A stretch of DNA of 64,000 nt, from contig JAJXZS010000050.1 in NCBI GenBank assembly GCA_021779955.1, positions 124,001 to 188,000 of the forward strand, given 5' to 3'. The notes under the pieces were generated by a model, which was not told the origin of the DNA, did not search any database, and saw only the letters and a program-made list of their open reading frames with translations. Source of the stretch: Chloroflexota bacterium. GTDB taxonomy: Bacteria > Chloroflexota > Anaerolineae > Anaerolineales > Anaerolineaceae. Shown here one piece after another: positions 1-64,000 of this stretch. The position numbers and the translations under genes were made by a program. How positions within the stretch are numbered: the first letter of the stretch is position 1; every line of letters starts with the position of its first letter.

Positions 1-87
1 TTTACCACGATCTGGGTGGGCGGCGACACATCTGTTGACCAACTCTATGGCCAAATCTGCATACAGTTTGGCTTTACTGACGAATGA
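1..87 (+). CDS. C-terminal end of an unidentified protein (partial)
   Basis: The first 87 bases stay open in frame 1 up to a TGA and encode 28 residues that end in GQICIQFGFTDE. The left part lies outside the window. A perfect terminator hairpin at 165-190 follows, as expected for the end of a rightward gene. The fragment is too short to assign a family, and a chance open frame cannot be excluded. Confidence 0.4.
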   Translation, partial: FTTIWVGGDTSVDQLYGQICIQFGFTDE

Positions 88-164
88 AATTGGGAAGTGG
101 AAATTGGCAGCCTCTGGCGTGCGATCGGGCGAATCGAACTGCTTCTTTAGCCCAGCTTAAAGCA

Positions 165-190
165 AAATCTCCGCCACCTGGCGGAGATTT
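165..190. terminator. Perfect 11-bp stem terminator, probably bidirectional
   Basis: The arms AAATCTCCGCC and GGCGGAGATTT enclose the loop ACCT, with A-rich and T-rich flanks on both sides. It sits between the rightward partial gene at the left edge and the leftward protease gene that ends at 208, so it can serve both converging transcripts. Confidence 0.8.
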
Positions 191-207
191 GTTCTCAAAT
201 GCTGAGT

Positions 208-1395
208 CTAGCTTGCTCCAAGCGTAATATCCACGTTGATTCGCTTGCCGTCGCGCAGGACGCTCAAACTGACCGCCTGCCCAACTTTGGTCTGATTGAA
301 GATGTATGAGATCAGATCCTCGTAGGTGTTCACAGCCTGCCCGTCCACGGCGGTAATGACGTCGCCGCCGGTGATCATCACCTGGCCGGGATACGTCATC
401 CGTTGGGTGCTGCCCTGGATGCCCGCCTGGTCTGCCGGACCGTTCTGGGTCACGCTGAGCACCAGCACGCCGCGAAGCGTCGTGTCCATGCCGACCCGGC
501 TGGCGATGGAGGGGGTGAGCGTTTCTCCTGTCAATCCCAGGCTTGGGTGCGTATAGCTGCCATCAGAAATCAGCACAGGCACGACCTTTGAAACGATATT
601 GGCAGGAATGGCATATCCAATCCCCACGTTCGAGCCTGTAGTCGATTCGATCGCCGATGTGACGCCGATGACTTCCCCGGATACGTTCAACAGAACTCCG
701 CCCGAATTGCCTGGGTTGATCGCTGCATCGGTCTGGATGATATCCGGAATGGTGTACGAACTGCTGTAAAACGGGTTCGATTCGTCCACCGTGAGCGAAC
801 GCGATAAGGCGCTTACGATGCCCTGGGTCATGGAACCCTCGAGCCCGTACGGATTGCCGATGGCGATCACCAGGTCGCCTACCTGGACGCTGGATGAATC
901 GCCCAATTTGATCGGAGTCAGAGTCGCCTTGGAAGCATCGACCTGGATCACCGCGAGGTCCGATTGCGGGTCGGTGCCAACGATGCTGGCTTCCAGCGTT
1001 GTGCCGTCGGCGAAGACAACAGTGATTTGGGTGGCGCCATCGACCACGTGGTTGTTGGTGACGATGTGCCCCTTAGCATCCCACACGAATCCCGATCCTT
1101 CGCTGGTAGCCATGGACGGGCCGTAGATTTGCGTGGCCTGGATGTTGACCACCGCAGAGTTTACATCTTTATAAATCTGCCTGAAAGTCTGCTCCACTAG
1201 CGAAAGAACCGTACTGTCCAGTGTAATACTTGAGTCCAATTGCACCTGTTGGGCCGGGGAGGACTGCGTTGCAGCAGCAGTCGCCGGCTGGGTGGACGTT
1301 TCGGTTTGCGAGAGATTCGCGTTGGTCAATAAAGGCGCGCACGCTGTAACGAGCATCAAAAGAGCAATAAGGCTGCCAATCAACATCTTTTTCAT
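208..1395 (-). CDS. htrA: HtrA/DegP-type serine protease lipoprotein with PDZ domain
   Basis: 395 residues, predicted to degrade or refold damaged exported proteins outside the membrane. The N-terminus is a lipoprotein signal with lipobox LVTAC (Cys19), followed by a Thr/Gln/Ser-rich linker to about residue 60. The trypsin-like domain covers about 65-280 with the triad His116 (TNNHVVDG), Asp146 (SDLAVI) and Ser231 (GNSGGVLL). One PDZ domain covers about 285-392. All catalytic residues are present and the length is usual for the S1C family with a single PDZ. It is a single gene ending at a shared terminator; a candidate promoter lies about 250 bases upstream. The family is clear, but whether it is the DegP, DegQ or DegS counterpart cannot be decided. 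Confidence 0.92.
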   Translation of the reverse strand: MKKMLIGSLIALLMLVTACAPLLTNANLSQTETSTQPATAAATQSSPAQQVQLDSSITLDSTVLSLVEQTFRQIYKDVNSAVVNIQATQIYGPSMATSEGSGFVWDAKGHIVTNNHVVDGATQITVVFADGTTLEASIVGTDPQSDLAVIQVDASKATLTPIKLGDSSSVQVGDLVIAIGNPYGLEGSMTQGIVSALSRSLTVDESNPFYSSSYTIPDIIQTDAAINPGNSGGVLLNVSGEVIGVTSAIESTTGSNVGIGYAIPANIVSKVVPVLISDGSYTHPSLGLTGETLTPSIASRVGMDTTLRGVLVLSVTQNGPADQAGIQGSTQRMTYPGQVMITGGDVITAVDGQAVNTYEDLISYIFNQTKVGQAVSLSVLRDGKRINVDITLGAS

Positions 1396-1644
1396 ATCAT
1401 TTGCCTTCCTTTATCCCGGCTGGCACGACTTGTGAACTGCAGCGCGCAACGATTTTTGGGATTTCAACGGATATTTGTAGGGTCTATGACCATCATAAAT
1501 GGAAGATTTGCAGAAATTGTGGCGAAATCATGTACATCTGCCACGCCACATTACCAGGCCTCCAATTTTTGTGCTCCCTGGCAGCGGAATCCAATTCAGC
1601 AGGCGAAGCCAATTCAAATGGGATGGCTGATCGCGCTCCGCACA

Positions 1645-1674
1645 ATCATAAAAGGATTCCCTAGGGAACGTCAA
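1645..1674 (-). promoter_or_regulatory. Candidate promoter of the HtrA gene with a palindrome in the spacer
   Basis: On the minus strand TTGACG (1669-1674) and TATGAT (1645-1650) are 18 bp apart. The spacer contains the perfect 12-bp palindrome TTCCCTAGGGAA (1657-1668), which abuts the -35 box and could be an operator. The resulting 5' leader would be about 240 bases. The call rests on consensus matching only. Confidence 0.4.
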
Positions 1675-1906
1675 TTCTAAAGGAGAAATTCCTCAAAAAA
1701 AGAGGCTTTATGATTGACCTTTATTCCTGGCTTTTCACTCGGGGCGAGGACGCCGAAGATCGACTCTGGCCTTGCAGCAGCCGCGCTTGATGCCTAGCCC
1801 AGGCTCCTCCTTATCGCCATTTGCGTGGATAATCGCCGCCTTCCCCTCTGCGTCGCCTTCTACCTTTCCCCGTTTTGACCTTCGTACCTACATCCTTTAC
1901 GATAGT

Positions 1907-1990
1907 CCTGACGATGCTTTTGTCACAATTCATGACCCTGACGAGGCTTTTATTCATGGGTTATAACCCTGACGATGTTTTTCGTCATGG
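1907..1990. repeat. Three imperfect 30-bp direct repeats
   Basis: CCTGACGA starts at 1907, 1937 and 1968, each time followed by a T-rich stretch and then TCA(T)G. The period is 30-31 bp. They lie in the roughly 1-kb gene-poor region between the protease and the glycoside hydrolase. There is no variable spacer of CRISPR type. The function is unknown; they may be decayed hairpins or protein-binding sites. Confidence 0.5.
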
Positions 1991-2037
1991 TTAAGCTGCC
2001 CACCCGTCGCAACCTCAACCCTCGCCATCCCAGTCGG

Positions 2038-2065
2038 GTCGTATGAGCCATACGCCTCATACGAC
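2038..2065. repeat. Inverted repeat with perfect 10-bp arms
   Basis: GTCGTATGAG and CTCATACGAC are separated by 8 bases. There is no T-run on either side, so this is not a standard terminator. It lies about 80 bases upstream of the orphan promoter at 2148, within otherwise gene-free DNA. Confidence 0.5.
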
Positions 2066-2147
2066 CTGCTTCCACTTTTGTTCTTCCGGTTCTTGATTCT
2101 CGCACTTCCCCCAACCGTAAAGTTACCCAAATCCACCTTAAAACCCC

Positions 2148-2175
2148 TTGACGTTTAGAACATATGTTTTATAAT
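2148..2175 (+). promoter_or_regulatory. Strong sigma-70-type promoter without an obvious protein gene
   Basis: TTGACG (2148-2153) and a perfect TATAAT (2170-2175) are separated by 16 bp. It reads to the right, against the glycoside hydrolase gene. The predicted start is near 2182, and a terminator hairpin follows only about 75 bases later. This makes it a promoter for a short RNA rather than for a protein gene. Confidence 0.6.
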
Positions 2176-2181
2176 ATCATT

Positions 2182-2280
2182 ATCCAGAAAGTCTCCGCGA
2201 ATTGTGCGCCCCTGAGCTGTTCTCGCGAATGGGGTATCGGTATCGTTCTCTTTTTCCCCACTGACCCTTAGTGGGTTTTT
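2182..2280 (+). ncRNA. Candidate small RNA of about 100 nt with its own terminator
   Basis: A consensus promoter at 2148-2175 is followed by a segment that can fold: CGCGA (2196-2200) can pair with TCGCG (2222-2226), and CCCC with GGGG in the same region. It ends in the hairpin CCCACT / AGTGGG (2257-2275) and five T. No convincing reading frame lies inside, and I do not recognise it as a known RNA family. An alternative is an attenuated leader whose gene has been lost: an ATG with a GAGGA ribosome site lies at 2336, but that frame soon runs antisense into the hydrolase gene. Confidence 0.45.
2257..2280 (+). terminator. Terminator of the candidate small RNA
   Basis: A 6-bp stem CCCACT / AGTGGG with a 7-base loop is followed by TTTTT. 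It stops rightward transcription before the 3' end of the convergent glycoside hydrolase gene. Confidence 0.6.
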
Positions 2281-2418
2281 GCTTTCCTGGTTGCTTGTTA
2301 CTGATCACGAATCCCAGTTCACCCTGAGGAGTAAAATGTCAGACCAAATCCCATCTTGTATCCCCAGCGACCCTTCCTCACGAATTGAAGGATTGTTTTG
2401 CATTTTCAATTCAATAAA

Positions 2419-4266
2419 TCAATTCTTGACGATCTTTGCTGCCAGATCTCGATTGAACGCAGGGATCGGGATCACCAGGTCCTTGCCGCTCGTACTGACC
2501 GTCTCCGAATCCATCCACTTTGCCTGGAAGGTATCGAACCATGTCACCGTGTATTCTCCTGAAGGGATGCCTTGCAAAGTGATCGTCTGCCCTTCCAGTC
2601 GAGAGGGAACGTATTTATGCTCCCCCAAAAGCGTCTGGGCTGTGTATTCGTTGTTGCGGATCCACAGCAGCAAATCATTGGCTTTCAGCACCATTGCAAC
2701 GGCGTCACCCGCGCTTCCGTCTGGACCCTTGATTTCCAGGGTCGTGAATGGCTCATACTCAGGCAAATCGACGCCATGCAGGAATGTGCTCAAGCCTTTG
2801 AAGTGGTACCACAGGTGGTATCGCTGCAGAACGGTATCCCAGTTCCAATACATGCCGCTGCCCGCGTAGCCTGCAAATGTGGTTGCCCAAATGCCGTTAT
2901 GCAAATGGACGCCGGTCGTCTCGCTGATTTCCTCTTCATAATTGGTCGAGTAGCCGAATTCACCCATGAGCACCGGTTTTACCGGAGCCGCTGAGGAGAT
3001 CCGGTTGAAATCGGCGAGAGCGCGGTCGCCGAGATCGCGGTTTGGAGATGCGATCTGATCGGTATATTCGTGCTTCATCACGATGTCCATTTCGGGCATT
3101 TGCCAGACGGGAGACTGGTCGCGGATGGCGTAGCTGTTCGTCACAAGATGGTCGTTGACGTCCCTGCCGTGCAGGAAAGCGGTTACTTCTTTCAGCCAGG
3201 GCATCAACAATGTGTCGGAGATCGCGCTAAGGTTGACCTCGTTCCACCATTCCCAGGCAAGCAAGTTGGGAGAGTAGCCCCAACGGTCAATAATGTAACT
3301 CAAACGCTGCTCGAAGTAGTAGATAGCCTGCGGATTGGTGGCGAATTCTTCAGGGCTGGCGAGCGGCCCGCCTTGCGCCTGGTTATAGAGGTTCATGGAC
3401 CAATCGGCGCCCTGCCAGGTGCTGTAATCGAGACAGTTGAGCAGTACCAGGATCACGTACATGCCGCGGTCTTCAGCCATCTTGAACACCTGGTCGAGCA
3501 GCCACGCTTCGTATGCGTTGTATGTGCCCAAGCTGCTTCGCGTCTCGATTCCAAAGCTCCAACTGGCCATCCAGACACGAATGGTATTGCCTCCTTGCGC
3601 GTGGAAGTCGTCCATCAACTGGCGGTAAGTCTCGAGCGGGTCGCATGTTCCGCACCACCAGGCCAGGTTGATGCCGATGGGGAAAAAGAAGTCGCCATTA
3701 TCGAAAGCAAAGTAGCGCGGATTTTCTGCGTCGATGCGCACAAATCCGGGATTTTCTGAAGGAGTAACGTTGAACATCACCGAATTACCGGTAAGCTCTG
3801 AATTGGCAACATACACCTGGGCCGTCCAGGTCCCGGTTTCGGTGGGTGTGAAGCGGGCCTTCCAGCCTTCACTGAACTTTTTGAAGCGATTCACCTGGCT
3901 GTATTCAACGCTCCAAAATGCGCCAATATCCTTTTTTTTGCCCGAAGGAGACGTGAATCGGATGCGCAAATCGAACTCGTTCTTGTCATATGGATTTTCG
4001 ACTGCCAGGTTCGTCTGGATGTCCAGTTCGAGCAGATCATACAGCCCGATTTCCGTGCTTGCGAGCGGGGCAATTTGTATTGTGGGGCTCGAACCGTCTG
4101 TGCTGGTGGGCGTGGCCTGGGGTTTGGGCGGTGTCCAGGATACATCGATCTTTTTCGAGGAAAACAGGCTGGGAGTGATGGTCGCTAAGTTTGAAGGGCT
4201 TACCTGGCAGCCCCCCAGGGTTAGAACTACCAACAATGAGACTAAACGGAATCCTGTTAGCTTCAC
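2419..4266 (-). CDS. Secreted glycoside hydrolase, GH5-like, with N-terminal DUF5060-type domain (lipoprotein)
   Basis: 615 residues. I chose the GTG at 4266 because GGAGG lies five bases before it; a TTG four codons upstream has no such site. The lipobox is LTLGGC (Cys20). A beta-rich DUF5060-like domain covers about 70-170, then a TIM barrel with the likely acid/base Glu343 in EWWNEVNL and the nucleophile Glu436 in LMGEFGYS, and a C-terminal beta domain with GEYTVTWFDT. It should act outside the cell on a beta-linked polysaccharide (cellulose, mannan or similar); the substrate cannot be told from sequence alone. It has no tight operon partner. Confidence 0.85.
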   Translation of the reverse strand: MKLTGFRLVSLLVVLTLGGCQVSPSNLATITPSLFSSKKIDVSWTPPKPQATPTSTDGSSPTIQIAPLASTEIGLYDLLELDIQTNLAVENPYDKNEFDLRIRFTSPSGKKKDIGAFWSVEYSQVNRFKKFSEGWKARFTPTETGTWTAQVYVANSELTGNSVMFNVTPSENPGFVRIDAENPRYFAFDNGDFFFPIGINLAWWCGTCDPLETYRQLMDDFHAQGGNTIRVWMASWSFGIETRSSLGTYNAYEAWLLDQVFKMAEDRGMYVILVLLNCLDYSTWQGADWSMNLYNQAQGGPLASPEEFATNPQAIYYFEQRLSYIIDRWGYSPNLLAWEWWNEVNLSAISDTLLMPWLKEVTAFLHGRDVNDHLVTNSYAIRDQSPVWQMPEMDIVMKHEYTDQIASPNRDLGDRALADFNRISSAAPVKPVLMGEFGYSTNYEEEISETTGVHLHNGIWATTFAGYAGSGMYWNWDTVLQRYHLWYHFKGLSTFLHGVDLPEYEPFTTLEIKGPDGSAGDAVAMVLKANDLLLWIRNNEYTAQTLLGEHKYVPSRLEGQTITLQGIPSGEYTVTWFDTFQAKWMDSETVSTSGKDLVIPIPAFNRDLAAKIVKN

Positions 4267-4495
4267 ACGGACCTCCAATGGACATACCGTTAGTGAATCA
4301 GCGTCCTGGTCGATGCTAATTAGGGTTCTGTTCTCTTCTTGAATTGTCTTGCTGGCGTCCTTTAAGTATAAATCAAATGAGAAAAAAAGCTAAAACACAA
4401 CTTCAAAATTCATGCGTGTTGGCAATATGAAACAGACGGACTGCTTATTCGGCGTCTTCCGGGCAGTTCGAGATATCAGAAAGCGCTTCTAAGGC

Positions 4496-4804
4496 TTAGC
4501 TCACACGTTGAGGCAGTGGTGGTTTTTGGAGGTCAGGCCAGTATTGTCCGCACCAAAAGCCGGGCTCCAGGCCGTGTATTTGGAAGGATATGGAGGAGAC
4601 TTCAATGCCGGCACGGCTTGCTGTTTGTCCTGGTTGCGGGCACAATTCGTCAGGGATGGAACTTATAAATGTAGGGAAAGAATTTGGCGAGTACTGGCGT
4701 GTGACAGAGCTTGTGCTTGAATCGGCAGTGGAGGTACTTGCGATTTCTGAAGCGACGAGCATAATCATGACGACCGCGATGAGGTATAAATAGCTGGTCT
4801 TCAT
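4496..4804 (-). CDS. Small exported protein of unknown function
   Basis: 102 residues. The first 20 form a signal peptide or membrane anchor (YLYLIAVVMIMLVASEIA), followed by a Ser/Thr-rich stretch and a mature part with two cysteines (near 55 and 85), so an exported disulfide is possible. A purine-rich ribosome site (GGTGAGAG) precedes the ATG. It lies between the hydrolase gene and the MoxR operon, on the same strand as both but with gaps of more than 150 bases. I recognise no family. Confidence 0.5.
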   Translation of the reverse strand: MKTSYLYLIAVVMIMLVASEIASTSTADSSTSSVTRQYSPNSFPTFISSIPDELCPQPGQTASRAGIEVSSISFQIHGLEPGFWCGQYWPDLQKPPLPQRVS

Positions 4805-4972
4805 CTTACACTCTCACCTGTAAAATCCAATAACTATTCTCAATATACAAAACGGAAATTGAGAAATTGTGAAGGGAGGATTAGGAGTGGATGAGGATTT
4901 CTTTGAATTGATAAGCGAAAAGTCATGCCTTGCACTGGCCGTCGATGCCCCCTGAATCAACCGGAAAAATGA

Positions 4973-5467
4973 TCAGAAGAACAGGCTATAAAAACGGAAA
5001 AAGCAGAACACGACAGCCAGTGCGCTGATCAGCAAAACGATGAACGGGATTGAAACCTGAATTTGGAGGCCGATTTCTGCGAGCAGTACACCTGTCCCCA
5101 CGGAATAGATCAAAAGTTCCGTTCTGGAAAACTGAACAGATGTCCTTCCTGCTTCCTTCGATTCGTTCTTCGGGCGGTCCATTTTCACAGAGAACTCCAG
5201 GCAGCCAAGCAGCAAACCGGCGCCGGGGATGAACAAGGCAGCATTCGCCCCAGCAATGATCCCGCCTGCTGCTTCGACGACGTAGATAATCATGAGGATC
5301 AAAGGCATCCAGCGTGAATCGGGGCGGGCAATCAACCACCACGCTGCGACACACACCGTGAACCATGGAACGGCCAGCCACAAGCCGGCAGTCCAATAGC
5401 CGATAAACAGCAGTATGATCGCTGACAGTGCGGCAATGATGATGAGTGGTTTGCTCTTCGATTCCAT
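4973..5467 (-). CDS. Integral membrane protein at the end of the MoxR operon
   Basis: 164 residues, almost entirely hydrophobic, with about five to six membrane segments and one charged loop near 95-115 (MDRPKNESKEAGRTS). No catalytic motif is seen. It starts six bases after the DUF58 gene, so it is co-transcribed as the last gene of the DUF4129-MoxR-DUF58 operon and may belong to the same membrane complex. Function unknown. Confidence 0.7.
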   Translation of the reverse strand: MESKSKPLIIIAALSAIILLFIGYWTAGLWLAVPWFTVCVAAWWLIARPDSRWMPLILMIIYVVEAAGGIIAGANAALFIPGAGLLLGCLEFSVKMDRPKNESKEAGRTSVQFSRTELLIYSVGTGVLLAEIGLQIQVSIPFIVLLISALAVVFCFFRFYSLFF

Positions 5468-5473
5468 AAGTGA

Positions 5474-6730
5474 TTACTCTCTCGTAGAACTGAATACGCC
5501 GGTAACGCTGGAAAGTGGCTGATCGACTTTCCAATCGATCACCTGAGCTCCGATCTCCCTGATGCGCCAAAGCAGAATCTGCCGCTCCACCCCTGCAGCA
5601 TGTGCGGCTGCAGGCAGGTAGCCCGATTGGTGGGCATACTGGACAGGGTCGGGACTTACGAGGATGACCTGATACTCTCTGGCGCGCAGGTTGGCAATCG
5701 CCTGAAAATCCCCGGGTTGGAGAGGGCTGATCAAAATGAGTAAGGAATGGCGCGGAATGAACTCGACAGGCAGATATTTCAATGTTCCTAATGACGCGTT
5801 TCCTCCGGGCTGGCAGCGAGCTAATTGATCGAAAATGTTAACCAGTTGAGTTTTCCCTGATCCCGGAAAGATCCGAATGACTTTCTCTCCGAGCGTGATC
5901 AGTGAGACCCGATTCCCCGCATGGATCAGATTGCGTGCAATACCGGCAGCTGCTTTGACCGAGTACTCGAACAACGCCTCATCTCCGTAATGCAAATCGA
6001 GAGCGGCGTTGCCGTCGAGAATGATGCCGATATTGGCCATCCCTTCGCGTTCGAATTCCTTGCTGAAGAATTGGCCGGGGTGGCGTGCCGAGAGGCGCCA
6101 GTCCACCCAGCGTAGCGAATCGCCTGTGTGATATTCGCGCGTGCCGTAATAATCGACTCCCGAACCTGCCAGGCGTGAAAGGTAAGGGCCGGCGGTTCGT
6201 AAGGTACGCCGCGGATGGAGACGCAGTTGTTTTGTCGGAAATTCGTCAGGCACCACAATCACTTCAGCAGGGGCGGACAGCTCGATTTTCTTCTCGAACA
6301 ATTCGAATGGATCGCTGACGGATGCATAAAGTTTGCTCCAGCAATAAACTCCCCGCTGAGCGCGAAAAGTGTAGCGGAGTTTGTAGGATTCTCCGCCGGA
6401 AAGCGTCAGATCCTTTTCCAGGGTTCCGTCAAGCAGTGAAATAAGGGGCTGCACTTCCTCATAGATGTGGACCCGTGGAATGGTATCCCCCGAGTTTTCG
6501 AGTGTCACGATCATCGTGAACTCGGTTTTCGCATCTCCCCGAACTTGATCGGGTTCGCGCGTGGCGCGCAGATTTACATTGCCCGGCGCCGTTAACAGAC
6601 CCGCAGTCAGATAACAAAGAAAGGGCAAGGTAAACCATGCAATACCTGAATTCCTGCTGATGAATGTTGCCAGGAGCAGGCAAAAAACAATCACAAGAAC
6701 AAGGTAAAGCTTCACCTTTCCGTGGTTCAT
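5474..6730 (-). CDS. DUF58 protein, partner of the MoxR ATPase
   Basis: 418 residues. Two membrane helices lie in the first 45 residues, then a beta-sandwich-like region (about 55-155) and the DUF58 signature YGTREYHTGDSLRWVDW at 195-211. The C-terminal half resembles the vWA-type fold with ILDGNAA and LILISPL strands. DUF58 proteins are the usual substrates or partners of MoxR AAA ATPases and are linked to envelope stress or cofactor insertion. The start codon overlaps the MoxR stop by four bases (ATGA), indicating translational coupling. Confidence 0.9.
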   Translation of the reverse strand: MNHGKVKLYLVLVIVFCLLLATFISRNSGIAWFTLPFLCYLTAGLLTAPGNVNLRATREPDQVRGDAKTEFTMIVTLENSGDTIPRVHIYEEVQPLISLLDGTLEKDLTLSGGESYKLRYTFRAQRGVYCWSKLYASVSDPFELFEKKIELSAPAEVIVVPDEFPTKQLRLHPRRTLRTAGPYLSRLAGSGVDYYGTREYHTGDSLRWVDWRLSARHPGQFFSKEFEREGMANIGIILDGNAALDLHYGDEALFEYSVKAAAGIARNLIHAGNRVSLITLGEKVIRIFPGSGKTQLVNIFDQLARCQPGGNASLGTLKYLPVEFIPRHSLLILISPLQPGDFQAIANLRAREYQVILVSPDPVQYAHQSGYLPAAAHAAGVERQILLWRIREIGAQVIDWKVDQPLSSVTGVFSSTRE

Positions 6731-7707
6731 TCTGGCATTACGGGTACCGGAATAGCCTGGATAATTTGACCGATCAGATCATGCGCGGCATTTTTCGATC
6801 CCCAAAGATTAGGATTGAGAATGATCCTATGGCATAGTGAACATTCGACATAGGATTTGACATCATCGGGAATGACGTAATTCCGGCCTTGGATGGCCGC
6901 TGCCGCTCTTGAAAGCTTGAGAAGAGCCAGCGAGCCACGCGGGCTGACCCCCAAATCGATTTGGCGGTGATGGCGTGTGTTTGCCACCAATTGCACGATG
7001 TAGTCCTGAATATCCGGGCTGATGTAAATATTCTCGACTAACTGCCGCATCTGCAATAAATCCTGTGGCTTGATCACAGGGTTCAAGTCAAAAGTATCTT
7101 GTTTGCGGTCGCTTCTCCGCTCCAAAATCTCTTTCTCTTCTTCCAGTGAAGGGTAACCCACAGAAAGCCGGATCAGGAAACGGTCGAGTTGCGCTTCTGG
7201 CAAAGCAAAGGTGCCTTCGTATTCGATCGGATTCTGAGTAGCGATGACAATGAACGGTTCGGGAAGTTGAAGCGTCTCACCTTCGAGCGAAACCTGACGT
7301 TCTTGCATGGCTTCGAGTAAGGCTGACTGGGTTTTGGGCGAGGCGCGGTTGATCTCGTCTGCAAGTAAAATATTGGAGAACACAGGTCCTTTGCGCAGTA
7401 CGAATTGATTTTGGCGGGTATCAAAGATGAAGCCGCCGGTAATGTCGCCAGGCAACAGGTCGGGAGTGAACTGAATCCGTTTGAAATCGAGACCGAGCGC
7501 CCGGGCAAAGCTGCTTGCGATCAAAGTCTTGGCCAGACCGGGAACATCTTCCAGGAGAACGTGCCCGCCGGAACACAAGAATGCTGCCAGCATCTTGACC
7601 AGGGTGCCGTGTTTGCCAATGACAGCTTTTTCGACTTCAGCGATGATGAGGTCAGCATTTTTGGCTGCTTGTTCACTTGTCATTATGTTCGATTGACTTT
7701 CCGTCAT
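6727..7707 (-). CDS. moxR: MoxR-family AAA+ ATPase
   Basis: 326 residues from the ATG at 7707, chosen because GGAG stands about eight bases upstream; an in-frame start 33 bases earlier has no such site. Walker A is EDVPGLAKT at 53-61 and Walker B ILLADEI at 113-119, followed by the conserved NRASPKTQSALLEAMQE stretch. The C-terminal lid domain is complete. MoxR ATPases act as chaperones for the vWA/DUF58 partners encoded beside them. The start overlaps the upstream gene by 35 bases, and the gene sits between DUF58 and the membrane subunits in one leftward operon. Confidence 0.93.
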   Translation of the reverse strand: MTESQSNIMTSEQAAKNADLIIAEVEKAVIGKHGTLVKMLAAFLCSGGHVLLEDVPGLAKTLIASSFARALGLDFKRIQFTPDLLPGDITGGFIFDTRQNQFVLRKGPVFSNILLADEINRASPKTQSALLEAMQERQVSLEGETLQLPEPFIVIATQNPIEYEGTFALPEAQLDRFLIRLSVGYPSLEEEKEILERRSDRKQDTFDLNPVIKPQDLLQMRQLVENIYISPDIQDYIVQLVANTRHHRQIDLGVSPRGSLALLKLSRAAAAIQGRNYVIPDDVKSYVECSLCHRIILNPNLWGSKNAAHDLIGQIIQAIPVPVMPE

Positions 7708-8266
7708 GATTTGTCTCCAAATTGGATTCGAGCGTATCAAGGATCGACTCGATGGTATGATTCAATTCTTCATCGGTGTAGAGCAATTTTGAATGAAGTG
7801 TTCGTTCAAAAATATGGCTGAACAGGCGTCCAGGGTGCAATCTTACTGGAGGAAGGCCAATTCCGGCTTTTTGAGAGCCGTCGACCACCAGTTCCGCCGA
7901 GATTGATAATTTTTCGAGCTCATGCTGAAGCTCCTCGCGGCTGCGCTGATCGTCACCGGCCGAACGGATAAGATCATTCCAGTAAGCGGCACGATCGACC
8001 AGCCTGGAGGATGAATAGGATTTGTGAATTGACGGGGGATTGCGCAGGCTGGGGATTAAGCGGATGCCGATCACCGCACCAATCAGAATGAGCAGCGTCC
8101 AATACACTGCCTGATCGACTGAGAGAAAGGTTCGGATGATCAACCAGGCCATGCTTGCCACCGGTTGGATGAGATTGGTGAATAGAAAATCCTGTCCTGC
8201 GATTGCCGATACAATCAGCAGGATAAAAAGCAGAACAAAAAGGATCCCCCGCCAGGTTTTTTTCAT
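7673..8266 (-). CDS. Two-helix membrane protein of the MoxR operon
   Basis: 197 residues with two membrane helices (about 7-25 and 55-75), then a charged cytoplasmic part of about 115 residues rich in Glu, Arg and Ser. It overlaps the DUF4129 gene by four bases (ATGA) and MoxR by 35 bases, so it is tightly coupled to both. Proteins of this size at this position are common in MoxR operons, but I know no defined activity. Confidence 0.75.
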   Translation of the reverse strand: MKKTWRGILFVLLFILLIVSAIAGQDFLFTNLIQPVASMAWLIIRTFLSVDQAVYWTLLILIGAVIGIRLIPSLRNPPSIHKSYSSSRLVDRAAYWNDLIRSAGDDQRSREELQHELEKLSISAELVVDGSQKAGIGLPPVRLHPGRLFSHIFERTLHSKLLYTDEELNHTIESILDTLESNLETNHDGKSIEHNDK

Positions 8267-9042
8267 GCTGTACCAGCTTTTTTCAATTGGCAGGCTTCAC
8301 CGATCTTTTCAAGAGATCCGAGTGCGTCTTTTTCATCCTGCCAGGTTAAGCTTTCATTGCCGTACCGTGCCCTCTCGAACAGGCGTGTTAACCGAAGAAT
8401 AGGCTCAGCAGGAATGCCCTTTTCAGCCAAATAGACCTCGAACTCCCGAGGTGTGACTGACCCCGGGCGCTCGATCCCATGCTCTTGTTTCATCACTCTT
8501 TCCATATCTGCATAACACCGTATGATCACATTCTGTAGATTGTCTCCGGCCTGAATTGCCTGAATAGCAGTGTTTATCACGTTAGTCATGGCGGCAGACG
8601 GATGGGTTTTACGCAAACTGTGCAAGAGAAAATACACACAAAGTGAGACTCCCGCCAGGATCAGTATCCCCGTCACCCAGTGAAACAGGTACACAGGAGG
8701 CTCTCCGATAGGCGCGAGCTCATATCCGGGGACTGGTGCAACTAACCCAGGCGCTTCTGCTCCCGGAGAGGCCGAAGATTGTGGGATCGATATAGGCAGC
8801 CAGCCCAGGAGTGCGATAAAAATGAAGAGAGCGACTCCGAGCATGCCAATCCTCAAGATGCCTTTGCTTTTGACCAATGAAGAGATCAGCAGGTAGATCA
8901 AACCAATGACGAGCAGGGCAAGAACGCCCCGAAATGCCCATGAAAAGAGGGCAGAATTAACCTGCCCCGTTAGTTCGGAAATGGGATTACTGTCCTTGAT
9001 GACTTCTGCACTTGGAATAGGCAGACCTTTCTGGAATTCCAA
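8263..9042 (-). CDS. DUF4129 membrane protein (true start probably further upstream)
   Basis: 259 residues from a TTG start at 9042. Three helices (about 30-55, 65-85, 118-140) are followed by the cytoplasmic DUF4129 domain near 160-250 with IIRCYADMERVM and SVTPREFEVYLA. The frame stays open upstream to a TGA and encodes another membrane helix (KREALFYLAVAIGGTILLG) preceded by a strong GGGGAGGA site (9135-9142), but only ATC codons (9129, 9126) stand at the right distance. The real protein is therefore probably about 288 residues with a non-standard start, or the assembly carries a small error. It is the first gene of the MoxR operon. Confidence 0.82.
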   Translation of the reverse strand: MEFQKGLPIPSAEVIKDSNPISELTGQVNSALFSWAFRGVLALLVIGLIYLLISSLVKSKGILRIGMLGVALFIFIALLGWLPISIPQSSASPGAEAPGLVAPVPGYELAPIGEPPVYLFHWVTGILILAGVSLCVYFLLHSLRKTHPSAAMTNVINTAIQAIQAGDNLQNVIIRCYADMERVMKQEHGIERPGSVTPREFEVYLAEKGIPAEPILRLTRLFERARYGNESLTWQDEKDALGSLEKIGEACQLKKAGTA

Positions 9043-9193
9043 CTTCGAAAGGCCAATTCCTAGCAGAATAGTCCCGCCTATAGCAACTGCAAGATAGAAA
9101 AGAGCTTCCCGCTTGCTGCGTTCGATGATTTCCGTCCTCCCCAGTCATAATGAAAGCTAACCCAGACGGTCTGAGAATTGCCTGCAATCAAAT

Positions 9194-9207
9194 CCGCTTA
9201 TAAGCGG
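9194..9207. promoter_or_regulatory. 14-bp perfect palindrome upstream of the MoxR operon
   Basis: CCGCTTATAAGCGG lies about 65 bases upstream of the likely start of the DUF4129 gene, next to a TTGACC box on the minus strand. It could be an operator. No protein can be assigned. Confidence 0.35.
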
Positions 9208-9343
9208 CTATTTAGGTCAACCTTTAATACTACCTATGATCACATATTCTAGCATGAAGGAGTGCACGCGAACTGCAAATGCCATATTTGGCAACTTGGT
9301 TCAGAATCGCACGCTCGAAGTGGTCAGGACCTGAATCTGAATA

Positions 9344-9994
9344 CTAGCCCAGGAGCACCAACTGCCACAAGCCCGCCACCACAACATCGGCATCCTTGAG
9401 TGTACCCGGGCTGCCAATGCCGACGGATCCCATGCCGGCCCGTCGGGCGGCTTCGATGCCTGCTTCAGCGTCCTCGAACACGACGCAGTATTCCGGCGCG
9501 ATGTGCAGCGCATCGGCTGCCTGCAGAAAGACCTCGGGGTCGGGTTTGGCCTTGCTCACCGAGTTACCATCGATGACCACATCGAAAAGCTGCGTGATCC
9601 CGAGTCGATCGAGAATGAGCGGCGTGTTCTTCGAAGCGCTTCCAATCGCCGTTTTGATCCCCCGTCCAAGCAGCCGCTGCAGGTATTCCGTTGCGCCTGG
9701 CAGTATTTCGCTCCTGTCCAGCCTGCTGATGGATTCGACGTACCAATCGTTCTTTTGGTCGGTCAGTCGCGCCTTGGCAGCATCGTCCAGGGAGAGCCCG
9801 CCAATCTCGAGCAGGATTTCGAGCGAGCGCATGCGGCTGACGCCCTTGAGCCGCTCGTTATCAGCTTCGCTGAAGTCGAAGCCAAGAGAATTGGCGAGCC
9901 GCTTCCAGGCAAGAAAGTGGTATTTGGCGGTGTCGACGATAACCCCGTCGAGGTCGAAAATGGCGACTTGCATTTCGTGGATCATGATGTTCAC
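9344..9994 (-). CDS. pgmB: Beta-phosphoglucomutase (HAD superfamily)
   Basis: 216 residues. It should interconvert beta-glucose 1-phosphate and glucose 6-phosphate in the cytoplasm. The HAD motif FDLDGVIVDT is at 13-22, with Asp14 as nucleophile and Asp16 as acid/base; the helical cap follows with KGVSRMRSLE; motif II is IGSASKN and the Mg site is VFEDAEAGIEAA. The length is standard. The annotated start is GTG, with an in-frame ATG three codons later. It is a single leftward gene with no maltose or trehalose phosphorylase beside it, so the source of its substrate is not visible here. Confidence 0.88.
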   Translation of the reverse strand: MNIMIHEMQVAIFDLDGVIVDTAKYHFLAWKRLANSLGFDFSEADNERLKGVSRMRSLEILLEIGGLSLDDAAKARLTDQKNDWYVESISRLDRSEILPGATEYLQRLLGRGIKTAIGSASKNTPLILDRLGITQLFDVVIDGNSVSKAKPDPEVFLQAADALHIAPEYCVVFEDAEAGIEAARRAGMGSVGIGSPGTLKDADVVVAGLWQLVLLG

Positions 9995-10182
9995 CTGGCA
10001 GCGAATTTCGGATGGTTTGGATCAATCCACAAGTCGACCGATGACAACTTGAAGACGCAGGACTATTTTACCAATTCGTGCATCGATATGCGGTAAGGCG
10101 CCCGGGCTGGAACCGGCAGACGCTCCTGAATCCATGCCGCTTTTTACGAATTACCCTTGAAAGCATGCCTGGAAATAACTCT

Positions 10183-10932
10183 CTAAAGCTTGAAGTTCCA
10201 CGCTTCGGTGCTGTATTTTTCTTTTGCCAGCACTCGCGCGCGTTCGAGCTCCCACAGGGTATAGTCGCCTTTAACGATATTTCTATCCCGGCTAAACCCG
10301 AGCTCAAGCGCATCGGTCAGATTTTCGATCGAAGCGGTGGTCAGGCTGCTGACGCAAGTGACGCGCTTCCTGACGCTCTTGACGAGCTTATCCGAAATCT
10401 TCTCCTCGGAGACGCTGAGCAGCTTGAACATTTTCTCAACATCCACGCTGTAGAGGATTGTCCCGTGTTGCAGCAGGATGGAATTGCGCCGGGTTTGCGC
10501 ATTCCCCGAGATCTTTTGCTCGCCAACCTGGATATCATTGATCGGCACAAAATGGGCATCCAGACCCAGCGACCCCAGGGCGGATACAATATCGTCGCAA
10601 ATGACCTCGTACGACTTCAGCACATTGCGCGGGAAGAACTCGATCGGGCAGATAAGGCTGTAGGTTACTTCGCCTTCAGAATCGTGATAGACCGCCCCGC
10701 CTCCCGTCTGCCGGCGCACGACGTCCACTCCCGCCTCAGAGGCTGCCGCGAGATTGACCTCGTTGCGAATCCCCTGGAATATTCCAATGGAAACGGCTGA
10801 AGGTTGCCAGCCGTAGAAGCGTATCGTCGGCAGGGATTCGCCGCAGCGAACCGCTTCCATGATCGCTTCATCGAGCGCCATGTTCGTGAATGCATCGAAG
10901 TAGCGAAAGGGGATCATTCGGAAGGTCTGCAT
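10183..10932 (-). CDS. lplA: Lipoate-protein ligase A, large (catalytic) subunit
   Basis: 249 residues, activating lipoate or octanoate for transfer to the E2 and GcvH lipoyl domains. The LplA/BPL fold is shown by RFYGWQPSAVSIG near 38-50, the ligand loop RRQTGGGAVYHD at 73-84 and the likely catalytic lysine in VGEQKISGNAQ near 155. I chose the ATG at 10932 because GGAGG precedes it by seven bases; it overlaps the small-subunit gene by 19 bases. The length lacks the C-terminal domain of E. coli LplA, which is supplied by the neighbouring gene. An octanoyltransferase of the LipM type is an alternative. Confidence 0.88.
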   Translation of the reverse strand: MQTFRMIPFRYFDAFTNMALDEAIMEAVRCGESLPTIRFYGWQPSAVSIGIFQGIRNEVNLAAASEAGVDVVRRQTGGGAVYHDSEGEVTYSLICPIEFFPRNVLKSYEVICDDIVSALGSLGLDAHFVPINDIQVGEQKISGNAQTRRNSILLQHGTILYSVDVEKMFKLLSVSEEKISDKLVKSVRKRVTCVSSLTTASIENLTDALELGFSRDRNIVKGDYTLWELERARVLAKEKYSTEAWNFKL

Positions 10933-11213
10933 GCGAGTGCCTCCTGCAAGATGGAAACAAGGTCTTTACTGCTGGCTCCGATGAACTGGGCATCGTGGTT
11001 GGAAAGAACTCGGTCGAGCTGGCTTAACAATCCGTCCGGATCGAGCGGCAGGGTTGCGTTCCGCACTGCCGCGGTCAAATCATCCAAAGTATCTTCCGGA
11101 TGTAAAAAGAAGTCTCCGGTGATTTTCGCGCTTTCTATTTGGTCGGAAAATGTGATATCAAGGCGGACCAGCTTGCCGCCCGGAATCTTGCGCGTGATCG
11201 AGGTGGTGACCAT
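10914..11213 (-). CDS. lplB: Lipoate-protein ligase accessory (C-terminal domain) subunit
   Basis: 99 residues from the ATG at 11213, preceded by GGGGAG. It matches the small C-terminal domain that in bipartite lipoate ligases is a separate protein and is needed for adenylation: GGKLVRLDITFSDQIESAKI followed by GDFFLHPEDTLDDL and a helical part. It lies between lipA, whose stop overlaps the ribosome site of this gene, and lplA, so the three are translated together. The call rests on size, motif and position. Confidence 0.8.
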   Translation of the reverse strand: MVTTSITRKIPGGKLVRLDITFSDQIESAKITGDFFLHPEDTLDDLTAAVRNATLPLDPDGLLSQLDRVLSNHDAQFIGASSKDLVSILQEALACRPSE

Positions 11214-11214
11214 T

Positions 11215-12159
11215 CTACTCCCCATGGTGATCATAAAGCTCGTGATGGATGGCGCTCAAGGCGCGCACCTGTTCCACTGCGTGATAAGAGGAGCGCACCA
11301 GGGGCGCGCTTTCGACCCATTTGAATCCAAGCTCGTAACCGTATTCCTTTAGCTGATGGAATTCTTCCAATGTGTAATAGCGTACAACGGGCAAATGCTT
11401 GCGGCTGGGCTGCAAGTATTGTCCCAGGGTAAGAATGTCCACCCCCCAGGCATGCAGATCGCGCATCACCGCCTTCACTTCGTCGAATTCCTCGCCCAAT
11501 CCGACCATGATTCCGGACTTGGTCAGCGATGCAGGCTCCATTTTCTTTGCGTTCTCGAGAACCGCCCGCGACCAGGCGTAGTGATCTTGGGGCTGCACCA
11601 GTTTGAACAGCCTGGGCACCGTCTCAACATTGTGGTTCAGGATTTCAGGCCTCGCGTTCATCACGATCTTTAGCGCTTCGAGGCTGCCTTTGAAATCGGG
11701 GATGAGCACCTCGACCGAGCACCCCGGCTGATACTCGCGGATCTTGCGGATGATCTCGGCGAAAATGGGCGCCCCGCCATCTTTGCGGTCGTCCCGATTG
11801 ACGCTGGTGATGACGGCGTGTTTGAGACCCATCGCTTTCACTGCCTGCGCAACCCTTTCGGGCTCGTCCAAATCGATGGGCAGGGGCTTGCCATGCTGCA
11901 CGTCGCAGAAACCGCAATTGCGTGTGCAAATATCCCCGAGGACGAGAAAGGTGGCCGTACCGCTCCCCCAGCACTCGCCCATGTTCGGGCAGTGCGCCTC
12001 TTCACACACCGTGTGCAGCTCTTTGCTGCGCATCAGGTCTTTCAACCAGTCGACCGTCTCGCCTGAGGGCGCGCCAATCTTAATCCAATCCGGCCGCCGT
12101 TTTGGCGTCGTATCGATTTTTGTGGAATCTACACGATCTCGGGTGGGTTTGAAGGTCAT
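11215..12159 (-). CDS. lipA: Lipoyl synthase (radical SAM)
   Basis: 314 residues, inserting two sulfur atoms into octanoyl groups bound to lipoyl domains. The auxiliary 4Fe-4S cluster cysteines are Cys52, Cys57 and Cys63; the radical-SAM cluster cysteines are Cys78, Cys82 and Cys85 (CTRNCGFC). The C-terminal RSSYHA supplies the conserved serine ligand. It is the first gene of the lipA-lplB-lplA operon. A consensus promoter ends six bases before the ATG, so the mRNA is probably leaderless. Confidence 0.96.
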
Positions 12160-12165
12160 GGATGC

Positions 12166-12193
12166 ATTATAACCACGCTCTGTCCGCTGTCAA
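12166..12193 (-). promoter_or_regulatory. Consensus promoter of the lipA operon; leaderless mRNA expected
   Basis: On the minus strand a perfect TTGACA (12188-12193) and a perfect TATAAT (12166-12171) are 16 bp apart. The lipA ATG begins at 12159, only six bases past the -10 box, so transcription should start at or next to the start codon. Confidence 0.75.
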
Positions 12194-12395
12194 TTCGTTA
12201 AGCGTAGGAGATCGATCGGTTGGGCATCGCCGCGAGCCGTCATTCTTCAAGGTCCGCCTGGCAGCAGCGTGTAAAAAGAAATACCTGCGCGCCTCTCGTC
12301 GAAGACGGCACCCGGCCCTTTCAACCCATCGACGATACGGATGACGCGAATCTTATGGGTTTCTAAATCACCAATCTTAAAAAATCGCAAAATGG

Positions 12396-12424
12396 TTGAC
12401 TTTCGGTTTTGAAAGTTGTACTAT
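12396..12424 (+). promoter_or_regulatory. Promoter of the small membrane-peptide gene
   Basis: TTGACT (12396-12401) and TACTAT (12419-12424) are 17 bp apart. The predicted start is near 12431, about ten bases before the ATG of the 33-codon gene. Readthrough of the terminator at 12561 could also feed the livJ operon. Confidence 0.55.
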
Positions 12425-12440
12425 GTTTTCTTAATATCCT

Positions 12441-12542
12441 ATGAATAAATCGTTTAGCTATATCTACGCAATTTCGATCCTCCTTGCCGGGATGTGGTAC
12501 CTCGGGAAGAAACTTAGGGTTGGGTCGGCAGAAGTAGATTAA
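12441..12542 (+). CDS. 33-residue single-helix membrane peptide
   Basis: ATG at 12441 to TAA at 12542. The peptide has one membrane helix (FSYIYAISILLAGMWYLG) followed by a basic KKLR and a short tail ending SAEVD, the classic layout of a small membrane protein with its tail in the cytoplasm. Its own promoter lies directly upstream and a strong terminator 19 bases downstream, so it forms a complete transcription unit. No clear ribosome site is seen, and the leader is only about ten bases, which fits near-leaderless translation. No homologue comes to mind. It may also act as a leader for the transporter operon. Confidence 0.55.
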   Translation: MNKSFSYIYAISILLAGMWYLGKKLRVGSAEVD

Positions 12543-12560
12543 GCTCATCGAAAGAATTCC

Positions 12561-12592
12561 AAAAGCCACCTGACTCCAATCAGGTGGCTTTT
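12561..12592 (+). terminator. Strong terminator upstream of livJ
   Basis: A perfect 13-bp stem (AAAAGCCACCTGA / TCAGGTGGCTTTT) with a six-base loop runs directly into further T. It closes the small-peptide unit and insulates, or attenuates, the transporter operon that starts at 12686. Confidence 0.85.
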
Positions 12593-12685
12593 TTCTTTCA
12601 GGCAGGAGGTGATGAACCGCAAAATAACAAGTTTTCACAATTGCACCCACACCAACCATTCGTCGTGAAAATAAGGAGAAGCATT

Positions 12686-13912
12686 ATGAAGTCCCTGAAA
12701 TTTGTTGTTGTACTCGTACTCGTTTCGATATTGGTTACCGCATGTCAGCCATCGGCTGCACCCAGCCAGGCTGCCGTGGTGAGCGGCGCGCCGGACGTAT
12801 GCACCAGCGATGCATTCGGTTGCGCAGTGTTTAAGCCGGGTGAAGTGGTCAAGCTTGGCATGGGCGCGCCTATGACCGGAGGCAACGGTTCATATGGTGT
12901 TGACATTTCTCAAGGAGCCAGCATTGCAGTTACTGACGCAGGTGATGTAAAGGGTTGGAAATTTGCCCTGGATGCCCAGGATGATGGCGGTACGGCTGAA
13001 GGCGGCGCTTCTGTTGCCAACAAGTTCGTCACCGATCCCGCTATCGTGGCGATCGCCGGGCACATCTTCACAGATGCCACCCGGGCCGCCATGCCCATCT
13101 ATGAGAAAGCCGGCATCCCCATGCTTTCTCCGTCGAACACAGTTGCCGATCTGACTACTTTAGGCTCTGCGGTATTTAACCGCATCGCATTTTCGGATAC
13201 CAACCAGGGAAATGCAGCAGGCGATTATCTGTTCAATACGTTGAAGGTGAAAGATCTGGCGATTTTGCATGACGGCTCGTCGTATGGAAAAGGCCTTGCC
13301 GACACGGTTGCGGCACAATTTGCCAAAGACGGCGGAACTGTTGTTGCCACTCAAGCGATTACGCCTGGCGAAACCGACTTCACCGCTGTTCTTTCTGCTG
13401 TGGCATCCAAAAACCCTGGCGCAGTGTATTTCGGGGGATACGCTGCTGAAGGTTCCATTCTGGTCAACCAGATGAAACAAACAGGGCTCGAAAATGCAGT
13501 CTTCTTCGGTGATGATGGCACTTATGGCGTAGACTTCCTCACCCACGTTGGAGCCAATGGAGAAGGCGCTTTTGCTACGATCGCTCCGGCAAGCCCCGAC
13601 AGTGCAGCCAAAACCGCTTTTAACGCAGCGTATCTTGCTCAATTCGGCAAAGAAGCTGGCTCTTTGTCCCCCTACACATGGGCGGGTTATGACTCTGCTG
13701 CCATCCTGGCAAATGCGGTCAAGGCAGTTGCGGTTGTGGGCAGTGACGGGAACCTCTATGTTCCACGGGCAGCTTTGATGGCGGCCGTCCGGGCCACCAA
13801 AGATTACGTAGGTCTCTCCGGCACATTCACCTGCCAATCCAATGGCGAGTGCAACGCCGGGTTACCCCAATTTGTCGTCGTGCAAAATGGGGCATGGGTT
13901 GCCGTTCAATAA
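12686..13912 (+). CDS. livJ: Branched-chain amino-acid type ABC substrate-binding lipoprotein
   Basis: 408 residues from the ATG at 12686, chosen because AAGGAGAA stands a few bases upstream; a longer frame to 12584 crosses a terminator and has no signal. Lipobox ILVTAC (Cys20). The mature part is a periplasmic-binding-protein type I fold with GAPMTGGNGSYG near 55-65 and the hinge segments typical of LivJ/LivK. It captures an amino acid or related small solute outside the cell for the permeases encoded downstream. The true ligand may be Leu/Ile/Val, another amino acid, urea or an amide. Confidence 0.88.
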   Translation: MKSLKFVVVLVLVSILVTACQPSAAPSQAAVVSGAPDVCTSDAFGCAVFKPGEVVKLGMGAPMTGGNGSYGVDISQGASIAVTDAGDVKGWKFALDAQDDGGTAEGGASVANKFVTDPAIVAIAGHIFTDATRAAMPIYEKAGIPMLSPSNTVADLTTLGSAVFNRIAFSDTNQGNAAGDYLFNTLKVKDLAILHDGSSYGKGLADTVAAQFAKDGGTVVATQAITPGETDFTAVLSAVASKNPGAVYFGGYAAEGSILVNQMKQTGLENAVFFGDDGTYGVDFLTHVGANGEGAFATIAPASPDSAAKTAFNAAYLAQFGKEAGSLSPYTWAGYDSAAILANAVKAVAVVGSDGNLYVPRAALMAAVRATKDYVGLSGTFTCQSNGECNAGLPQFVVVQNGAWVAVQ

Positions 13913-13931
13913 CTAATTTGATTCCCTCTGG

Positions 13932-13954
13932 CTGGGGAGGTTTTTCCTCCCCAG
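13932..13954 (+). terminator. Intercistronic hairpin between livJ and livH
   Basis: Perfect 9-bp arms CTGGGGAGG / CCTCCCCAG enclose TTTTT. It lies 20 bases after the livJ stop. It probably weakens transcription or protects the 3' end of the livJ mRNA, giving more binding protein than permease. Confidence 0.65.
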
Positions 13955-13990
13955 TCCTTATTTCTTTAAATATCGAAAGGCAATGAGCCC

Positions 13991-15112
13991 ATGCATGCTC
14001 TTTCTTTACCTACCCTTGCCGTCAAAGGGGCTCGTTTCAAAAAAGTTGCTCATGTGTTCGATCTTCTGAGGCCGATCCTCGGAGCGATCGTTCTGGCGTT
14101 TATTGCATACCGCTTGTACCAGGTGCTGATCGTTCAGCAAGAATACGGCGCAGATACATGGACTCGTCTGCTGATTTCCGGGTTGATTATTGGGGGAGTC
14201 TATGCACTCATCGCCATAGGCTACACCCTCGTTTACGGCATTCTTTTCATGATCAACTTCGCCCACGGCGAAGTGATGATGTTGGGAGCCTATGCAGGTC
14301 TCTTCGCGTTTCAAGCATTCAATGCCATACAGGTCGGCGGCCAGGCCCAGACCAGTTTTCTAAACGCATATCCGGTTTTGGCGATCCTCCTGGCTTTTGT
14401 GATCGGCATGTTTATCTCAGCGGCGATAGGATATTTTCTTGAGAAGATTGCATATCGACCGCTGCGTAAAGCTCCCCGCCTTGTTCCGCTCATCAGCGCC
14501 ATTGGTGCATCGATCTTTTTACAGAACGCTGCCCAGTTGCTGTTTAGCCCCCAGTTGCGTGAAGTCACCAATCCGGATATCTTGCGCCGGGGTGCCGGAT
14601 GGACGATCTCGATCAATAACGCCAATGTGATTATTCCATACACCGGCGTTTTTACTTTTGTCTTATCCGTGCTATTACTGATCGCTTTGTATATCATCGT
14701 GAGAAAAACCCGGTTAGGCCGCTCCATGCGGGCGGTTGCCCTGGATAAAAAAACCGCAGCCTTGATGGGCGTCGATGTTGACCGCACGATTAGCCAGACC
14801 TTTATTATCAGCGGCGCGCTGGCAGGGGCTGCGGGGGTTATGTGGGGGCTGCATAATGGCATGGTGTATTTCTACGTTGGCTTTATCCCCGGGATCAAGG
14901 CTTTCACAGCAGCAGTCCTTGGCGGCATCGGCAATTTGCCAGGCGCCATGCTGGGCGGCCTGGTGCTCGGCATCGTGGAATCGGTGGGGCCGGCCGCATT
15001 GGGAATCGATTTTCAGCTCAAAGATGTGCTTGCGTTTGTGATTCTGATCATCGTATTGACCTTTCGCCCTTCAGGCTTGCTCGGCGAAGTGCTCGCGGAG
15101 GAAAAAGTATGA
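13991..15112 (+). CDS. livH: ABC permease, LivH type
   Basis: 373 residues, longer than E. coli LivH (308) because of an N-terminal helix region of about 60 residues. The family core starts at ISGLIIGGVYALIAIGYTLVYG, with INFAHGEVMMLGAY and, near the end, AVLGGIGNLPGAMLGG, the loop that contacts the ATPase. It forms the membrane channel with LivM. The stop overlaps the livM start by four bases (ATGA). Confidence 0.92.
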   Translation: MHALSLPTLAVKGARFKKVAHVFDLLRPILGAIVLAFIAYRLYQVLIVQQEYGADTWTRLLISGLIIGGVYALIAIGYTLVYGILFMINFAHGEVMMLGAYAGLFAFQAFNAIQVGGQAQTSFLNAYPVLAILLAFVIGMFISAAIGYFLEKIAYRPLRKAPRLVPLISAIGASIFLQNAAQLLFSPQLREVTNPDILRRGAGWTISINNANVIIPYTGVFTFVLSVLLLIALYIIVRKTRLGRSMRAVALDKKTAALMGVDVDRTISQTFIISGALAGAAGVMWGLHNGMVYFYVGFIPGIKAFTAAVLGGIGNLPGAMLGGLVLGIVESVGPAALGIDFQLKDVLAFVILIIVLTFRPSGLLGEVLAEEKV

Positions 15113-16665
15113 ACACCAGTCTGCGGAAAAGCATCCGTCCGGGCGCGACGATCGGGATTGTGCATATCTTCTTTGTGCTGATCGGTTTCAATATGCTCGT
15201 TGCCATTTTGTTTGCCAGGGTATCTGGAGTGAAACAGCCAGATGCCATCCCGGCGCCGGTCTATTTGATGGCATACAGCATCACCATGGGGATCTGGGCT
15301 GGTGTGGCCGCAGCACAGAAACGAAAGCAGGAATTCAGGCAGGTTGCCTTCGCCGGTTGCGTGGCGGGTGGATTCGCGGGCATCATGGCAGGGCTTTTGG
15401 AATTTGGTTTGGCGATCATCCTCGTAAAAAATATCAACGTTCGGGATGTACTGACTGTCCTCTCGGCCAACTTCATCAAAGGAACGCTTTTTGGAATGCA
15501 GCCCGCGATGGGTGTCATGGTTACTGTAATGCTATTTGCTCTGGGCGGAACCTTGGGAGGCGCGCTCGTCGCTTTCTGGAATTCCACACCCTTTCAGGCA
15601 TTCTTGAACCGCGGGATCAGATTCACCAAAGACTCGGTTCAAAAGGCGCAGGGCGTTACCCACGGCAAAAATCGCTTGCTGTGGCAAATCGCATCGATCA
15701 GCCTGCTTGCGCTGGCGGTGGTCTTCCTGCCCCTGAATTGGGGTTCCTATTGGAATTATGTGTTGGGCACAGTCGGCCTTTATGTAGTACTCGGGTTGGG
15801 CCTGAACATTGCTGTCGGCCTTTCCGGTCAATTGGTGCTCGGGTTCATCGCCTTCTTCGCGATTGGCGCTTATTCGATGGCGCTCTTGAATGCCCCGCTT
15901 CCGTACCACTTGATGTGGGGATTCTGGCCTGCGTTGGTACTGGGCGTGCTGTTAGCCGCCGTCGCAGGCTTGCTTCTCGGGCTACCCCTCATGCGTCTGC
16001 GCGGGGATTACCTGGCTATCGTGACCCTGGGCTTCGGCGAAATTATCCGCATCCTTTTGAAGAGCGACGTCCTTACGGCCTATACGGGAGGTCCGCGTGG
16101 AATTCAGAATATTGGCGGGCCAACGATTTTTGGACGCCCGTTCGTCACGGATGTTGACTTCATGTACCTGATCATCGGCGCCATGCTCCTGGCCATGTTC
16201 ATCTACAGTCGCCTTCAGAATTCCCGAACAGGTCGTGCCTGGCTGGCCATTCGCGAAGATGAGACGGTGGCTCGCGCCAGCGGCGTAAATACGGTCAGGT
16301 ACAAGCTGCTCGCGCTTGTAATTGGCGCTGCTTTCGCAGGCTTGGCGGGTGCCATCTTCGCCAGCCGCAACCAGTTTACCGGTCCCGAGGAACACTCTCT
16401 CATGGCGTCCATCAACGTCTTAAGTCTGATCATCGTCGGCGGCCTGGGCAGCATCCCGGGAACCATCATGGGTGCTTTTGCTTTGAAAGGGTTGCCCGAG
16501 ATTCTGCGCGAATTCGAGAATTATCGTCTTCTCGCATTTGGCGCTTTGCTGGTGGCCATGATGCTCTCGAAGCCGGATGGTTTTATCCCTTCGCGGCGTC
16601 CAAAATTCCAGATCCCCATCCAGCCGGAAACAAGGGAAGCGCCAAAGGAGCAGGATCATGATTGA
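15109..16665 (+). CDS. livM: ABC permease, LivM type, with an extra N-terminal membrane domain
   Basis: 518 residues. The LivM core is in the last 330 residues (GLGLNIAVGLSGQLVLG, RLRGDYLAIVTLGFGEI, GGLGSIPGTIMGAF). Ahead of it lie about 190 extra residues with four or more predicted helices (GIVHIFFVLIGFNMLVAI, GGFAGIMAGLLEFGLAII, GVMVTVMLFALGGTLGGA). This makes the protein clearly larger than the usual 330-425. No frameshift separates the parts. The extra domain may be a lineage-specific regulatory or assembly segment. It overlaps livH and livG. Confidence 0.9.
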   Translation: MNTSLRKSIRPGATIGIVHIFFVLIGFNMLVAILFARVSGVKQPDAIPAPVYLMAYSITMGIWAGVAAAQKRKQEFRQVAFAGCVAGGFAGIMAGLLEFGLAIILVKNINVRDVLTVLSANFIKGTLFGMQPAMGVMVTVMLFALGGTLGGALVAFWNSTPFQAFLNRGIRFTKDSVQKAQGVTHGKNRLLWQIASISLLALAVVFLPLNWGSYWNYVLGTVGLYVVLGLGLNIAVGLSGQLVLGFIAFFAIGAYSMALLNAPLPYHLMWGFWPALVLGVLLAAVAGLLLGLPLMRLRGDYLAIVTLGFGEIIRILLKSDVLTAYTGGPRGIQNIGGPTIFGRPFVTDVDFMYLIIGAMLLAMFIYSRLQNSRTGRAWLAIREDETVARASGVNTVRYKLLALVIGAAFAGLAGAIFASRNQFTGPEEHSLMASINVLSLIIVGGLGSIPGTIMGAFALKGLPEILREFENYRLLAFGALLVAMMLSKPDGFIPSRRPKFQIPIQPETREAPKEQDHD

Positions 16666-17467
16666 CTACATTATCCGTGCAAAAGAGGTCACCAAGACCT
16701 TTGGAGGGCTGACCGCAGTAAACGCTGTGGATCTTGATGTTGCGGAAGGTTCGATCTATTCCATTATCGGTCCCAACGGAGCAGGGAAAACCACTTTGTT
16801 CAACTGCATTTCCGGTTTCTACACCCCCGAGCAGGGCGATATTCTCTTCAAAGGAAAATCTTTGAAGGGTTCTTCCACCGATGTAATCGCCTCCCGTGGT
16901 CTCTCGCGGACATATCAAAATATTCGGCTTTTTTCCAATCTCACTGCTCTCGAAAATGTGATGGTTGGCCAGCAATCCAGGTTGCGCGAGAATTGGCTCG
17001 ACGCGATCGTGCACTCTCCCACCTTCAGACGCGAAGAGAGGAATTCGATCGTCGAGGGCATGAAATGGCTCGATTTTGTAGGACTTTTGGAGTTTTCGAA
17101 CGCGATTGCGGGCAGCCTTCCCTATGGGGCTCAACGCCGCCTCGAGATTGCACGCGCGCTGGGTAACCGGCCGAGCTTGCTCCTGCTCGATGAACCCACC
17201 GCCGGGATGAACCCTCAGGAGACCTTGCGCATGACAGCGCTGATCCGCAAGCTGCGCGATGCATTCAATATCACCATCATCCTCATCGAGCATGACATGC
17301 ATGTTGTCATGGATATTTCAGATCGGATCACTGTGCTTGATTTTGGTGAAAAGATTGCTGAAGGGAAACCCGGTGAGATTCAAACCAATCAAAAAGTGAT
17401 CGAGGCATACCTGGGCTCAGGGGGTGCCGCACTGGCCCAAAAATACCAGAGAAAGAAACCTCAATGA
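16658..17467 (+). CDS. livG: ABC ATPase, LivG type
   Basis: 269 residues from the ATG at 16658, preceded by AAAGGAG and overlapping livM by eight bases; a longer frame from 16577 lies inside livM and is rejected. Walker A GPNGAGKTT, LivG-type signature YGAQRRLEIARAL, Walker B LLLLDEPTAGMNP, H-loop IEHDMHVV. It supplies ATP hydrolysis together with LivF on the cytoplasmic side. The stop overlaps livF (ATGA). Confidence 0.95.
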   Translation: MIDYIIRAKEVTKTFGGLTAVNAVDLDVAEGSIYSIIGPNGAGKTTLFNCISGFYTPEQGDILFKGKSLKGSSTDVIASRGLSRTYQNIRLFSNLTALENVMVGQQSRLRENWLDAIVHSPTFRREERNSIVEGMKWLDFVGLLEFSNAIAGSLPYGAQRRLEIARALGNRPSLLLLDEPTAGMNPQETLRMTALIRKLRDAFNITIILIEHDMHVVMDISDRITVLDFGEKIAEGKPGEIQTNQKVIEAYLGSGGAALAQKYQRKKPQ

Positions 17468-18192
17468 TCCTGAATATCGAAAACATCAACGTTCACTATG
17501 GCGCGATTCAAGCTCTCAAGGACGTAAGTTTCAACTTGAATGAGGGTGAGATTGTCACCCTCATCGGCGCGAACGGCGCAGGGAAATCCACCTGTTTGAA
17601 TACTATTTCCGGCATTCTTCACCCCACCAGCGGACGGGTCACCTTTATCGACGAGGAAATCACAAATACCTCCCCCCAGGACATCGTCAAGAAACATATG
17701 ATCCAGGTGCCGGAAGGCAGGAAGATCTTTGCGTCGATGAGCGTATGGGAAAACCTGGAGATGGGCGCCTATATCCACTCCGACCGGAGCCAGATCAAAA
17801 AACGTATCGATCAGGTGTTTGAACGGTTTCCACGCCTCAAGGAACGCCGCAACCAGCCCGGTGGCACACTCTCGGGTGGGGAGCAGCAGATGCTGGCCAT
17901 CTCCCGCGGCTTGATGGCCGAACCGAGAGTGCTCCTGCTGGATGAACCTTCCATGGGGCTTGCACCGATCCTGGTGGAACAGATTTTTGACATTATCCGC
18001 GAGATTAACCACAATGGCACAAGCATTCTGCTCGTGGAGCAGAACGCCTTGATGGCTCTCTCGATTGCCGACCGCGGTTATGTATTGGATTCAGGCAAGG
18101 TTGTGCTGGAAGGCAAAGCTGACGACTTGCTGCGAAATCCCATGGTCATCAAGGCTTACCTGGGCGGAGAGGCCATCGGCAGCGAGCTGTAA
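17464..18192 (+). CDS. livF: ABC ATPase, LivF type
   Basis: 242 residues. Walker A GANGAGKST, signature LSGGEQQMLAISRGLM, Walker B VLLLDEPSMGLAP, H-loop VEQNALMAL. It is the second ATPase of the branched-chain amino-acid type importer and the last gene of livJHMGF. It converges on the leftward sugar operon across a 119-base gap in which I see no strong terminator. Confidence 0.95.
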   Translation: MILNIENINVHYGAIQALKDVSFNLNEGEIVTLIGANGAGKSTCLNTISGILHPTSGRVTFIDEEITNTSPQDIVKKHMIQVPEGRKIFASMSVWENLEMGAYIHSDRSQIKKRIDQVFERFPRLKERRNQPGGTLSGGEQQMLAISRGLMAEPRVLLLDEPSMGLAPILVEQIFDIIREINHNGTSILLVEQNALMALSIADRGYVLDSGKVVLEGKADDLLRNPMVIKAYLGGEAIGSEL

Positions 18193-18311
18193 TACTGGCC
18201 ATCTTTCTATAACGGTATAGCGTAGATCACACTCATGGATGGTATACGGCATGCGTGACACATTTCGATACAGGCCGGAGGGGCCGCATCGCATAGCGGG
18301 GGCGCTGCTGT

Positions 18312-19565
18312 TCAGCCTTTATCATGAGCGCAGGCCTTCCAATACCGGTTGAGGATTCCCGCAATTCGCGCTGAAATGAGTTTGTCCGGGGTCCATTGCG
18401 GCGATTGTTCCTGCAGAATGTCCTTTTCCAGAGGCGCATATTGCTCCACCAGTGAGGTTGGAAGCCGGACGGTTCTGAGGTTCTTCATGAGCAGCCCAAG
18501 CGCGTGTTGAACTTCAGGCTCTCCCCAATAGTAGCGGATCCGATCGCTCTGGCTGTACTTGCGCTTGTAACTTTGTTCTGCCTGAGAGCCCGAATAATAC
18601 TTATGCCAGTGTTCAGGGCGTCGAACCATCACATCTTCCAACACCCCGATGATGTTCGATCGGTCACAGGCTGGGATGAGCTCAACTTCCATCTGCGCCA
18701 GGGCAAATAGGGCTTCCCGGTAGGCAAAGGTCAGGTTTGGGCCAACTTTCAGGATGGCGAAATGATCGCGGACCATTTCGCTCAGTGCTTTTTGAGTCTG
18801 GTAATCGGTGGAGTGGGCTTCATAGACCCACCCCCGGCTCTCGATGAAAGTCGACAATTCACGCGCTGAATCGGGCTGATACGGAAGCACGAAATCATCC
18901 CCGAACTCCACCCCGGGCTGAACCACCAGCGCGATTACCCGGCTCCAAGCTTGCTCTAGTCCCGCGTCGATGAATGCTTTATGGTGGACTTCGATCGTCT
19001 CGGCAACGTCGGAAACCCGGGTGACGCGCACCCCTCCTTCGCGCACAATCGCCCCGCCAGGCACGGGCACCTCGGTGCCGATCACATACTGCAGTCGATT
19101 TAGATCCCTTTCAATCCCGCTTTGTTCTGCCTCCTTGGCCAGACGGGCGGCCCGCTGTGCGGTGATCCGCGGGTCGAGCGCCCCGGCCGGGTCGTCTGCC
19201 AGGCGCATGCTGCAATCCAGGTGGATTTTGGTATAGCCGGCGCGCACATAAGCGCGCGCCATTTCGGCTGCCTTCTGCATGGCTGAGTTGGATGGTTCGT
19301 CTTGCCAGGGATGTGGCCCGAGATGATCCCCGCCCAGGAGGAGATCTTCGATGCGAAAATCGGCTTCAGCCGCAATTTTCTGTACATATTCGACAAAGTG
19401 TCCGGGGGTCATGCCTGAATATCCCCCAAACTGGTTGACCTGGTTGCAGGTCGTTTCGATCAAAACCTGGCTGTTCTTTCCGGTTCGAAATGCCTCCCTC
19501 AACACAGCTGGGTGTGAGGAGCAAATGGATGGGATGCCGCCGCCTTCCAACAGTTGCTCAAGCAT
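18312..19565 (-). CDS. GatZ/KbaZ-type protein (tagatose-bisphosphate aldolase accessory family or tagatose/fructose-6-phosphate 4-epimerase)
   Basis: 417 residues from the ATG at 19565, overlapping the PfkB stop by eight bases; the frame continues upstream, but only as an out-of-frame reading of the kinase gene. GatZ motifs: GIPSICSSHPAVL, ETTCNQVNQFGGYSGMTP, GGDHLGPHPWQ, AGYTKIHLDCSM. In E. coli, GatZ and KbaZ stabilise the class II aldolases GatY and KbaY, but no such aldolase is present here; the operon has a LacD-like class I enzyme instead. From memory, stand-alone relatives have been reported to epimerise fructose 6-phosphate and tagatose 6-phosphate at C4, which would fit. Last gene of the sugar operon. 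Confidence 0.85.
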   Translation of the reverse strand: MLEQLLEGGGIPSICSSHPAVLREAFRTGKNSQVLIETTCNQVNQFGGYSGMTPGHFVEYVQKIAAEADFRIEDLLLGGDHLGPHPWQDEPSNSAMQKAAEMARAYVRAGYTKIHLDCSMRLADDPAGALDPRITAQRAARLAKEAEQSGIERDLNRLQYVIGTEVPVPGGAIVREGGVRVTRVSDVAETIEVHHKAFIDAGLEQAWSRVIALVVQPGVEFGDDFVLPYQPDSARELSTFIESRGWVYEAHSTDYQTQKALSEMVRDHFAILKVGPNLTFAYREALFALAQMEVELIPACDRSNIIGVLEDVMVRRPEHWHKYYSGSQAEQSYKRKYSQSDRIRYYWGEPEVQHALGLLMKNLRTVRLPTSLVEQYAPLEKDILQEQSPQWTPDKLISARIAGILNRYWKACAHDKG

Positions 19566-20478
19566 ACCGCTGTGCCTCTTCGAAGGTCGGCTGGGCGTTC
19601 GTTCCTCCTGCAGTCCTTGTCGAAAGTGACCCGCAGACGCAGGCAAGCCGCAAGGAGGCTTCCAGGCTCCATTTATGCAAAAAACCGTAGATGAACCCGG
19701 CATCGAACGAATCACCGGCTCCCACCGTATCCGCAACCTCGACGGCGACGGCATCGGCTTTGACGGTTCGCATGCCTTCGATCGCAATTGCTCCACTCCC
19801 GCCCATCTTGATGGCCGTAATCTGAGCCTTGCTGCGCAGAGAATCCGCTGCACCTTCAAGGCTGGATGCGTGAGTGATGGATCTGGCTTCCACTTCATTC
19901 GGTAAAAAAACGCTTGTGTATGCGAGCAATCCCTCTACTCCTGCCCAGCGTTCGCTCGGGTCGTAATTCGGGTCGAGCGACGTGGTCAAACCCATGGATT
20001 GAGCGCGTTGGAAGAGCCCTTGCAATCCGGGCTGCAAGGCTTTCTGCAGGAAATAAGAGGCAATGTGAAGATGCCTGGCTTTGTGAAGCAGCATATCAGG
20101 TAACTCATCCGCACTCATGGACGCGATCAAGCCGGGGAAGGTCAAAATCGCCCGATCTGCCCCGTCGGTGAGGATCACGCTCAGACCGGTGCTGCGGGCG
20201 TTGTCCACGAGCACGTTGGATACGTCCACGTGCCTTTTTTGCATTTCCTCGAGCATGAAACGCCCAAAGGGATCGTTTCCGCATTTGCCCACAAATGCGA
20301 CGCTCAGCCCCAGCCTTGCGGCCCCGCATGCGAAAATGGCTGAGGAGGATCCAATGGTGAGCGCCGCATTGTCGACGATCTTCTCCACCTGGCCAAATTC
20401 CGGGCGGACATTCCCTGAGAGCACCAGATCGGGGTTGATTTCACCGGCAACCAGCACGTCGAATTTTTGCTCGCTCAT
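19558..20478 (-). CDS. PfkB-family sugar kinase (likely tagatose-6-phosphate or related kinase)
   Basis: 306 residues. PfkB fold with the N-terminal [11 protein letters not shown], the substrate loop [17 protein letters not shown] and the C-terminal signature [16 protein letters not shown] with the catalytic Asp. In this operon the expected reaction is phosphorylation of a ketohexose or tagatose 6-phosphate at C1 to give the bisphosphate for the LacD-like aldolase 12 bases upstream. Ribokinase-like substrates cannot be excluded from sequence. Confidence 0.88.
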
Positions 20479-20490
20479 CGCTGCATATAC

Positions 20491-21438
20491 CTAAAAGGTC
20501 TTGTACCAATCGAAAGGTGCCGAGGCGCTGTAAAACTCGGTGTAGGGTTTTGCCAATGCCTGGCACAACGAATTCAACCGGTTGAGCCGCTGTATCGCAG
20601 TCGTTTTCAAGAACTCGAGCCGCTCGGCGTGGGGCATGGTGACTGCCTCCTGCCAGACCGCGCGCCCGACGGCAATCCCGCTCGCCCCTGCATTGCACGC
20701 AGCGATTACCTGGCGCAGGTAGGTTTCATAATTCACAGCCGCTGAAAGCAGGATCCACGGCGTGACGCTCACGGCGGATACATCCCGGCAGGCTGCCTTC
20801 CATTTGACTTCGTCGGTCTCGTTCACATCGAGTGGAAATTCAGCCTTGAGGATGTCGATGCCTGTCCCGCTCAGCCGTCTCGCCGTTTCGACCACCACAT
20901 GATGCTTTTCTTCCGAGCTGAGCTTCGAGCCCTCATTTAAAGAATAGGAGAGCGGCTCGAGCATCAAAACCAGGTCGTGCTTTTTGCACTCGCTGGCAAT
21001 GTTGACAACGAAATCCTCGATTTCTTTGGCGGTCGGCGAGGCGGGATGGTAATACACCAGCAATTTGACAGCATTCGCCCCCATGCGTTTCGCTTTTTCC
21101 ACGCTCCACCCCGGGATGATCTGAGCGTAGCGGGCCATGGCATCGCCGGTATACCCCGTGGATTCGAGAGCAACCACCAATCCGATCTCTTTGGGAATTG
21201 CATGCGCTGCAATCGCCTGCGCTGCAGAGACTTCAGGGTCGAGCAGCACAGCCGTGGCGCTCGCAGCCAGCGTCGAGGTCACGTCCAGCTTGAAGCGCGA
21301 AAGCTCCGCATTATCGACGAAAGCAGGGTTCGCTTTGCGCAGATTCTGACGGTGATCCAGCGCCAGCGCGGTGAACGTTCCGCGATCTGAAGCGATCTGT
21401 TGAAGCCCGCGTAGTTTACCGATCGATATCTCTTTCAT
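20491..21438 (-). CDS. LacD-type class I aldolase (tagatose 1,6-bisphosphate aldolase family)
   Basis: 315 residues. Motifs [14 protein letters not shown] near 22-35, [13 protein letters not shown] with Lys125, and [12 protein letters not shown] with Lys198, the likely Schiff-base lysine. The family cleaves tagatose 1,6-bisphosphate to dihydroxyacetone phosphate and glyceraldehyde 3-phosphate; it also contains the sulfofructose-phosphate aldolase YihT, so the substrate needs testing. It lies between GH4 and PfkB in the operon, which supports the tagatose route. Confidence 0.85.
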
Positions 21439-21504
21439 GATCTCTCCAACTCATTTCGCTTAAGTGCCGTGCCAGGGAACATGCAATACAGATTCAGGCC
21501 GATC

Positions 21505-22836
21505 CTAAATATGGTGAATCTTGAACTGGGGAAGGTATGCCTTGTGAACCTCGAACAACTCATTCGTCATTTGCCTGATTTCCGCCAGGCTCAGTACCGA
21601 TGCGGTGAGCGGATCGTGGCAAATGGCGCGGTAAACCATCAAGGGATCTCCGCTCAGCGATGCAGCAATGGCCATTTCTTCGATGCCGCTGGAGAGCCCG
21701 GTCAGCAAGGCGCATTCAGCAGGCAGGGCGCCCACTGCAATCGCGTGGAAACCCGCTCTGTCGACATAGACAGGGACTTCGACGCAAGCGCCTTCTGGCA
21801 AATTGGAGATGAGGTGATGGTTTTGCACATTGCCGTTGAACTTGAACGGATCCCCGCCCTTCAAGGCATTGATAATGTAGGCTGCGTACTCCTCACCCCG
21901 AGCCAGTTCATCCGGCTTGATCTCTCTCCTTAGTTCTTCCTGCACACCATCCTTCCAGGTCCCCTCAGCCGCCTGGTACTCTTTCAAAATGGCCGCATAT
22001 TCCCCTGGGTTCCAGCCAGTTCCGTGCGTGCAGTACTTCTCGATCAAGTCTGGGCGCTTGCGGAACCACCAGTTGTACTCTGAATTATGCCCGCTTGACT
22101 CGGTGACGTACTTGCCGAGCGCCAGGTAAATTTCGTTGCGCACGATCTCTTCATTGTAGATTTCAGGCCTTTCCGTGATCGCTTTGTAGATCAACGGATA
22201 GGCATCCTTGCCGTTCCATTTGTACTCAAGGTACCAGGCCTGATGGTTAATGCCTGCGCACAGGTAGTCGATTTCATTGTATGGCGCGCCGATCCAATCG
22301 GCAAGCATCATCGCAGAACCCTGCACCGAATGGCACAATCCGGTGACGGTGATGAAGGTCTGTTTCTGAATGGCGGAGACGAGCATCGCCATCGGATTGG
22401 TATAGTTGAGCAGCACGGCGTTTGGGCACAACTTTTCCATATCGCGGACAATGTCCATCATCGGGTTGATGGTGCGCAGGAAGCGAAAAATACCGGAGGG
22501 TCCGCGTGTATCACCAACGCAAATATCCACGCCGTACTTCTTTGGGATTTCGATATCATGCCGCCAAACGTCCGTGCTTCCTGCGAGGATGGTGGTCAAA
22601 ACCACGTCGGCGCCTGTCAGCGCTTCTGCCCTGAATAGGGTGGCCATCACCGTGGCAGGATAATTCCCTGCGCGGATGATCTTTTGCACTTTTTTGGTCG
22701 CAAAGTCGAGCCGTTCGGCGTCGATGTCCATCAGGGCGATCTGGCTGTCCATGAGAAGCGGGAAGGTCAGAATATCGCGCACGAGTTCAGACGTAAAACT
22801 CAGGCTCCCTGCGCCGATGAAGGCGATTTTGGTCAT
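21505..22836 (-). CDS. GH4 glycosidase, alpha-galactosidase (MelA)-like
   Basis: 443 residues, cytoplasmic, dependent on NAD and a divalent metal. The Rossmann loop is FIGAGSLSF near 6-14; [14 protein letters not shown] at 109-122 and LNYTNPMAM at 143-151 are conserved; the metal ligands are Cys168 in GLCHSVQG and His198 in [10 protein letters not shown]4 enzymes cleave by an oxidation-elimination route. The motifs are closest to the MelA alpha-galactosidase branch, with alpha-glucuronidase or phospho-glycosidase as alternatives. The substrate is brought in by the ABC transporter encoded upstream. Confidence 0.88.
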
Positions 22837-22875
22837 AGTTCACTCTCCATGATTGATTCAGTATATGTAAAAATC

Positions 22876-23724
22876 TTACCGCTTCATACCTGTCAAAGCC
22901 ACACCTTCGATGAATTGTTTCTGTGCAAAGAAGAAAACGAGCAATAGAGGCAGGATGGATAGGAAGGCGCCGGCCATCAGTACTGTGAATTTGCCGCCCA
23001 TGACCAACTGCTGTTGGAAAAACGCCAGCCCAACGGTCAGCGTGGTTTGATGCATGTCTGTGGGCAAATATACGAGTGGATGGAGCAGGTCGTTCCAAGC
23101 GTCTTTGAACACGAAGATCGCCAGCGCCGCGACGGCAGGTTTCGCCAGGGGCAGGTAAATCTTCCAGAATATGCCGAAGAATGAGGCGCCGTCCATGCGG
23201 GCAGCGTCGACAAGGTCGCGCGGGATGGTGAGGAAATACTGGCGCAGCAGGAATGTGCCGAATGCGCCGCCCCAGAATGCTGGCAGTATCAGCGGCCATT
23301 GGCTGCCAATTAGGCCAATGTACTTGAAGATGATGAAGTTGGGGATCAGCGACACCTGTGATGGGATCATCATGGTGCCAATCAGCAGGGCGAATAGCAA
23401 ATTTCGCCCTCTGAACTTGCATACCGCAAACACGAAAGCTGCCATCGAGCAGGTGAGCACCTGACCGATCACCATCAGGATGGAAAGCTTGAAACTGTTT
23501 GCGGTCAGGAACAGGAAGGCGTTATCCGGAAGATCTTTGAACAGGTTGATGTAGTTCTGGATCGTCACCGGATTCGGGATGAGAATGCGCGCATATTGCT
23601 GCGCAGGAATGCGAAAAGATACCGAGATCATCCAGATGAAAGGAATGATCATGACCAGTGCGCCCAGGATCAATACGGCGTAGGTCAAAATGTCCGCCAC
23701 GAACTTTTGCTTTTTATTTGTCAT
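22876..23724 (-). CDS. Sugar ABC permease, MalG/CUT1 type
   Basis: 282 residues with six helices. The ATPase-contact loop is DAARMDGASFFGIFWKIYLP near 175-195, and the C-terminus is short. It pairs with the permease encoded nine bases upstream. No ATPase gene lies in the operon, so a shared MsmX/MalK-type ATPase encoded elsewhere is expected. Confidence 0.93.
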   Translation of the reverse strand: MTNKKQKFVADILTYAVLILGALVMIIPFIWMISVSFRIPAQQYARILIPNPVTIQNYINLFKDLPDNAFLFLTANSFKLSILMVIGQVLTCSMAAFVFAVCKFRGRNLLFALLIGTMMIPSQVSLIPNFIIFKYIGLIGSQWPLILPAFWGGAFGTFLLRQYFLTIPRDLVDAARMDGASFFGIFWKIYLPLAKPAVAALAIFVFKDAWNDLLHPLVYLPTDMHQTTLTVGLAFFQQQLVMGGKFTVLMAGAFLSILPLLLVFFFAQKQFIEGVALTGMKR

Positions 23725-23733
23725 GGCCGGCTC

Positions 23734-24621
23734 CTATTCATACACCACATAATGACGTTCCCACCAGAACATGATCAACATGAACACCGCCACCAATAAG
23801 GCAAGCTGGATGGCTTGAGCACTTGCATCGCCCATGCGGAAAAAGTTGAACGCATTGCGGTAAATGGAATACACCGCAACCGGGACCGTGCTGTTTCCCT
23901 GTCCGCGCCGGGTGAGCATGTAGATATAGTCATAAGCTTGAAACGCATTGATCGCCGATATCAGTGTCTGGAAAAAGATGCTTGGCGTGATGAGCGGCAA
24001 AGTAATATGGAAGAATTTTTGCAGGTCGCTCGCCCCGTCGATCGATGCCACTTCATAATAGTCGCGCGGAATCGCCGTCAGGCCTGCCAGGAAGATGATC
24101 ATCCCTTCGCCGATTGCGCCCCACACATTGACGATCACCACCGAGAGCATGGCGTGGTCGGTGCACAGCCAGCAGAGCGGAGACATGCCAAGCGATTCCA
24201 GCCCCAGGTTGAGTATGCCTGTGTCTTTGCCGTAGATCATGTTCCACACGAGAGCTGCTGCCACCGCCGAAGTTACCGTCGGCAGGAAGTAGATCGTGCG
24301 GAAAATGCTGATCCCGCGGATCTTCCGGTTGAGCAGGACCGCGATGAGCAGCGAAATGATCACAACGCCTGGCACATATTCGGCGGAAAACTTCAGCGTA
24401 TTGGTAAACGCTTCGATGTAGTCTTTGTTTTGGAGCAGGGCCAAATAGTTGGAGACGCCAGCCCATTGAGGTGGGTTGATCAGATCCCAATCGAAGAAAC
24501 TGAGGCCAAGCGTCGCCAGCAGGGAACCCACAGTACCGAAAGCCAGCCCGATCAGCGTGGGTACCAGCATTAACCACAGCCAGACGCGTTCCCGGCCGAA
24601 AGGTTTGAGACCGTAGTTCAT
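23734..24621 (-). CDS. Sugar ABC permease, MalF/CUT1 type
   Basis: 295 residues with six helices. The EAA loop is EVASIDGASDLQKFFHITLP near 195-215. The N-terminus is short, as is usual outside enterobacterial MalF. It follows the binding-protein gene across a 61-base gap that holds a perfect hairpin. Confidence 0.93.
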   Translation of the reverse strand: MNYGLKPFGRERVWLWLMLVPTLIGLAFGTVGSLLATLGLSFFDWDLINPPQWAGVSNYLALLQNKDYIEAFTNTLKFSAEYVPGVVIISLLIAVLLNRKIRGISIFRTIYFLPTVTSAVAAALVWNMIYGKDTGILNLGLESLGMSPLCWLCTDHAMLSVVIVNVWGAIGEGMIIFLAGLTAIPRDYYEVASIDGASDLQKFFHITLPLITPSIFFQTLISAINAFQAYDYIYMLTRRGQGNSTVPVAVYSIYRNAFNFFRMGDASAQAIQLALLVAVFMLIMFWWERHYVVYE

Positions 24622-24632
24622 GGGTATCTCCG

Positions 24633-24666
24633 GATCTCATCTTCCCCATTTGGGGAAGATGAGATC
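24633..24666. terminator. Perfect 16-bp stem hairpin behind the sugar-binding-protein gene
   Basis: GATCTCATCTTCCCCA and TGGGGAAGATGAGATC are separated by two bases. It sits between the binding-protein stop and the permease start. There is no T-run, so mRNA protection or partial attenuation is more likely than full termination. Confidence 0.65.
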
Positions 24667-24682
24667 GAAAACGAGGTCAGGA

Positions 24683-25948
24683 TTATTGATTGTTTGCCAG
24701 GATCACGTCTGCGGCTTTGACCACTTCATCGAGAGTCGGTCCCAATTCAGCTTCGCCGTCGAATACGGGAGTCAGGCCGTCGCCAACTACAGCGGCCCAT
24801 TCCTCATATCCCTTGAACACCGGTTTCGTGTGCGCAAAGGAGATCGAATCCAGGAAGACCTGCTGATTCAGCGTGCCCGGCTGCTTGAGATAGCTGTCGC
24901 TTTCGGCAACACTCTTGAGCACGGGGATGGCAAATCCGAGTTCAGCCAGTCGCTTTTGTCCGGCTTCACTCAGCGCGAACTTGACGAATGCAAACGCCGC
25001 ATCGGCATTCTTCGTGTCTTTCGAGAGCACAAACCCTGCGCTGTTCACGCTTGTCGCCTGCCCGGCAGGACCTGTTGGCATGGGCGCAACGTCGAAGTTG
25101 ATGCCCGCCTGGACATATCCCGGTACGGCCCAGTGACCGATGGTGGTCATGGCGGCCATCCCTGATTGGAACAGGTCGCTTCCATACTCGCCCGAAGTTG
25201 TGGGCGTGGGCATGACGCCTGCTTTATACAGGCTGTCGATGTAAGCCCAGGCTTCGCGGGCAGGGGCCTCGCCGATCAGCGTCTTGGTATGGTCGGCGCT
25301 GATAATGTCGCCGCCGTAAGCCCAGATGGCTTCGCTCCAGAACAGTTCCATATCCCAGGTATCCGTCCACAAACCGTACTGCTCGGTCTTTCCATCAGCA
25401 TTTGTGTCAAGCGTAAGGGCTTTGGCAGCCGTAAGCAAATCGTCATACGTCCAATTTGCGGTTGGATATGCCTGTTTTGCCGCATCGAACATGGCTTTGT
25501 TGTAAAACAGCACGATGGATTGGAAATCGCGCGGCAGGCCATAGTAGCCATCACTGGTCTTGTATGCGGTGAGCGTTTGAGGATAGAACCCGTCGAGGAA
25601 ACCGGGGGTGGCATCGATGTACGGCTGCAGATTCAATAGCGCGCCGCGGCTTTGCCAATCCAGGAAGAGCGGAGCATCCATGGCAAACACGTCTGGCGGG
25701 GTGCCGCCGGCGACCAGGGTGTTCAACTTTGCCCAGTACGAATCCCAATCGGAAACGTCAACCTTTACGGTGATGTTTGGATTGGCTGCGTGGAAATCAT
25801 CGACAACTGCCTGCCAGACGGTAAGCTCTTCGGGCGCTCCCCACATCATGAAGGTGATTTCCACCGGTCCCTTGGTGGCAGCAGGTGCGGTGCCGCACGC
25901 TGACAACACGAGGCAGGCAATCAATACAACGAACAACAGCTTTTTCAT
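24683..25948 (-). CDS. Sugar ABC substrate-binding lipoprotein, CUT1 family
   Basis: 421 residues with lipobox VLSACG (Cys near 18). The mature domain shows the solute-binding-protein family 1 pattern: EITFMMWGAPEEL, ANPNITVKVDVSDWDSYW, GTPPDVFAMDAP. It delivers an oligosaccharide to the two permeases encoded downstream. With the GH4 enzyme in the same operon, an alpha-galactoside is the best guess for the ligand. Confidence 0.92.
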   Translation of the reverse strand: MKKLLFVVLIACLVLSACGTAPAATKGPVEITFMMWGAPEELTVWQAVVDDFHAANPNITVKVDVSDWDSYWAKLNTLVAGGTPPDVFAMDAPLFLDWQSRGALLNLQPYIDATPGFLDGFYPQTLTAYKTSDGYYGLPRDFQSIVLFYNKAMFDAAKQAYPTANWTYDDLLTAAKALTLDTNADGKTEQYGLWTDTWDMELFWSEAIWAYGGDIISADHTKTLIGEAPAREAWAYIDSLYKAGVMPTPTTSGEYGSDLFQSGMAAMTTIGHWAVPGYVQAGINFDVAPMPTGPAGQATSVNSAGFVLSKDTKNADAAFAFVKFALSEAGQKRLAELGFAIPVLKSVAESDSYLKQPGTLNQQVFLDSISFAHTKPVFKGYEEWAAVVGDGLTPVFDGEAELGPTLDEVVKAADVILANNQ

Positions 25949-25991
25949 ATTCCTCTCCTTAGGTCTGTGTTGCGTAAATTTGCAGCTTCAC

Positions 25992-27020
25992 CTAAAAACT
26001 CAGCTTTACCACAGCCGCCAGGTTTTTAGGGCAATCAGGGTTCAAACCTTTTTCTAAGGACCGGTAAAAAGCCAATAATTGTAGAACCGGAAGATAAAGG
26101 ACTCCTCGAACCTCTTCCGCTATTCCCGAGTTGAAGCTGACTTCGCCGCGTGATTCGGACAGTTCGAGAGTTTGTGCGCCTTTTTCACGCATTTCGTCAA
26201 GCACGGCGCGCTCGTGGCGGTCGTTCTTCTCAGAAAGCAGCCCAACCACCAGCGTATGGTCATCGATCATCGACATGGGTCCATGCCTGAATTCAAGAAA
26301 ATGGAACGGTTCGCTGTTCGAAAGGGTCATTTCCTTCATTTTCAAGCTCGCTTCGCTGGCCAGCCCGTAGCGCGTGGCTGACCCCAGGAAGAAGAAGCTG
26401 TCGATCGTCCGATTCCTGCCCACCTCGCGAGCCAGGGGGTGATACTGGGCAAGCAGCATCTCGCCTGCCCTCGGAAGCAGGTACATGGACGCGCGCGACT
26501 CTTCACGGCCGGCTGCCAGCATGGCCAGCGCGGTGCTTGCCACGTACATAGAAGCAAATGAACGAGTCTGAGCCACGCTTTGTTCCTGGCCCTTCTCGAT
26601 GATGACCGCTTCATCAGCCAAACCGGCAAGCGGCTGGTCGGCGTAATTGGTAATCGCGAGCACTTCCCCGCGGGAGTGTGCTTTGAAATGCTCAACCGCG
26701 CGCACGGTCTCGGTCGTCGAGCCAGACCGGCTGATCGCCACGAGCATGGATTTGCCGCTGGTCAGGACGGATCGCGAATCGAGCAAGAGGACGCTGGCAG
26801 GCACAGCGCGCGCGATCCGGCCGGTCATCTCCTGGAACAGGCTGGCTGCAGCCAGCGCAAGATAATATGTCGAGCCGCAGCCTGTGAAGAGAACCTGCTG
26901 GGTATCCCCGTCCAATATCTTGCGCAGGGGCGCCTTGCGGTGTTCGACTTGGTCAAGCGCATCTGCCCAGGCTTCGGGTTGAGATAAGATTTCATTTTTG
27001 GTATATAGGCCAGGCTCCAT
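25992..27020 (-). CDS. SIS-domain sugar isomerase/deaminase, AgaS-like
   Basis: 342 residues with two SIS domains: TGCGSTYYLALAAASLF near 47-63, SRSGSTTETVRAVEHF near 97-112, and the second with SATRYGLASEASLKMKEM and the family HGPMSMID. AgaS-type enzymes convert galactosamine 6-phosphate to tagatose 6-phosphate and ammonia; related enzymes act on fructosamine phosphates. The glutaminase domain of GlmS is absent. A single base separates it from the amidohydrolase stop, and GGGAGAAG precedes the ATG. Confidence 0.85.
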   Translation of the reverse strand: MEPGLYTKNEILSQPEAWADALDQVEHRKAPLRKILDGDTQQVLFTGCGSTYYLALAAASLFQEMTGRIARAVPASVLLLDSRSVLTSGKSMLVAISRSGSTTETVRAVEHFKAHSRGEVLAITNYADQPLAGLADEAVIIEKGQEQSVAQTRSFASMYVASTALAMLAAGREESRASMYLLPRAGEMLLAQYHPLAREVGRNRTIDSFFFLGSATRYGLASEASLKMKEMTLSNSEPFHFLEFRHGPMSMIDDHTLVVGLLSEKNDRHERAVLDEMREKGAQTLELSESRGEVSFNSGIAEEVRGVLYLPVLQLLAFYRSLEKGLNPDCPKNLAAVVKLSF

Positions 27021-27021
27021 C

Positions 27022-28056
27022 TTAAACTTCTCCCTTTAAAATTTGCGTGGCATTTTTGGAATAGACCTTCTCAAGCACGTCATCCGGCAGGAACAACCCG
27101 TCGACATACCAGCGACCTTGCGTGGGAAGCTCACCAGGATCGTAGTTGAAGTACTCGTCATCCGTCTCAAGGAAACGATATGCCAGCCTGTAGGAATCGA
27201 TATGGGGACCCGCGTCCAGCCCAAACAGAATGCGGTCTGCATACTGGATAAAAAATCTACGCGCCGTATAAGGTTGTCGCCCCAGCTCGCCGATCCGCGC
27301 GCTGATATCCACATAGAAATTGGGGCAATCATCAAGAACCCGCCCAACCCAGGCAAGGTTTTCGGCATAGCAGCCAACGTGCGCTCCGATAAAAATTGTC
27401 TTTGGATGGCGGGAAACCACCGCTGCCAGCCCGTTTGCGATTGACAGAAATGGCGGAAAGGGCGGGCTGGTGAAAGCCCAATCGGGATTGGCGGTGATCT
27501 CTTCCCAGCGTTCGTTTGTCTCGTCCACAGGGTCGAAAAACGCTACCGGATCGGCCACATGGATCACCACTGGCATGCCCAACTCGCCGGCGCTTTGCCA
27601 GATGGGGTCGAGCCGTGCATCGTCAACACTGACCAGATCGCCGAGATGATCTTTGACGTGCAGCCCCAGCGATTTCCAAATCTTGAGACCTGTTGCTCCC
27701 CGGGACTTTTGCACCTCAAGCCTGCGTGCGGCGGCCTCGGGAAACACAGGCCCCAGATCCTGCCATCGGCTCCAGTCCACGCCACCAAACACCTGGAACC
27801 GCTCTGCGCGCGGGGCAAGATATTCGATATGACGCTGCAGCACATCCTCACTCCATCCGCCGTCAAGGTCTACAAAATGGGCGACGCCTGCCTCATCCAA
27901 TTGAGCGCAGAGAGCATCCAGCGACAGCTTATCGATTGCGCCGCCGCCAAATTCACCAAGATGATTGTGTGCATCGAAGACCGGGAATTTCGGACGGTTA
28001 ACGGATGTCGTTCTGGTAACGAGAGCCGGTTTGGGTCGGAACTCTTCCAGCAGCAT
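27022..28056 (-). CDS. Amidohydrolase-family (TIM-barrel) metal-dependent hydrolase
   Basis: 344 residues from the ATG at 28056, five bases after the DeoR stop; the longer frame to 28407 is a shadow of the regulator gene. The metal site HxH is in VFDAHNHLGEFGG near 28-40; VIHVADP and FIGAHVGCYAEN supply further histidines, and LFGLDAGP the C-terminal aspartate. This is the amidohydrolase-2 (lactonase/decarboxylase) branch rather than the NagA deacetylase branch, so a deacetylation role, though tempting next to AgaS, is not supported. The reaction is unknown. Confidence 0.8.
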   Translation of the reverse strand: MLLEEFRPKPALVTRTTSVNRPKFPVFDAHNHLGEFGGGAIDKLSLDALCAQLDEAGVAHFVDLDGGWSEDVLQRHIEYLAPRAERFQVFGGVDWSRWQDLGPVFPEAAARRLEVQKSRGATGLKIWKSLGLHVKDHLGDLVSVDDARLDPIWQSAGELGMPVVIHVADPVAFFDPVDETNERWEEITANPDWAFTSPPFPPFLSIANGLAAVVSRHPKTIFIGAHVGCYAENLAWVGRVLDDCPNFYVDISARIGELGRQPYTARRFFIQYADRILFGLDAGPHIDSYRLAYRFLETDDEYFNYDPGELPTQGRWYVDGLFLPDDVLEKVYSKNATQILKGEV

Positions 28057-28061
28057 CGCTT

Positions 28062-28835
28062 TCAAGCCTCGATAATCCGGATCTGGCGTTCTTTGAGGGT
28101 GGCGCTCAACTCCGCCGGCAATGGACCGTCGGTCACGATGGTCTGCACCTGGTCGAGCGGTGAAAGCAGCACGGTGGCTGTGCGTTCGAACTTGGTGTGA
28201 TCGACAACCACGATCAGTTCTCGCCCTGCGTGCAGGATCGCCCTGTCTGTCATTGTCTCGGGCAGGTATTCGTTGGTCAGGCCGAAATCGAGGCTGACCC
28301 CCCGCACGCCGATGAACACTTTGTCTGCATGCACTTCGGCCAGCGACTGCTCGGTGATATGGCCGATGAACGAAAGCTCGCTGGGGCGCAGCATCCCCCC
28401 AAGGCAAATCACGGTAATCCCATCCGCCCCGGCGAAAACGTTCACCACGGGCAATGAATTGGTGATCACCGTCAGATTCTGGCGCGCCCGTAATGCCCTC
28501 GCCACTGCGAGCACTGTGGTGCCCGAGCCAAGGAAAACCGTCTCGCCGTCCTGCACGATTTCTGCCGCGGCCTCGCCGATGCGTTGTTTCTCGTCAGGTT
28601 GCTCATTCTGGCGCTGCAGGATGGGCGCTTCCGGCGGGGTCTGTGCAAGTGCGATCGCTCCGCCGTGCACGCGGCGAACCTTGCCCTCGGTGCCCAGCGC
28701 CTCAAGGTCGCGCCTGGCGGTCGCCTCGCTGATGGTGAAGCGCCGGCAAATCTCCTCGATGCTGATTCGCTGGCTGCGCTGCAGAAATTGGATGATCTGG
28801 TCCTGCCGCTCGAAACTAGAAAGCAGACGGTTCAT
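28062..28835 (-). CDS. DeoR-family transcriptional regulator of the sugar operon
   Basis: 257 residues. The N-terminal helix-turn-helix is ISIEEICRRFTISEATARRD near 24-43; the DeoR sensor domain follows with VFLGSGTTVLAVARAL and VFIGVRGVS, the phosphosugar-binding loops. It is the first gene of the ten-gene operon, so it is probably autoregulated. Three 10-bp direct repeats just upstream are the likely binding site. The AgaR-type context suggests a phosphorylated sugar as inducer. Confidence 0.92.
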   Translation of the reverse strand: MNRLLSSFERQDQIIQFLQRSQRISIEEICRRFTISEATARRDLEALGTEGKVRRVHGGAIALAQTPPEAPILQRQNEQPDEKQRIGEAAAEIVQDGETVFLGSGTTVLAVARALRARQNLTVITNSLPVVNVFAGADGITVICLGGMLRPSELSFIGHITEQSLAEVHADKVFIGVRGVSLDFGLTNEYLPETMTDRAILHAGRELIVVVDHTKFERTATVLLSPLDQVQTIVTDGPLPAELSATLKERQIRIIEA

Positions 28836-28847
28836 CTAAAACGCTCC

Positions 28848-28877
28848 AAATTAATCAATAACAATCAGAAACAATCA
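28848..28877 (-). promoter_or_regulatory. Three 10-bp direct repeats, candidate DeoR operator
   Basis: Read on the minus strand: TGATTGTTTC, TGATTGTTAT and TGATTAATTT, exactly head to tail, 13 bases upstream of the regulator's ATG. Direct repeats at about one helical turn are typical of DeoR-family sites. Confidence 0.55.
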
Positions 28878-28983
28878 TATTGTTGCACGATTAAGGAGCG
28901 ATTGCAAGTCACAATTAACGTGAAACGATGAGAAGAGCTGTAAGGAAATATGTCCCTGCGCTGCAATTACTTCGGTTTGTTAC

Positions 28984-29012
28984 TTGACTATACAAAATAA
29001 TTACTGTAGTAT
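28984..29012 (+). promoter_or_regulatory. Promoter of the large secreted phosphoesterase gene
   Basis: TTGACT (28984-28989) and TAGTAT (29007-29012) are 17 bp apart. The predicted start near 29019 leaves a 225-base leader that contains the GEMM-like fold at 29057-29142. Confidence 0.55.
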
Positions 29013-29056
29013 CAGAATTAACCATTCTTCATCCATAATTGCACCACAATTGATTG

Positions 29057-29142
29057 GGGGCTTCGATAAAGGTTGACTTGCATTTTGTGAGTCGGCAAAG
29101 CCCAACCTCTTCACAAAAGAGAGCAGGTTGCCGAAAAGCCTC
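29057..29142 (+). promoter_or_regulatory. Candidate cyclic-di-GMP-I (GEMM-like) riboswitch
   Basis: An outer stem GGGGCTT (29057-29063) pairs with AAGCCTC (29136-29142). Inside are two hairpins: GACT/AGTC (29075-29093) and AACC/GGTT with an inner CTCT/AGAG (29104-29129). The connecting strands read GATAAAGG, GGCAAAGCC and AGCAGGTTGCCGAA, which resemble the GEMM-I pattern GCAAAGCC ... AGCNGGGTTRCCGA. The first hairpin lacks the usual GNRA loop, so this may be a variant. It lies in the 5' leader of a surface-protein gene, a common setting for such switches. The identification is from memory of the consensus and needs a covariance search. Confidence 0.5.
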
Positions 29143-29244
29143 ACTGGAATGTCATAATTCCATGTGCGGCGTTTTGTATTGATCACTAGCGTGTATGTGA
29201 ACTCTGCTCGTAGATGGACATCAATTAACTTGGTGAGGTGATTT

Positions 29245-32200
29245 ATGAGAAGAAAACTGGGCTCGCAAAAGATCGATCGAAGGCTGGAGGTTGTGCTCCG
29301 CCTGTGCATGGCGCTCTTTATTGTTTTCAGCTCGCTGACAACCACACCGGCCAACACTGCAGCGGCACAATCACTGATCGCCCCAAATCAACCCATCCTG
29401 GTCAATCCCTCGGACGGGGCAACCGGGGTGAACTTGTCGCCGGCACTCACGGTCACTGTCAGCGATCCTGAAAATGAGCCGTTAACTGTTGAATTCTACG
29501 GGCGTCCAAAATCCACAGAGACCAAGCCATTCAGCCTGGTTTTACTTCCTGATACACAGTGGTACACCGATCCAACGTCGCAGCCCCTGGGCGCTTCCAT
29601 TTTCTACCAACAAACCAACTGGATCGTAGCGAATCAGGCGAGCCGCAATATTGTTTTTGTCAACTCGCTCGGCGACATTACCCAGAATGGATCGAACGAT
29701 ACTGACGACAGCGAGTGGCTGATCGCCGATGCCGCCTACGATATTCTCGATGCAGGGGGCGTGCCATACAATATCGCAGCAGGTAATCACGACCTGCTCG
29801 GCGGGGCAGCAAAGATCGAACAATGGTTTGGAATCTCGCGCTTTCAGGGGCGGGATTACTACGGCGGTTATTACGGAGCCGTAGGGATGAATTATATCAA
29901 TTACAACCTTTTCAGCGCGAGCGGGGTCGATTTTATTTTGATCAACCTGGCGTGCCCAATGACCGCTCCATCCCCTGGAGCCCTGACCTGGGCCGATCAA
30001 CTGCTTGCGACTCATCCTGACCGCCGCGGGATTGTGGTGTGCCACGACCTGCTCACCCAGGATCTCCAGCCTTTATTCAGGGTTCCAGGGCAGGCGGTCT
30101 ATGATGCCTTGAAGGACAATCCCAACCTGTTTCTCTTGGTTGGCGGGCATTATCCAACCGACGGCTCCCGCTCGGATACTTATAACGGTAACACAGTCTA
30201 TTCCATGCGCTCGGATTATTCAGGCCAGTGGCCATACGGCAACGGATGGCTGCGCATCCTGGAGTTCCAGCCTGCGAATGACCAGATCCAGGTATATACG
30301 TACAGCCCTTACCGGAACGCGTACCGCACACTTTCAACTTCCCAATTCGCAGTGCCATACGATATGGGGCCAGCCTGGCAATTGATCAAAACAGAGACTT
30401 CCGTACCCTCCTCATCAACGGTCAGCGTGGGCTGGCAGGGGCTAGATCCAAATACCGAGTATGAATGGCGTGCGGTTGTCTCTGATGGAACCCTCTCCAC
30501 AACCGGCCCAACCTGGAGTTTCACCACTGGAAACGAAGCCAATCTTTCACCGGTCATCACTGAGGGTGATATCACTTCGGTATCCCTATCAGAGAACGGA
30601 AGTCCGATTCCCTTCAACCTGGCGCTCCATGCCACGGATGCAAATATCGGAGATACTCTCACCTGGAGTATCTTAATCGAAGCTTTACATGGCACTGCCG
30701 GAATCGCTGTCCCCGTGACAGGACCATCCGCAGCAATTACCTACACTCCCGATGCTGACTATACCGGCATAGACAGTTTTGCGGTTCAGGTATCCGATGG
30801 CAACGGAGGATCGGATACGATCAAGGTGAATGTCAGCATTATCCCCAACAATACTCCACCCATGCCACCTACCGGATTGACAGCGACCGGTGGCGACACG
30901 ATCGTCAACCTCGCCTGGACTGCCAACCCTGAACCTGACCTGGCAGGATATAATGCCTACCTTTATGAGCCACCATCCTCTTACACAAAGCTCAACTCGA
31001 TTCTCTTGACCAGCCCGGCCTTTACTGCAACGGGCTTGACCAACGGTACAACTTATTCGTTTGTTGTCACTGCCGTAGACACATTTGCCAGCGAATCCGG
31101 CTATTCGACTACGGTAAGCAGTACCCCCTATGTTGTTACCGTAAACGAACCTCCAAATAGTCCTGTTTTAGTTGGACCAGGTGATGGGTCAACCGGTGTT
31201 ACTGCACCGGTGCTTTCGGTTAATGTAACCGACCCGGAGAATCAACCCATGGATGTTTCGTTCTATGGGAGATCGTTGCAAAGCGCTCCTGGAGATCCAT
31301 TCTCAATTGTGATCCTGCCGGATACCCAGTTCTTGGCATTGTCCTGGCCGTCGATATTCAATGCCCAAACGCAATGGGTGGCAAACAACACAACGGACAA
31401 CATCGTTTTTGTTGGCAACCTTGGCGATATTGTGAATGAAGAATATATCCCTCAAGAGTGGGTAAATGCAACCGAAGCTTATGATATTTTGAGTTCCAAT
31501 GGGGTTCCGTATGGTTTGGCTCCGGGCAATCACGACGGAGCACCATTGAATACGGGCAATTTCAACACCAATTTTGGAGCGAGGCTGGCCGGCCAGGCAA
31601 CATATGGCGGCCGTTACGGCACAACGGATTACGACAATACCTATTCGTTGTTTACTGCTAGCGGGATGAAATTTATGGTCATTTTCATAGAATACGACAC
31701 AACCATGACCACTACCGATCACCCCGTATTGCAGTGGGCAAAAGCGTTGTTGCATGATAACCCCGACCGGAAGGGGATTGTCATCAGCCACAATATGCTC
31801 CAGGGAGAAACCTCGAATGCATTTTCAACACAGGGTCAGGCCATCTATGACGCTCTAAAAGAGGAAGCGAATCTCTTTCTGATGATGGGAGGTCATAATG
31901 AAGGCGCCTCCCGCCGCTCGGACACCTATAACGGCAATACGGTCTATACGCTTCGATCTGACTATCAGGCCGCTGACGATCAGCAGAGTGGATATCTGAG
32001 AATTCTGCGGTTCGTTCCTGCGGAGAATACGATTGACGTTAGCACTTACTCCCCGAACCAAAACAAACTGTATGACAAAGCAGATGTCGATCAAAATATC
32101 TTCAGTCTGTCATTTTTCATGGGTGGATTTGAACTCATTGGATCTGTCTCCGGTGTATCTTCAGGAGCAACGGCGGCACTTCCCTGGAACGAATTGAGCG

Positions 32201-33471
32201 AGAATCAAGCGTATGAATGGTACGTGACCGTAACCGATGGTATCGATCAAACCACCAGTACCACATGGGGTTTCACCATGGGAACTGGCACCGTTGCTCC
32301 CGCGATCCTTGCACAGCCCGCTGACCAAACCGTTGTCGCAGGGGAGATCGTCTCTTTCAGCGCCTCAGCCTCCGGCTCGCCAACACCCACCGTTCAGTGG
32401 CAGGTGAGCTCTGACGGTAACGCCTGGTCGGACGTCACGGGTGCCACCGCCCTGACCTACTCATTCACCGCGCAACTCGGCGACAATGGCAAACAATACC
32501 GCGCGGTCTTCACCAATTCGGTTGGCTCGGCGGCAACTCAGGCTGCCTTGCTCACTGTCACAGCTCCTGATATCGCTCCCGCGATCCTTGCACAGCCCGC
32601 TGACCAAACTGTTGTCGCAGGGGATACCGTCTCTTTCAGCGCCTCAGCCTCCGGCTCGCCAACACCCACCGTTCAGTGGCAGGTGAGCCCGGACGGTAAC
32701 GCCTGGTCGGACGTCACGGGTGCCACCGCCCTGACCTACTCATTCACCGCGCAACTCGTTGATGACGGCCTGCTCTACCGTGCTCTCTTCGCAAACATTG
32801 CAGGGACCGCGGCTACTGACGCAGCTTTGCTTACCGTCAACAGCGACCTGATCTTTGCGGACGACTTCAACTCGTGCGATGATTATGCATGGTCGGGGGG
32901 CAGCTACAACGCTGCCGCATTGTCTTTCGGTGAAGCAGGCGGGAGAAATTCCTCTTGCGGAATGGCTGTAAGTATCTTGAATGGCGGTGCAAGTTATGTC
33001 ATGGATCCAACTCCGAATGCCGAAAGCCAATTCCACGCCCGCTTCTACTTCAACTCGAATGTACTCAAGATGGCAAACAATGACCTGGTCACGATTTATG
33101 AAACTTACAATACTTCAGGCGTGGCCACAGCAGTCGTTCAGATCCGCTATTCTGCCAAATCTTTCCAATTGCGCTCCGGCATAATGCGCGACAATCAAAA
33201 ATGGAGCTACACCAATTGGTCGACAATCACCAAAGCCTGGCATTCGGTTGAGTTCAGTTGGATTGCCTCGTCGACAAGCAACGTCGCAGCAGGAAGCCTG
33301 ACGTTCTATATTGATGGCGTTCAAAAGGATGCCCTCACTGCGATCGATAATGACCAACAGCAGATCGATCAAGTGGCGCTTGGAATTGTCAGAGGGATGG
33401 ATAACGCAACCTTAGGTACCTGTTACTTCGATGATTACGTGTCCCGCCAGATCACGTACATCGGCCCTTGA
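29245..33471 (+). CDS. Giant secreted protein with two metallophosphoesterase domains, Ig-like repeats and a C-terminal beta-sandwich
   Basis: 1408 residues; start ATG at 29245 after GGTGAGGTG. The signal peptide ends near 47. Each phosphoesterase domain (about 95-365 and 685-960) is preceded by a short beta region and carries the family motifs: LLPDTQWY, NSLGDITQ, AGNHDLL, VVCHDLL, GGHYPTDG in the first and ILPDTQFL, NLGDIVNE, PGNHDGAP, VISHNML, GGHNEGAS in the second. Between them lie a cadherin-like and an FN3 domain. Two near-identical Ig-like domains (about 1018-1200) and a lectin-like C-terminus (about 1205-1405) follow. It probably hydrolyses phosphoesters outside the cell while bound to a surface. 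A GEMM-like leader precedes it. Confidence 0.87.
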   Translation: MRRKLGSQKIDRRLEVVLRLCMALFIVFSSLTTTPANTAAAQSLIAPNQPILVNPSDGATGVNLSPALTVTVSDPENEPLTVEFYGRPKSTETKPFSLVLLPDTQWYTDPTSQPLGASIFYQQTNWIVANQASRNIVFVNSLGDITQNGSNDTDDSEWLIADAAYDILDAGGVPYNIAAGNHDLLGGAAKIEQWFGISRFQGRDYYGGYYGAVGMNYINYNLFSASGVDFILINLACPMTAPSPGALTWADQLLATHPDRRGIVVCHDLLTQDLQPLFRVPGQAVYDALKDNPNLFLLVGGHYPTDGSRSDTYNGNTVYSMRSDYSGQWPYGNGWLRILEFQPANDQIQVYTYSPYRNAYRTLSTSQFAVPYDMGPAWQLIKTETSVPSSSTVSVGWQGLDPNTEYEWRAVVSDGTLSTTGPTWSFTTGNEANLSPVITEGDITSVSLSENGSPIPFNLALHATDANIGDTLTWSILIEALHGTAGIAVPVTGPSAAITYTPDADYTGIDSFAVQVSDGNGGSDTIKVNVSIIPNNTPPMPPTGLTATGGDTIVNLAWTANPEPDLAGYNAYLYEPPSSYTKLNSILLTSPAFTATGLTNGTTYSFVVTAVDTFASESGYSTTVSSTPYVVTVNEPPNSPVLVGPGDGSTGVTAPVLSVNVTDPENQPMDVSFYGRSLQSAPGDPFSIVILPDTQFLALSWPSIFNAQTQWVANNTTDNIVFVGNLGDIVNEEYIPQEWVNATEAYDILSSNGVPYGLAPGNHDGAPLNTGNFNTNFGARLAGQATYGGRYGTTDYDNTYSLFTASGMKFMVIFIEYDTTMTTTDHPVLQWAKALLHDNPDRKGIVISHNMLQGETSNAFSTQGQAIYDALKEEANLFLMMGGHNEGASRRSDTYNGNTVYTLRSDYQAADDQQSGYLRILRFVPAENTIDVSTYSPNQNKLYDKADVDQNIFSLSFFMGGFELIGSVSGVSSGATAALPWNELSENQAYEWYVTVTDGIDQTTSTTWGFTMGTGTVAPAILAQPADQTVVAGEIVSFSASASGSPTPTVQWQVSSDGNAWSDVTGATALTYSFTAQLGDNGKQYRAVFTNSVGSAATQAALLTVTAPDIAPAILAQPADQTVVAGDTVSFSASASGSPTPTVQWQVSPDGNAWSDVTGATALTYSFTAQLVDDGLLYRALFANIAGTAATDAALLTVNSDLIFADDFNSCDDYAWSGGSYNAAALSFGEAGGRNSSCGMAVSILNGGASYVMDPTPNAESQFHARFYFNSNVLKMANNDLVTIYETYNTSGVATAVVQIRYSAKSFQLRSGIMRDNQKWSYTNWSTITKAWHSVEFSWIASSTSNVAAGSLTFYIDGVQKDALTAIDNDQQQIDQVALGIVRGMDNATLGTCYFDDYVSRQITYIGP
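32296..32758 (+). repeat. 279-bp in-frame tandem duplication encoding Ig-like domains
   Basis: The segment starting at 32296 recurs at 32575 (period 279 bp, 93 codons). The first 184 bases of each copy are nearly identical, including many silent positions, while the rest has diverged. This points to a recent duplication or gene conversion within the phosphoesterase gene. Confidence 0.9.
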
Positions 33472-33799
33472 GCAAGGGCTGTCAGCAGCCAGTGAGGACC
33501 CAAACGTCCTTTGCCCGGCCGTTTTCAAAATGAGATCGGCCGTGGGTGGGCACTCACAAGTCTCAGATTTAGCCCTTATGATTGGCTTTACTGGCGTATG
33601 GCTATTCACTATAGGTTTTGAAGCCCCCTCTTCGAGCAAGGTGTTACCCATCTCCCCCGGTCTATACAGCTTGGGTGAGGGGGGTGAGGGTTGATCCTGT
33701 AGTATACCTACGCGTGTACAACTTTGACTCTGCCACGCCCGATCGGTTTTCTTCTATCTGCACAACAAATTCACCTCATGATAAATTCTCTACATCTTA
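33472..33799. other. Intergenic region between convergent genes
   Basis: About 330 bases with no supported gene. A 7-bp hairpin (GCCCTTG / CAAGGGC, 33464-33479) overlaps the stop codon of the upstream gene and may help termination, but it lacks a T-run. Nothing else is evident. Confidence 0.5.
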
Positions 33800-34675
33800 T
33801 TAAGTTTCAATATCCATAATTTTTCTTTGCAAGCCACTCGAAATAAATGGAACATCCAAATGTGTGAAGATTTCCCACGATTCTACGAGGGTTGTAGATT
33901 CCCCGGTAGATAATTGCTTTATTGGGCCGAGACTTTCCAATTCTATAAATCGATTGCCGCAATAGTATTCAGAATTGCAATTCCCATCCGGATAACTTGA
34001 TCCTCCTGAAACCAGGAATGATTTTTTAAACAATCGACCTTTTATCCAATAAGCCATCCAACCATGCGAGTTGAAATAACCGATCTTAAAAGGCGGAAGA
34101 TCAGGTTTGGCTTTGATCAAAATAACATCATCATCCCATATGACTCGTTTGTCAGTAATCTTGGAATAAGGCCAAAGCGAATAATTGCGGTTATGCAAGA
34201 AGCCATTTATATCGGAATTTCCGGATGGTTGTGGAAGTATGGCAATGCCATCCATTTTGAGCATTGTCAATGCCCAGGGAGCAATTGTGATTATCTCTTT
34301 GTTTAAATTTGTGATCACATGAGTTAATGTCAATTGAGGTTTGTCTTGAGCAAGCTCGATTGATATCTGCTTTTTTATACCTTGCTTTAATTCGATTTCT
34401 AATCGTACACCGTGAGGGATAGTTGAAGCGACCAGGTTGTTATCTTCAGGTTCATAACTTTCGATAAGTGTTTCGGGTGAACTCCAAAGGCGATGACCAC
34501 CATAGAAAGAATATGGACCTGACGGTGTTTCAACCTTTAAATCAGGCAATTCTGCCAGTAAGTTTGGTTCGTTTTGAAGCGAAAATCGAATGATCCTTGG
34601 TCCAGATTTGGTTAAGTAATCCAGTTGGATAAAATCATTATTCAGGTGTGATGTCGGCAATCCATAGAAATCCAT
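33800..34675 (-). CDS. Aldose-epimerase-like (DUF4380-type) protein of the xylose cluster
   Basis: 291 residues, predicted beta-sandwich of the galactose-mutarotase fold: LDYLTKSGPRIIRFSL, FYGGHRLWSSPET (with the active-site-type His), LTLTHVITNLNKE, IAPWALTML, MAYWIKGRLFKKSF. There is no signal peptide, so it acts in the cytoplasm. GGAG precedes the ATG by about nine bases. It lies at the 3' end of the xylose gene cluster, where a sugar mutarotase would fit. The specific substrate is unknown. Confidence 0.7.
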   Translation of the reverse strand: MDFYGLPTSHLNNDFIQLDYLTKSGPRIIRFSLQNEPNLLAELPDLKVETPSGPYSFYGGHRLWSSPETLIESYEPEDNNLVASTIPHGVRLEIELKQGIKKQISIELAQDKPQLTLTHVITNLNKEIITIAPWALTMLKMDGIAILPQPSGNSDINGFLHNRNYSLWPYSKITDKRVIWDDDVILIKAKPDLPPFKIGYFNSHGWMAYWIKGRLFKKSFLVSGGSSYPDGNCNSEYYCGNRFIELESLGPIKQLSTGESTTLVESWEIFTHLDVPFISSGLQRKIMDIET

Positions 34676-34743
34676 CTATATGTCTCCAGTAGACAATTAT
34701 GATCAATCATAAAAAATAAAGAATTGCAAAAAAGATGAATGGA

Positions 34744-34983
34744 TTAGGCATAAAAATTCCGTTTTCTTTTCCAACCCGAGATTATCCTTTTCCATGTTTT
34801 CTTACAAGATCGAACGCCCTTCAGGGCATCGGAGGTTTTCAAATTGCATGCTCCAACGGCAAGTGCTTAAGTGATACATTCCATTGGCGATTAACCATGG
34901 ATTAACGCCGCAAGAAAACCCGCGACAGTAACATCACCGGATCCTGTAGTACCCACAACGTCAACATAAAAAAACAAGGTGGC
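34744..34983 (-). pseudogene. Decayed C-terminal end of a PfkB-family sugar kinase
   Basis: Directly after the xylB stop and in the same frame, the sequence encodes VVGTTGSGDVTVAGFLAALI, the PfkB C-terminal signature, then after a TAA SPMECIT, and after a second TAA ALAVGACNLKTSDALKGVRS and KKTWKRIISGWKRK, the usual end of PfkB kinases. Two stops interrupt it and the N-terminal two thirds are missing. It is the remnant of a sugar kinase once present between xylB and the mutarotase-like gene. Confidence 0.8.
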
Positions 34984-36396
34984 CTAATAATTAATACGTT
35001 TGTACCTTTCAAATTTTTCTGTATAAGCGCTTGTTCTTCCCTGATCTGGATAATAGATCTTATCTTCATGAATTAAGATTGCGCAGCCTTCGGAAATTGA
35101 TGAAAACCGCCCACAAGCAGTCATGGAAAGGATGATCGCTCCGAGCGCGCCACCCTCTGTAGTTTGGATTGTGTGTAATGCCAGACCTGTAACATCGGAA
35201 AGTACCTGCAGCCATTCGGGTGATTTCGCCCCACCGCCTATCACGCGAGCATCGGCAGGTTGGATGCCGCATTCGTTTGCTGTTTTGAGACAGTCGAGCA
35301 GGGATAGGCACACACCCTCGACGACTGCCTTGGTCATCTGTTTTTGCCCGAATGAAGCATTCATTCCGTAAAAAACGCCTTTTGCATTCGGGTCGTTAAT
35401 TGGGCTGCGTTCTCCCATTAAATATGGGAGAAAGATTAGTTCGTTGATTGGCAGGGCAGAGATGCCTGCAAATAGAGAGTCATAATCAGTTCGGCCAAGC
35501 ACGTCTTCAACCCACCATTTAGTTGAGCCCGCGCAGCTAAGTGTCACTCCCATCAAGTGGAACTGGCCATTCGCGTTCCGGAAAGCGTGGAGGCGTCCTC
35601 GATTCTCTGAGGGATAGTTTTCTGAGTTGATAAACAAAACTCCGCTGGTACCCAGGGAAACAGATACTTGTCCATCACAAACTGTGCCCGTGCCGATCGC
35701 ACCCATAGCCTGATCCCCACCACCGATCACGACCTTGGTGTCCAGCGATAGGCCAACGTCTGCGTGAACTGTACCAATCACGTCCACGCTTTCATGAATC
35801 TCAGGCAACTGTTCTTCGCGGATACCGAGGACATCGAGCATTGGCTGCGACCAATAACCTTTTTGAACATCGAAGTACAGCGTACCCGAGGCATCAGAAA
35901 CATCCGTCGCGAATACACCGGTTAGACGATACGCAAGGTAGTCTTTTGGTAGGAGAATCTTGCTGATTCGGGAAAAATTTTGTGATTCGTGCTTCTTCAA
36001 CCATAGCAGTTTTGGCGCGGTGAAACCGGCAAGGGCGATATTACCGGTCCACTCCACGACAGGTAACTTATTGAGAACCATACATTCTTCGGTTGTGCGA
36101 CCATCGTTCCACAAGATTGCTGGTCGAATAACTTCTTCGTTTTCATCCAAGATTACAAGTCCATGCATTTGGCCAGAAAAGGACAGTGCCTCGATTTGTT
36201 TCAGATTGTTCCGTTCGCCGAGAATGCGCACGCAAGTACAGAATCCATTCCACCAATCTATTGGGTTTTGCTCTGACCAGTTTGGCTGTGGAAAATTGGC
36301 GGAATAAGTCGCCAAGGCTGAATCGATGAGATCCCCATTTTGATCTGCCAGTAGAAGCTTTATAGAGGAAGTGCCTAAATCGACGCCTAAGAACAT
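34984..36396 (-). CDS. xylB: Xylulokinase
   Basis: 470 residues from the ATG at 36396, one base after the xylA stop; a TTG four codons upstream lies inside xylA. FGGY kinase: GVDLGTSSIKLLL at the N-terminus, LSFSGQMHGLVILD with the xylulokinase MHG motif, AILWNDGRTTEEC, and the C-terminal VIGGGAKSPEWLQVLSDV. It phosphorylates xylulose to xylulose 5-phosphate, the step after XylA. The length is slightly below the E. coli enzyme (484). Confidence 0.95.
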   Translation of the reverse strand: MFLGVDLGTSSIKLLLADQNGDLIDSALATYSANFPQPNWSEQNPIDWWNGFCTCVRILGERNNLKQIEALSFSGQMHGLVILDENEEVIRPAILWNDGRTTEECMVLNKLPVVEWTGNIALAGFTAPKLLWLKKHESQNFSRISKILLPKDYLAYRLTGVFATDVSDASGTLYFDVQKGYWSQPMLDVLGIREEQLPEIHESVDVIGTVHADVGLSLDTKVVIGGGDQAMGAIGTGTVCDGQVSVSLGTSGVLFINSENYPSENRGRLHAFRNANGQFHLMGVTLSCAGSTKWWVEDVLGRTDYDSLFAGISALPINELIFLPYLMGERSPINDPNAKGVFYGMNASFGQKQMTKAVVEGVCLSLLDCLKTANECGIQPADARVIGGGAKSPEWLQVLSDVTGLALHTIQTTEGGALGAIILSMTACGRFSSISEGCAILIHEDKIYYPDQGRTSAYTEKFERYKRINY

Positions 36397-36397
36397 A

Positions 36398-37705
36398 TTA
36401 GTTTCCAAAAAGAATATTATTGATCACAGACTCGAGATACTCCTGCCGCCCACTGTCAACCTGGATATTTTCGCGTGAGAGGGCATAAGCGTAAAGATCG
36501 TCAAAATTGGTTGTTCCGTCGATTATCTTTTTGCCGATACCGATATTGTAGCTTGCATAACGATCGTTATTGAACTCATCGATGCGTCCGTCGCGAATCA
36601 ACTTGTCTGCCATACGGAGACCGAGGGCGAAACTATCCATCCCTGCGATATATGAAAGCAGAATATCCTCGAACGTGTTGCTTTGCCGGCGTGCTTTGGC
36701 ATCAAAGTTCAGACCACCGGTAGTGAATCCGCCAGCTTTCAGAACTTCATACATGCACATGGTTGTGTCATAAACGTTCGTTGGAAATTGGTCGGTGTCC
36801 CAGCCGAGGAATGGGTCTCCCTGATTCGCGTCAATTGAGCCAAGCGCACCATTTATCACAGCGGTACGTAGTTCATGTTGAAATGTGTGACCAGCAAGGG
36901 TGGCATGATTCGCCTCGATATTTAGCTTATATTCGTTTTCAAGGCCATGCTTGCGCAGGAAATTCATACAAGTAGCCGCATCAAAGTCATACTGGTGTTT
37001 GGTGGGTTCCTTCGGTTTGGGTTCAATATAAAATGCGCCAGTGAACCCGATCTTATGCTTGTACTCCACTGCCATCTTCATGAAACGCGCCAGATTGTCG
37101 AGCTCTAACCCCATGTCGGTGTTTAGCAAGGTATCGTAACCCTCTCTACCACCCCAAAAAACATAACCCGACGCATCAAGCCGCTTAGCGGTATCGAGTC
37201 CCCATTTAACCTTAGCCGCCGCCAGCGCGAACACGTCTGCATTAGGGCTCGTTGCAGCACCAGCCATGAATTTTTTATCACTGAAATTGTTGGCAGTATT
37301 CCAAAGTAGTTTCTTACCGTGTTTCGCTTGAAGAGTGAAAAGATAATCGACCATTTTGTTTTGATTCTTTGTGTTTTCGGCAAACGTATTACCCTGCGGC
37401 GCGATATCGACATCATGAAAGCAGTAATACTCAATTTGCAGTTTATCCATAAGGTCGAAGGCAAAATTTGCTTTGGCGATGTACCTTTCAACCCCGGTTT
37501 TGTTGAAGTATTTGTCCATCGTGTCGCCACCAAACATATCCGTACCTGCTGCGTCAATCGTGTGCCAGTAGCTCATGGCGAACTTCAGTTGTTTCTGCAT
37601 GGACTTGCCAGCGATCATCTCATCAGGGTTGTAAAAACGGAATGCGAACGGGGAAGTCGATTTAGGATTGTAGACAACTTTATTAATAGCTTCGTATTTT
37701 TCCAT
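36398..37705 (-). CDS. xylA: Xylose isomerase
   Basis: 435 residues from the ATG at 37705, chosen because AGGA lies about nine bases before it. Class II xylose isomerase: [17 protein letters not shown] near 47-63, catalytic His97 in [11 protein letters not shown], the metal sites in [18 protein letters not shown] and [16 protein letters not shown], and [17 protein letters not shown]. It converts D-xylose to D-xylulose. It forms a tight pair with xylB; the transporter genes follow upstream after 359 bases. Confidence 0.97.
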
Positions 37706-38064
37706 GTGACACATCCTATGCCGTAATTTTCTAGAAAGAGTCTTTGTTACCCATTAATTGAATTTGGTTATTTTTGACTGAAAGATCCTTATTTTCCACT
37801 CACCTGGAGCATAAACCTAGTAAATTAGGTCTATGCCTTTACAAAATAAAATGGATCTAACTGTTAAAATAGCATCACCCGCAATCAAAGCAGCCATAAA
37901 GAAAACTGCTACTAAATATTTCCAGAAATTGATTCAACCATCCAAAGTCCAAAAGTAAATTTATGATCAGGTGTTGGCTTGATAAGTAGTCTTATTTCCA
38001 ACCAGTTTTCCCGTGTATAAATATTTATATCTGCCATAGTCCAATTCTTGAGTTTAATTAATAT
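37706..38064. other. Intergenic region upstream of xylA
   Basis: 359 AT-rich bases without a supported gene. It should hold the xylA promoter, but no box pair stands out. It contains the inverted repeat at 37811-37834, about 105 bases upstream of the xylA start. Confidence 0.5.
37811..37834 (-). promoter_or_regulatory. Inverted repeat upstream of xylA, candidate operator
   Basis: ATAAACCTA and TAGGTCTAT are separated by six bases and differ from perfect symmetry at one position. It is unlike the xylO-type site at 43519, so it may bind a different regulator. Confidence 0.4.
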
Positions 38065-39237
38065 CTAATTGGTTGACTTCTTGAAGTACACATCAGCAAT
38101 AACTGCCAGTACCAAGACTAATCCCCTGAGCACATACTGCCAGGCTGGAGCCACATTCATCATCTGAAGGCCTGTATTCAGGCTTGCCATGATCAATGCA
38201 CCCACCAGAGCTCCAAAGATTGTTCCAGAACCTCCGAGAGTGGAAGTGCCGCCAAGAACACAACTCGCGATAGCATCAAGTTCATAACCTTGGCCTGCCG
38301 CAATGGTTCCGTATCCTACATAAGATGCAAGCACAACTCCGCCGATACCGCACAACAGCCCCATCAAAGTAAAAACTAAGAACAGCTGTTTTTTGATGTT
38401 AATACCCGACAAACGGGTAGCTTCGCGATTACCTCCTATAGCATATGCATAACGGCCAAACCGTGTATTAGTAGAGATATAGGAGACCATAATTGCGGTA
38501 AATGCAAGTAACAAAACCGGCACTTGGACACCGTTATATTGATTGACGATGTAAACGTAAACTAAAACGATGATAGAGAAGCCGATTGTTCGCAGAAGGT
38601 CAGGTAAAATTGGTTTGCTCTCAAATCCATATTTGACCTTGGCACGACGGCTGGCAAACATCATCACAAGCAAGATGACCACCACGGCCACCCCCAAGAC
38701 CCATCCAACCACCCGTGGCAGGTACCCCTGAGCGATGAAACTAAAGCCAGGTTGATTTGCAGCAATTGTTTGCCCACCTGTGGCTAGCAGAATACCGCCA
38801 TTAAGGATGAACATACCACCCAACGTCACGATAAATGCCGGTACTCGTAGATAAGCAATGATATAAGCCTGATACATACCGAACAATGTACCCACAATCA
38901 TACCCACAAAAATTGATAAAACAGCTGCTAAAATTGGCTCGTTGGGGATCAGCCTAAACCAGATATCACGCTGGAAAAGTGCGACAACGACAGACACAAA
39001 ACCAGCTAGTTTTCCGACCGAGAGGTCAATGCCGCCGGTTACCATTACCAACACCATGCCTGCCGCAAGAAAGCCAGTGACTGTCATTTGCCTGAACAAG
39101 TTCGAGATATTTTGTGGCCCAAGATACGAGCCTTTGGTGACAATAGCAAAAACTCCCCAAATGGCTACCAAAGCAATAATGATTATATAGGTCTGGATAT
39201 TCTTGCGTAACCGTTGTCCGAAAGTAGCCAAATTCAT
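38065..39237 (-). CDS. xylH: Xylose ABC permease
   Basis: 390 residues with about ten helices. CUT2/RbsC family: LVMVTGGIDLSVGKLAG, VPAFIVTLGGMFIL, and near the end DAIASCVLGGTSTLGGSGT. GAGGTGG precedes the ATG. It forms the channel used by XylF and XylG; the 530-residue ATPase gene ends 31 bases upstream. Confidence 0.93.
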   Translation of the reverse strand: MNLATFGQRLRKNIQTYIIIIALVAIWGVFAIVTKGSYLGPQNISNLFRQMTVTGFLAAGMVLVMVTGGIDLSVGKLAGFVSVVVALFQRDIWFRLIPNEPILAAVLSIFVGMIVGTLFGMYQAYIIAYLRVPAFIVTLGGMFILNGGILLATGGQTIAANQPGFSFIAQGYLPRVVGWVLGVAVVVILLVMMFASRRAKVKYGFESKPILPDLLRTIGFSIIVLVYVYIVNQYNGVQVPVLLLAFTAIMVSYISTNTRFGRYAYAIGGNREATRLSGINIKKQLFLVFTLMGLLCGIGGVVLASYVGYGTIAAGQGYELDAIASCVLGGTSTLGGSGTIFGALVGALIMASLNTGLQMMNVAPAWQYVLRGLVLVLAVIADVYFKKSTN

Positions 39238-39268
39238 AATTCCACCTCTTGAAAGATATAATTACTGA

Positions 39269-40798
39269 TTATGCAATGCCCGTTGCCAGTGCCATAATGC
39301 GTTCTTGTGTCGCGTCAGCAATACTCAATGTCCCATTGGAACGACCATGACACATCACCATGACCCGATCACTCATCCCTAACACTTCTTGCAGGTCGCT
39401 TGAGATCATAATGATCGAAATACCTTTTTCGGCAAGCTTGTTCATGAGCTTGTAGATCTCAAACTTTGCTCCGACATCTACACCCCGAGTCGGATCATCC
39501 ATAATTAAAATCTTGGGACCTGACATTAGCCATTTTGCAATCACAACTTTTTGCTGGTTTCCGCCTGACAGTGATTCAGCAGTTACGAACAAGTTAGGTG
39601 TTTTAATGGCAAGTTCTTTTGCGTATTTCAAACTTTCAACAAGTTCGGCATCCGTGTTTATACGCAAGAAAGAGGCAAATCTTTCAAGATTTGGTAAGGA
39701 AATATTTTTTAGTATGGACTGCGATAGAACAAGTCCATGGCGTTTTCGGTCTTCAGGCACAAGGCTGATCCCTTTCTTCATGGCATCGTTACCGTTCTTG
39801 ATGTTTACCTTTTGCCCTTCGAGCTTTATCGTCCCTTGAGTGATTTTTCCATATTCACCAAACAAGGTCATCACCAGTTCGGTACGACCAGAACCCATCA
39901 AGCCCGCTATGCCAAGGATCTCACCTTTCCGTAAATTGAAAGAGACGCCTTTAAGAACTTCGCGACCCTTATTAGGATCTTCCGCCCTTAAATCAGTGAC
40001 TTCGAAAATTACTTCGCCGGGAATACGGTCTCCTTTCGGAAAGCGCTCTTTCATCTCACGGCCGACCATATATTTGACCAATTTCTGGGAATCCAAGTCC
40101 TTTGCTTGTTGCGTTGTGACCACTTTACCATCACGCAACACAGTTACTGAATCGGCAATGAGGAAGAATTCTTCGATCTTGTGAGTGATGTAAATACACG
40201 TAACGCCGTGTTGTTTCAGCGTTCTCAGAATCTCCATTAATTGGAAAACCTCAGCCTCTGAAAGCGCACTTGTGGGTTCATCCAGGATGAGCACCTTGGC
40301 GTTTTCTGAAAGCGCCTTGGCGATTTCTGTCATCTGCATTTTGCCTACGCCCAGGTTCTTGACCACATCCTGGGGATGGATATCCAGATGAAATTCATCC
40401 AGAATTTTTTGCGTGTCCGAATAAACCCGGTCCCAGTTAATTGAACCTCTTTCGACTGGCTCTTTACCCAGAAAAATATTTTCACCCACCGTCATACCAG
40501 GTACTAGGGTTAATTCCTGATAAACAATTGCAATGCCCTCTTCTCCAGCCTGGTGGATGGCACTGCCTTCCAGCTTCAGTTCAATTCCACTATAAAATAT
40601 TTTTCCCTCATATTCCCCATGGGGATACACGCCTGAGAGGATTTTCATCAATGTGGATTTACCGGCGCCATTTTCGCCGCATAACCCGTGTATCTCTCCG
40701 AGGCGAACCTGAAAACTGACGTCGTTTAGAGCTACAACTCCAGGAAACGTTTTGGTTATGTGCTGAAAATCGAGAATGATATCTTCGTCCATCGGCAT
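39269..40798 (-). CDS. xylG: Xylose ABC ATPase (double nucleotide-binding domain)
   Basis: 509 residues from the ATG at 40798; a start 21 codons upstream would add a non-homologous tail. Two ATPase halves: Walker A GENGAGKST, LGVGKMQMTEIAKAL and LILDEPTSALSEAE in the first; the second has the degenerate GLMGSGRTEL, then LSGGNQQKVVIAKWLM and LIMDDPTRGVDVGAK, as in CUT2 transporters. It drives xylose import with XylH and XylF. Confidence 0.93.
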   Translation of the reverse strand: MPMDEDIILDFQHITKTFPGVVALNDVSFQVRLGEIHGLCGENGAGKSTLMKILSGVYPHGEYEGKIFYSGIELKLEGSAIHQAGEEGIAIVYQELTLVPGMTVGENIFLGKEPVERGSINWDRVYSDTQKILDEFHLDIHPQDVVKNLGVGKMQMTEIAKALSENAKVLILDEPTSALSEAEVFQLMEILRTLKQHGVTCIYITHKIEEFFLIADSVTVLRDGKVVTTQQAKDLDSQKLVKYMVGREMKERFPKGDRIPGEVIFEVTDLRAEDPNKGREVLKGVSFNLRKGEILGIAGLMGSGRTELVMTLFGEYGKITQGTIKLEGQKVNIKNGNDAMKKGISLVPEDRKRHGLVLSQSILKNISLPNLERFASFLRINTDAELVESLKYAKELAIKTPNLFVTAESLSGGNQQKVVIAKWLMSGPKILIMDDPTRGVDVGAKFEIYKLMNKLAEKGISIIMISSDLQEVLGMSDRVMVMCHGRSNGTLSIADATQERIMALATGIA

Positions 40799-40937
40799 TA
40801 TCCAGTGAATTCGAGGATGTTCTTGCGATATTCTTTTAGTAAAAAACGTGAATGACCTCAAATGTCAATTTTATATAAATTAATAGCTAACAACCAGTCT
40901 TCCATCTTTCTACTAAAACATAAATCTTTTTAGGTTT

Positions 40938-40973
40938 CTACCGCGCCTGAGTTGGCAATCTCAGGCGCGGTAG
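40938..40973. terminator. Perfect 14-bp stem hairpin between xylF and xylG
   Basis: CTACCGCGCCTGAG and CTCAGGCGCGGTAG are separated by eight bases, 40 bases after the xylF stop. GC-rich and without a long T-run in the direction of the operon. It probably protects the abundant binding-protein mRNA and lowers readthrough to xylG. Confidence 0.75.
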
Positions 40974-41012
40974 TCTTTATAAAACGTTTACTCGTTTACC
41001 GCTGTGAATTGA

Positions 41013-42128
41013 TTATGGTTTTGGAGGCAGTTGATTAGCGGGGATATCGCGATAGACCGCATCGTAGGGTTGGAATCCACTCTTCACGATCTCATCATAG
41101 ACATTGGCTTTGGTTACCTGAACGACAGGTAGGAAGACGCATTGGATATCACCAGCAAGGTCTTTATTGCCAGTTAAGGTTGCAAGTGAGAATGGTTTGG
41201 CGCCTTCGATGGGATTCCCCTTGATCAGGGCATCCATCATGTCAACCACTTTCGGAGCCAGAAGACGGAAATCTTTGTAGACGGTCACAGTCTGTTCGCC
41301 CTTGACGATACTGTTGCAGCCATCAGCGGTTGCATCCTGACCAGAAATGGGTACTTTGCCGGCCAATCCTTGAGCTTTCAAGGCAGTCAGTTCACCGAGA
41401 GCGGTTCCATCATTTGAAGCGACCACTGCATCGATCTTATTCTGTTGGGCGGTGAGGGTGTTTTCCATGTTTGCAAGAGCTTTGGCAGCATCCCAGTTCT
41501 CGACCCAGAAATCGGCTACGACTTTTATCACACCGGAATCGACGTAGGATTTCATAACTTCTTCCTGTCCAGCGCGGACCAGGTGAGCGTTATTATCGGT
41601 GGGGGAACCACCAGACATCACAACTTTCGCGGGATTGGCAGCGGTCCACGTGGTGCTTCCAGGTAGACCAAGAGCAGTCAACACACCGAGGGCTTCCTGT
41701 CGGCCAACTTCGGTATTATCGAATGACAAGTAAGCAGCGATGTTTTTAGTTTTGATCAGGCGGTCGTAAGCGATTACATGCACACCAGCAGCTGCAGCTT
41801 TGTCAACAGAAGTGACGACAGCTTCACCGTCTTCGGCGATAACGATCAACCCTTTGACCCCTTGGGCGACCATGTTATCGATCTGGTCATTCTGCAGTTT
41901 AACATCATGATTGGCTTCTTGAACTACTACATCGTAACCCTTTTCATTTAATAACTTAGTAAGGAGTTCAGATTCTGGTTTCCAACGTTCGGTCGCGAAG
42001 TCAGAGAACGAAAGGCCAATCTTCACTTTTCCTGCCGGTGCAGCAGTGGGGCTACAAGCGCTCATGCTTGCAACAACCATGATTGCAACCATCAAAAGCA
42101 TCAGTACACGCATCAACTTGCTTTTCAT
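41013..42128 (-). CDS. xylF: Xylose-binding lipoprotein
   Basis: 371 residues with lipobox VASMSACSP (Cys25). Type I periplasmic-binding fold: KIGLSFSDFATERWKPESE near 35-53, VIAEDGEAVVTSVDKAAAAGV, VIAYDRLI, and VVASNDGTALGELTALKAQG, as in XylF. AAGGAGGAA precedes the ATG. It is the first structural gene of xylFGH and lies downstream of the divergently needed regulator gene on the same strand. Confidence 0.93.
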   Translation of the reverse strand: MKSKLMRVLMLLMVAIMVVASMSACSPTAAPAGKVKIGLSFSDFATERWKPESELLTKLLNEKGYDVVVQEANHDVKLQNDQIDNMVAQGVKGLIVIAEDGEAVVTSVDKAAAAGVHVIAYDRLIKTKNIAAYLSFDNTEVGRQEALGVLTALGLPGSTTWTAANPAKVVMSGGSPTDNNAHLVRAGQEEVMKSYVDSGVIKVVADFWVENWDAAKALANMENTLTAQQNKIDAVVASNDGTALGELTALKAQGLAGKVPISGQDATADGCNSIVKGEQTVTVYKDFRLLAPKVVDMMDALIKGNPIEGAKPFSLATLTGNKDLAGDIQCVFLPVVQVTKANVYDEIVKSGFQPYDAVYRDIPANQLPPKP

Positions 42129-42268
42129 TGAAATTCCTCCTTATAGATTAATGTTAATGAAACAGGCACGAACCGAGATATTTTTATTCTGGAAAATACC
42201 CTCCTTTCTTATTCGTAGGAAAAATTAAAGAAATTGGAATCCCCTTTAATGGATCCCAGAAAGTATGT

Positions 42269-43495
42269 TTATAACAAAGCAGGCTCACGCAATATATCGT
42301 CAAGAACCAGTGCAATTGTCCCCATAATACAGGCGTCTGCCCCATGTGCCGAAGGGATTATCTTTAAATGCTCTCTGACCGGAATCAGAGTGTTCTCAAG
42401 AACAACGCGTTCAACGTCCTTGAGGAAAACAGGACTTGCTTTGTTGAGTGCACCACCTAAAACGATCACTTCAACATTAAATAGATTTAATAGGTTGGCA
42501 ATTCCTATTCCCAAGTAAAAAGCAACTTCGTTCAAGGCGTAATTAGCGATCTTATCTCCGTTTTGTGCAGCTTTTACTACATCATCGAAAGCAATATTTT
42601 GTAGATTTCCATCTACCATTTCAAAAAGAACAGACTCCGCGCCTAGCGTTAATGAACGCCGAACTCGTTGTAAAACGGAACGTGGACCGACGAACGTCTC
42701 CCAACATCCACGTCTGCCGCATCCACAGAGCTCTCCGTTTGTATCCAATGTCATATGTCCTGCTTCTCCGGCGAAGCCAAACATTCCTCGGAAGAGTTGC
42801 CCGCCCATCACTATTCCGCTGCCAAGTCCAATACCTGCGCTTAAGTAAATAAAGTCTTTCACATTTCGAACAGCGCCAAAGTAATATTCACCAAGTGCAG
42901 CCGCGTTCGCTTCGTTTTCTACATAAATTGGACAATTAAAATAATTTGCTAAAACATCCCTAATAGGAATATCTACCCAGTTTAAGTTTGGCGCCACTCG
43001 CAGTAATCCGCTTGCAACGTCGACTAATCCTGGAACGCCAACTCCCACACCGAGGAGGTGGCAATTATGAGACTGAATAAATATTAAAGCTTCTTTTGCT
43101 AGTTTAATGACTTGCTTCATAATTCCATCTTGGGCGGCTTCTGGTTTTGTAGCTTGGTTTGTTCGCCATAATGTATTTGCAGAAAAATCAGTGATTAGAA
43201 GTTCAATATAATCTACATTGATTTCAATCCCCAATGCGCATCCACCCTCAGGGTTTATTTCCAGCATCAGCCCAGGACGACCGGTTCCAGATTGACTCAG
43301 TACCGTTTCGCGAATTATATTTTCTTGAATCAACTCGTGGATAATTTTTGAAACAGTGCTTGGATTTAATCCAGTCTGCGCTGCGAGTTGTGCTCTCGAA
43401 AGTGTTTTTTGAGTACGGAAAATGGCAAGAAGAATACTACGATTCATCTTGCGAACCCAAGCCTGATCCGCCGTATTGATTTTTGGGATGGTCAA
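42269..43495 (-). CDS. xylR: ROK-family repressor, XylR
   Basis: 408 residues from a TTG at 43495 preceded by AAGAAGG. N-terminal winged helix-turn-helix SRAQLAAQTGLNPSTVSKII near 38-57; ROK domain with GVGVPGLVDVASGLL, VENEANAAALGEYYFG and the zinc motif CGCGRRGCWE. It represses xylose genes until xylose binds. A 13-bp inverted repeat matching Bacillus xylO lies over its own -10 region, so it is autoregulated. Confidence 0.93.
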   Translation of the reverse strand: MTIPKINTADQAWVRKMNRSILLAIFRTQKTLSRAQLAAQTGLNPSTVSKIIHELIQENIIRETVLSQSGTGRPGLMLEINPEGGCALGIEINVDYIELLITDFSANTLWRTNQATKPEAAQDGIMKQVIKLAKEALIFIQSHNCHLLGVGVGVPGLVDVASGLLRVAPNLNWVDIPIRDVLANYFNCPIYVENEANAAALGEYYFGAVRNVKDFIYLSAGIGLGSGIVMGGQLFRGMFGFAGEAGHMTLDTNGELCGCGRRGCWETFVGPRSVLQRVRRSLTLGAESVLFEMVDGNLQNIAFDDVVKAAQNGDKIANYALNEVAFYLGIGIANLLNLFNVEVIVLGGALNKASPVFLKDVERVVLENTLIPVREHLKIIPSAHGADACIMGTIALVLDDILREPALL

Positions 43496-43518
43496 TTAAA
43501 CCTTCTTAAATTTGTCTT

Positions 43519-43555
43519 ATGGAATTAGTTTGTTGAGGCAATAAACTAATTCCAT
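43519..43555 (-). promoter_or_regulatory. xylO-type operator of the XylR gene
   Basis: ATGGAATTAGTTT and AAACTAATTCCAT are perfect 13-bp arms around an 11-bp spacer GTTGAGGCAAT. The core TTAGTTTGTTGAGGCAATAA closely follows the Bacillus xylose operator (TTAGTTTGTT ... CAACAAACTAA). On the minus strand a TATAAT at 43554-43559 overlaps its edge, so a bound repressor would block RNA polymerase. Confidence 0.8.
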
Positions 43556-43707
43556 TATAGAGAATAAATAAAAAAAAACAAGCGGCATTTTTTGTTAAAC
43601 ATTAACTAGATAACAATTATGAAATTAGGAAAGTCCTTAATGAATTCGTCTGCCCGAGGTGTCAACATCCCATAAGAGGACCTTGAACTCTATTATGGTC
43701 ATTAGTA

Positions 43708-43881
43708 TAAAAATATGATCCACCAGGGACTTGAATATCATCCCCTCAATGGGGACGCTGAACCCAATTTGCTCTTTAGACTAAAAATATGATCCACCAG
43801 GGACTTGAATATCATCCCCTCAACGGGGACGCTGAACCTAATTTGCTCTTTAGAATAAAAATATGATCCACCCGGGACTTG
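43708..43881. repeat. 74-bp tandem repeat (two full units and a partial third)
   Basis: Units begin at 43708, 43782 and 43856 with TAAAAATATGATCCACC; units one and two are almost identical and the third diverges after about 26 bases into a tRNA-like 3' half. Each unit contains, on the minus strand, a tRNA-like T-loop TTCAAGT followed by an acceptor-like GGTGGATCA. The array marks the change from metabolic DNA to the defence island and resembles stacked attachment sites. Confidence 0.75.
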
Positions 43882-43905
43882 AACCCTGAACCCACTGATT
43901 AAGAG
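43864..43905 (-). pseudogene. 3' half of a tRNA (CTT anticodon, tRNA-Lys-like), attachment-site scar
   Basis: On the minus strand the sequence runs from the anticodon loop CTCTTAA through TCAGTGGGTTCAGGG, the T-loop TTCAAGT and CCCGGGTGGATCA. The 5' half (acceptor strand, D-arm and 5' anticodon stem) does not follow, so no tRNA can form. Integrases commonly target exactly this half of tRNA genes. Confidence 0.6.
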
Positions 43906-44074
43906 GGCTTAGATAATTTGTTCTATACGTACATATGGTGGTATTGTATCTTTTGTGTAGTATATATGGGGGTAGATTTGTGCATTAAGTACATTAATTT
44001 CAGTAAATATTTCTGTGTTGCTGTAGATTTGCTGTAGAAAACATTACTTGAAGCGGATCGACGGCTTATATTTT

Positions 44075-44157
44075 CTCCACTGGTGGAGAAAAAGGTGAAC
44101 AAAATCCATAAACATCTGATCCTCATATTCAACATAGATGTAGTCGTCTACACATCT
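44075..44157. repeat. Palindrome and 12-mer, left copy flanking the metallopeptidase gene
   Basis: CTCCACTGGTGGAG (44075-44088, inside a 22-base near-palindrome with TTTTC/GAAAA ends) and, further right, GTCTACACATCT (44146-44157). Both recur to the right of the gene: a CTCCACTAGTGGAG palindrome at 45102-45115 and the identical 12-mer at 45146-45157. Confidence 0.55.
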
Positions 44158-44447
44158 ACACTTCAACGTTTTTCCAGATAATTCGAAGAATATTATGAAA
44201 ACCTGTAGTAATAATTTTGCATGAGGGTCATTTTATTTTCCAAATATCCTCATAGCTTTTATTGAAATATGGAAAAGCGTAATTACTTATTCAGATACTG
44301 ATGTACTGAATTTCTAATAGATTTGATGTATTTATCATTTACATTCTTGACCTGGATGCCGAATTCAATAGTTGATAGAGGGTCAAGCATAAAGAGGATA
44401 AATGGAAGAACAAAATGAATGTAAACTCAATTTGAAAGGAGGGTTCT

Positions 44448-44984
44448 ATGAAAAATTCTTTTAAAACTTTACTCTGGCAAATCGAAGATGAAAGGGTAAA
44501 AAGGCTAACAAAGAAAGCGTGGCCAAGGATACCGGCTTATGATCAAGCAGTATTGCGAGGACTAATTTTTGCCATTTCAGATTATGTAGGGGAAGATAAT
44601 ATATTAGGGTCAGCAGGTCCTGTGGATCCAACTTCTGTTGACAATGGATGTGCAGGAGATGTCGCTTTGAATTTGGACTACTATGTGAACTTGGGGGGTG
44701 TAAGAAAAACCAGATCAGATAAAGCAGGAATGGCGGTAATCGCTCATGAATTTGCCCATGTTGTGTTAAGACATAATCAACTTGGGGCAGTAATTTCTGG
44801 GCTTCGAGGTTTGAGTATTTATTCTGAGAGCGATATTGAAACGTTCGATCAATATGATGAGGAGACAGCAGACCTATTAATATGGACTTGGGGTTTCCAA
44901 GATGAATTACGAGCGTACTTTGATGAATTTCCGAATTCATTCAAACCACGTTGGTTCGTTGAAATTCATACAAAGGAAGAATAG
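44448..44984 (+). CDS. HExxH zinc-metallopeptidase-like protein
   Basis: 178 residues with a strong AAAGGAGGG ribosome site. The zinc motif is AHEFAHVVLRH (His100, Glu101, His104), followed by EETADLLIWTWGF, where Glu138/139 or Asp142 could be the third ligand. The layout resembles ImmA/IrrE-like or minigluzincin proteases, without an attached helix-turn-helix domain. It has no signal peptide. It stands alone at the edge of the defence island, convergent with DISARM, and is flanked by paired palindromes. Function unknown; a protease of a toxin-antitoxin or phage-regulatory kind is possible. Confidence 0.7.
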   Translation: MKNSFKTLLWQIEDERVKRLTKKAWPRIPAYDQAVLRGLIFAISDYVGEDNILGSAGPVDPTSVDNGCAGDVALNLDYYVNLGGVRKTRSDKAGMAVIAHEFAHVVLRHNQLGAVISGLRGLSIYSESDIETFDQYDEETADLLIWTWGFQDELRAYFDEFPNSFKPRWFVEIHTKEE

Positions 44985-45518
44985 ATCGGTAGACCGGATA
45001 TAAAATTATAGTTATTCTCGAAATTGTCTGTTTAAGTCCGTTATATTTTTCTGGCTTCAATTTACAGAGAAAAAGTTGCGTAATCTGGCAACTAGCAATT
45101 TCTCCACTAGTGGAGTTATTAAATAACTTAGTAGATAATTATCGTGTCTACACATCTTCATTCTGCAAATAAACCCTATTACAGCCGGTTTGCGCTTTGA
45201 ATACGCAATAATTACTGCGCTAGAAAAAGTCATACTAAATGACAATCCAGATCCATATTTTTGCGCATTATGTTATTCAAATTATCACTTCAGAAATTTC
45301 ACTCTCAAACTAACACATAAGTCAATTTCATCCATGGTTGAATTAGGAAAGTTTCGCCTAGTTATTATAGAGACGGCTTTTTTCAGTCATCTGTGCCGCG
45401 GAGAATATTTTTCAACTATAGATATAAAGTCTACATTCCATGGATTTTCTAAATGCCTGGCCTTCAATAAACACTGCTTCTTTGAAAAATAGAAGAAATA
45501 GCATGCTTTCCATTCGAC
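44985..45518. other. Intergenic region between the metallopeptidase and drmC
   Basis: 534 AT-rich bases. It holds the right copy of the palindrome (CTCCACTAGTGGAG, 45102-45115) and of the 12-mer (45146-45157). An open frame at 45190-45492 has no ribosome site and no recognisable protein features, so it is not called. Confidence 0.5.
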
Positions 45519-46343
45519 TCAAATAGGTATTTTCTTTAGAATAGAATTCACGATTAAATTATTGAACAAATCTGTGATTTGCTTCCCAATCAATTTATCC
45601 TTTATAAGCACTCCCATTTCCATATTTAGGTCCATGGCGTAATCAGTCAGATTGGCACTTGAGATAAATACCTTTTCATGATCTGCAACACCTATTTTGG
45701 CATGCAAAGAGCCAAATTTTCCATCTGAAGCATGTGGGCGATTCTCGATTGGCCAGGTATAAAACGATGCAAGCTTGAAGATGCTTTCTGAAAACGCGCT
45801 TAATCCTGAGAAAGATAACTTTCCTTGACTGCCGTTAGAATCTTCCAGACAAATAATCACGTTCACGTTTCTGCGGATTGCGTTTTCAATTGCATCAGTA
45901 ATGGGTTGGGCTTTATAGACCGCAAAGCTCACTACCAAAAGATGATTTGTTGTTCCATGGATCAGTTCTAACAAAGCTTGATCAGTACGCCGAAAGGTTG
46001 TTGATGAATTCGATGGCCCAGTCCAAATCAATTCCGTTGATGGAAAATAAGAAGTCCTTAAGGTAGCTAAAGAAGATTGAATCGATAAATAGATGCCTAA
46101 GGATGTCAACTCCGGAAAATTATTTACCCAAAAATCTATCAATTTTTGTAACTTGTTCTTAATCTGAGGGCTTTGGATAGACAACAGTAATTTTGACTTC
46201 TGATAGTCTGAAGGAATTTCATTCCAACAATAAACAGTATTCAGTACTTCCTCAACAATCTCTGGCGGTGTATTTTGAACGAAATCAGAAATTAGAAGTA
46301 CTAACGGGCTTTCATCCATGGCTGAAAAATCTGAGGTCATCAT
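45519..46343 (-). CDS. drmC: DrmC, phospholipase-D-like protein of DISARM
   Basis: 274 residues. One clear HKD half-site lies near 213-232: LHAKIGVADHEKVFISSANL, followed by MDLNMEMGVLI. An earlier half-domain contains NHLLVVSFAVYKAQPI. DrmC is the PLD-family member of DISARM and is reported as dispensable for protection in some systems. It overlaps drmB by about 32 bases; a shorter start at 46319 is possible. It is the last gene of the leftward locus. Confidence 0.88.
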   Translation of the reverse strand: MMTSDFSAMDESPLVLLISDFVQNTPPEIVEEVLNTVYCWNEIPSDYQKSKLLLSIQSPQIKNKLQKLIDFWVNNFPELTSLGIYLSIQSSLATLRTSYFPSTELIWTGPSNSSTTFRRTDQALLELIHGTTNHLLVVSFAVYKAQPITDAIENAIRRNVNVIICLEDSNGSQGKLSFSGLSAFSESIFKLASFYTWPIENRPHASDGKFGSLHAKIGVADHEKVFISSANLTDYAMDLNMEMGVLIKDKLIGKQITDLFNNLIVNSILKKIPI

Positions 46344-48183
46344 GGCTCACAGTCGAAACCAGTACTGAGCGATCAAGATAGCGATTACCCTTTTCGCAAG
46401 AAGTTTCAGGCGAGAAAAGACAAGAATGACAGGCTGCTGCATGAACCGTTGATGCGCCATAGAAAGGCATATGTTCAGAGCATGTGGGGTCGGAAGCGCA
46501 TAAACCGCAAGCCTCCAGAGCGGCATCGATATGCCTTTCCAAATTATGGGGTTCTCCCAAACTTACCAAACCACCCAATGTTCCATCGGAATCAGGAGCC
46601 GATGTGTATAAAAGGATTCCTGCCATCGGAACCCCTGGTTGTCCTGGGTTATTTGAATAAATCCGTTCTCGGATACTGGCTTGAGTGTAACCGCACTCCA
46701 TGGCAAATTGGCGCATGAGTGCATGACTAAAAGAATGCAACATGACATAACGCAAGCCAGGAAAGTTTGCTTCTGGATTCTCGATCATTCGGTTCTTGCG
46801 CCATTCAATATGTGCCTGGAAAAACATGGCTTCCCAGCTTTTAACCGCTGGTTGCGCTAACCATTTAAGAATTTCTTCCTCCTTGAATTGGAGAAAGATG
46901 CCTTCTCCGCGCACTTCAATTGCCGGAATCCAATTTGGTTTTTTTCTTGCTATTGGCGAAATTGTCTGGATTTCTTCTTCGTCGCTTTCTGCCATTTCTC
47001 CTGGAGAATCAATCCGCGTGAATCCAGCTAATGCCCTGACTTCCCGCAACCGCTCAACTAGAACGATTCGCGAAAATACTTCCTTGTACTTTTGAGGAGG
47101 CTCTACGGATTTCAATCTAAAATCGGGTGTATGGTTCTGCGATTCAGGAGTCGTAAATGCAGTCCATTCCGGCAACAAAAGGTTGGGGTGGTCGCCATTT
47201 TCACCGGTTGGTAAAATTGATCTTCTTTTATTGATGGCGTTCCATAAATCCGTGAGAGAATACTCAACAAATGCTTTCAGCTTTCCCCACTTTTCCATGT
47301 ACGCTAATTCATCAATCTTTTCCACGCGATTTAGCTCGCCCCAGTTTTCTGCAACCAAATTGTCCAATTTATCCGCTGTGGTGGGAATAGAAATCGTGTT
47401 AAGGACAAACGGAAACCAAATATTGCTGGCGCCGAGCAAGATCGTGCGCACATGGAGATCGCAACCATCTGGGTCGTAATCATGGAGGTGCGGCCGACGT
47501 CCTTTACATATTGGCATCTTCTCCCGGTTCTCTCGTCCAAAAGCCTCGGCTAGTTGCCGTTTTGCCCCACATATATTGCACTCGACATAAAGATCACGAG
47601 CTTCACCAGACGGGCCAAACTCCGATAAAGTCAGGCTTTTGTGATCATATTTGGTCGGGTCAAAGTCATGAACATATTCAACCCAGGGGAAGTCATCCAA
47701 ATGACCATTTTCACAACATACGAGGAAGCGTGCCGGCAAGACTGTTGGTTTGTTCGCACGTTGACAATTAGCATGTTCATAATGCGTTCTATCAGGATGG
47801 TAGTAATCTACCTTCAATTCAAATAACTCGGATTGGGTCGGAGCGAGAATTTGACATGACGGGCAAACCATCCATTGTGGGAAGGTGCTAACAGGCACAC
47901 CAATATGCGCTTCTTTATCGAAGGGGTTTGGTTTTCCGCCTTCATCTGGAACGCTTGGCAGTGAAAGCAGCCGCTGTACCTGATTGCCAAATTGACTTTT
48001 TAGGGCAAAGAGAAGTCGCTCTTCCTGAATTTCACGAACATATTCAGGATCAACAGGCCAATCATCTAGACCAGAAACAATGGCAGAAAGATGGGGTAAA
48101 TCAACAATCGCGCCGACTCCATAGGTGTAGAGTAGCTGAGATGGGTTGAGCTCTCCCACTTTTATATTGTTTGGCTTCGTCAT
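46312..48183 (-). CDS. drmB: DrmB, DUF1998-domain protein of DISARM
   Basis: 623 residues. It begins with the characteristic ELNPSQLLYTYGVGAIVDLP. The C-terminal DUF1998 region has the cysteine-rich CGLCASDPTCSEH and AACHSCLFSPETSCEKGN, which probably bind zinc; a further pair lies in MVCPSCQI. DrmB works with the DrmA helicase as the core DNA-sensing complex. The start overlaps the drmA stop by four bases (ATGA). Confidence 0.93.
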   Translation of the reverse strand: MTKPNNIKVGELNPSQLLYTYGVGAIVDLPHLSAIVSGLDDWPVDPEYVREIQEERLLFALKSQFGNQVQRLLSLPSVPDEGGKPNPFDKEAHIGVPVSTFPQWMVCPSCQILAPTQSELFELKVDYYHPDRTHYEHANCQRANKPTVLPARFLVCCENGHLDDFPWVEYVHDFDPTKYDHKSLTLSEFGPSGEARDLYVECNICGAKRQLAEAFGRENREKMPICKGRRPHLHDYDPDGCDLHVRTILLGASNIWFPFVLNTISIPTTADKLDNLVAENWGELNRVEKIDELAYMEKWGKLKAFVEYSLTDLWNAINKRRSILPTGENGDHPNLLLPEWTAFTTPESQNHTPDFRLKSVEPPQKYKEVFSRIVLVERLREVRALAGFTRIDSPGEMAESDEEEIQTISPIARKKPNWIPAIEVRGEGIFLQFKEEEILKWLAQPAVKSWEAMFFQAHIEWRKNRMIENPEANFPGLRYVMLHSFSHALMRQFAMECGYTQASIRERIYSNNPGQPGVPMAGILLYTSAPDSDGTLGGLVSLGEPHNLERHIDAALEACGLCASDPTCSEHMPFYGASTVHAAACHSCLFSPETSCEKGNRYLDRSVLVSTVSHDDLRFFSHG

Positions 48184-51100
48184 TGGGCAGCCTCCTGTTC
48201 CGGATTTGCCGCAAGGAGGTTGGCAGGAGTCTCAATTTCATAATCATTCAAAATAAGATTTACGGAAGGCTCGACATCCCGTAAAGAGGTAAGGCAGGTA
48301 AAAATATCCCGGTCTTGTTTGTTGGGAGTTTCTAGCAATGGCAATGTTCGCCCATCTCCTTTGCCTTTGTAGCCCAGTTTTGAACCACCTGCAGCCAACT
48401 TTGCAGCTCGAGCAAGCCAGAGGTCAACGCGGCTGTTTAGTTCCTTTCGTACATCCTGCTCGACTTGGGTGCTGCCCGTTACCAAACCTGCTCGGCGACA
48501 GATTTCATCAATCGCCAATTTAACAGTAGGGTGATTACGGTTAATCGATCCAGCGCTTTCGTTACTATTGAAATCGAATCCATAAAGCCGTAGGAAAGAG
48601 ACCAAAAGGGCTGTCAGTCCACGATCAATCGCGCGAGGGGAGAAGGGAGTTACAGACAAGGCTTCAACTTGCTGATATAGTGTGGCATGGTAATGTTCAA
48701 ATCTCTCGTAGTGACTTAAGTCTCTCGGACGCGCCCAGTTATACACGGTTACCACAATACCTGGGTATCGTCGGCCAATGCGACTGGTCGCTTGAATATA
48801 TTCACTTGTGTACTTTGGCTGTCCTGCAACAACCATTAAGCCCAGTCGTGGTACATCAACACCGACGGAGATCATATTTGTGGCTAACAATGTATCAATG
48901 GGGTAACTGGATGAAGCGACTTTCTCACCTGCTTTACGCCTTTTCTTACGTTCTGCATCCCGCAGGGGGTCGAAGGTCGCACCCAGTCGATCCAGGATTT
49001 CCGGAATATCAGTTGCCCCGACGCGCGAGGTTAATTCAGCGATACTGTATGTATCCAGATTACGATTGGTCAAGCCACGTTTTTCCATGTGCCGCAAGCG
49101 TGTACGAATCGCATCATCCAATACTCTACGCAGACCACCCAAGTCGCGCATGGCGTTAAAATACCCCACCAATGTCATATAGGGATCCACCAGAGTGCCA
49201 TATTTTTCGTACAATTGCTGGGCAGCCGAAAGTGTCGCAACGTATGTGCGAATCATAACGACCTTTAATCGTGAGCCTGGGGCACAAATCCCCAAATAAA
49301 TCCGGCCTGGATTGGTTTCATCTGGTGTGCGTTGACGGGAGAAGAAATTATCTTTGATCAACAACCCATTGGGGGGAAAGATATTTGTCTGGCGCAAGTA
49401 AAGACTGTTGATTTGTGCCGGAGCTTTGCGGATGGTTGCGGAAGATGCAATCACTTTTGGGCGTACAGTGTTTCCATTCAGAGTCCATTCGCACATGTTG
49501 TCCACGGCCGTTTCGTATAAACCGACCAGGGTACCAAGAGGGCCATTGATGAGGTGCAATTCATCCTGGATGATCAGATCCGGGGGACGCAAATAACGCC
49601 TAGTCTCGGTTTCTGCCGAGGGCAGCCCAAATACTTTATCCGCTGGATGTGAGTTTTTATCTTCGATATCAGGGGAACGGTAGCCATGGCGACTGCAATA
49701 GCCATTTACTCTGCCAAACAGCATCTGGGATTCGCCTTTCCAGGGCATCTGAGCAAATTTATCGACGGTGGCGATGAGCAGTGAAGGCAACCGGCGGTAG
49801 ACTTCTTCATCTACCACCAGGATTGGTAATCCTTCCCTTTTTGAATTCTTCTGATTGAAAATGCAGGTACTGGATGGGCAATAGACAATCGTGCGGCATG
49901 AGCCGTGTTTGTAGGTTTCCACAACAATGTCGGTGCCGGGGTTAATGGGAGTGCCGCACCAGGGGCAGTTAGTTAACTGATGAGGTGATCCCGAACCTCC
50001 TGTGGCTGTGGATCGGAAATAGCCCGTTTTTCGATATTCTTTGACTATTTCATCGCTATCAGAATTCCAATTTGGGGTGCTACGCTGACCTACCCACAAT
50101 CCTATTCGGAAGGGTTCCGTACCCCATTTTGCCGGATCCTCCCGGCGGATGGACTCGCAGGAGCAAATCAAAGCAGCGGCGCGTTGGAACTGTTGCAAGG
50201 TGAGCAGTCTGAGCGTGTAGCGCATCAGGACAGCCACACCGGAGATGCCATCGTAACCGCTGATCATGCCCTGTAGGCGGCGCATGGCAAGAGTAAATGC
50301 AGTTAAACCTAAATATGCCTCTGTTTTTCCACCACCAGTGGGGAACCAGAGTACATCGGCAATTGCCTGGGTAGGGTGGCTGCGTTCCTGCGAGAGCGGA
50401 TCGGTTAAACCAGGCAGATTTAGTAGGATAAACGCCAACTGGAAGGGATACCAGGTGCGGTTTTGTGCCACATCCAACTCTTCCAAGGTCTTGGCTTCCT
50501 GCCTGCGGATTGATTCTGTATGCAGGGTGTGAATTCTCTGAAGCGCCATGACACGGTTGGTAAAGCGAAATGCTTCGGCGGCTTGCCGACTCTTTGCCAA
50601 TAGAACAATGCCGGCCTGAATACGTTTCAGGTTTTGTTTGCAGGTATCCATGGTTTGCAGGGCAGTTGTGTTGTATGGACCCAAGTTACCCGAGGTTTGC
50701 TCTATTTGGGTTTCCATCCCTTTTATCCAATCCTCGTAAGCGGAAACCAGGGGCATTAAAGCGGGTGCAAGTTCATTATCTGTCAACCCGGAAAGGGTTT
50801 TCATATCCAGAACCAATCCCTCCAGGGCAGGAATCTCGGCGCTGGTGGGAGGTGTGACGCTCGGTAGCTCAAAGTCCGGTGCGATGACGGTTTTCAGCGA
50901 GGTTGCCCGGTCAAACTCTCCAGGTTCAAGTTCGACGTGGACAGCCACGCCATGACCGACGGCGAATTCCACCTGCTCACGATAGAGCATTCCCATGGCG
51001 GTTTCTTCTTCATCTGCATGATTATTTTGCACAGTCCGTCGCCGGCGGAAAATGGCTGCATCATCCGGAGCATTGACGCTCAGCTCAGGTTGAAAGAGCC

Positions 51101-51692
51101 AGGCTGTGTCGCGCAGCTTTTTGGGTTCTTCCTGACCATTGATGAGAAAGAGGGTGATGATCCATTCGCCAATGCGTTTGCGAAATAGCCCATCCAAATA
51201 CACATCAGGATAATGAGAATCGGGAACCCAGCGTTTCATCCGCCCGGGAGCAAGCGTAATTGGAGGAGAGGTCATTTCAACTTGCTTACGTTTCCAGACT
51301 GGACGCGGTTTCGGTAGATCAAGCCCCAATTCCTCGCTGTCCTTTCGCTCATATCTGCCCCAGCGAGCTTTGACCTGGATAGCAGTGGCAGATTCATCCA
51401 CTGTAAAGATCATTCCCATGGTGGACGGTTTCAGCGTAGAATTTCGAATTGTAGGTGGTTCCACGACGCCTTCTTCACCGTCACCATCTGTGAACGCCAG
51501 ATCTTCTTCCTCTTCGGGAATGACGCTTTGACCACGCGGGGCGAGCAAGCCGAGAATGTATCGATCTCGAACGTATGGTTCATCGATAATTTCCTCAGGT
51601 CCACCAGCAGGACCGAGCAGGTCATGTAGGATAAGGTCGTTCAGTTCTGAACGAATTTGGTTTGCGGAAGGTGGCTGCAATGATTCGGACAT
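48180..51692 (-). CDS. drmA: DrmA, helicase of DISARM
   Basis: 1170 residues. The long N-terminal part (1-440) has acidic and beta-rich stretches. Superfamily 2 motifs: Walker A FPTGGGKTEAYLGL near 450-463, DELH near 712 in DLIIQDELHLI, motif III ASSATIRKAP, and motif VI YIQATSRIGRRYPG near 965. The size and motif spacing match DrmA. It loads with DrmB on phage DNA ends. A small gene ends nine bases upstream. Confidence 0.94.
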   Translation of the reverse strand: MSESLQPPSANQIRSELNDLILHDLLGPAGGPEEIIDEPYVRDRYILGLLAPRGQSVIPEEEEDLAFTDGDGEEGVVEPPTIRNSTLKPSTMGMIFTVDESATAIQVKARWGRYERKDSEELGLDLPKPRPVWKRKQVEMTSPPITLAPGRMKRWVPDSHYPDVYLDGLFRKRIGEWIITLFLINGQEEPKKLRDTAWLFQPELSVNAPDDAAIFRRRRTVQNNHADEEETAMGMLYREQVEFAVGHGVAVHVELEPGEFDRATSLKTVIAPDFELPSVTPPTSAEIPALEGLVLDMKTLSGLTDNELAPALMPLVSAYEDWIKGMETQIEQTSGNLGPYNTTALQTMDTCKQNLKRIQAGIVLLAKSRQAAEAFRFTNRVMALQRIHTLHTESIRRQEAKTLEELDVAQNRTWYPFQLAFILLNLPGLTDPLSQERSHPTQAIADVLWFPTGGGKTEAYLGLTAFTLAMRRLQGMISGYDGISGVAVLMRYTLRLLTLQQFQRAAALICSCESIRREDPAKWGTEPFRIGLWVGQRSTPNWNSDSDEIVKEYRKTGYFRSTATGGSGSPHQLTNCPWCGTPINPGTDIVVETYKHGSCRTIVYCPSSTCIFNQKNSKREGLPILVVDEEVYRRLPSLLIATVDKFAQMPWKGESQMLFGRVNGYCSRHGYRSPDIEDKNSHPADKVFGLPSAETETRRYLRPPDLIIQDELHLINGPLGTLVGLYETAVDNMCEWTLNGNTVRPKVIASSATIRKAPAQINSLYLRQTNIFPPNGLLIKDNFFSRQRTPDETNPGRIYLGICAPGSRLKVVMIRTYVATLSAAQQLYEKYGTLVDPYMTLVGYFNAMRDLGGLRRVLDDAIRTRLRHMEKRGLTNRNLDTYSIAELTSRVGATDIPEILDRLGATFDPLRDAERKKRRKAGEKVASSSYPIDTLLATNMISVGVDVPRLGLMVVAGQPKYTSEYIQATSRIGRRYPGIVVTVYNWARPRDLSHYERFEHYHATLYQQVEALSVTPFSPRAIDRGLTALLVSFLRLYGFDFNSNESAGSINRNHPTVKLAIDEICRRAGLVTGSTQVEQDVRKELNSRVDLWLARAAKLAAGGSKLGYKGKGDGRTLPLLETPNKQDRDIFTCLTSLRDVEPSVNLILNDYEIETPANLLAANPEQEAAQ

Positions 51693-51701
51693 ATTGTCCC
51701 C

Positions 51702-52031
51702 CTATTTTTGATTTGGATCTTTAAGAAGGAATTCCCGTTCCCCTATCTTTTGCAAATCCAGTTGAGGAGGGTTACCCTCTGGCCAGGGAGCCAACTTGTT
51801 TTTAATCAGCCACTTTCCTATTTCGACGCTGATTAATTCCCGACAGGATTTGTTCCAGAAGCTGTCTTTATCAATATTGATCTCTATCTTGGGAAATATG
51901 CCATCCAATGCAAGAATGATTGTCTTCCAATCTCGATCAAAATACTGGTCCCGGTCAGAAACGGAAATTTTTATTCCATAACCATTGCCATCAATATGAT
52001 GTTTGCCGTTATTCCAGCACTTGATAATCAC
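51702..52031 (-). CDS. Small unknown protein directly upstream of drmA
   Basis: 109 residues from a GTG preceded by GAAGGAG. Mixed alpha/beta without signal or membrane segments; GNGYGIKISVSDRDQYFDRD and KSCRELISVEIGKWLI are the notable stretches. It sits nine bases before drmA and 50 bases after the DUF262 gene, so it could belong to either. No family recognised. Confidence 0.7.
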   Translation of the reverse strand: MIIKCWNNGKHHIDGNGYGIKISVSDRDQYFDRDWKTIILALDGIFPKIEINIDKDSFWNKSCRELISVEIGKWLIKNKLAPWPEGNPPQLDLQKIGEREFLLKDPNQK

Positions 52032-52081
52032 TTTGACACTCCTTCAAATACTTGATGCTTAGCCAAACCTGCCTATGTGGT

Positions 52082-54079
52082 TCAAACTTGAGACCAAATC
52101 GCTTTCACTGCTTCAAAGAATATCTTTTGACGTTGTTCAACTTTGTCAATTGGGAATACCCCTGTTGGATCGGCAAGGATTGTCGCGTTCCGGAACGGCT
52201 CAGGAAGAAGTTTTGCATCCACCCCAGCAAGGTGGCCAACAAGCAACTCATTCCATATTATGTCACTCGTTTCGTAATCTTCAATCTTGTCCAGATAAAC
52301 ATCATTACCACTGCTAATATTTTGCAGATCCTTTAATAACAATACCATCCCAAGGTAATTGCGAATCTGGTCAAATAAAGCAGAATCGTATACTTGTGTT
52401 TCGGGATCGAGGAATAGTCTTTGATTTGCGTCGTTGTGAGCATAAATATGTTCCAAATGCATGCCATAGCGCTTTCGGCTTGAACGGTTGAACCGTTCTT
52501 CGATCACTTCTGGCGAACCCTGACAATAGCTGGGCTTATCAAGTAGTTCACTCAGCCAATGGTCGATGCGCATTAGGACATACTTACTGAAGTTTGCGCT
52601 GTTGTTCCGTCCATTTTTGAATATTTCGTATGTGAAGATATCTTCAACTTTGCCATTGAATTCTTTGTCCAACCGTTCTTCTTCTTTAAGGGTTTTAATG
52701 ATTAGCTTGTCAAATATGGCTCGGCACTCGGGTTCGGTTTTGTTTCGGAGACTATCGTTTAGACCATAAACCAACCGCTGGAATGTGTTGCTATCATAAA
52801 TTCCCAGAATTCGCAGGATCACATGCAGTTGATCAAATTTGGCAGAGATCGTACGAATTTTCGCTTCGCGTTGAGGGTCATTAAGAGTAATTGCCGACAT
52901 GATCAATAAGTACTGCTGGTTTTGGTCCTGCAACTTGTTATAAAGTAGATGTGGTCGTTCAGGGCTGTAATCAGAGCGCAATTCCTGGTAAAGGGTTGCG
53001 TAATAGTTAATTTCGTTTTTGATGATCTTAAACATTTTTGTGTGGTCGTGGAATTCACCAAAGAATTTGCGCAATTCCGGACGGCGATAGATTTCATAGT
53101 GATAGTCTCGCTCAAAAGAATCGTAGTCATATTCAGTCTTGGCGAACTTTGCCCTGAAATAAATGCGAAAGAAATCATCCAGATTTATACTGGTCTCTGT
53201 GGTGTTCTTCAGCTCTGTTTTGTAAAACAGATCCTGAAGAGCCACCCATATTTGATTGGCTTCTTCTTTTTCATTGGGGGGGAGATTTCCAATGAATTTA
53301 CCTTTTAGAATTTCGTAAGGCTTAAGGCCTAACCCGCGGTCATTGACCACTTCAAATATCATGGCGACGTTGTCCTGCCGCTCGATACGGATTTCAACAA
53401 TAGAAATACGATCGAGAATATAGGTAATGTAATAAGTTAGTTTAGGAAGGTCATAGCCACTGGCATCAATATCTGAACTGAAGTACTTCTCGAAGTATTC
53501 GGAGATTAAAATGAAGTTATCTTTGAGTCGCTTCTGAGTCTCATCAGTTGGTTTAAAATCCGCTCCATCTACCAAAGCCCGCAGTTGAACTTCACGGTTC
53601 GCGTTGAAAATCTTAAAATGGGTTGCTCCACCGAAATCATCCATTTCGAATATCAGCGTTTGCAAGGCGGCAGGTGTAAAAGTCTTTCCTCGAGATTCAG
53701 GTACTGCTTCAACTACTTGCAAGATTCGATACAACTTGATCAGCATGAGCAGGAGTGTGGTCAACCGCTGTTGACCGTCGACGATACCCGTTGCACTGGG
53801 AGATGTGTGGGTTAAGTAAGTGTTCAGGAAATAAGGTTCAAAATTCTCCAATACGTCCTGTTGTATTTCTTTAGGCGAAGATTTTCCCCGCGGACCCAGT
53901 TCAAATCGAACTTCCAGGTCGTTTAGAAGGGTTTTCACCTGCACATCTGTCCATTTGTACTCGCGTTGATAAATATCAATGTAGTAAGACCGCGTTGCAT
54001 TAAATACCATTCTGATGTTCTGATCATGCGGGGTGATCAAATTCCGAACCGTTGCTTGTGATCGATCGGTTTCTGCCAT
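52082..54079 (-). CDS. DUF262/DUF1524-type nuclease, GmrSD-like, nested in DISARM
   Basis: 665 residues; GAGGAGAA precedes the ATG. N-terminal DUF262 domain with DIYQREYKW near 35-43 and the nucleotide-binding IVDGQQRLTTLLLML near 99-113. Helical middle part. The C-terminal HNH-like site is HLEHIYAHND at 541-550 (DUF1524 type). GmrSD and BrxU enzymes of this build are nucleotide-dependent type IV restriction enzymes that cut modified phage DNA. Placed between drmMI and drmA, it would extend the locus to phages with modified DNA that evade methylation-based discrimination. Intact. Confidence 0.87.
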   Translation of the reverse strand: MAETDRSQATVRNLITPHDQNIRMVFNATRSYYIDIYQREYKWTDVQVKTLLNDLEVRFELGPRGKSSPKEIQQDVLENFEPYFLNTYLTHTSPSATGIVDGQQRLTTLLLMLIKLYRILQVVEAVPESRGKTFTPAALQTLIFEMDDFGGATHFKIFNANREVQLRALVDGADFKPTDETQKRLKDNFILISEYFEKYFSSDIDASGYDLPKLTYYITYILDRISIVEIRIERQDNVAMIFEVVNDRGLGLKPYEILKGKFIGNLPPNEKEEANQIWVALQDLFYKTELKNTTETSINLDDFFRIYFRAKFAKTEYDYDSFERDYHYEIYRRPELRKFFGEFHDHTKMFKIIKNEINYYATLYQELRSDYSPERPHLLYNKLQDQNQQYLLIMSAITLNDPQREAKIRTISAKFDQLHVILRILGIYDSNTFQRLVYGLNDSLRNKTEPECRAIFDKLIIKTLKEEERLDKEFNGKVEDIFTYEIFKNGRNNSANFSKYVLMRIDHWLSELLDKPSYCQGSPEVIEERFNRSSRKRYGMHLEHIYAHNDANQRLFLDPETQVYDSALFDQIRNYLGMVLLLKDLQNISSGNDVYLDKIEDYETSDIIWNELLVGHLAGVDAKLLPEPFRNATILADPTGVFPIDKVEQRQKIFFEAVKAIWSQV

Positions 54080-54113
54080 TATCTTCTCCTCAATATTTCA
54101 GCATTTTCTTTAC

Positions 54114-54254
54114 TCAGGTTGTACAATCTTCTTTTGATCGAACCCATCTCCCCGCCTTCCTATTGGCTAGAGCCTTGTCTTGATGCGCAGACTATGTGTG
54201 TTCTTCGATGATATAGCCGACCAAGTACTTGCCATGGCTACCAGTCAACATCAC
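54114..54254 (-). pseudogene. Decayed duplicate of the drmMI 3' tail
   Basis: Read on the minus strand it gives GKYLVGYIIEEHT, a stop, then SAHQDKALANRKAGRW, closely following the drmMI C-terminus GMTLMGFSIEEHTKSVHQG. At DNA level the stretch around 54180-54211 matches 55586-55617 at about 25 of 32 positions. The 5' part of the gene is missing. It lies between the CHAT-like gene and the DUF262 gene, so the cargo at 54.3-55.5 kb is bracketed by two drmMI tails. Confidence 0.55.
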
Positions 54255-54345
54255 GGCGAAACCCTAGAAGAGCTAAGTTGTGGAAAAAGATCAAATTAAG
54301 CAGGTCTTCTATTAGTATTTTTGGGTTGGTTTCAAAGTTGCTCAT
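54238..54345 (-). CDS. 35-residue reading frame coupled to the CHAT-like gene (uncertain)
   Basis: The ATG shares a base with the TAA of the CHAT-like gene (TAATG), and AAGGAG stands six bases upstream. The peptide has an acidic start and an amphipathic or hydrophobic stretch (ILIEDLLNLIFFHNLALLGF) before the stop. It could be a small effector or partner, or the truncated N-terminus of a larger protein cut off where the drmMI tail remnant begins. Confidence 0.35.
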   Translation of the reverse strand: MSNFETNPKILIEDLLNLIFFHNLALLGFRRDVDW

Positions 54346-54965
54346 TAAAGCTCCTTCTTGTTTCCCTTTTGGAATTGGGTCAATTTGATCCCATTATTAT
54401 TCGAATAAGAATAGTAATTCAAATTCAATCTGAAAAGGCGAGTTAACTTCTTCAAATTGCCCACAATATCATCACGTCTGATCTTGATATCACCTGTCTG
54501 ATCGCGAAAACACAAATAATAGAATGTTGACCACATTAGAGCTGCATCATTGAAGGAAATGTCTTCGTATGAACCTACAAGTGATGTACACCCTGTGTTA
54601 TGCAACAGGACATTGGCCAGTACATGATTATGATGGTTTACGACTTTGCAAGAAGATATGAATACTCTTTTCCCTTTTAAAATGTGATCAATTTGAGGAA
54701 AGTGATTAAATGGCAAATCGCCAAATTGAGCCTCAAATGAGTTTTCATCTCCATGAAAAGATAAATGAAGATACCTATAGTTTGATTCAGAAAATTCATT
54801 CATAGCATCACGAAGTTCTGGAAAAGTTTTTACATACTTGTATTTAGGTTTCATCTCATACATTAGTAGGACTTGTTCAATTATGTGACCCACCCTATGT
54901 GTTTCAACATCATCCTCATGCAGGCTTTCAACTATAAATACTTCTGGAACTGTATCTTTTGACAT
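54345..54965 (-). CDS. Small caspase/CHAT-like cysteine protease
   Basis: 206 residues. The dyad is His71 in YLHLSFHGDENSF and Cys106 in KRVFISSCKVV, followed by the CHAT-type tail LANVLLHNTGCTSLVGSYED and DAALMWSTFYYLCF, where family members have ALxxAGAxxVVGTLW and a final FY helix. There is no repeat or sensor domain attached; the N-terminus starts directly with VPEVFIVESL. CHAT proteases are known effectors in gasdermin and CRISPR-linked (Craspase) immunity. Here it lies in cargo between drmMI and the DUF262 nuclease, next to a two-helix membrane protein. The fold call is from motifs only. Confidence 0.68.
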   Translation of the reverse strand: MSKDTVPEVFIVESLHEDDVETHRVGHIIEQVLLMYEMKPKYKYVKTFPELRDAMNEFSESNYRYLHLSFHGDENSFEAQFGDLPFNHFPQIDHILKGKRVFISSCKVVNHHNHVLANVLLHNTGCTSLVGSYEDISFNDAALMWSTFYYLCFRDQTGDIKIRRDDIVGNLKKLTRLFRLNLNYYSYSNNNGIKLTQFQKGNKKEL

Positions 54966-55075
54966 GATTATGGTCCTTGTTACATAATCTTCGCAAACTC
55001 CGGATACCTGCTTTTTTTCTTAAGCTTCTCAAACCAACTTTTGTTCCGGGATATATACAATCAATATGGTCACTC

Positions 55076-55112
55076 TTCTCCCGATCACCTGATCATCAAG
55101 CGGTCGGGAGAA
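55076..55112. repeat. Inverted repeat downstream of the two-helix protein gene
   Basis: TTCTCCCGA and TCGGGAGAA are perfect 9-bp arms around a 19-base centre that itself contains TGATCATCA. It is placed where a terminator of the membrane-protein gene would be, but no T-run follows. Between it and the CHAT gene, one minus-strand frame ends in KSWFEKLKKKSRYPEFAKIM, possibly the tail of another lost gene. Confidence 0.5.
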
Positions 55113-55144
55113 TCTAGAGTTATGTTATAGATACGATTTGTTAT

Positions 55145-55471
55145 TCAGTTTCCCTTCTTAACGAACGCAATGATCGCTGTTGATGGCAGCCAGGCAATGC
55201 AAAAAACAATGATGAAACGAAATAGCAAAACAAAAGTTGCTTCGGGCCAAAAATCGGCTCCAGAATTGTAGGCTCCTCCAAATACAAATGAAATCATTGG
55301 TTCGAAAAAAACCACCATGTTAAAAAGATATATCAATATCGACAATGTCGCGAGTAAACATGCAATCATCGCACCAGTCGCAGCATGTTTACTTAACTCT
55401 ATTGAGCTTTTCGCTTTTTCACTTCCTTTTGTTTCACTTTGTAGATTATTTAGTTCGAATTGTGCTTCCAT
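55145..55471 (-). CDS. Two-helix membrane protein in DISARM cargo
   Basis: 108 residues. A charged N-terminal region (to about 30) precedes two hydrophobic segments (about 32-55 and 75-105), and the protein ends in VKKGN. No motif recognised. It lies between drmMI (84 bases upstream) and the CHAT-like gene. A protease next to a small membrane protein recalls protease-activated membrane effectors, but this protein is not recognisably a gasdermin. Confidence 0.6.
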   Translation of the reverse strand: MEAQFELNNLQSETKGSEKAKSSIELSKHAATGAMIACLLATLSILIYLFNMVVFFEPMISFVFGGAYNSGADFWPEATFVLLFRFIIVFCIAWLPSTAIIAFVKKGN

Positions 55472-55555
55472 TTTTTCTCCTTGATGTCTTCAGTGATATG
55501 GCGTTTTGGATATGATGGATACTTTTATTGTTGCAAATTCAAGAAATATTCTTTG

Positions 55556-58500
55556 CTAGATCCTCCTATACCCCGGGTCATTGCCTTGATGCACGGACTT
55601 CGTGTGCTCCTCAATGGAAAAACCCATCAGAGTCATTCCACACACTAGGCATTTGACACGATCCCAGCTGCCAATTTCTGCAGCAGGCGTTGGGGGCGGG
55701 GAATCGGAAGTCTCCACCTGGTCTGTAACTTCAGGTTCGGTCAAAAAGTCGAGCTGACCTTCAAACTGGATCAGTTTTTTGGGTTTCTGCCTGGCGGGTT
55801 TTTCTTCGTTTGTCTTCTTCTTGTCTTTCTCGTGCAGCCCAGCCTTGACCTCTTCTTCATACCGCTCGTGGTTTAGCTGCAGCAAGCGCGCCAGCACTTC
55901 ACGTCGTGCCGCCTCGCAGATGGTAAATCGTACTCCAATAGGCGTTAGATGAAAGCCATGGTCTAAGTTGAGGTCACCCCAGTCATATGCATTAGCTACA
56001 GAATTATCCATTTCGATCAGTAATTTCCGTAAATGCCATATATCGGGAGATGTTTCTTTTGTGGAATTGAATCGATTGAAAATAGTCGTAAGACCTTCTT
56101 CTCGGCTTTTCATCAATTCGCGCCTACTTTCATGATAGAGCGCGCCAATACCTTCCAATTCATCTATTCCAGGAGGGAAAGGATAAGTTTGAAAAGCGGA
56201 AGAAGGTGTATAACTAAGATCCTGTTTTAGAGTTGAACAATAAGCCCTTGCCCATGCTTCATGGAAACTTGACTGCAGAACTGAAAAATGCGAAAAATCA
56301 TCGTAAGCTATTATTATCACTTTACTTGAAAAAACCATTTTCTTCTCAACTCTAACAAATGCCGCGGTTTTGCTGGTAACTGCTATTCCAAAGGCAAATT
56401 TCAATTGAGAGATTGATTCATAAAGATTCTTTTGCCTTTCTGCAAATTGCCACCACTTTTCTCTATACTGTCTTCTGTTAACCAAGTCACGCTGAGGCTT
56501 CACTTTTTCTACAACGATTCTGAAACACTCTGTATATTGTTGCGCTTTTTCTAAGGGCCAATCATGAAAGTTAATTATCCACCGGCTTGGTTTTTGTTCT
56601 GGATTGCTGTTTAAATCTTCTCCATTCAAATATGGAAAAAGAATATCTTTATTTCTTGAATCTTTCATAATCAAATCATGGGCTTCAATTGGTAATAACA
56701 AGAATCCTAAGCCTAATACATTAGTTCCCATATGACTCTTCTTATCATTGCTTCTGAGGACATATGGAAATGTATCCTTAACCGCCTCGTCTAAGAAAGA
56801 TGAAATAAAGCCAACTAACTTACCATTCAAATTTCTATCCGAGTCCCACCTGCCCTTCATAACAACTACAAGACTAACTATAACTGCGGCGGATCCCGGC
56901 CAACTTGTGGATGAAGTTGCAAAGATAATGTTCCCTTTTTGGACAATAAAATCTAATCCGACATCTCTTGTATCACCTTGGGCTATTGAATTTGTGGCAA
57001 TTAAACCCAATGTACCAGCAATTCTTAAGTTTTCAAATGATTGTAGAAAAAAGAAAGCACACAAATCGGCTGAGCCTGTTTTGTGCGACCATCTTATTTT
57101 TAAGTAATCAAGGTAATGAATTCCATACGTTGGGCTAATTCTTTTTCCTCCTAGAAACGGTGGATTACCTACAAACGCACTGAATCCACCAGTCCCTTCT
57201 GTTGCATACACCTCCGGGAATTCGAATGGCCAGTGGAAGGCGCGTTCTTTGCGGGCGGCGCTCAGTGCGCGCTGGGCATCCAGCGTGTTCATGGGCAAGC
57301 CAGCCAAATAGTCCGATAATAGGTGTGAGAGCAGTGTTTCCTGTTCAGCGAGTTTCAGTCCCAGCATGCGCACACCCACCAGCAGGTCGCAGCCCAGTAT
57401 CACCCGCGCCATGGCGGCGTCGGCTTCTTTCAGCAGTTCAGCCTTGTGGTCGACGTCGTGCACGTCCAGCACGGTGAAGCTCTCCAGCTCTTTGCGTTTC
57501 TGGCGCGCTACGTCCAAATGCTGGTTGAGTACTTCGTAATCCAGGGTAAAGGCAGCGTCTTTACGGCTGTAAGCCCACTTTTTGAACATCTCTTCATCTG
57601 CACCTACCAGTGAATCGCCGCATTTCAGGGCGTGATCCAAAAAGGTAAATGGCCGGCCTTTGTCCATGGTGGTCAGCCAGATTGACAGCTTGGCAATTTC
57701 CACCGCCAGCGGGTTCTTATCCACACCGTAAATACAACGGTCCGCCACCAGGCGTTTGGCAAGGATCAACCGCTCTTCATCGTCTTTGGGTAATATGACC
57801 TCATTGAGTCTGCCGGTGGCCAGTTTTCCTTCGGGGGTGATCCTCAATTCCCCATTTCCTTCTTTGGAAAGGGGCAATTGATCCCAGACTTCGACCAGCC
57901 GTTCAGACAGGTAACGGATGACCTGCACCAGAAAGCCCGCAGAACCCATGGCCATATCGCAAACCTTCAAGTCCAATAACGCTGCCGGCGATTTGAGCTT
58001 CCACCGTTCTTTGGATAGTCCTTCAGCCGGGCCAATGTAAACCAACGGCTCGAGTGTGTGTTGGACGATCGGTTCGGTCAAAATCTTGGGTGTGTAATGG
58101 GTGCCCGTGGCACGGCGAGTGGCACCGGCAGTGACATAGACGCTGTCGGGCAGGAAAACCGCAGGATATCCAAAGTCATCTTCGCGCAGCAGACCGGCAA
58201 ACTCTGCCACCCGGTTGTATATCGCCGGGTCATTATTGCAAGCGATCTGCAAATGGTGATTGCCAAAAACATCCACCTTTTGCTGCCAGGCATTGCGCAA
58301 AGCATTCTCAGAGCGTCCGGTTCGCTCTTTTAAGAATGCAAGAAAGCTTCTTTCTCCTTTGGCTACCTCGGCATCCAGTACAGAAATGGGAATTTCAGGC
58401 TCGTTTTCCCGCGTTCCGGTCAACCCCAGAACAGGTTCCTTTGCCCGCATTGCGACGTGATCCAGCAAGCCTTCATAGACATGGCCGATCTGTTCCACGT

Positions 58501-59776
58501 CCAGTGCACGAAAGGAAAGCCGCCTTGCTTCAGCGGGTCCACCGCCAGGCACCTTGACTCGCAGAACCTGCAAAGCATCCAACAAATGGAGTACAGTGCG
58601 GTTCGAAATGGGGAGAACCCGATCATCTTCATTCTTTTCTGCAGTAGTTCGGCCCTCGAGGAATGGATAGCGATCAGGGTCAAAGAGGCTGCCACCATAA
58701 GCCGGCAGAGAGAGGCGGTCGTGATGAATTCCGTCATGCACCGCACGAAAGGTCGCCAGCAGCCGGCACCAGGCATCGAACCGACGTTCCAGTACTTCTT
58801 CTCCTTGATGATCTGCTGTCTCACGCAGTTGAGCGCGCAGTGTGGAGACTGCATAATTCTCGTCGTAAAGCGGGTCGCCCAGGAGCAATAGACCGCGTTC
58901 TTCGGCAGTAAACAGGAAGACCAAGCGCATCATCACCGTCAGGGCAGCTTCATAAAGATCCGATTCACTGATCTCTTTGAGCAGTGTGCGATTGCGATCC
59001 TGGTCGATCTTGTCAATGGCACGGATCAGCACTTCCACCGCACGACGTACCTGATAGCCCAACTGATCGGTTACTTCCTGCTGATCGTTGAAGCTCTCTT
59101 TGAGCATGCCTTCGAGGGTGTCCTCTTCTGCAACAGCGAAGAATCGGTCATCCCCGAGAAGTGAGGTAAAAGCACGGTAAGTGAGCGGTTCTTCGAGCCA
59201 TATAGCGGCGTACCACGAAATAAAGGAACTGGTTTCCCCCTTGGGGGCGTTGACTAACATCCATTGCTCGCCATTCGTCACCAACCCCAGTGAAACGCCA
59301 GTAGCTCGCAAGAGCTCCAGCATCCGCATCGATGGCGATGCCTTCCAGTGGCTGTCTCGAGTGGTTTTCTCCAATCCCTGGGAGACTGGATAATATTGCA
59401 CCAGCATACGCGGTTTGGAGGAGTCCGCAGCGGGATCGGCAATCGCCAGATCTGGGCGAAGAGTGACTCCCTGTTCAGCGATGAATGCGGACAACGTCGG
59501 AGGAATCGCAGGACCTTCAAGGACCTGTGGTTTCTCGAACCCAAGAACATGCTCGAGCACATAACGGATCCACACCGAGTGAATCGCCGGAGATGGCTTC
59601 AAGCTGTTTTGATCATCGAGCCATTCGTTGTATGCCAGGCGCAGCTCAGCCAGTTGATCATGGTCCAGTGCGTTTAATCCCTGGGGGAAGGTACGCATCA
59701 AGACAGGCATGCTCAAGAACGGTCCGGAGACTTCAATTAATGAAAGCCATTCGTTGTGGTGTCGGGCTATGGACAT
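55556..59776 (-). CDS. drmMI: DrmMI, DISARM class 1 adenine-specific DNA methyltransferase
   Basis: 1406 residues. Motif I is CDMAMGSAGFLVQ near 607-619 and motif IV FVGNPPFLGG near 870-879, as in Eco57I/PglX-type N6-adenine methyltransferases. The N-terminal 550 residues include a nuclease-like or recognition region and helical segments; the C-terminal part has a target-recognition domain, a Lys/Glu-rich linker near 1330 and a zinc-finger-like CLVCGMTLMGFSIEEHTKSV (Cys2-His2 pattern). It marks host DNA so that DISARM spares it. The size and position identify class 1 rather than class 2 (DrmMII, a cytosine enzyme). Confidence 0.92.
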   Translation of the reverse strand: MSIARHHNEWLSLIEVSGPFLSMPVLMRTFPQGLNALDHDQLAELRLAYNEWLDDQNSLKPSPAIHSVWIRYVLEHVLGFEKPQVLEGPAIPPTLSAFIAEQGVTLRPDLAIADPAADSSKPRMLVQYYPVSQGLEKTTRDSHWKASPSMRMLELLRATGVSLGLVTNGEQWMLVNAPKGETSSFISWYAAIWLEEPLTYRAFTSLLGDDRFFAVAEEDTLEGMLKESFNDQQEVTDQLGYQVRRAVEVLIRAIDKIDQDRNRTLLKEISESDLYEAALTVMMRLVFLFTAEERGLLLLGDPLYDENYAVSTLRAQLRETADHQGEEVLERRFDAWCRLLATFRAVHDGIHHDRLSLPAYGGSLFDPDRYPFLEGRTTAEKNEDDRVLPISNRTVLHLLDALQVLRVKVPGGGPAEARRLSFRALDVEQIGHVYEGLLDHVAMRAKEPVLGLTGTRENEPEIPISVLDAEVAKGERSFLAFLKERTGRSENALRNAWQQKVDVFGNHHLQIACNNDPAIYNRVAEFAGLLREDDFGYPAVFLPDSVYVTAGATRRATGTHYTPKILTEPIVQHTLEPLVYIGPAEGLSKERWKLKSPAALLDLKVCDMAMGSAGFLVQVIRYLSERLVEVWDQLPLSKEGNGELRITPEGKLATGRLNEVILPKDDEERLILAKRLVADRCIYGVDKNPLAVEIAKLSIWLTTMDKGRPFTFLDHALKCGDSLVGADEEMFKKWAYSRKDAAFTLDYEVLNQHLDVARQKRKELESFTVLDVHDVDHKAELLKEADAAMARVILGCDLLVGVRMLGLKLAEQETLLSHLLSDYLAGLPMNTLDAQRALSAARKERAFHWPFEFPEVYATEGTGGFSAFVGNPPFLGGKRISPTYGIHYLDYLKIRWSHKTGSADLCAFFFLQSFENLRIAGTLGLIATNSIAQGDTRDVGLDFIVQKGNIIFATSSTSWPGSAAVIVSLVVVMKGRWDSDRNLNGKLVGFISSFLDEAVKDTFPYVLRSNDKKSHMGTNVLGLGFLLLPIEAHDLIMKDSRNKDILFPYLNGEDLNSNPEQKPSRWIINFHDWPLEKAQQYTECFRIVVEKVKPQRDLVNRRQYREKWWQFAERQKNLYESISQLKFAFGIAVTSKTAAFVRVEKKMVFSSKVIIIAYDDFSHFSVLQSSFHEAWARAYCSTLKQDLSYTPSSAFQTYPFPPGIDELEGIGALYHESRRELMKSREEGLTTIFNRFNSTKETSPDIWHLRKLLIEMDNSVANAYDWGDLNLDHGFHLTPIGVRFTICEAARREVLARLLQLNHERYEEEVKAGLHEKDKKKTNEEKPARQKPKKLIQFEGQLDFLTEPEVTDQVETSDSPPPTPAAEIGSWDRVKCLVCGMTLMGFSIEEHTKSVHQGNDPGYRRI

Positions 59777-59806
59777 CCTAATATCTCTATTCTATCGATC
59801 CAAATA

Positions 59807-60157
59807 TTACCAACCTGATATTGTCTTTCCTTTTATATCGGGGTGCTGATATAGCACTGATGCAAATCTCGCCATATTGTCTTGTGCCCCTATTCGTGGT
59901 GTTATCAAGCCTTCCCTACGAACCATTTTTACTATTAACTTCGTCTTATTTTCGCTTATTTGGGAAATTCGAATAGTAGTCACAGAGGGATTTGTAATTC
60001 CATTAGAAACTTCGCCATTAATAATTCCAGTTTCTTTAGAGATTTTCTTTACTGTCCCTAGTTGATTAAGAACATCAATACAAGCCCTTGCCACATCTGC
60101 TGCAGCGATTTCAAAAATAAATTCCTGATCGTCCCTAGATTCATGCTTTGCAAACAT
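59807..60157 (-). CDS. Small unknown protein between drmD and drmMI
   Basis: 116 residues, with TAGGAGA before the ATG and 30 bases before drmMI. Predicted small alpha/beta: EFIFEIAAADVARACIDVLN, TTIRISQISENKTKLIVKMV. No membrane segment or known motif. It directly follows the drmD tail remnant, so it probably belonged to the locus before the cargo entered. Confidence 0.65.
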   Translation of the reverse strand: MFAKHESRDDQEFIFEIAAADVARACIDVLNQLGTVKKISKETGIINGEVSNGITNPSVTTIRISQISENKTKLIVKMVRREGLITPRIGAQDNMARFASVLYQHPDIKGKTISGW

Positions 60158-60176
60158 CGATTATCTCCTAAATCCT

Positions 60177-60345
60177 TTAATAAATTTTGAGACTGTAATA
60201 TGTAACTGCAACAGGGAAAATTCTCACATGAGGATTTACATATCGTTTCTGAATGATCATTTCTTCCTACTCAATCTCTCGTGGAATAGCTGCCAATCTG
60301 CGGTTCTCATGCAAAACTTGCGCGAATACAGGCATCAGCACCATC
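60177..60345 (-). pseudogene. Decayed duplicate of the drmD 3' tail
   Basis: On the minus strand: RRLAAIPREIE, a stop, EEMIIQKRYVNPHVRIFPVA and a final TAA. The intact drmD ends RRLAAIPGEIEQEK, AIVKRFLNPRTRMFPMA. A 73-base ungapped alignment (60230-60302 against 60964-61036) has about 53 identities, including 20 identical bases in a row. The two tails bracket the gene at 60421-60897. Confidence 0.82.
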
Positions 60346-60420
60346 CAATTAAGGACCCGTACGGTACTTAGAGAAGCGAGAGCCATTTGCTACGATGTCT
60401 GGCTATTAAAGACATAAAGA

Positions 60421-60897
60421 TTACTCGTCATCTACTTGATCATTGGATTCGCTGGAATATGATTTTCGGACTGCCTCGATTAGTTTACGGTCATAAGATG
60501 CGCTGTTGATGCTTCGATTGGCAATGAGTATTAATACAAGCCAGAGAATTACCACAATTGTCTGGCTGACTAAAGAGTTCTTTGAAATTGCTTCCAATAA
60601 CAAGATAACAATAAATATTGCTATCAGGAATAGCAAATTCCAAAGGGTTAAATAAATGGCATGAATTTCCATGTCACTGACTTTAATTCCTTTGCGGTGT
60701 GCTTCTGTAACTAAATCATGGAATGCTTTTTGTTTGGCAGTATTTTTCTCGGCTTGTCTGGTCGAAAATTTCGCCCAAAGATTTTGAAATCGGGCATATA
60801 AGAAATTCCCGACTATTGAAACCAGAAGGCTCACAAAAACCGTAGCAAACCAAAAGACTGGACTTTTTACTAATTCCGATATTTCGTTGAGATCCAT
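60421..60897 (-). CDS. Three-helix membrane protein in DISARM cargo
   Basis: 158 residues. One helix lies near 14-34, then a basic amphipathic region (about 40-75) and two close helices near 82-128, with an acidic tail ending DQVDDE. AAGG precedes the ATG. It starts ten bases after drmD, so it is translated from the same mRNA. It is the only gene between the intact drmD end and the duplicated drmD tail. No family recognised; SLATT-like or similar signalling membrane proteins have this kind of layout. Confidence 0.62.
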   Translation of the reverse strand: MDLNEISELVKSPVFWFATVFVSLLVSIVGNFLYARFQNLWAKFSTRQAEKNTAKQKAFHDLVTEAHRKGIKVSDMEIHAIYLTLWNLLFLIAIFIVILLLEAISKNSLVSQTIVVILWLVLILIANRSINSASYDRKLIEAVRKSYSSESNDQVDDE

Positions 60898-60907
60898 TTT
60901 TACCTTT

Positions 60908-63900
60908 TCATTTATATTTTTCTGGAATCAAGAAGACAACAGCCATTGGAAACATTCGCGTCCGAGGATTCAAAAATCTCTTTACAATCGCTGTCTTCTC
61001 CTGCTCAATTTCTCCCGGAATAGCTGCCAATCTGCGCCGCAAGGCATCCATATTACGGTTCAATTGTTCTCTTTCTTCACTGGTGAAAAGCTCAAGTTGC
61101 ACCATCTCTGGCTCATCCAGTTCCTTCCTGATTGATGCAGCCAGTTCATTGAGGACGCTTTCAATACTCCTGGCTTCAAACGCTGAACGATCTAACAGTA
61201 ATTTCTGGATGCCGTCCATACGATCCTTGGAACGCGCTTCCAATGCAGACGCGATGGCTGGAATAATGTGTGGATAAAGATCTAGCAAACGTTGCTGTAA
61301 TTGCGTACTGGGCTCTTGGTAAGATGCGGCATTGATCGCATTTGCTATCTGACCGACGTTCATCCGAACCAACTTGCCTTCTTTTAAATACCCTCCAGCT
61401 GAGATAATCTCCTCATGCAACCGGTTCTGATTTCCCCCAATGATCACCTGGCGGGCAAAAGCGATTACGGCAGGGTCCGGAAGCGTCGAATCCGAAACGA
61501 TGCGTGCCGTCAAACGGTGCAAGCCTTTCCTGCTAGCTGGCGACCACACCTCGGCTCGAAGGACGCGAAGCGACATCTGTACCAACCGATGATTGAGGTG
61601 AGCTAATACCACGTCATCCCGTCCGTCTACTAAGTTATGGTCAAAAACGATGGGTCGCATTTTCCCGGTATGAGGATGAGGCAGGCCTTCTGCACACACA
61701 GCCCAACTTCCGGTCAAGGCCGGCAGCTCATAAGCTGGGATCTCATTTTTCTGAGGATTTTCTGGAAGGGCAGTTAGCTTCACAGGAATTAACGGCCTCT
61801 GGCCCACTAATTCCAAAGCGGTTGCCACAATGTTCTCGGAATTTTCAGGAGAGAAGTTCATTTCCTGGCGTGTCTCTTGAAGCTGTTCCATATGGCGTGC
61901 AATCTGCGCTCGCAGATCTCGTTCAAACTTGAGCATTCGACGTACTGGTTCGTTTTCTTTTTCAGCCCGGGTTGTATCCAAGCGGTGGCGCCGGCCAAGC
62001 ATGGCTTCTTCTACTTGCAGAGCAATGACTGGGCCAACTTTACCCAGATCTTCCCGAATTTGTTCGACTTTCTTTACAGCTCTGAAGAGAAATTCCAAGT
62101 CTCCTTCAAGCCCTTCACCATGTATATCCCAGTTATTAACTTCCTGGTCTTTATAACCTTTTGATACAAAATGAAAAACCTGAACCTCATGAGTCTGACC
62201 ATGGCGATCCAAACGTCCATTTCGCTGCTCCAGTCGGTTCGGATTCCAGGGAATTTCCATGTGCACGATTCGGTAGCAATGATTTTGCAGATCGATGCCC
62301 TCTGAAGCGGCATCTGTAGCCAATAAAATCCGCACAGGACTGATTTCGGGCCTGGCCTGGAAAGCAGCTTTAATGGCTTCGCGTTTGTCGTCGTCCATCC
62401 CGCCATAAAGGGTCATCAAACGATCATCCCCAGTAAAGCCTTCCGCTGCCAACAATGACTGCAAAGAATTAAGAGTGGCTCGATATTCCGTAAAAATGAC
62501 GACACGTTCATTCGACCAAACACCTTTAGGCTTGATATTCAATTTCAACCAATCAAGCAAAGCCTGGATCTTGCTATCAGGTCGAGCGGAAGCCCGTCTT
62601 GACCAAACGAGCAAATGATCAAGAAGCTCTTTTTCCCTTGGCGTTAACGGCCGGAATAACCTTGACGCGGTCAGAAGGGCATCATTTTCTGATTCATCCA
62701 TAGGATCAAGTGCATCTTCATCCTCGGCAGCTTCCAATTGCTGGCGCAATATCCCATAAACAGGGCGGTGGTCATCGCTGCTTGATTTCGTTTTTTCCAG
62801 GGTTTGTAGATGTTTTTCGAGAGTTAATTCAAATGCCGCCGGAGATGAAAACAGCCTCTTTTTGAGCATTTTCATCATGAATTCTGTAGCATAATGCTCG
62901 ACAAAATCTTTTGGGTTTTGTTGGCGAAGTGTTGTGTATCCCTGCAACCATGCATGGGCTTGTTTTTCTTCCGGGGTATATGAAACCTCGATCGCCTGTA
63001 TTTGTCGTTTTGGGAAGCGTGGCGTTCCATCAAATTGAGCAGGTAATTCGCTTTTCATTCTACGGACCATTACCAATTGAAGCTGTTGGCGATCAGGTTC
63101 AATTCCACGGGCGAAACGTTGGTTATCCAGCAGTTCAAGCAGGGCTGTGAAAGACTCTTTGTATCCGTTATGGGGTGTTGCGGTCAGGAATAGTTTATGC
63201 TCAAAATGGGGAGTTATGGTGCGAATCGCTAAGGTCCGCATCGAGTCTGTTGCATATTTTCCTCGTCCGACCGGTGCGATATTATGAGCTTCATCGATGA
63301 TCAAGATATCGAATTTTCTCGGGTATTTTGGCTCATCTTCGGATGGCAAAAGCTCCCTAAATAACCGCATTGGTCGGTCTCGTTTCAAAAAATCAATGGA
63401 TGTGATCAACCTTGGGAAATGCGACCATGGATTTGTGTGTAATCCCCTTGTTCTACGTAATGCCCGCAGTAATTCAGAATCAACAATACGGAATTCCAGG
63501 CCGAACTTGTCACGCATTTGGTCATGCCATTGGATTTGCAGTGAAGACGGGCAAACGATCAAAATTGTGCGAGCTCGGTTACGGAAAATCAACTCCTGGA
63601 CAATCAATCCAGCTTCAATCGTCTTGCCCAAACCAACATCATCAGCAATCAATAGGTTGGCTCGGGGCATCTGAACTGCACGTACCAGGGGATCGAGTTG
63701 GTAATCCTCAATTGTGATACCGCTCCGGAACGGTGCTTGAAGAGATCGAATATCTGCTGAACTGATTGCTCCCCAACGAACGGCATTCAGAAAAGCATCA
63801 AATTTCTTGGGCGAATCAAATCCTGTTGCTTCAGGCAGGCCAGTCTTTTCATTTATTCTTGCATCAGGCTCTATTTCCCAAATCACCTGGAGAGTTTCAC

Positions 63901-64000
63901 CTAAAGCATCATCCTCGATGGAATTCATAGAGACGAGATGCTCAGGCTTCTCCCCATTTCCATACAGAACATCTATAGCAAGCGAGCTTTGTTGAATATC
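60908..64000 (-). CDS. drmD: DrmD, SNF2-like helicase of DISARM class 1 (5' end outside the window)
   Basis: At least 1030 residues visible. The frame is open without a break to the right edge, so the methionine at 63928 is internal: residues before it (GEKPEHLVS) and after it (MNSIEDDALGETLQVIWEIE) read as one domain. Walker A DDVGLGKTIEAGL, DEAH box LIIDEAHNIAP, LFLTATPHNGY, and C-terminal helicase motifs ATDAASEGIDLQ and RLEQRNGRLDRHGQ. DrmD defines class 1 DISARM and is the first gene of the locus. Confidence 0.93.
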   Translation of the reverse strand, partial: DIQQSSLAIDVLYGNGEKPEHLVSMNSIEDDALGETLQVIWEIEPDARINEKTGLPEATGFDSPKKFDAFLNAVRWGAISSADIRSLQAPFRSGITIEDYQLDPLVRAVQMPRANLLIADDVGLGKTIEAGLIVQELIFRNRARTILIVCPSSLQIQWHDQMRDKFGLEFRIVDSELLRALRRTRGLHTNPWSHFPRLITSIDFLKRDRPMRLFRELLPSEDEPKYPRKFDILIIDEAHNIAPVGRGKYATDSMRTLAIRTITPHFEHKLFLTATPHNGYKESFTALLELLDNQRFARGIEPDRQQLQLVMVRRMKSELPAQFDGTPRFPKRQIQAIEVSYTPEEKQAHAWLQGYTTLRQQNPKDFVEHYATEFMMKMLKKRLFSSPAAFELTLEKHLQTLEKTKSSSDDHRPVYGILRQQLEAAEDEDALDPMDESENDALLTASRLFRPLTPREKELLDHLLVWSRRASARPDSKIQALLDWLKLNIKPKGVWSNERVVIFTEYRATLNSLQSLLAAEGFTGDDRLMTLYGGMDDDKREAIKAAFQARPEISPVRILLATDAASEGIDLQNHCYRIVHMEIPWNPNRLEQRNGRLDRHGQTHEVQVFHFVSKGYKDQEVNNWDIHGEGLEGDLEFLFRAVKKVEQIREDLGKVGPVIALQVEEAMLGRRHRLDTTRAEKENEPVRRMLKFERDLRAQIARHMEQLQETRQEMNFSPENSENIVATALELVGQRPLIPVKLTALPENPQKNEIPAYELPALTGSWAVCAEGLPHPHTGKMRPIVFDHNLVDGRDDVVLAHLNHRLVQMSLRVLRAEVWSPASRKGLHRLTARIVSDSTLPDPAVIAFARQVIIGGNQNRLHEEIISAGGYLKEGKLVRMNVGQIANAINAASYQEPSTQLQQRLLDLYPHIIPAIASALEARSKDRMDGIQKLLLDRSAFEARSIESVLNELAASIRKELDEPEMVQLELFTSEEREQLNRNMDALRRRLAAIPGEIEQEKTAIVKRFLNPRTRMFPMAVVFLIPEKYK

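What the first reader, a model, noticed from the sequence alone, without database searches (positions are those of the whole stretch)
60177..61036. DISARM cargo gene bracketed by two copies of the drmD 3' tail
The intact drmD ends at 60908. About 600 bases further along the operon a second, decayed drmD tail appears with the same reading frame (RRLAAIP.EIE, an internal stop, then NP..R.FPVAV). The gene between them is a small membrane protein. This arrangement is expected if the cargo entered by recombination at the drmD 3' end, bringing or replacing the tail, much as integrative elements restore the end of their target gene. The older tail has diverged to about 73% DNA identity, so the incoming drmD end came from a relative rather than from a simple local duplication.
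Basis: seen in the sequence. Interest (0 to 1): 0.8.

Follow-up and report, generated by a model that had tools for sequence, protein, structure and literature searches.

The report
Recombination scar inside DISARM defence operon
Between two small cargo genes in a bacterial anti-phage (DISARM) operon lies a fossil made of the decayed start of one core gene fused to the decayed end of another, which suggests that such operons swap cargo genes by recombining with each other at the edges of their core genes.

Summary
The second, decayed drmD tail is real: a profile of 40 relatives' drmD ends, window excluded, finds it at E 4e-14. Directly upstream lies a decayed drmMI START (60415-60309; frameshift-aware score 61, best of 400 shuffles 33). 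The order is drmD - A - [psi-drmMI head | psi-drmD tail] - B - drmMI: two 'drmD - cargo - drmMI' junctions, stacked. The drmMI-drmA slot holds a weaker scar, a decayed drmMI tail before a GmrSD gene (0 of 300 shuffles).

This slot varies among relatives: of 45 measured, 16 are at most 120 bp and 21 exceed 450 bp. Similar leftovers occur elsewhere: L077 has cargo between two intact drmMI tails; L075 received cargo with a foreign drmMI head; L031 keeps a spare drmA head, L032 a decayed drmMI tail.

Best reading: cargo moves between DISARM operons by recombination at core-gene ends, and imperfect events leave core-gene fragments, as proposed for type VI secretion arrays. Foreign origin of the tail is unresolved, and no genome with only A or only B was found.

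The parts
60908..63928 (-). drmD, intact SNF2-like helicase of DISARM
   Evidence: PADLOC DrmD 1336.8 bits; ORF
60421..60897 (-). cargo gene A, 158 aa with three hydrophobic stretches; starts 10 bp after drmD
   Evidence: ORF; hydropathy; no Pfam family above its cut-off
60309..60415 (-). psi-drmMI head: decayed 5' end of drmMI with a stop and a frameshift, its ATG 5 bp after the stop of A
   Evidence: frameshift-aware alignment score 61 versus shuffle maximum 33 of 400; 76/104 identical with free gapping
60178..60302 (-). psi-drmD tail: decayed 3' end of drmD with an internal TAG, fused to the psi-drmMI head
   Evidence: blastn E 4e-9; HMM E 4e-14
59807..60157 (-). cargo gene B, 116 aa; starts about 22 bp after the psi-drmD end
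   Evidence: ORF; one 34% homologue elsewhere, outside any DISARM
55556..59776 (-). drmMI, intact MmeI/PglX-like methyltransferase
   Evidence: PADLOC DrmMI 1674.8 bits
55145..55471 (-). slot-2 cargo, 108 aa
   Evidence: ORF; no Pfam match
54345..54965 (-). slot-2 cargo, 206 aa, weak DUF6642 match; homologue in L117 next to a homologue of the 109-aa gene
   Evidence: Pfam E 5e-5, below cut-off; 48% in L117
54156..54233 (-). psi-drmMI tail before the GmrSD gene (54233-54180 is the significant part)
   Evidence: score 55 versus shuffle maximum 35 of 300; HMM iE 0.018; tblastn E 0.035
52082..54079 (-). slot-2 cargo, 665-aa GmrSD-type (DUF262) nuclease
   Evidence: GmrSD_N 5e-26; 77% aa to L126 in the same slot
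51702..52031 (-). slot-2 cargo, 109 aa
   Evidence: ORF; 50-51% homologues in L028 and L117
48180..51692 (-). drmA
   Evidence: PADLOC DrmA
46312..48183 (-). drmB
   Evidence: PADLOC DrmB E 2.5e-84
45519..46343 (-). drmC (phospholipase-D-like)
   Evidence: PADLOC DrmC E 8.9e-64
43864..43905 (.). putative left attachment site of the element that carries the DISARM: copy of a tRNA-Lys 3' end
   Evidence: 42 bp at 97.6% to the tRNA-Lys at L097 9394-9467

Best explanation
The slot between drmD and drmMI is a place where DISARM operons carry exchangeable cargo genes. Here two such junctions, 'drmD - A - drmMI' and 'drmD - B - drmMI', were joined by a recombination that connected the beginning of one drmMI to the end of another drmD. 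One complete drmD and one complete drmMI survive; the fused stubs between A and B decayed into a scar of about 240 bp. The likeliest route is an incoming piece of a related DISARM operon (drmD end - A - drmMI start) that recombined by homology in drmD and joined without homology at its other end inside the resident drmD tail, displacing that tail and B downstream. Shown: both stubs, their order, the spacing of each cargo gene to its core-gene ends, variability of the slot, and related leftovers in other loci. Inferred: the two-locus origin, the direction, and the one-sided illegitimate joining.
For: Composite stub drmMI head plus drmD tail. A lies 10 bp after drmD and 5 bp before the psi-drmMI ATG; B lies about 22 bp after the psi-drmD end and 30 bp before drmMI. 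Slot 1 ranges from overlap to 5 kb over 45 measured loci, and the two nearest relatives differ: L026 has another gene, L117 nothing. Cargo moves between DISARM lineages: the GmrSD gene is 77% identical to that of L126, whose drmD, drmMI and drmA are only 59, 53 and 56% identical. Related events elsewhere: L075, drmD 98.2% identical to L077, then different cargo, then 687 bp at 91.8% to L074-type drmMI, then resident drmMI from codon 88; L077, cargo between two drmMI tails; L031, spare drmA head of 122 bp at 82.8%; L032, decayed drmMI tail of 68 bp at 80.9%; window slot 2, psi-drmMI tail.
Against: No genome with drmD-A-drmMI or drmD-B-drmMI alone was found; A has only four weak partial matches (E 6e-5 to 0.009) and B one 34% match in 396 genomes of the class. 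The origin of the psi-drmD tail is unresolved, so a local duplication is not excluded. Its private changes fall 8, 3 and 8 on codon positions 1 to 3, as expected of old decay in place. The microhomology at the junction cannot be read. In slot 2 no drmA head precedes the psi-drmMI tail (z 0.2; rank 287 of 3292). Among 45 slot-1 loci only this one has the composite scar.
Confidence: 0.62

Rival explanations
1. Local tandem duplication: the drmD tail - drmMI head junction was copied in tandem within this operon, and cargo genes entered or were replaced afterwards.
For: The topology head|tail is exactly what a tandem duplication gives. The psi tail may be sister to the resident drmD (AU p 0.50). 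L117 has an empty slot 1 of 17 bp, so the duplicated piece could have been short.
Against: A and B are different genes, so at least one later insertion or replacement is needed, each landing precisely between a drmD end and a drmMI start. Divergence of the psi tail from the resident (36 of 105) is as large as between different genera here (31 of 105). L077 and L075 show exchange between lineages rather than duplication.
Confidence: 0.2
2. Deletion between two DISARM elements that once stood in tandem at the same tRNA-Lys site: the deletion ran from the first element's drmMI start to the second element's drmD end.
For: The DISARM lies on a 28-kb element between a tRNA-Lys and a partial copy of it, with integrase, ArdC-like and AAA_25 genes. 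Two further 20-bp partial copies at 43716 and 43790, 74 bp apart, are compatible with earlier insertions at that site.
Against: No other core-gene remnant was found between drmD and the tRNA, at the left end, or in 30001-43863, though a clean deletion would leave none. No genome with two tandem DISARMs was seen, but that was not searched for.
Confidence: 0.12
3. Chance similarity or an assembly artefact.
For: The contig may come from a metagenome-assembled genome; reads are not available. The psi-drmMI head was proposed after looking at the sequence.
Against: E 4e-14 for the tail and z 10.8 for the head, both at the expected gene boundaries. Stops, frameshift and 66% identity are not what a misjoin of strain variants gives.
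Confidence: 0.05

Closest known systems
Sequential displacement of type VI secretion effector-immunity modules in Vibrio cholerae (PMC5361080; passages read)
   Same: A module is anchored by homology at one end and joined without homology at the other; older pieces are shifted downstream and arrays build up. The paper also describes a displaced effector 3' end in such an array.
   Different: There the retained pieces are mostly working immunity genes. Here the retained pieces are decayed ends of core defence genes on both sides of the joint, and the module is a cargo gene inside an operon.
Rhs C-terminal displacement (known here only as cited in PMC5361080)
   Same: New 3' ends arrive and old 3' ends remain downstream as orphans, as with the drmD and drmMI tails.
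   Different: The incoming piece here carries a separate cargo gene and, in slot 1, the start of the next core gene.
Auxiliary nucleases embedded in BREX core loci (PMC12839542; passages read)
   Same: Variable extra defence genes lie between core genes of a methyltransferase-based system.
   Different: The passages read describe which genes are present, not how they enter or what they leave behind.
Integrative elements that restore the end of their target gene
   Same: Cargo ends up between a new and an old copy of a gene end.
   Different: No recombinase in the inserted stretch and no identical repeats at its borders.

Membership tests
DISARM class 1 | drmA, drmB and drmC present | tested here: met
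   PADLOC DrmA, DrmB E 2.5e-84, DrmC E 8.9e-64
DISARM class 1 | drmD helicase and drmMI methyltransferase in the same operon | tested here: met
   PADLOC DrmD and DrmMI; all on the minus strand. A passage of PMC12458937 names both genes for class I
Homology-facilitated illegitimate recombination | one end joined where donor and recipient share no homology | tested here: met
   a drmMI 5' piece is joined to a drmD 3' piece, two unrelated genes
Homology-facilitated illegitimate recombination | other end joined by homologous recombination | tested here: inconclusive
   the crossover in drmD cannot be located because the donor is unknown; in L075 the switch lies in the last bases of drmD
Homology-facilitated illegitimate recombination | microhomology at the illegitimate joint | tested here: inconclusive
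   the joint 60303-60309 is too decayed; in L075 the joint lies in a G-rich run
Target-gene-restoring integrative element | site-specific recombinase inside the inserted segment | tested here: not met
   the segment holds only gene A, without an integrase match
Target-gene-restoring integrative element | identical short repeats at both borders | tested here: not met
   the two tails differ at 36 of 105 positions; decay could have blurred a repeat
Tandem duplication | copied segment most similar to the resident gene | tested here: inconclusive
   four placements of the psi tail all allowed

The most novel reading that the evidence does not exclude
DISARM operons act as cassette platforms without a dedicated recombinase: the spaces drmD|drmMI and drmMI|drmA are standing slots, and cargo travels between operons as 'core-gene end - cargo - core-gene start' units. 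The conserved ends of the core genes serve as the recombination handles, stacked slots are a normal intermediate, and core-gene stubs are their fossil record, so that scars can be used to read the order in which cargo was gained.
Probability: 0.33. Interest if true: 0.72.

Novelty: new variant of a known kind. Interest (0 to 1): 0.52.

Why it matters
Defence operons gain and lose accessory genes quickly, but the step itself is seldom caught. If the reading holds, the ends of core genes act as the handles for swapping cargo, and their stubs give a sequence record of past swaps that can be counted over genomes. It also gives a rule for finding new cargo: look between core genes and between core-gene stubs. 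In my seven literature searches I saw no description of such scars in DISARM; the library held is partial.

Tried and rejected
Rejected: a decayed drmA head in front of the psi-drmMI tail at 54345-54238. It starts with ATG overlapping the stop of the 206-aa gene and looked plausible, but scored z 0.2, -0.6, -0.2, -0.3 and 0.3 against five drmA heads and ranked 287 of 3292 N-termini.

Rejected: that the psi-drmD tail is closer to L026 than to the resident drmD. The protein score favoured L026 (118 versus 105), but DNA identity is 70 versus 69 of 105 and the topology tests do not choose.

Led nowhere: A and B in plasmids and in viral contigs; drmD in viral contigs; the region in phage records; own-end-versus-own-gap searches in the other loci, whose hits had E 0.003 or worse and were taken as noise. 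The genome-contig scan gave three loci; two of them repeat loci fetched otherwise (contig lengths and ranges agree with L034 and L038), so only L008 was added.

Limits: the end-profile scan used a drmMI tail profile of one type only (four sequences) and therefore missed the tail in L077, found later. Self-comparison of 58 loci also listed matches that I set aside as repeats inside drmMI (L043, L076, L074, L008, L100-L102 and most of L032); one L032 match that I had first set aside proved to be a single decayed drmMI tail. Not fetched in full, hence not in the slot counts: G505, G828, G610, G602 and a second copy in G760. Only 6 of the 24 plasmid records with drmD were opened.

Full report
Observation. 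On the minus strand the window carries a class 1 DISARM operon: drmD (63928-60908), gene A (60897-60421), a remnant, gene B (60157-59807), drmMI (59776-55556), four further small or accessory genes, drmA, drmB and drmC.

The stretch directly upstream of that tail, 60415-60309, reads MSLIARHRSKWLSLL*V in one frame and VLNWMVLMPVFAQVLHE in another, which follows the start of drmMI, MSIARHHNEWLSLIEVSGPFLSMPVLMRTFPQ. A frameshift-aware alignment scores 61 over drmMI residues 3-35; 400 dinucleotide-preserving shuffles reach 33 at most, z 10.8. Simple searches see it only weakly, and I formed the hypothesis after reading the translation. Its position supports it: the ATG lies 5 bp after the stop of A, and the head ends where the drmD tail begins.

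Anatomy. The order is therefore drmD - A - psi-drmMI head | psi-drmD tail - B - drmMI. Each cargo gene sits between a drmD end and a drmMI start at operon-like spacing (10 and 5 bp; about 22 and 30 bp). This is the order expected if two 'drmD - cargo - drmMI' junctions were joined, not if one gene was inserted into one drmD end.

Relatives. drmD was searched in genomes of the family (5 of 147 with a match, own included), class (17 of 396), phylum (25 of 400) and order (15 of 400); the samples overlap. I examined 52 loci including the window, and could measure the drmD-drmMI distance in 45 (36 of 41, 9 of 11). It is at most 120 bp in 16, 121-450 bp in 8 and more than 450 bp in 21. Contents tested by Pfam include a PDDEXK_3 (GxxExxY-type) nuclease, DUF3800 and an ADP-ribosylglycohydrolase. 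The nearest relatives disagree with the window and with each other: L026 (drmD 82% aa) has a 512-aa gene, L117 (81%) has 17 bp. Between window and L026 the DNA matches are confined to drmD, drmMI and drmA, apart from the psi tail itself.

Cargo moves between DISARM lineages. The 665-aa GmrSD gene of the window's second slot is 77% identical in protein and 72% in DNA to one in L126 that also lies directly before drmA, while drmD, drmMI and drmA of L126 are only 59, 53 and 56% identical. In L117 the homologues of the 206-aa and 109-aa genes are neighbours; in the window the GmrSD gene stands between them. Just before it lies a stretch that matches the drmMI C-terminus, GKYLVGYIIEEHT*SAHQ against GMTLMGFSIEEHTKSVHQ: score 55, 0 of 300 shuffles (maximum 35), z 9.1; the same region against other drmMI tails scores z 5.6, 5.3 and 1.7, and HMM and tblastn alone are marginal (0.018 and 0.035). 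I hold it as probable. A drmA head before it was tested and not found.

Younger cases. L075 and L077 come from one genus. Their drmD genes are 98.2% identical up to 4 bases before the L075 stop; then the cargo differs; then 687 bp of L075 match L074-type drmMI at 91.8% (L077 only at about 80%); then L075 resumes the L077 type at 96.2% from drmMI codon 88. The foreign head (228 aa) ends in a stop just after the joint and the resident drmMI continues in another frame as an open frame of 1393 codons, so drmMI is split there. In L077 the slot after drmMI has an inverted PIN-domain gene (Pfam E 6e-23) with a small partner ORF, then a second drmMI tail of 115 intact codons, then an ATPase-like gene; this second tail is 343/367 identical to the real tail of L075 but 295/364 to L077's own tail, while the PIN segment is 98% identical in both. 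L031 has a 122-bp copy of its drmA start at 82.8% between a 184-aa ORF without Pfam match and a macro-domain gene. L032 has a 68-bp decayed copy of its drmMI tail about 3.5 kb downstream, at 80.9%, with an internal stop. Counting the window, L031, L032, L075 and L077, core-gene end duplications or replacements next to cargo occur in 5 of 58 loci compared; only the window has head and tail fused. On plasmids, two Planktothrix agardhii strains with drmD to drmMI 95% identical carry the same slot-1 gene (358/360) but different slot-2 genes, and divergence extends about 0.5 kb into the annotated drmA, whose first part is an extension before the conserved start. No stubs were found in the six plasmid loci.

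Origin of the psi-drmD tail. On 105 bases it groups with the drmD of the window and L026 against the rest (support 100; 98 with L117 added). Inside that group nothing is resolved: all four tested placements stay in the confidence set. Differences to L026 favour third positions (11, 4, 20; p 0.004), those to the resident do not significantly (11, 8, 17; p 0.17), and changes private to the tail are 8, 3, 8 (p 0.27).

Vehicle. Upstream of drmD, outside the window, lie genes with HIRAN, ArdC N-terminal, AAA_25 and phage-integrase domains, then a tRNA-Lys. The last 42 bp of that tRNA recur at 43864-43905 (97.6%), so the DISARM appears to be cargo of an element of about 28 kb. Two more 20-bp partial copies lie at 43716 and 43790, which leaves room for a tandem-element origin of the scar.

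Mechanism. I consider most likely that a piece of a related DISARM operon, running from the end of drmD over A into the start of drmMI, recombined by homology in drmD and was joined without homology to the resident drmD tail. The old tail and B were pushed downstream. The process resembles the one proposed for arrays of type VI immunity genes (PMC5361080, passages). The fused stubs, the slot variability and the comparable cases are shown; the donor, the direction and the one-sided joint are inferred. A tandem duplication with later cargo exchange, and a deletion between tandem elements, give the same end product and are kept as rivals.

Verdict. The thing is a recombination scar between cargo cassettes in a DISARM operon, a new variant of a known kind of process. 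Its interest lies in the recurring pattern over several loci rather than in this scar alone.

Noticed in passing
window 43700-43905 and L097 9394-9467: A 42-bp copy of a tRNA-Lys 3' end and two 20-bp partial copies spaced 74 bp apart mark the left end of a probable 28-kb integrative element carrying the DISARM.
   Followed up: partly
window 54238-54345: An open frame of 35 codons starts on the stop codon of the 206-aa gene (TAATG) and ends just before the psi-drmMI tail; it may be the head of an unknown lost gene.
   Followed up: partly
window about 55076-55112: Inverted repeat TTCTCCCGA / TCGGGAGAA with a 19-base loop between the 108-aa and 206-aa genes (seen).
   Followed up: no
L042 2973-3134: A drmMI start runs directly into what looks like a drmMI end, as if most of the gene had been deleted.
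   Followed up: no
L043 6167-6694, L032, L076, L074: Short repeated sequences occur inside drmMI and again in the slots of the same locus.
   Followed up: no
L075 3543-3582 and L077 about 3540-3600: The drmMI genes carry G-rich repeated words (GGGATAGGGTTCAGG) inside the coding region, and the L075 joint falls there.
   Followed up: partly
L096 4804-5145: The only clear homologue of B (34%) stands beside metabolic genes, not in a defence operon.
   Followed up: partly
L100 19411-19900 and L102 19293-19730: In Planktothrix plasmids the annotated drmA has an N-terminal extension of about 160 residues, joined by short repeats, that differs between strains more than the rest.
   Followed up: no
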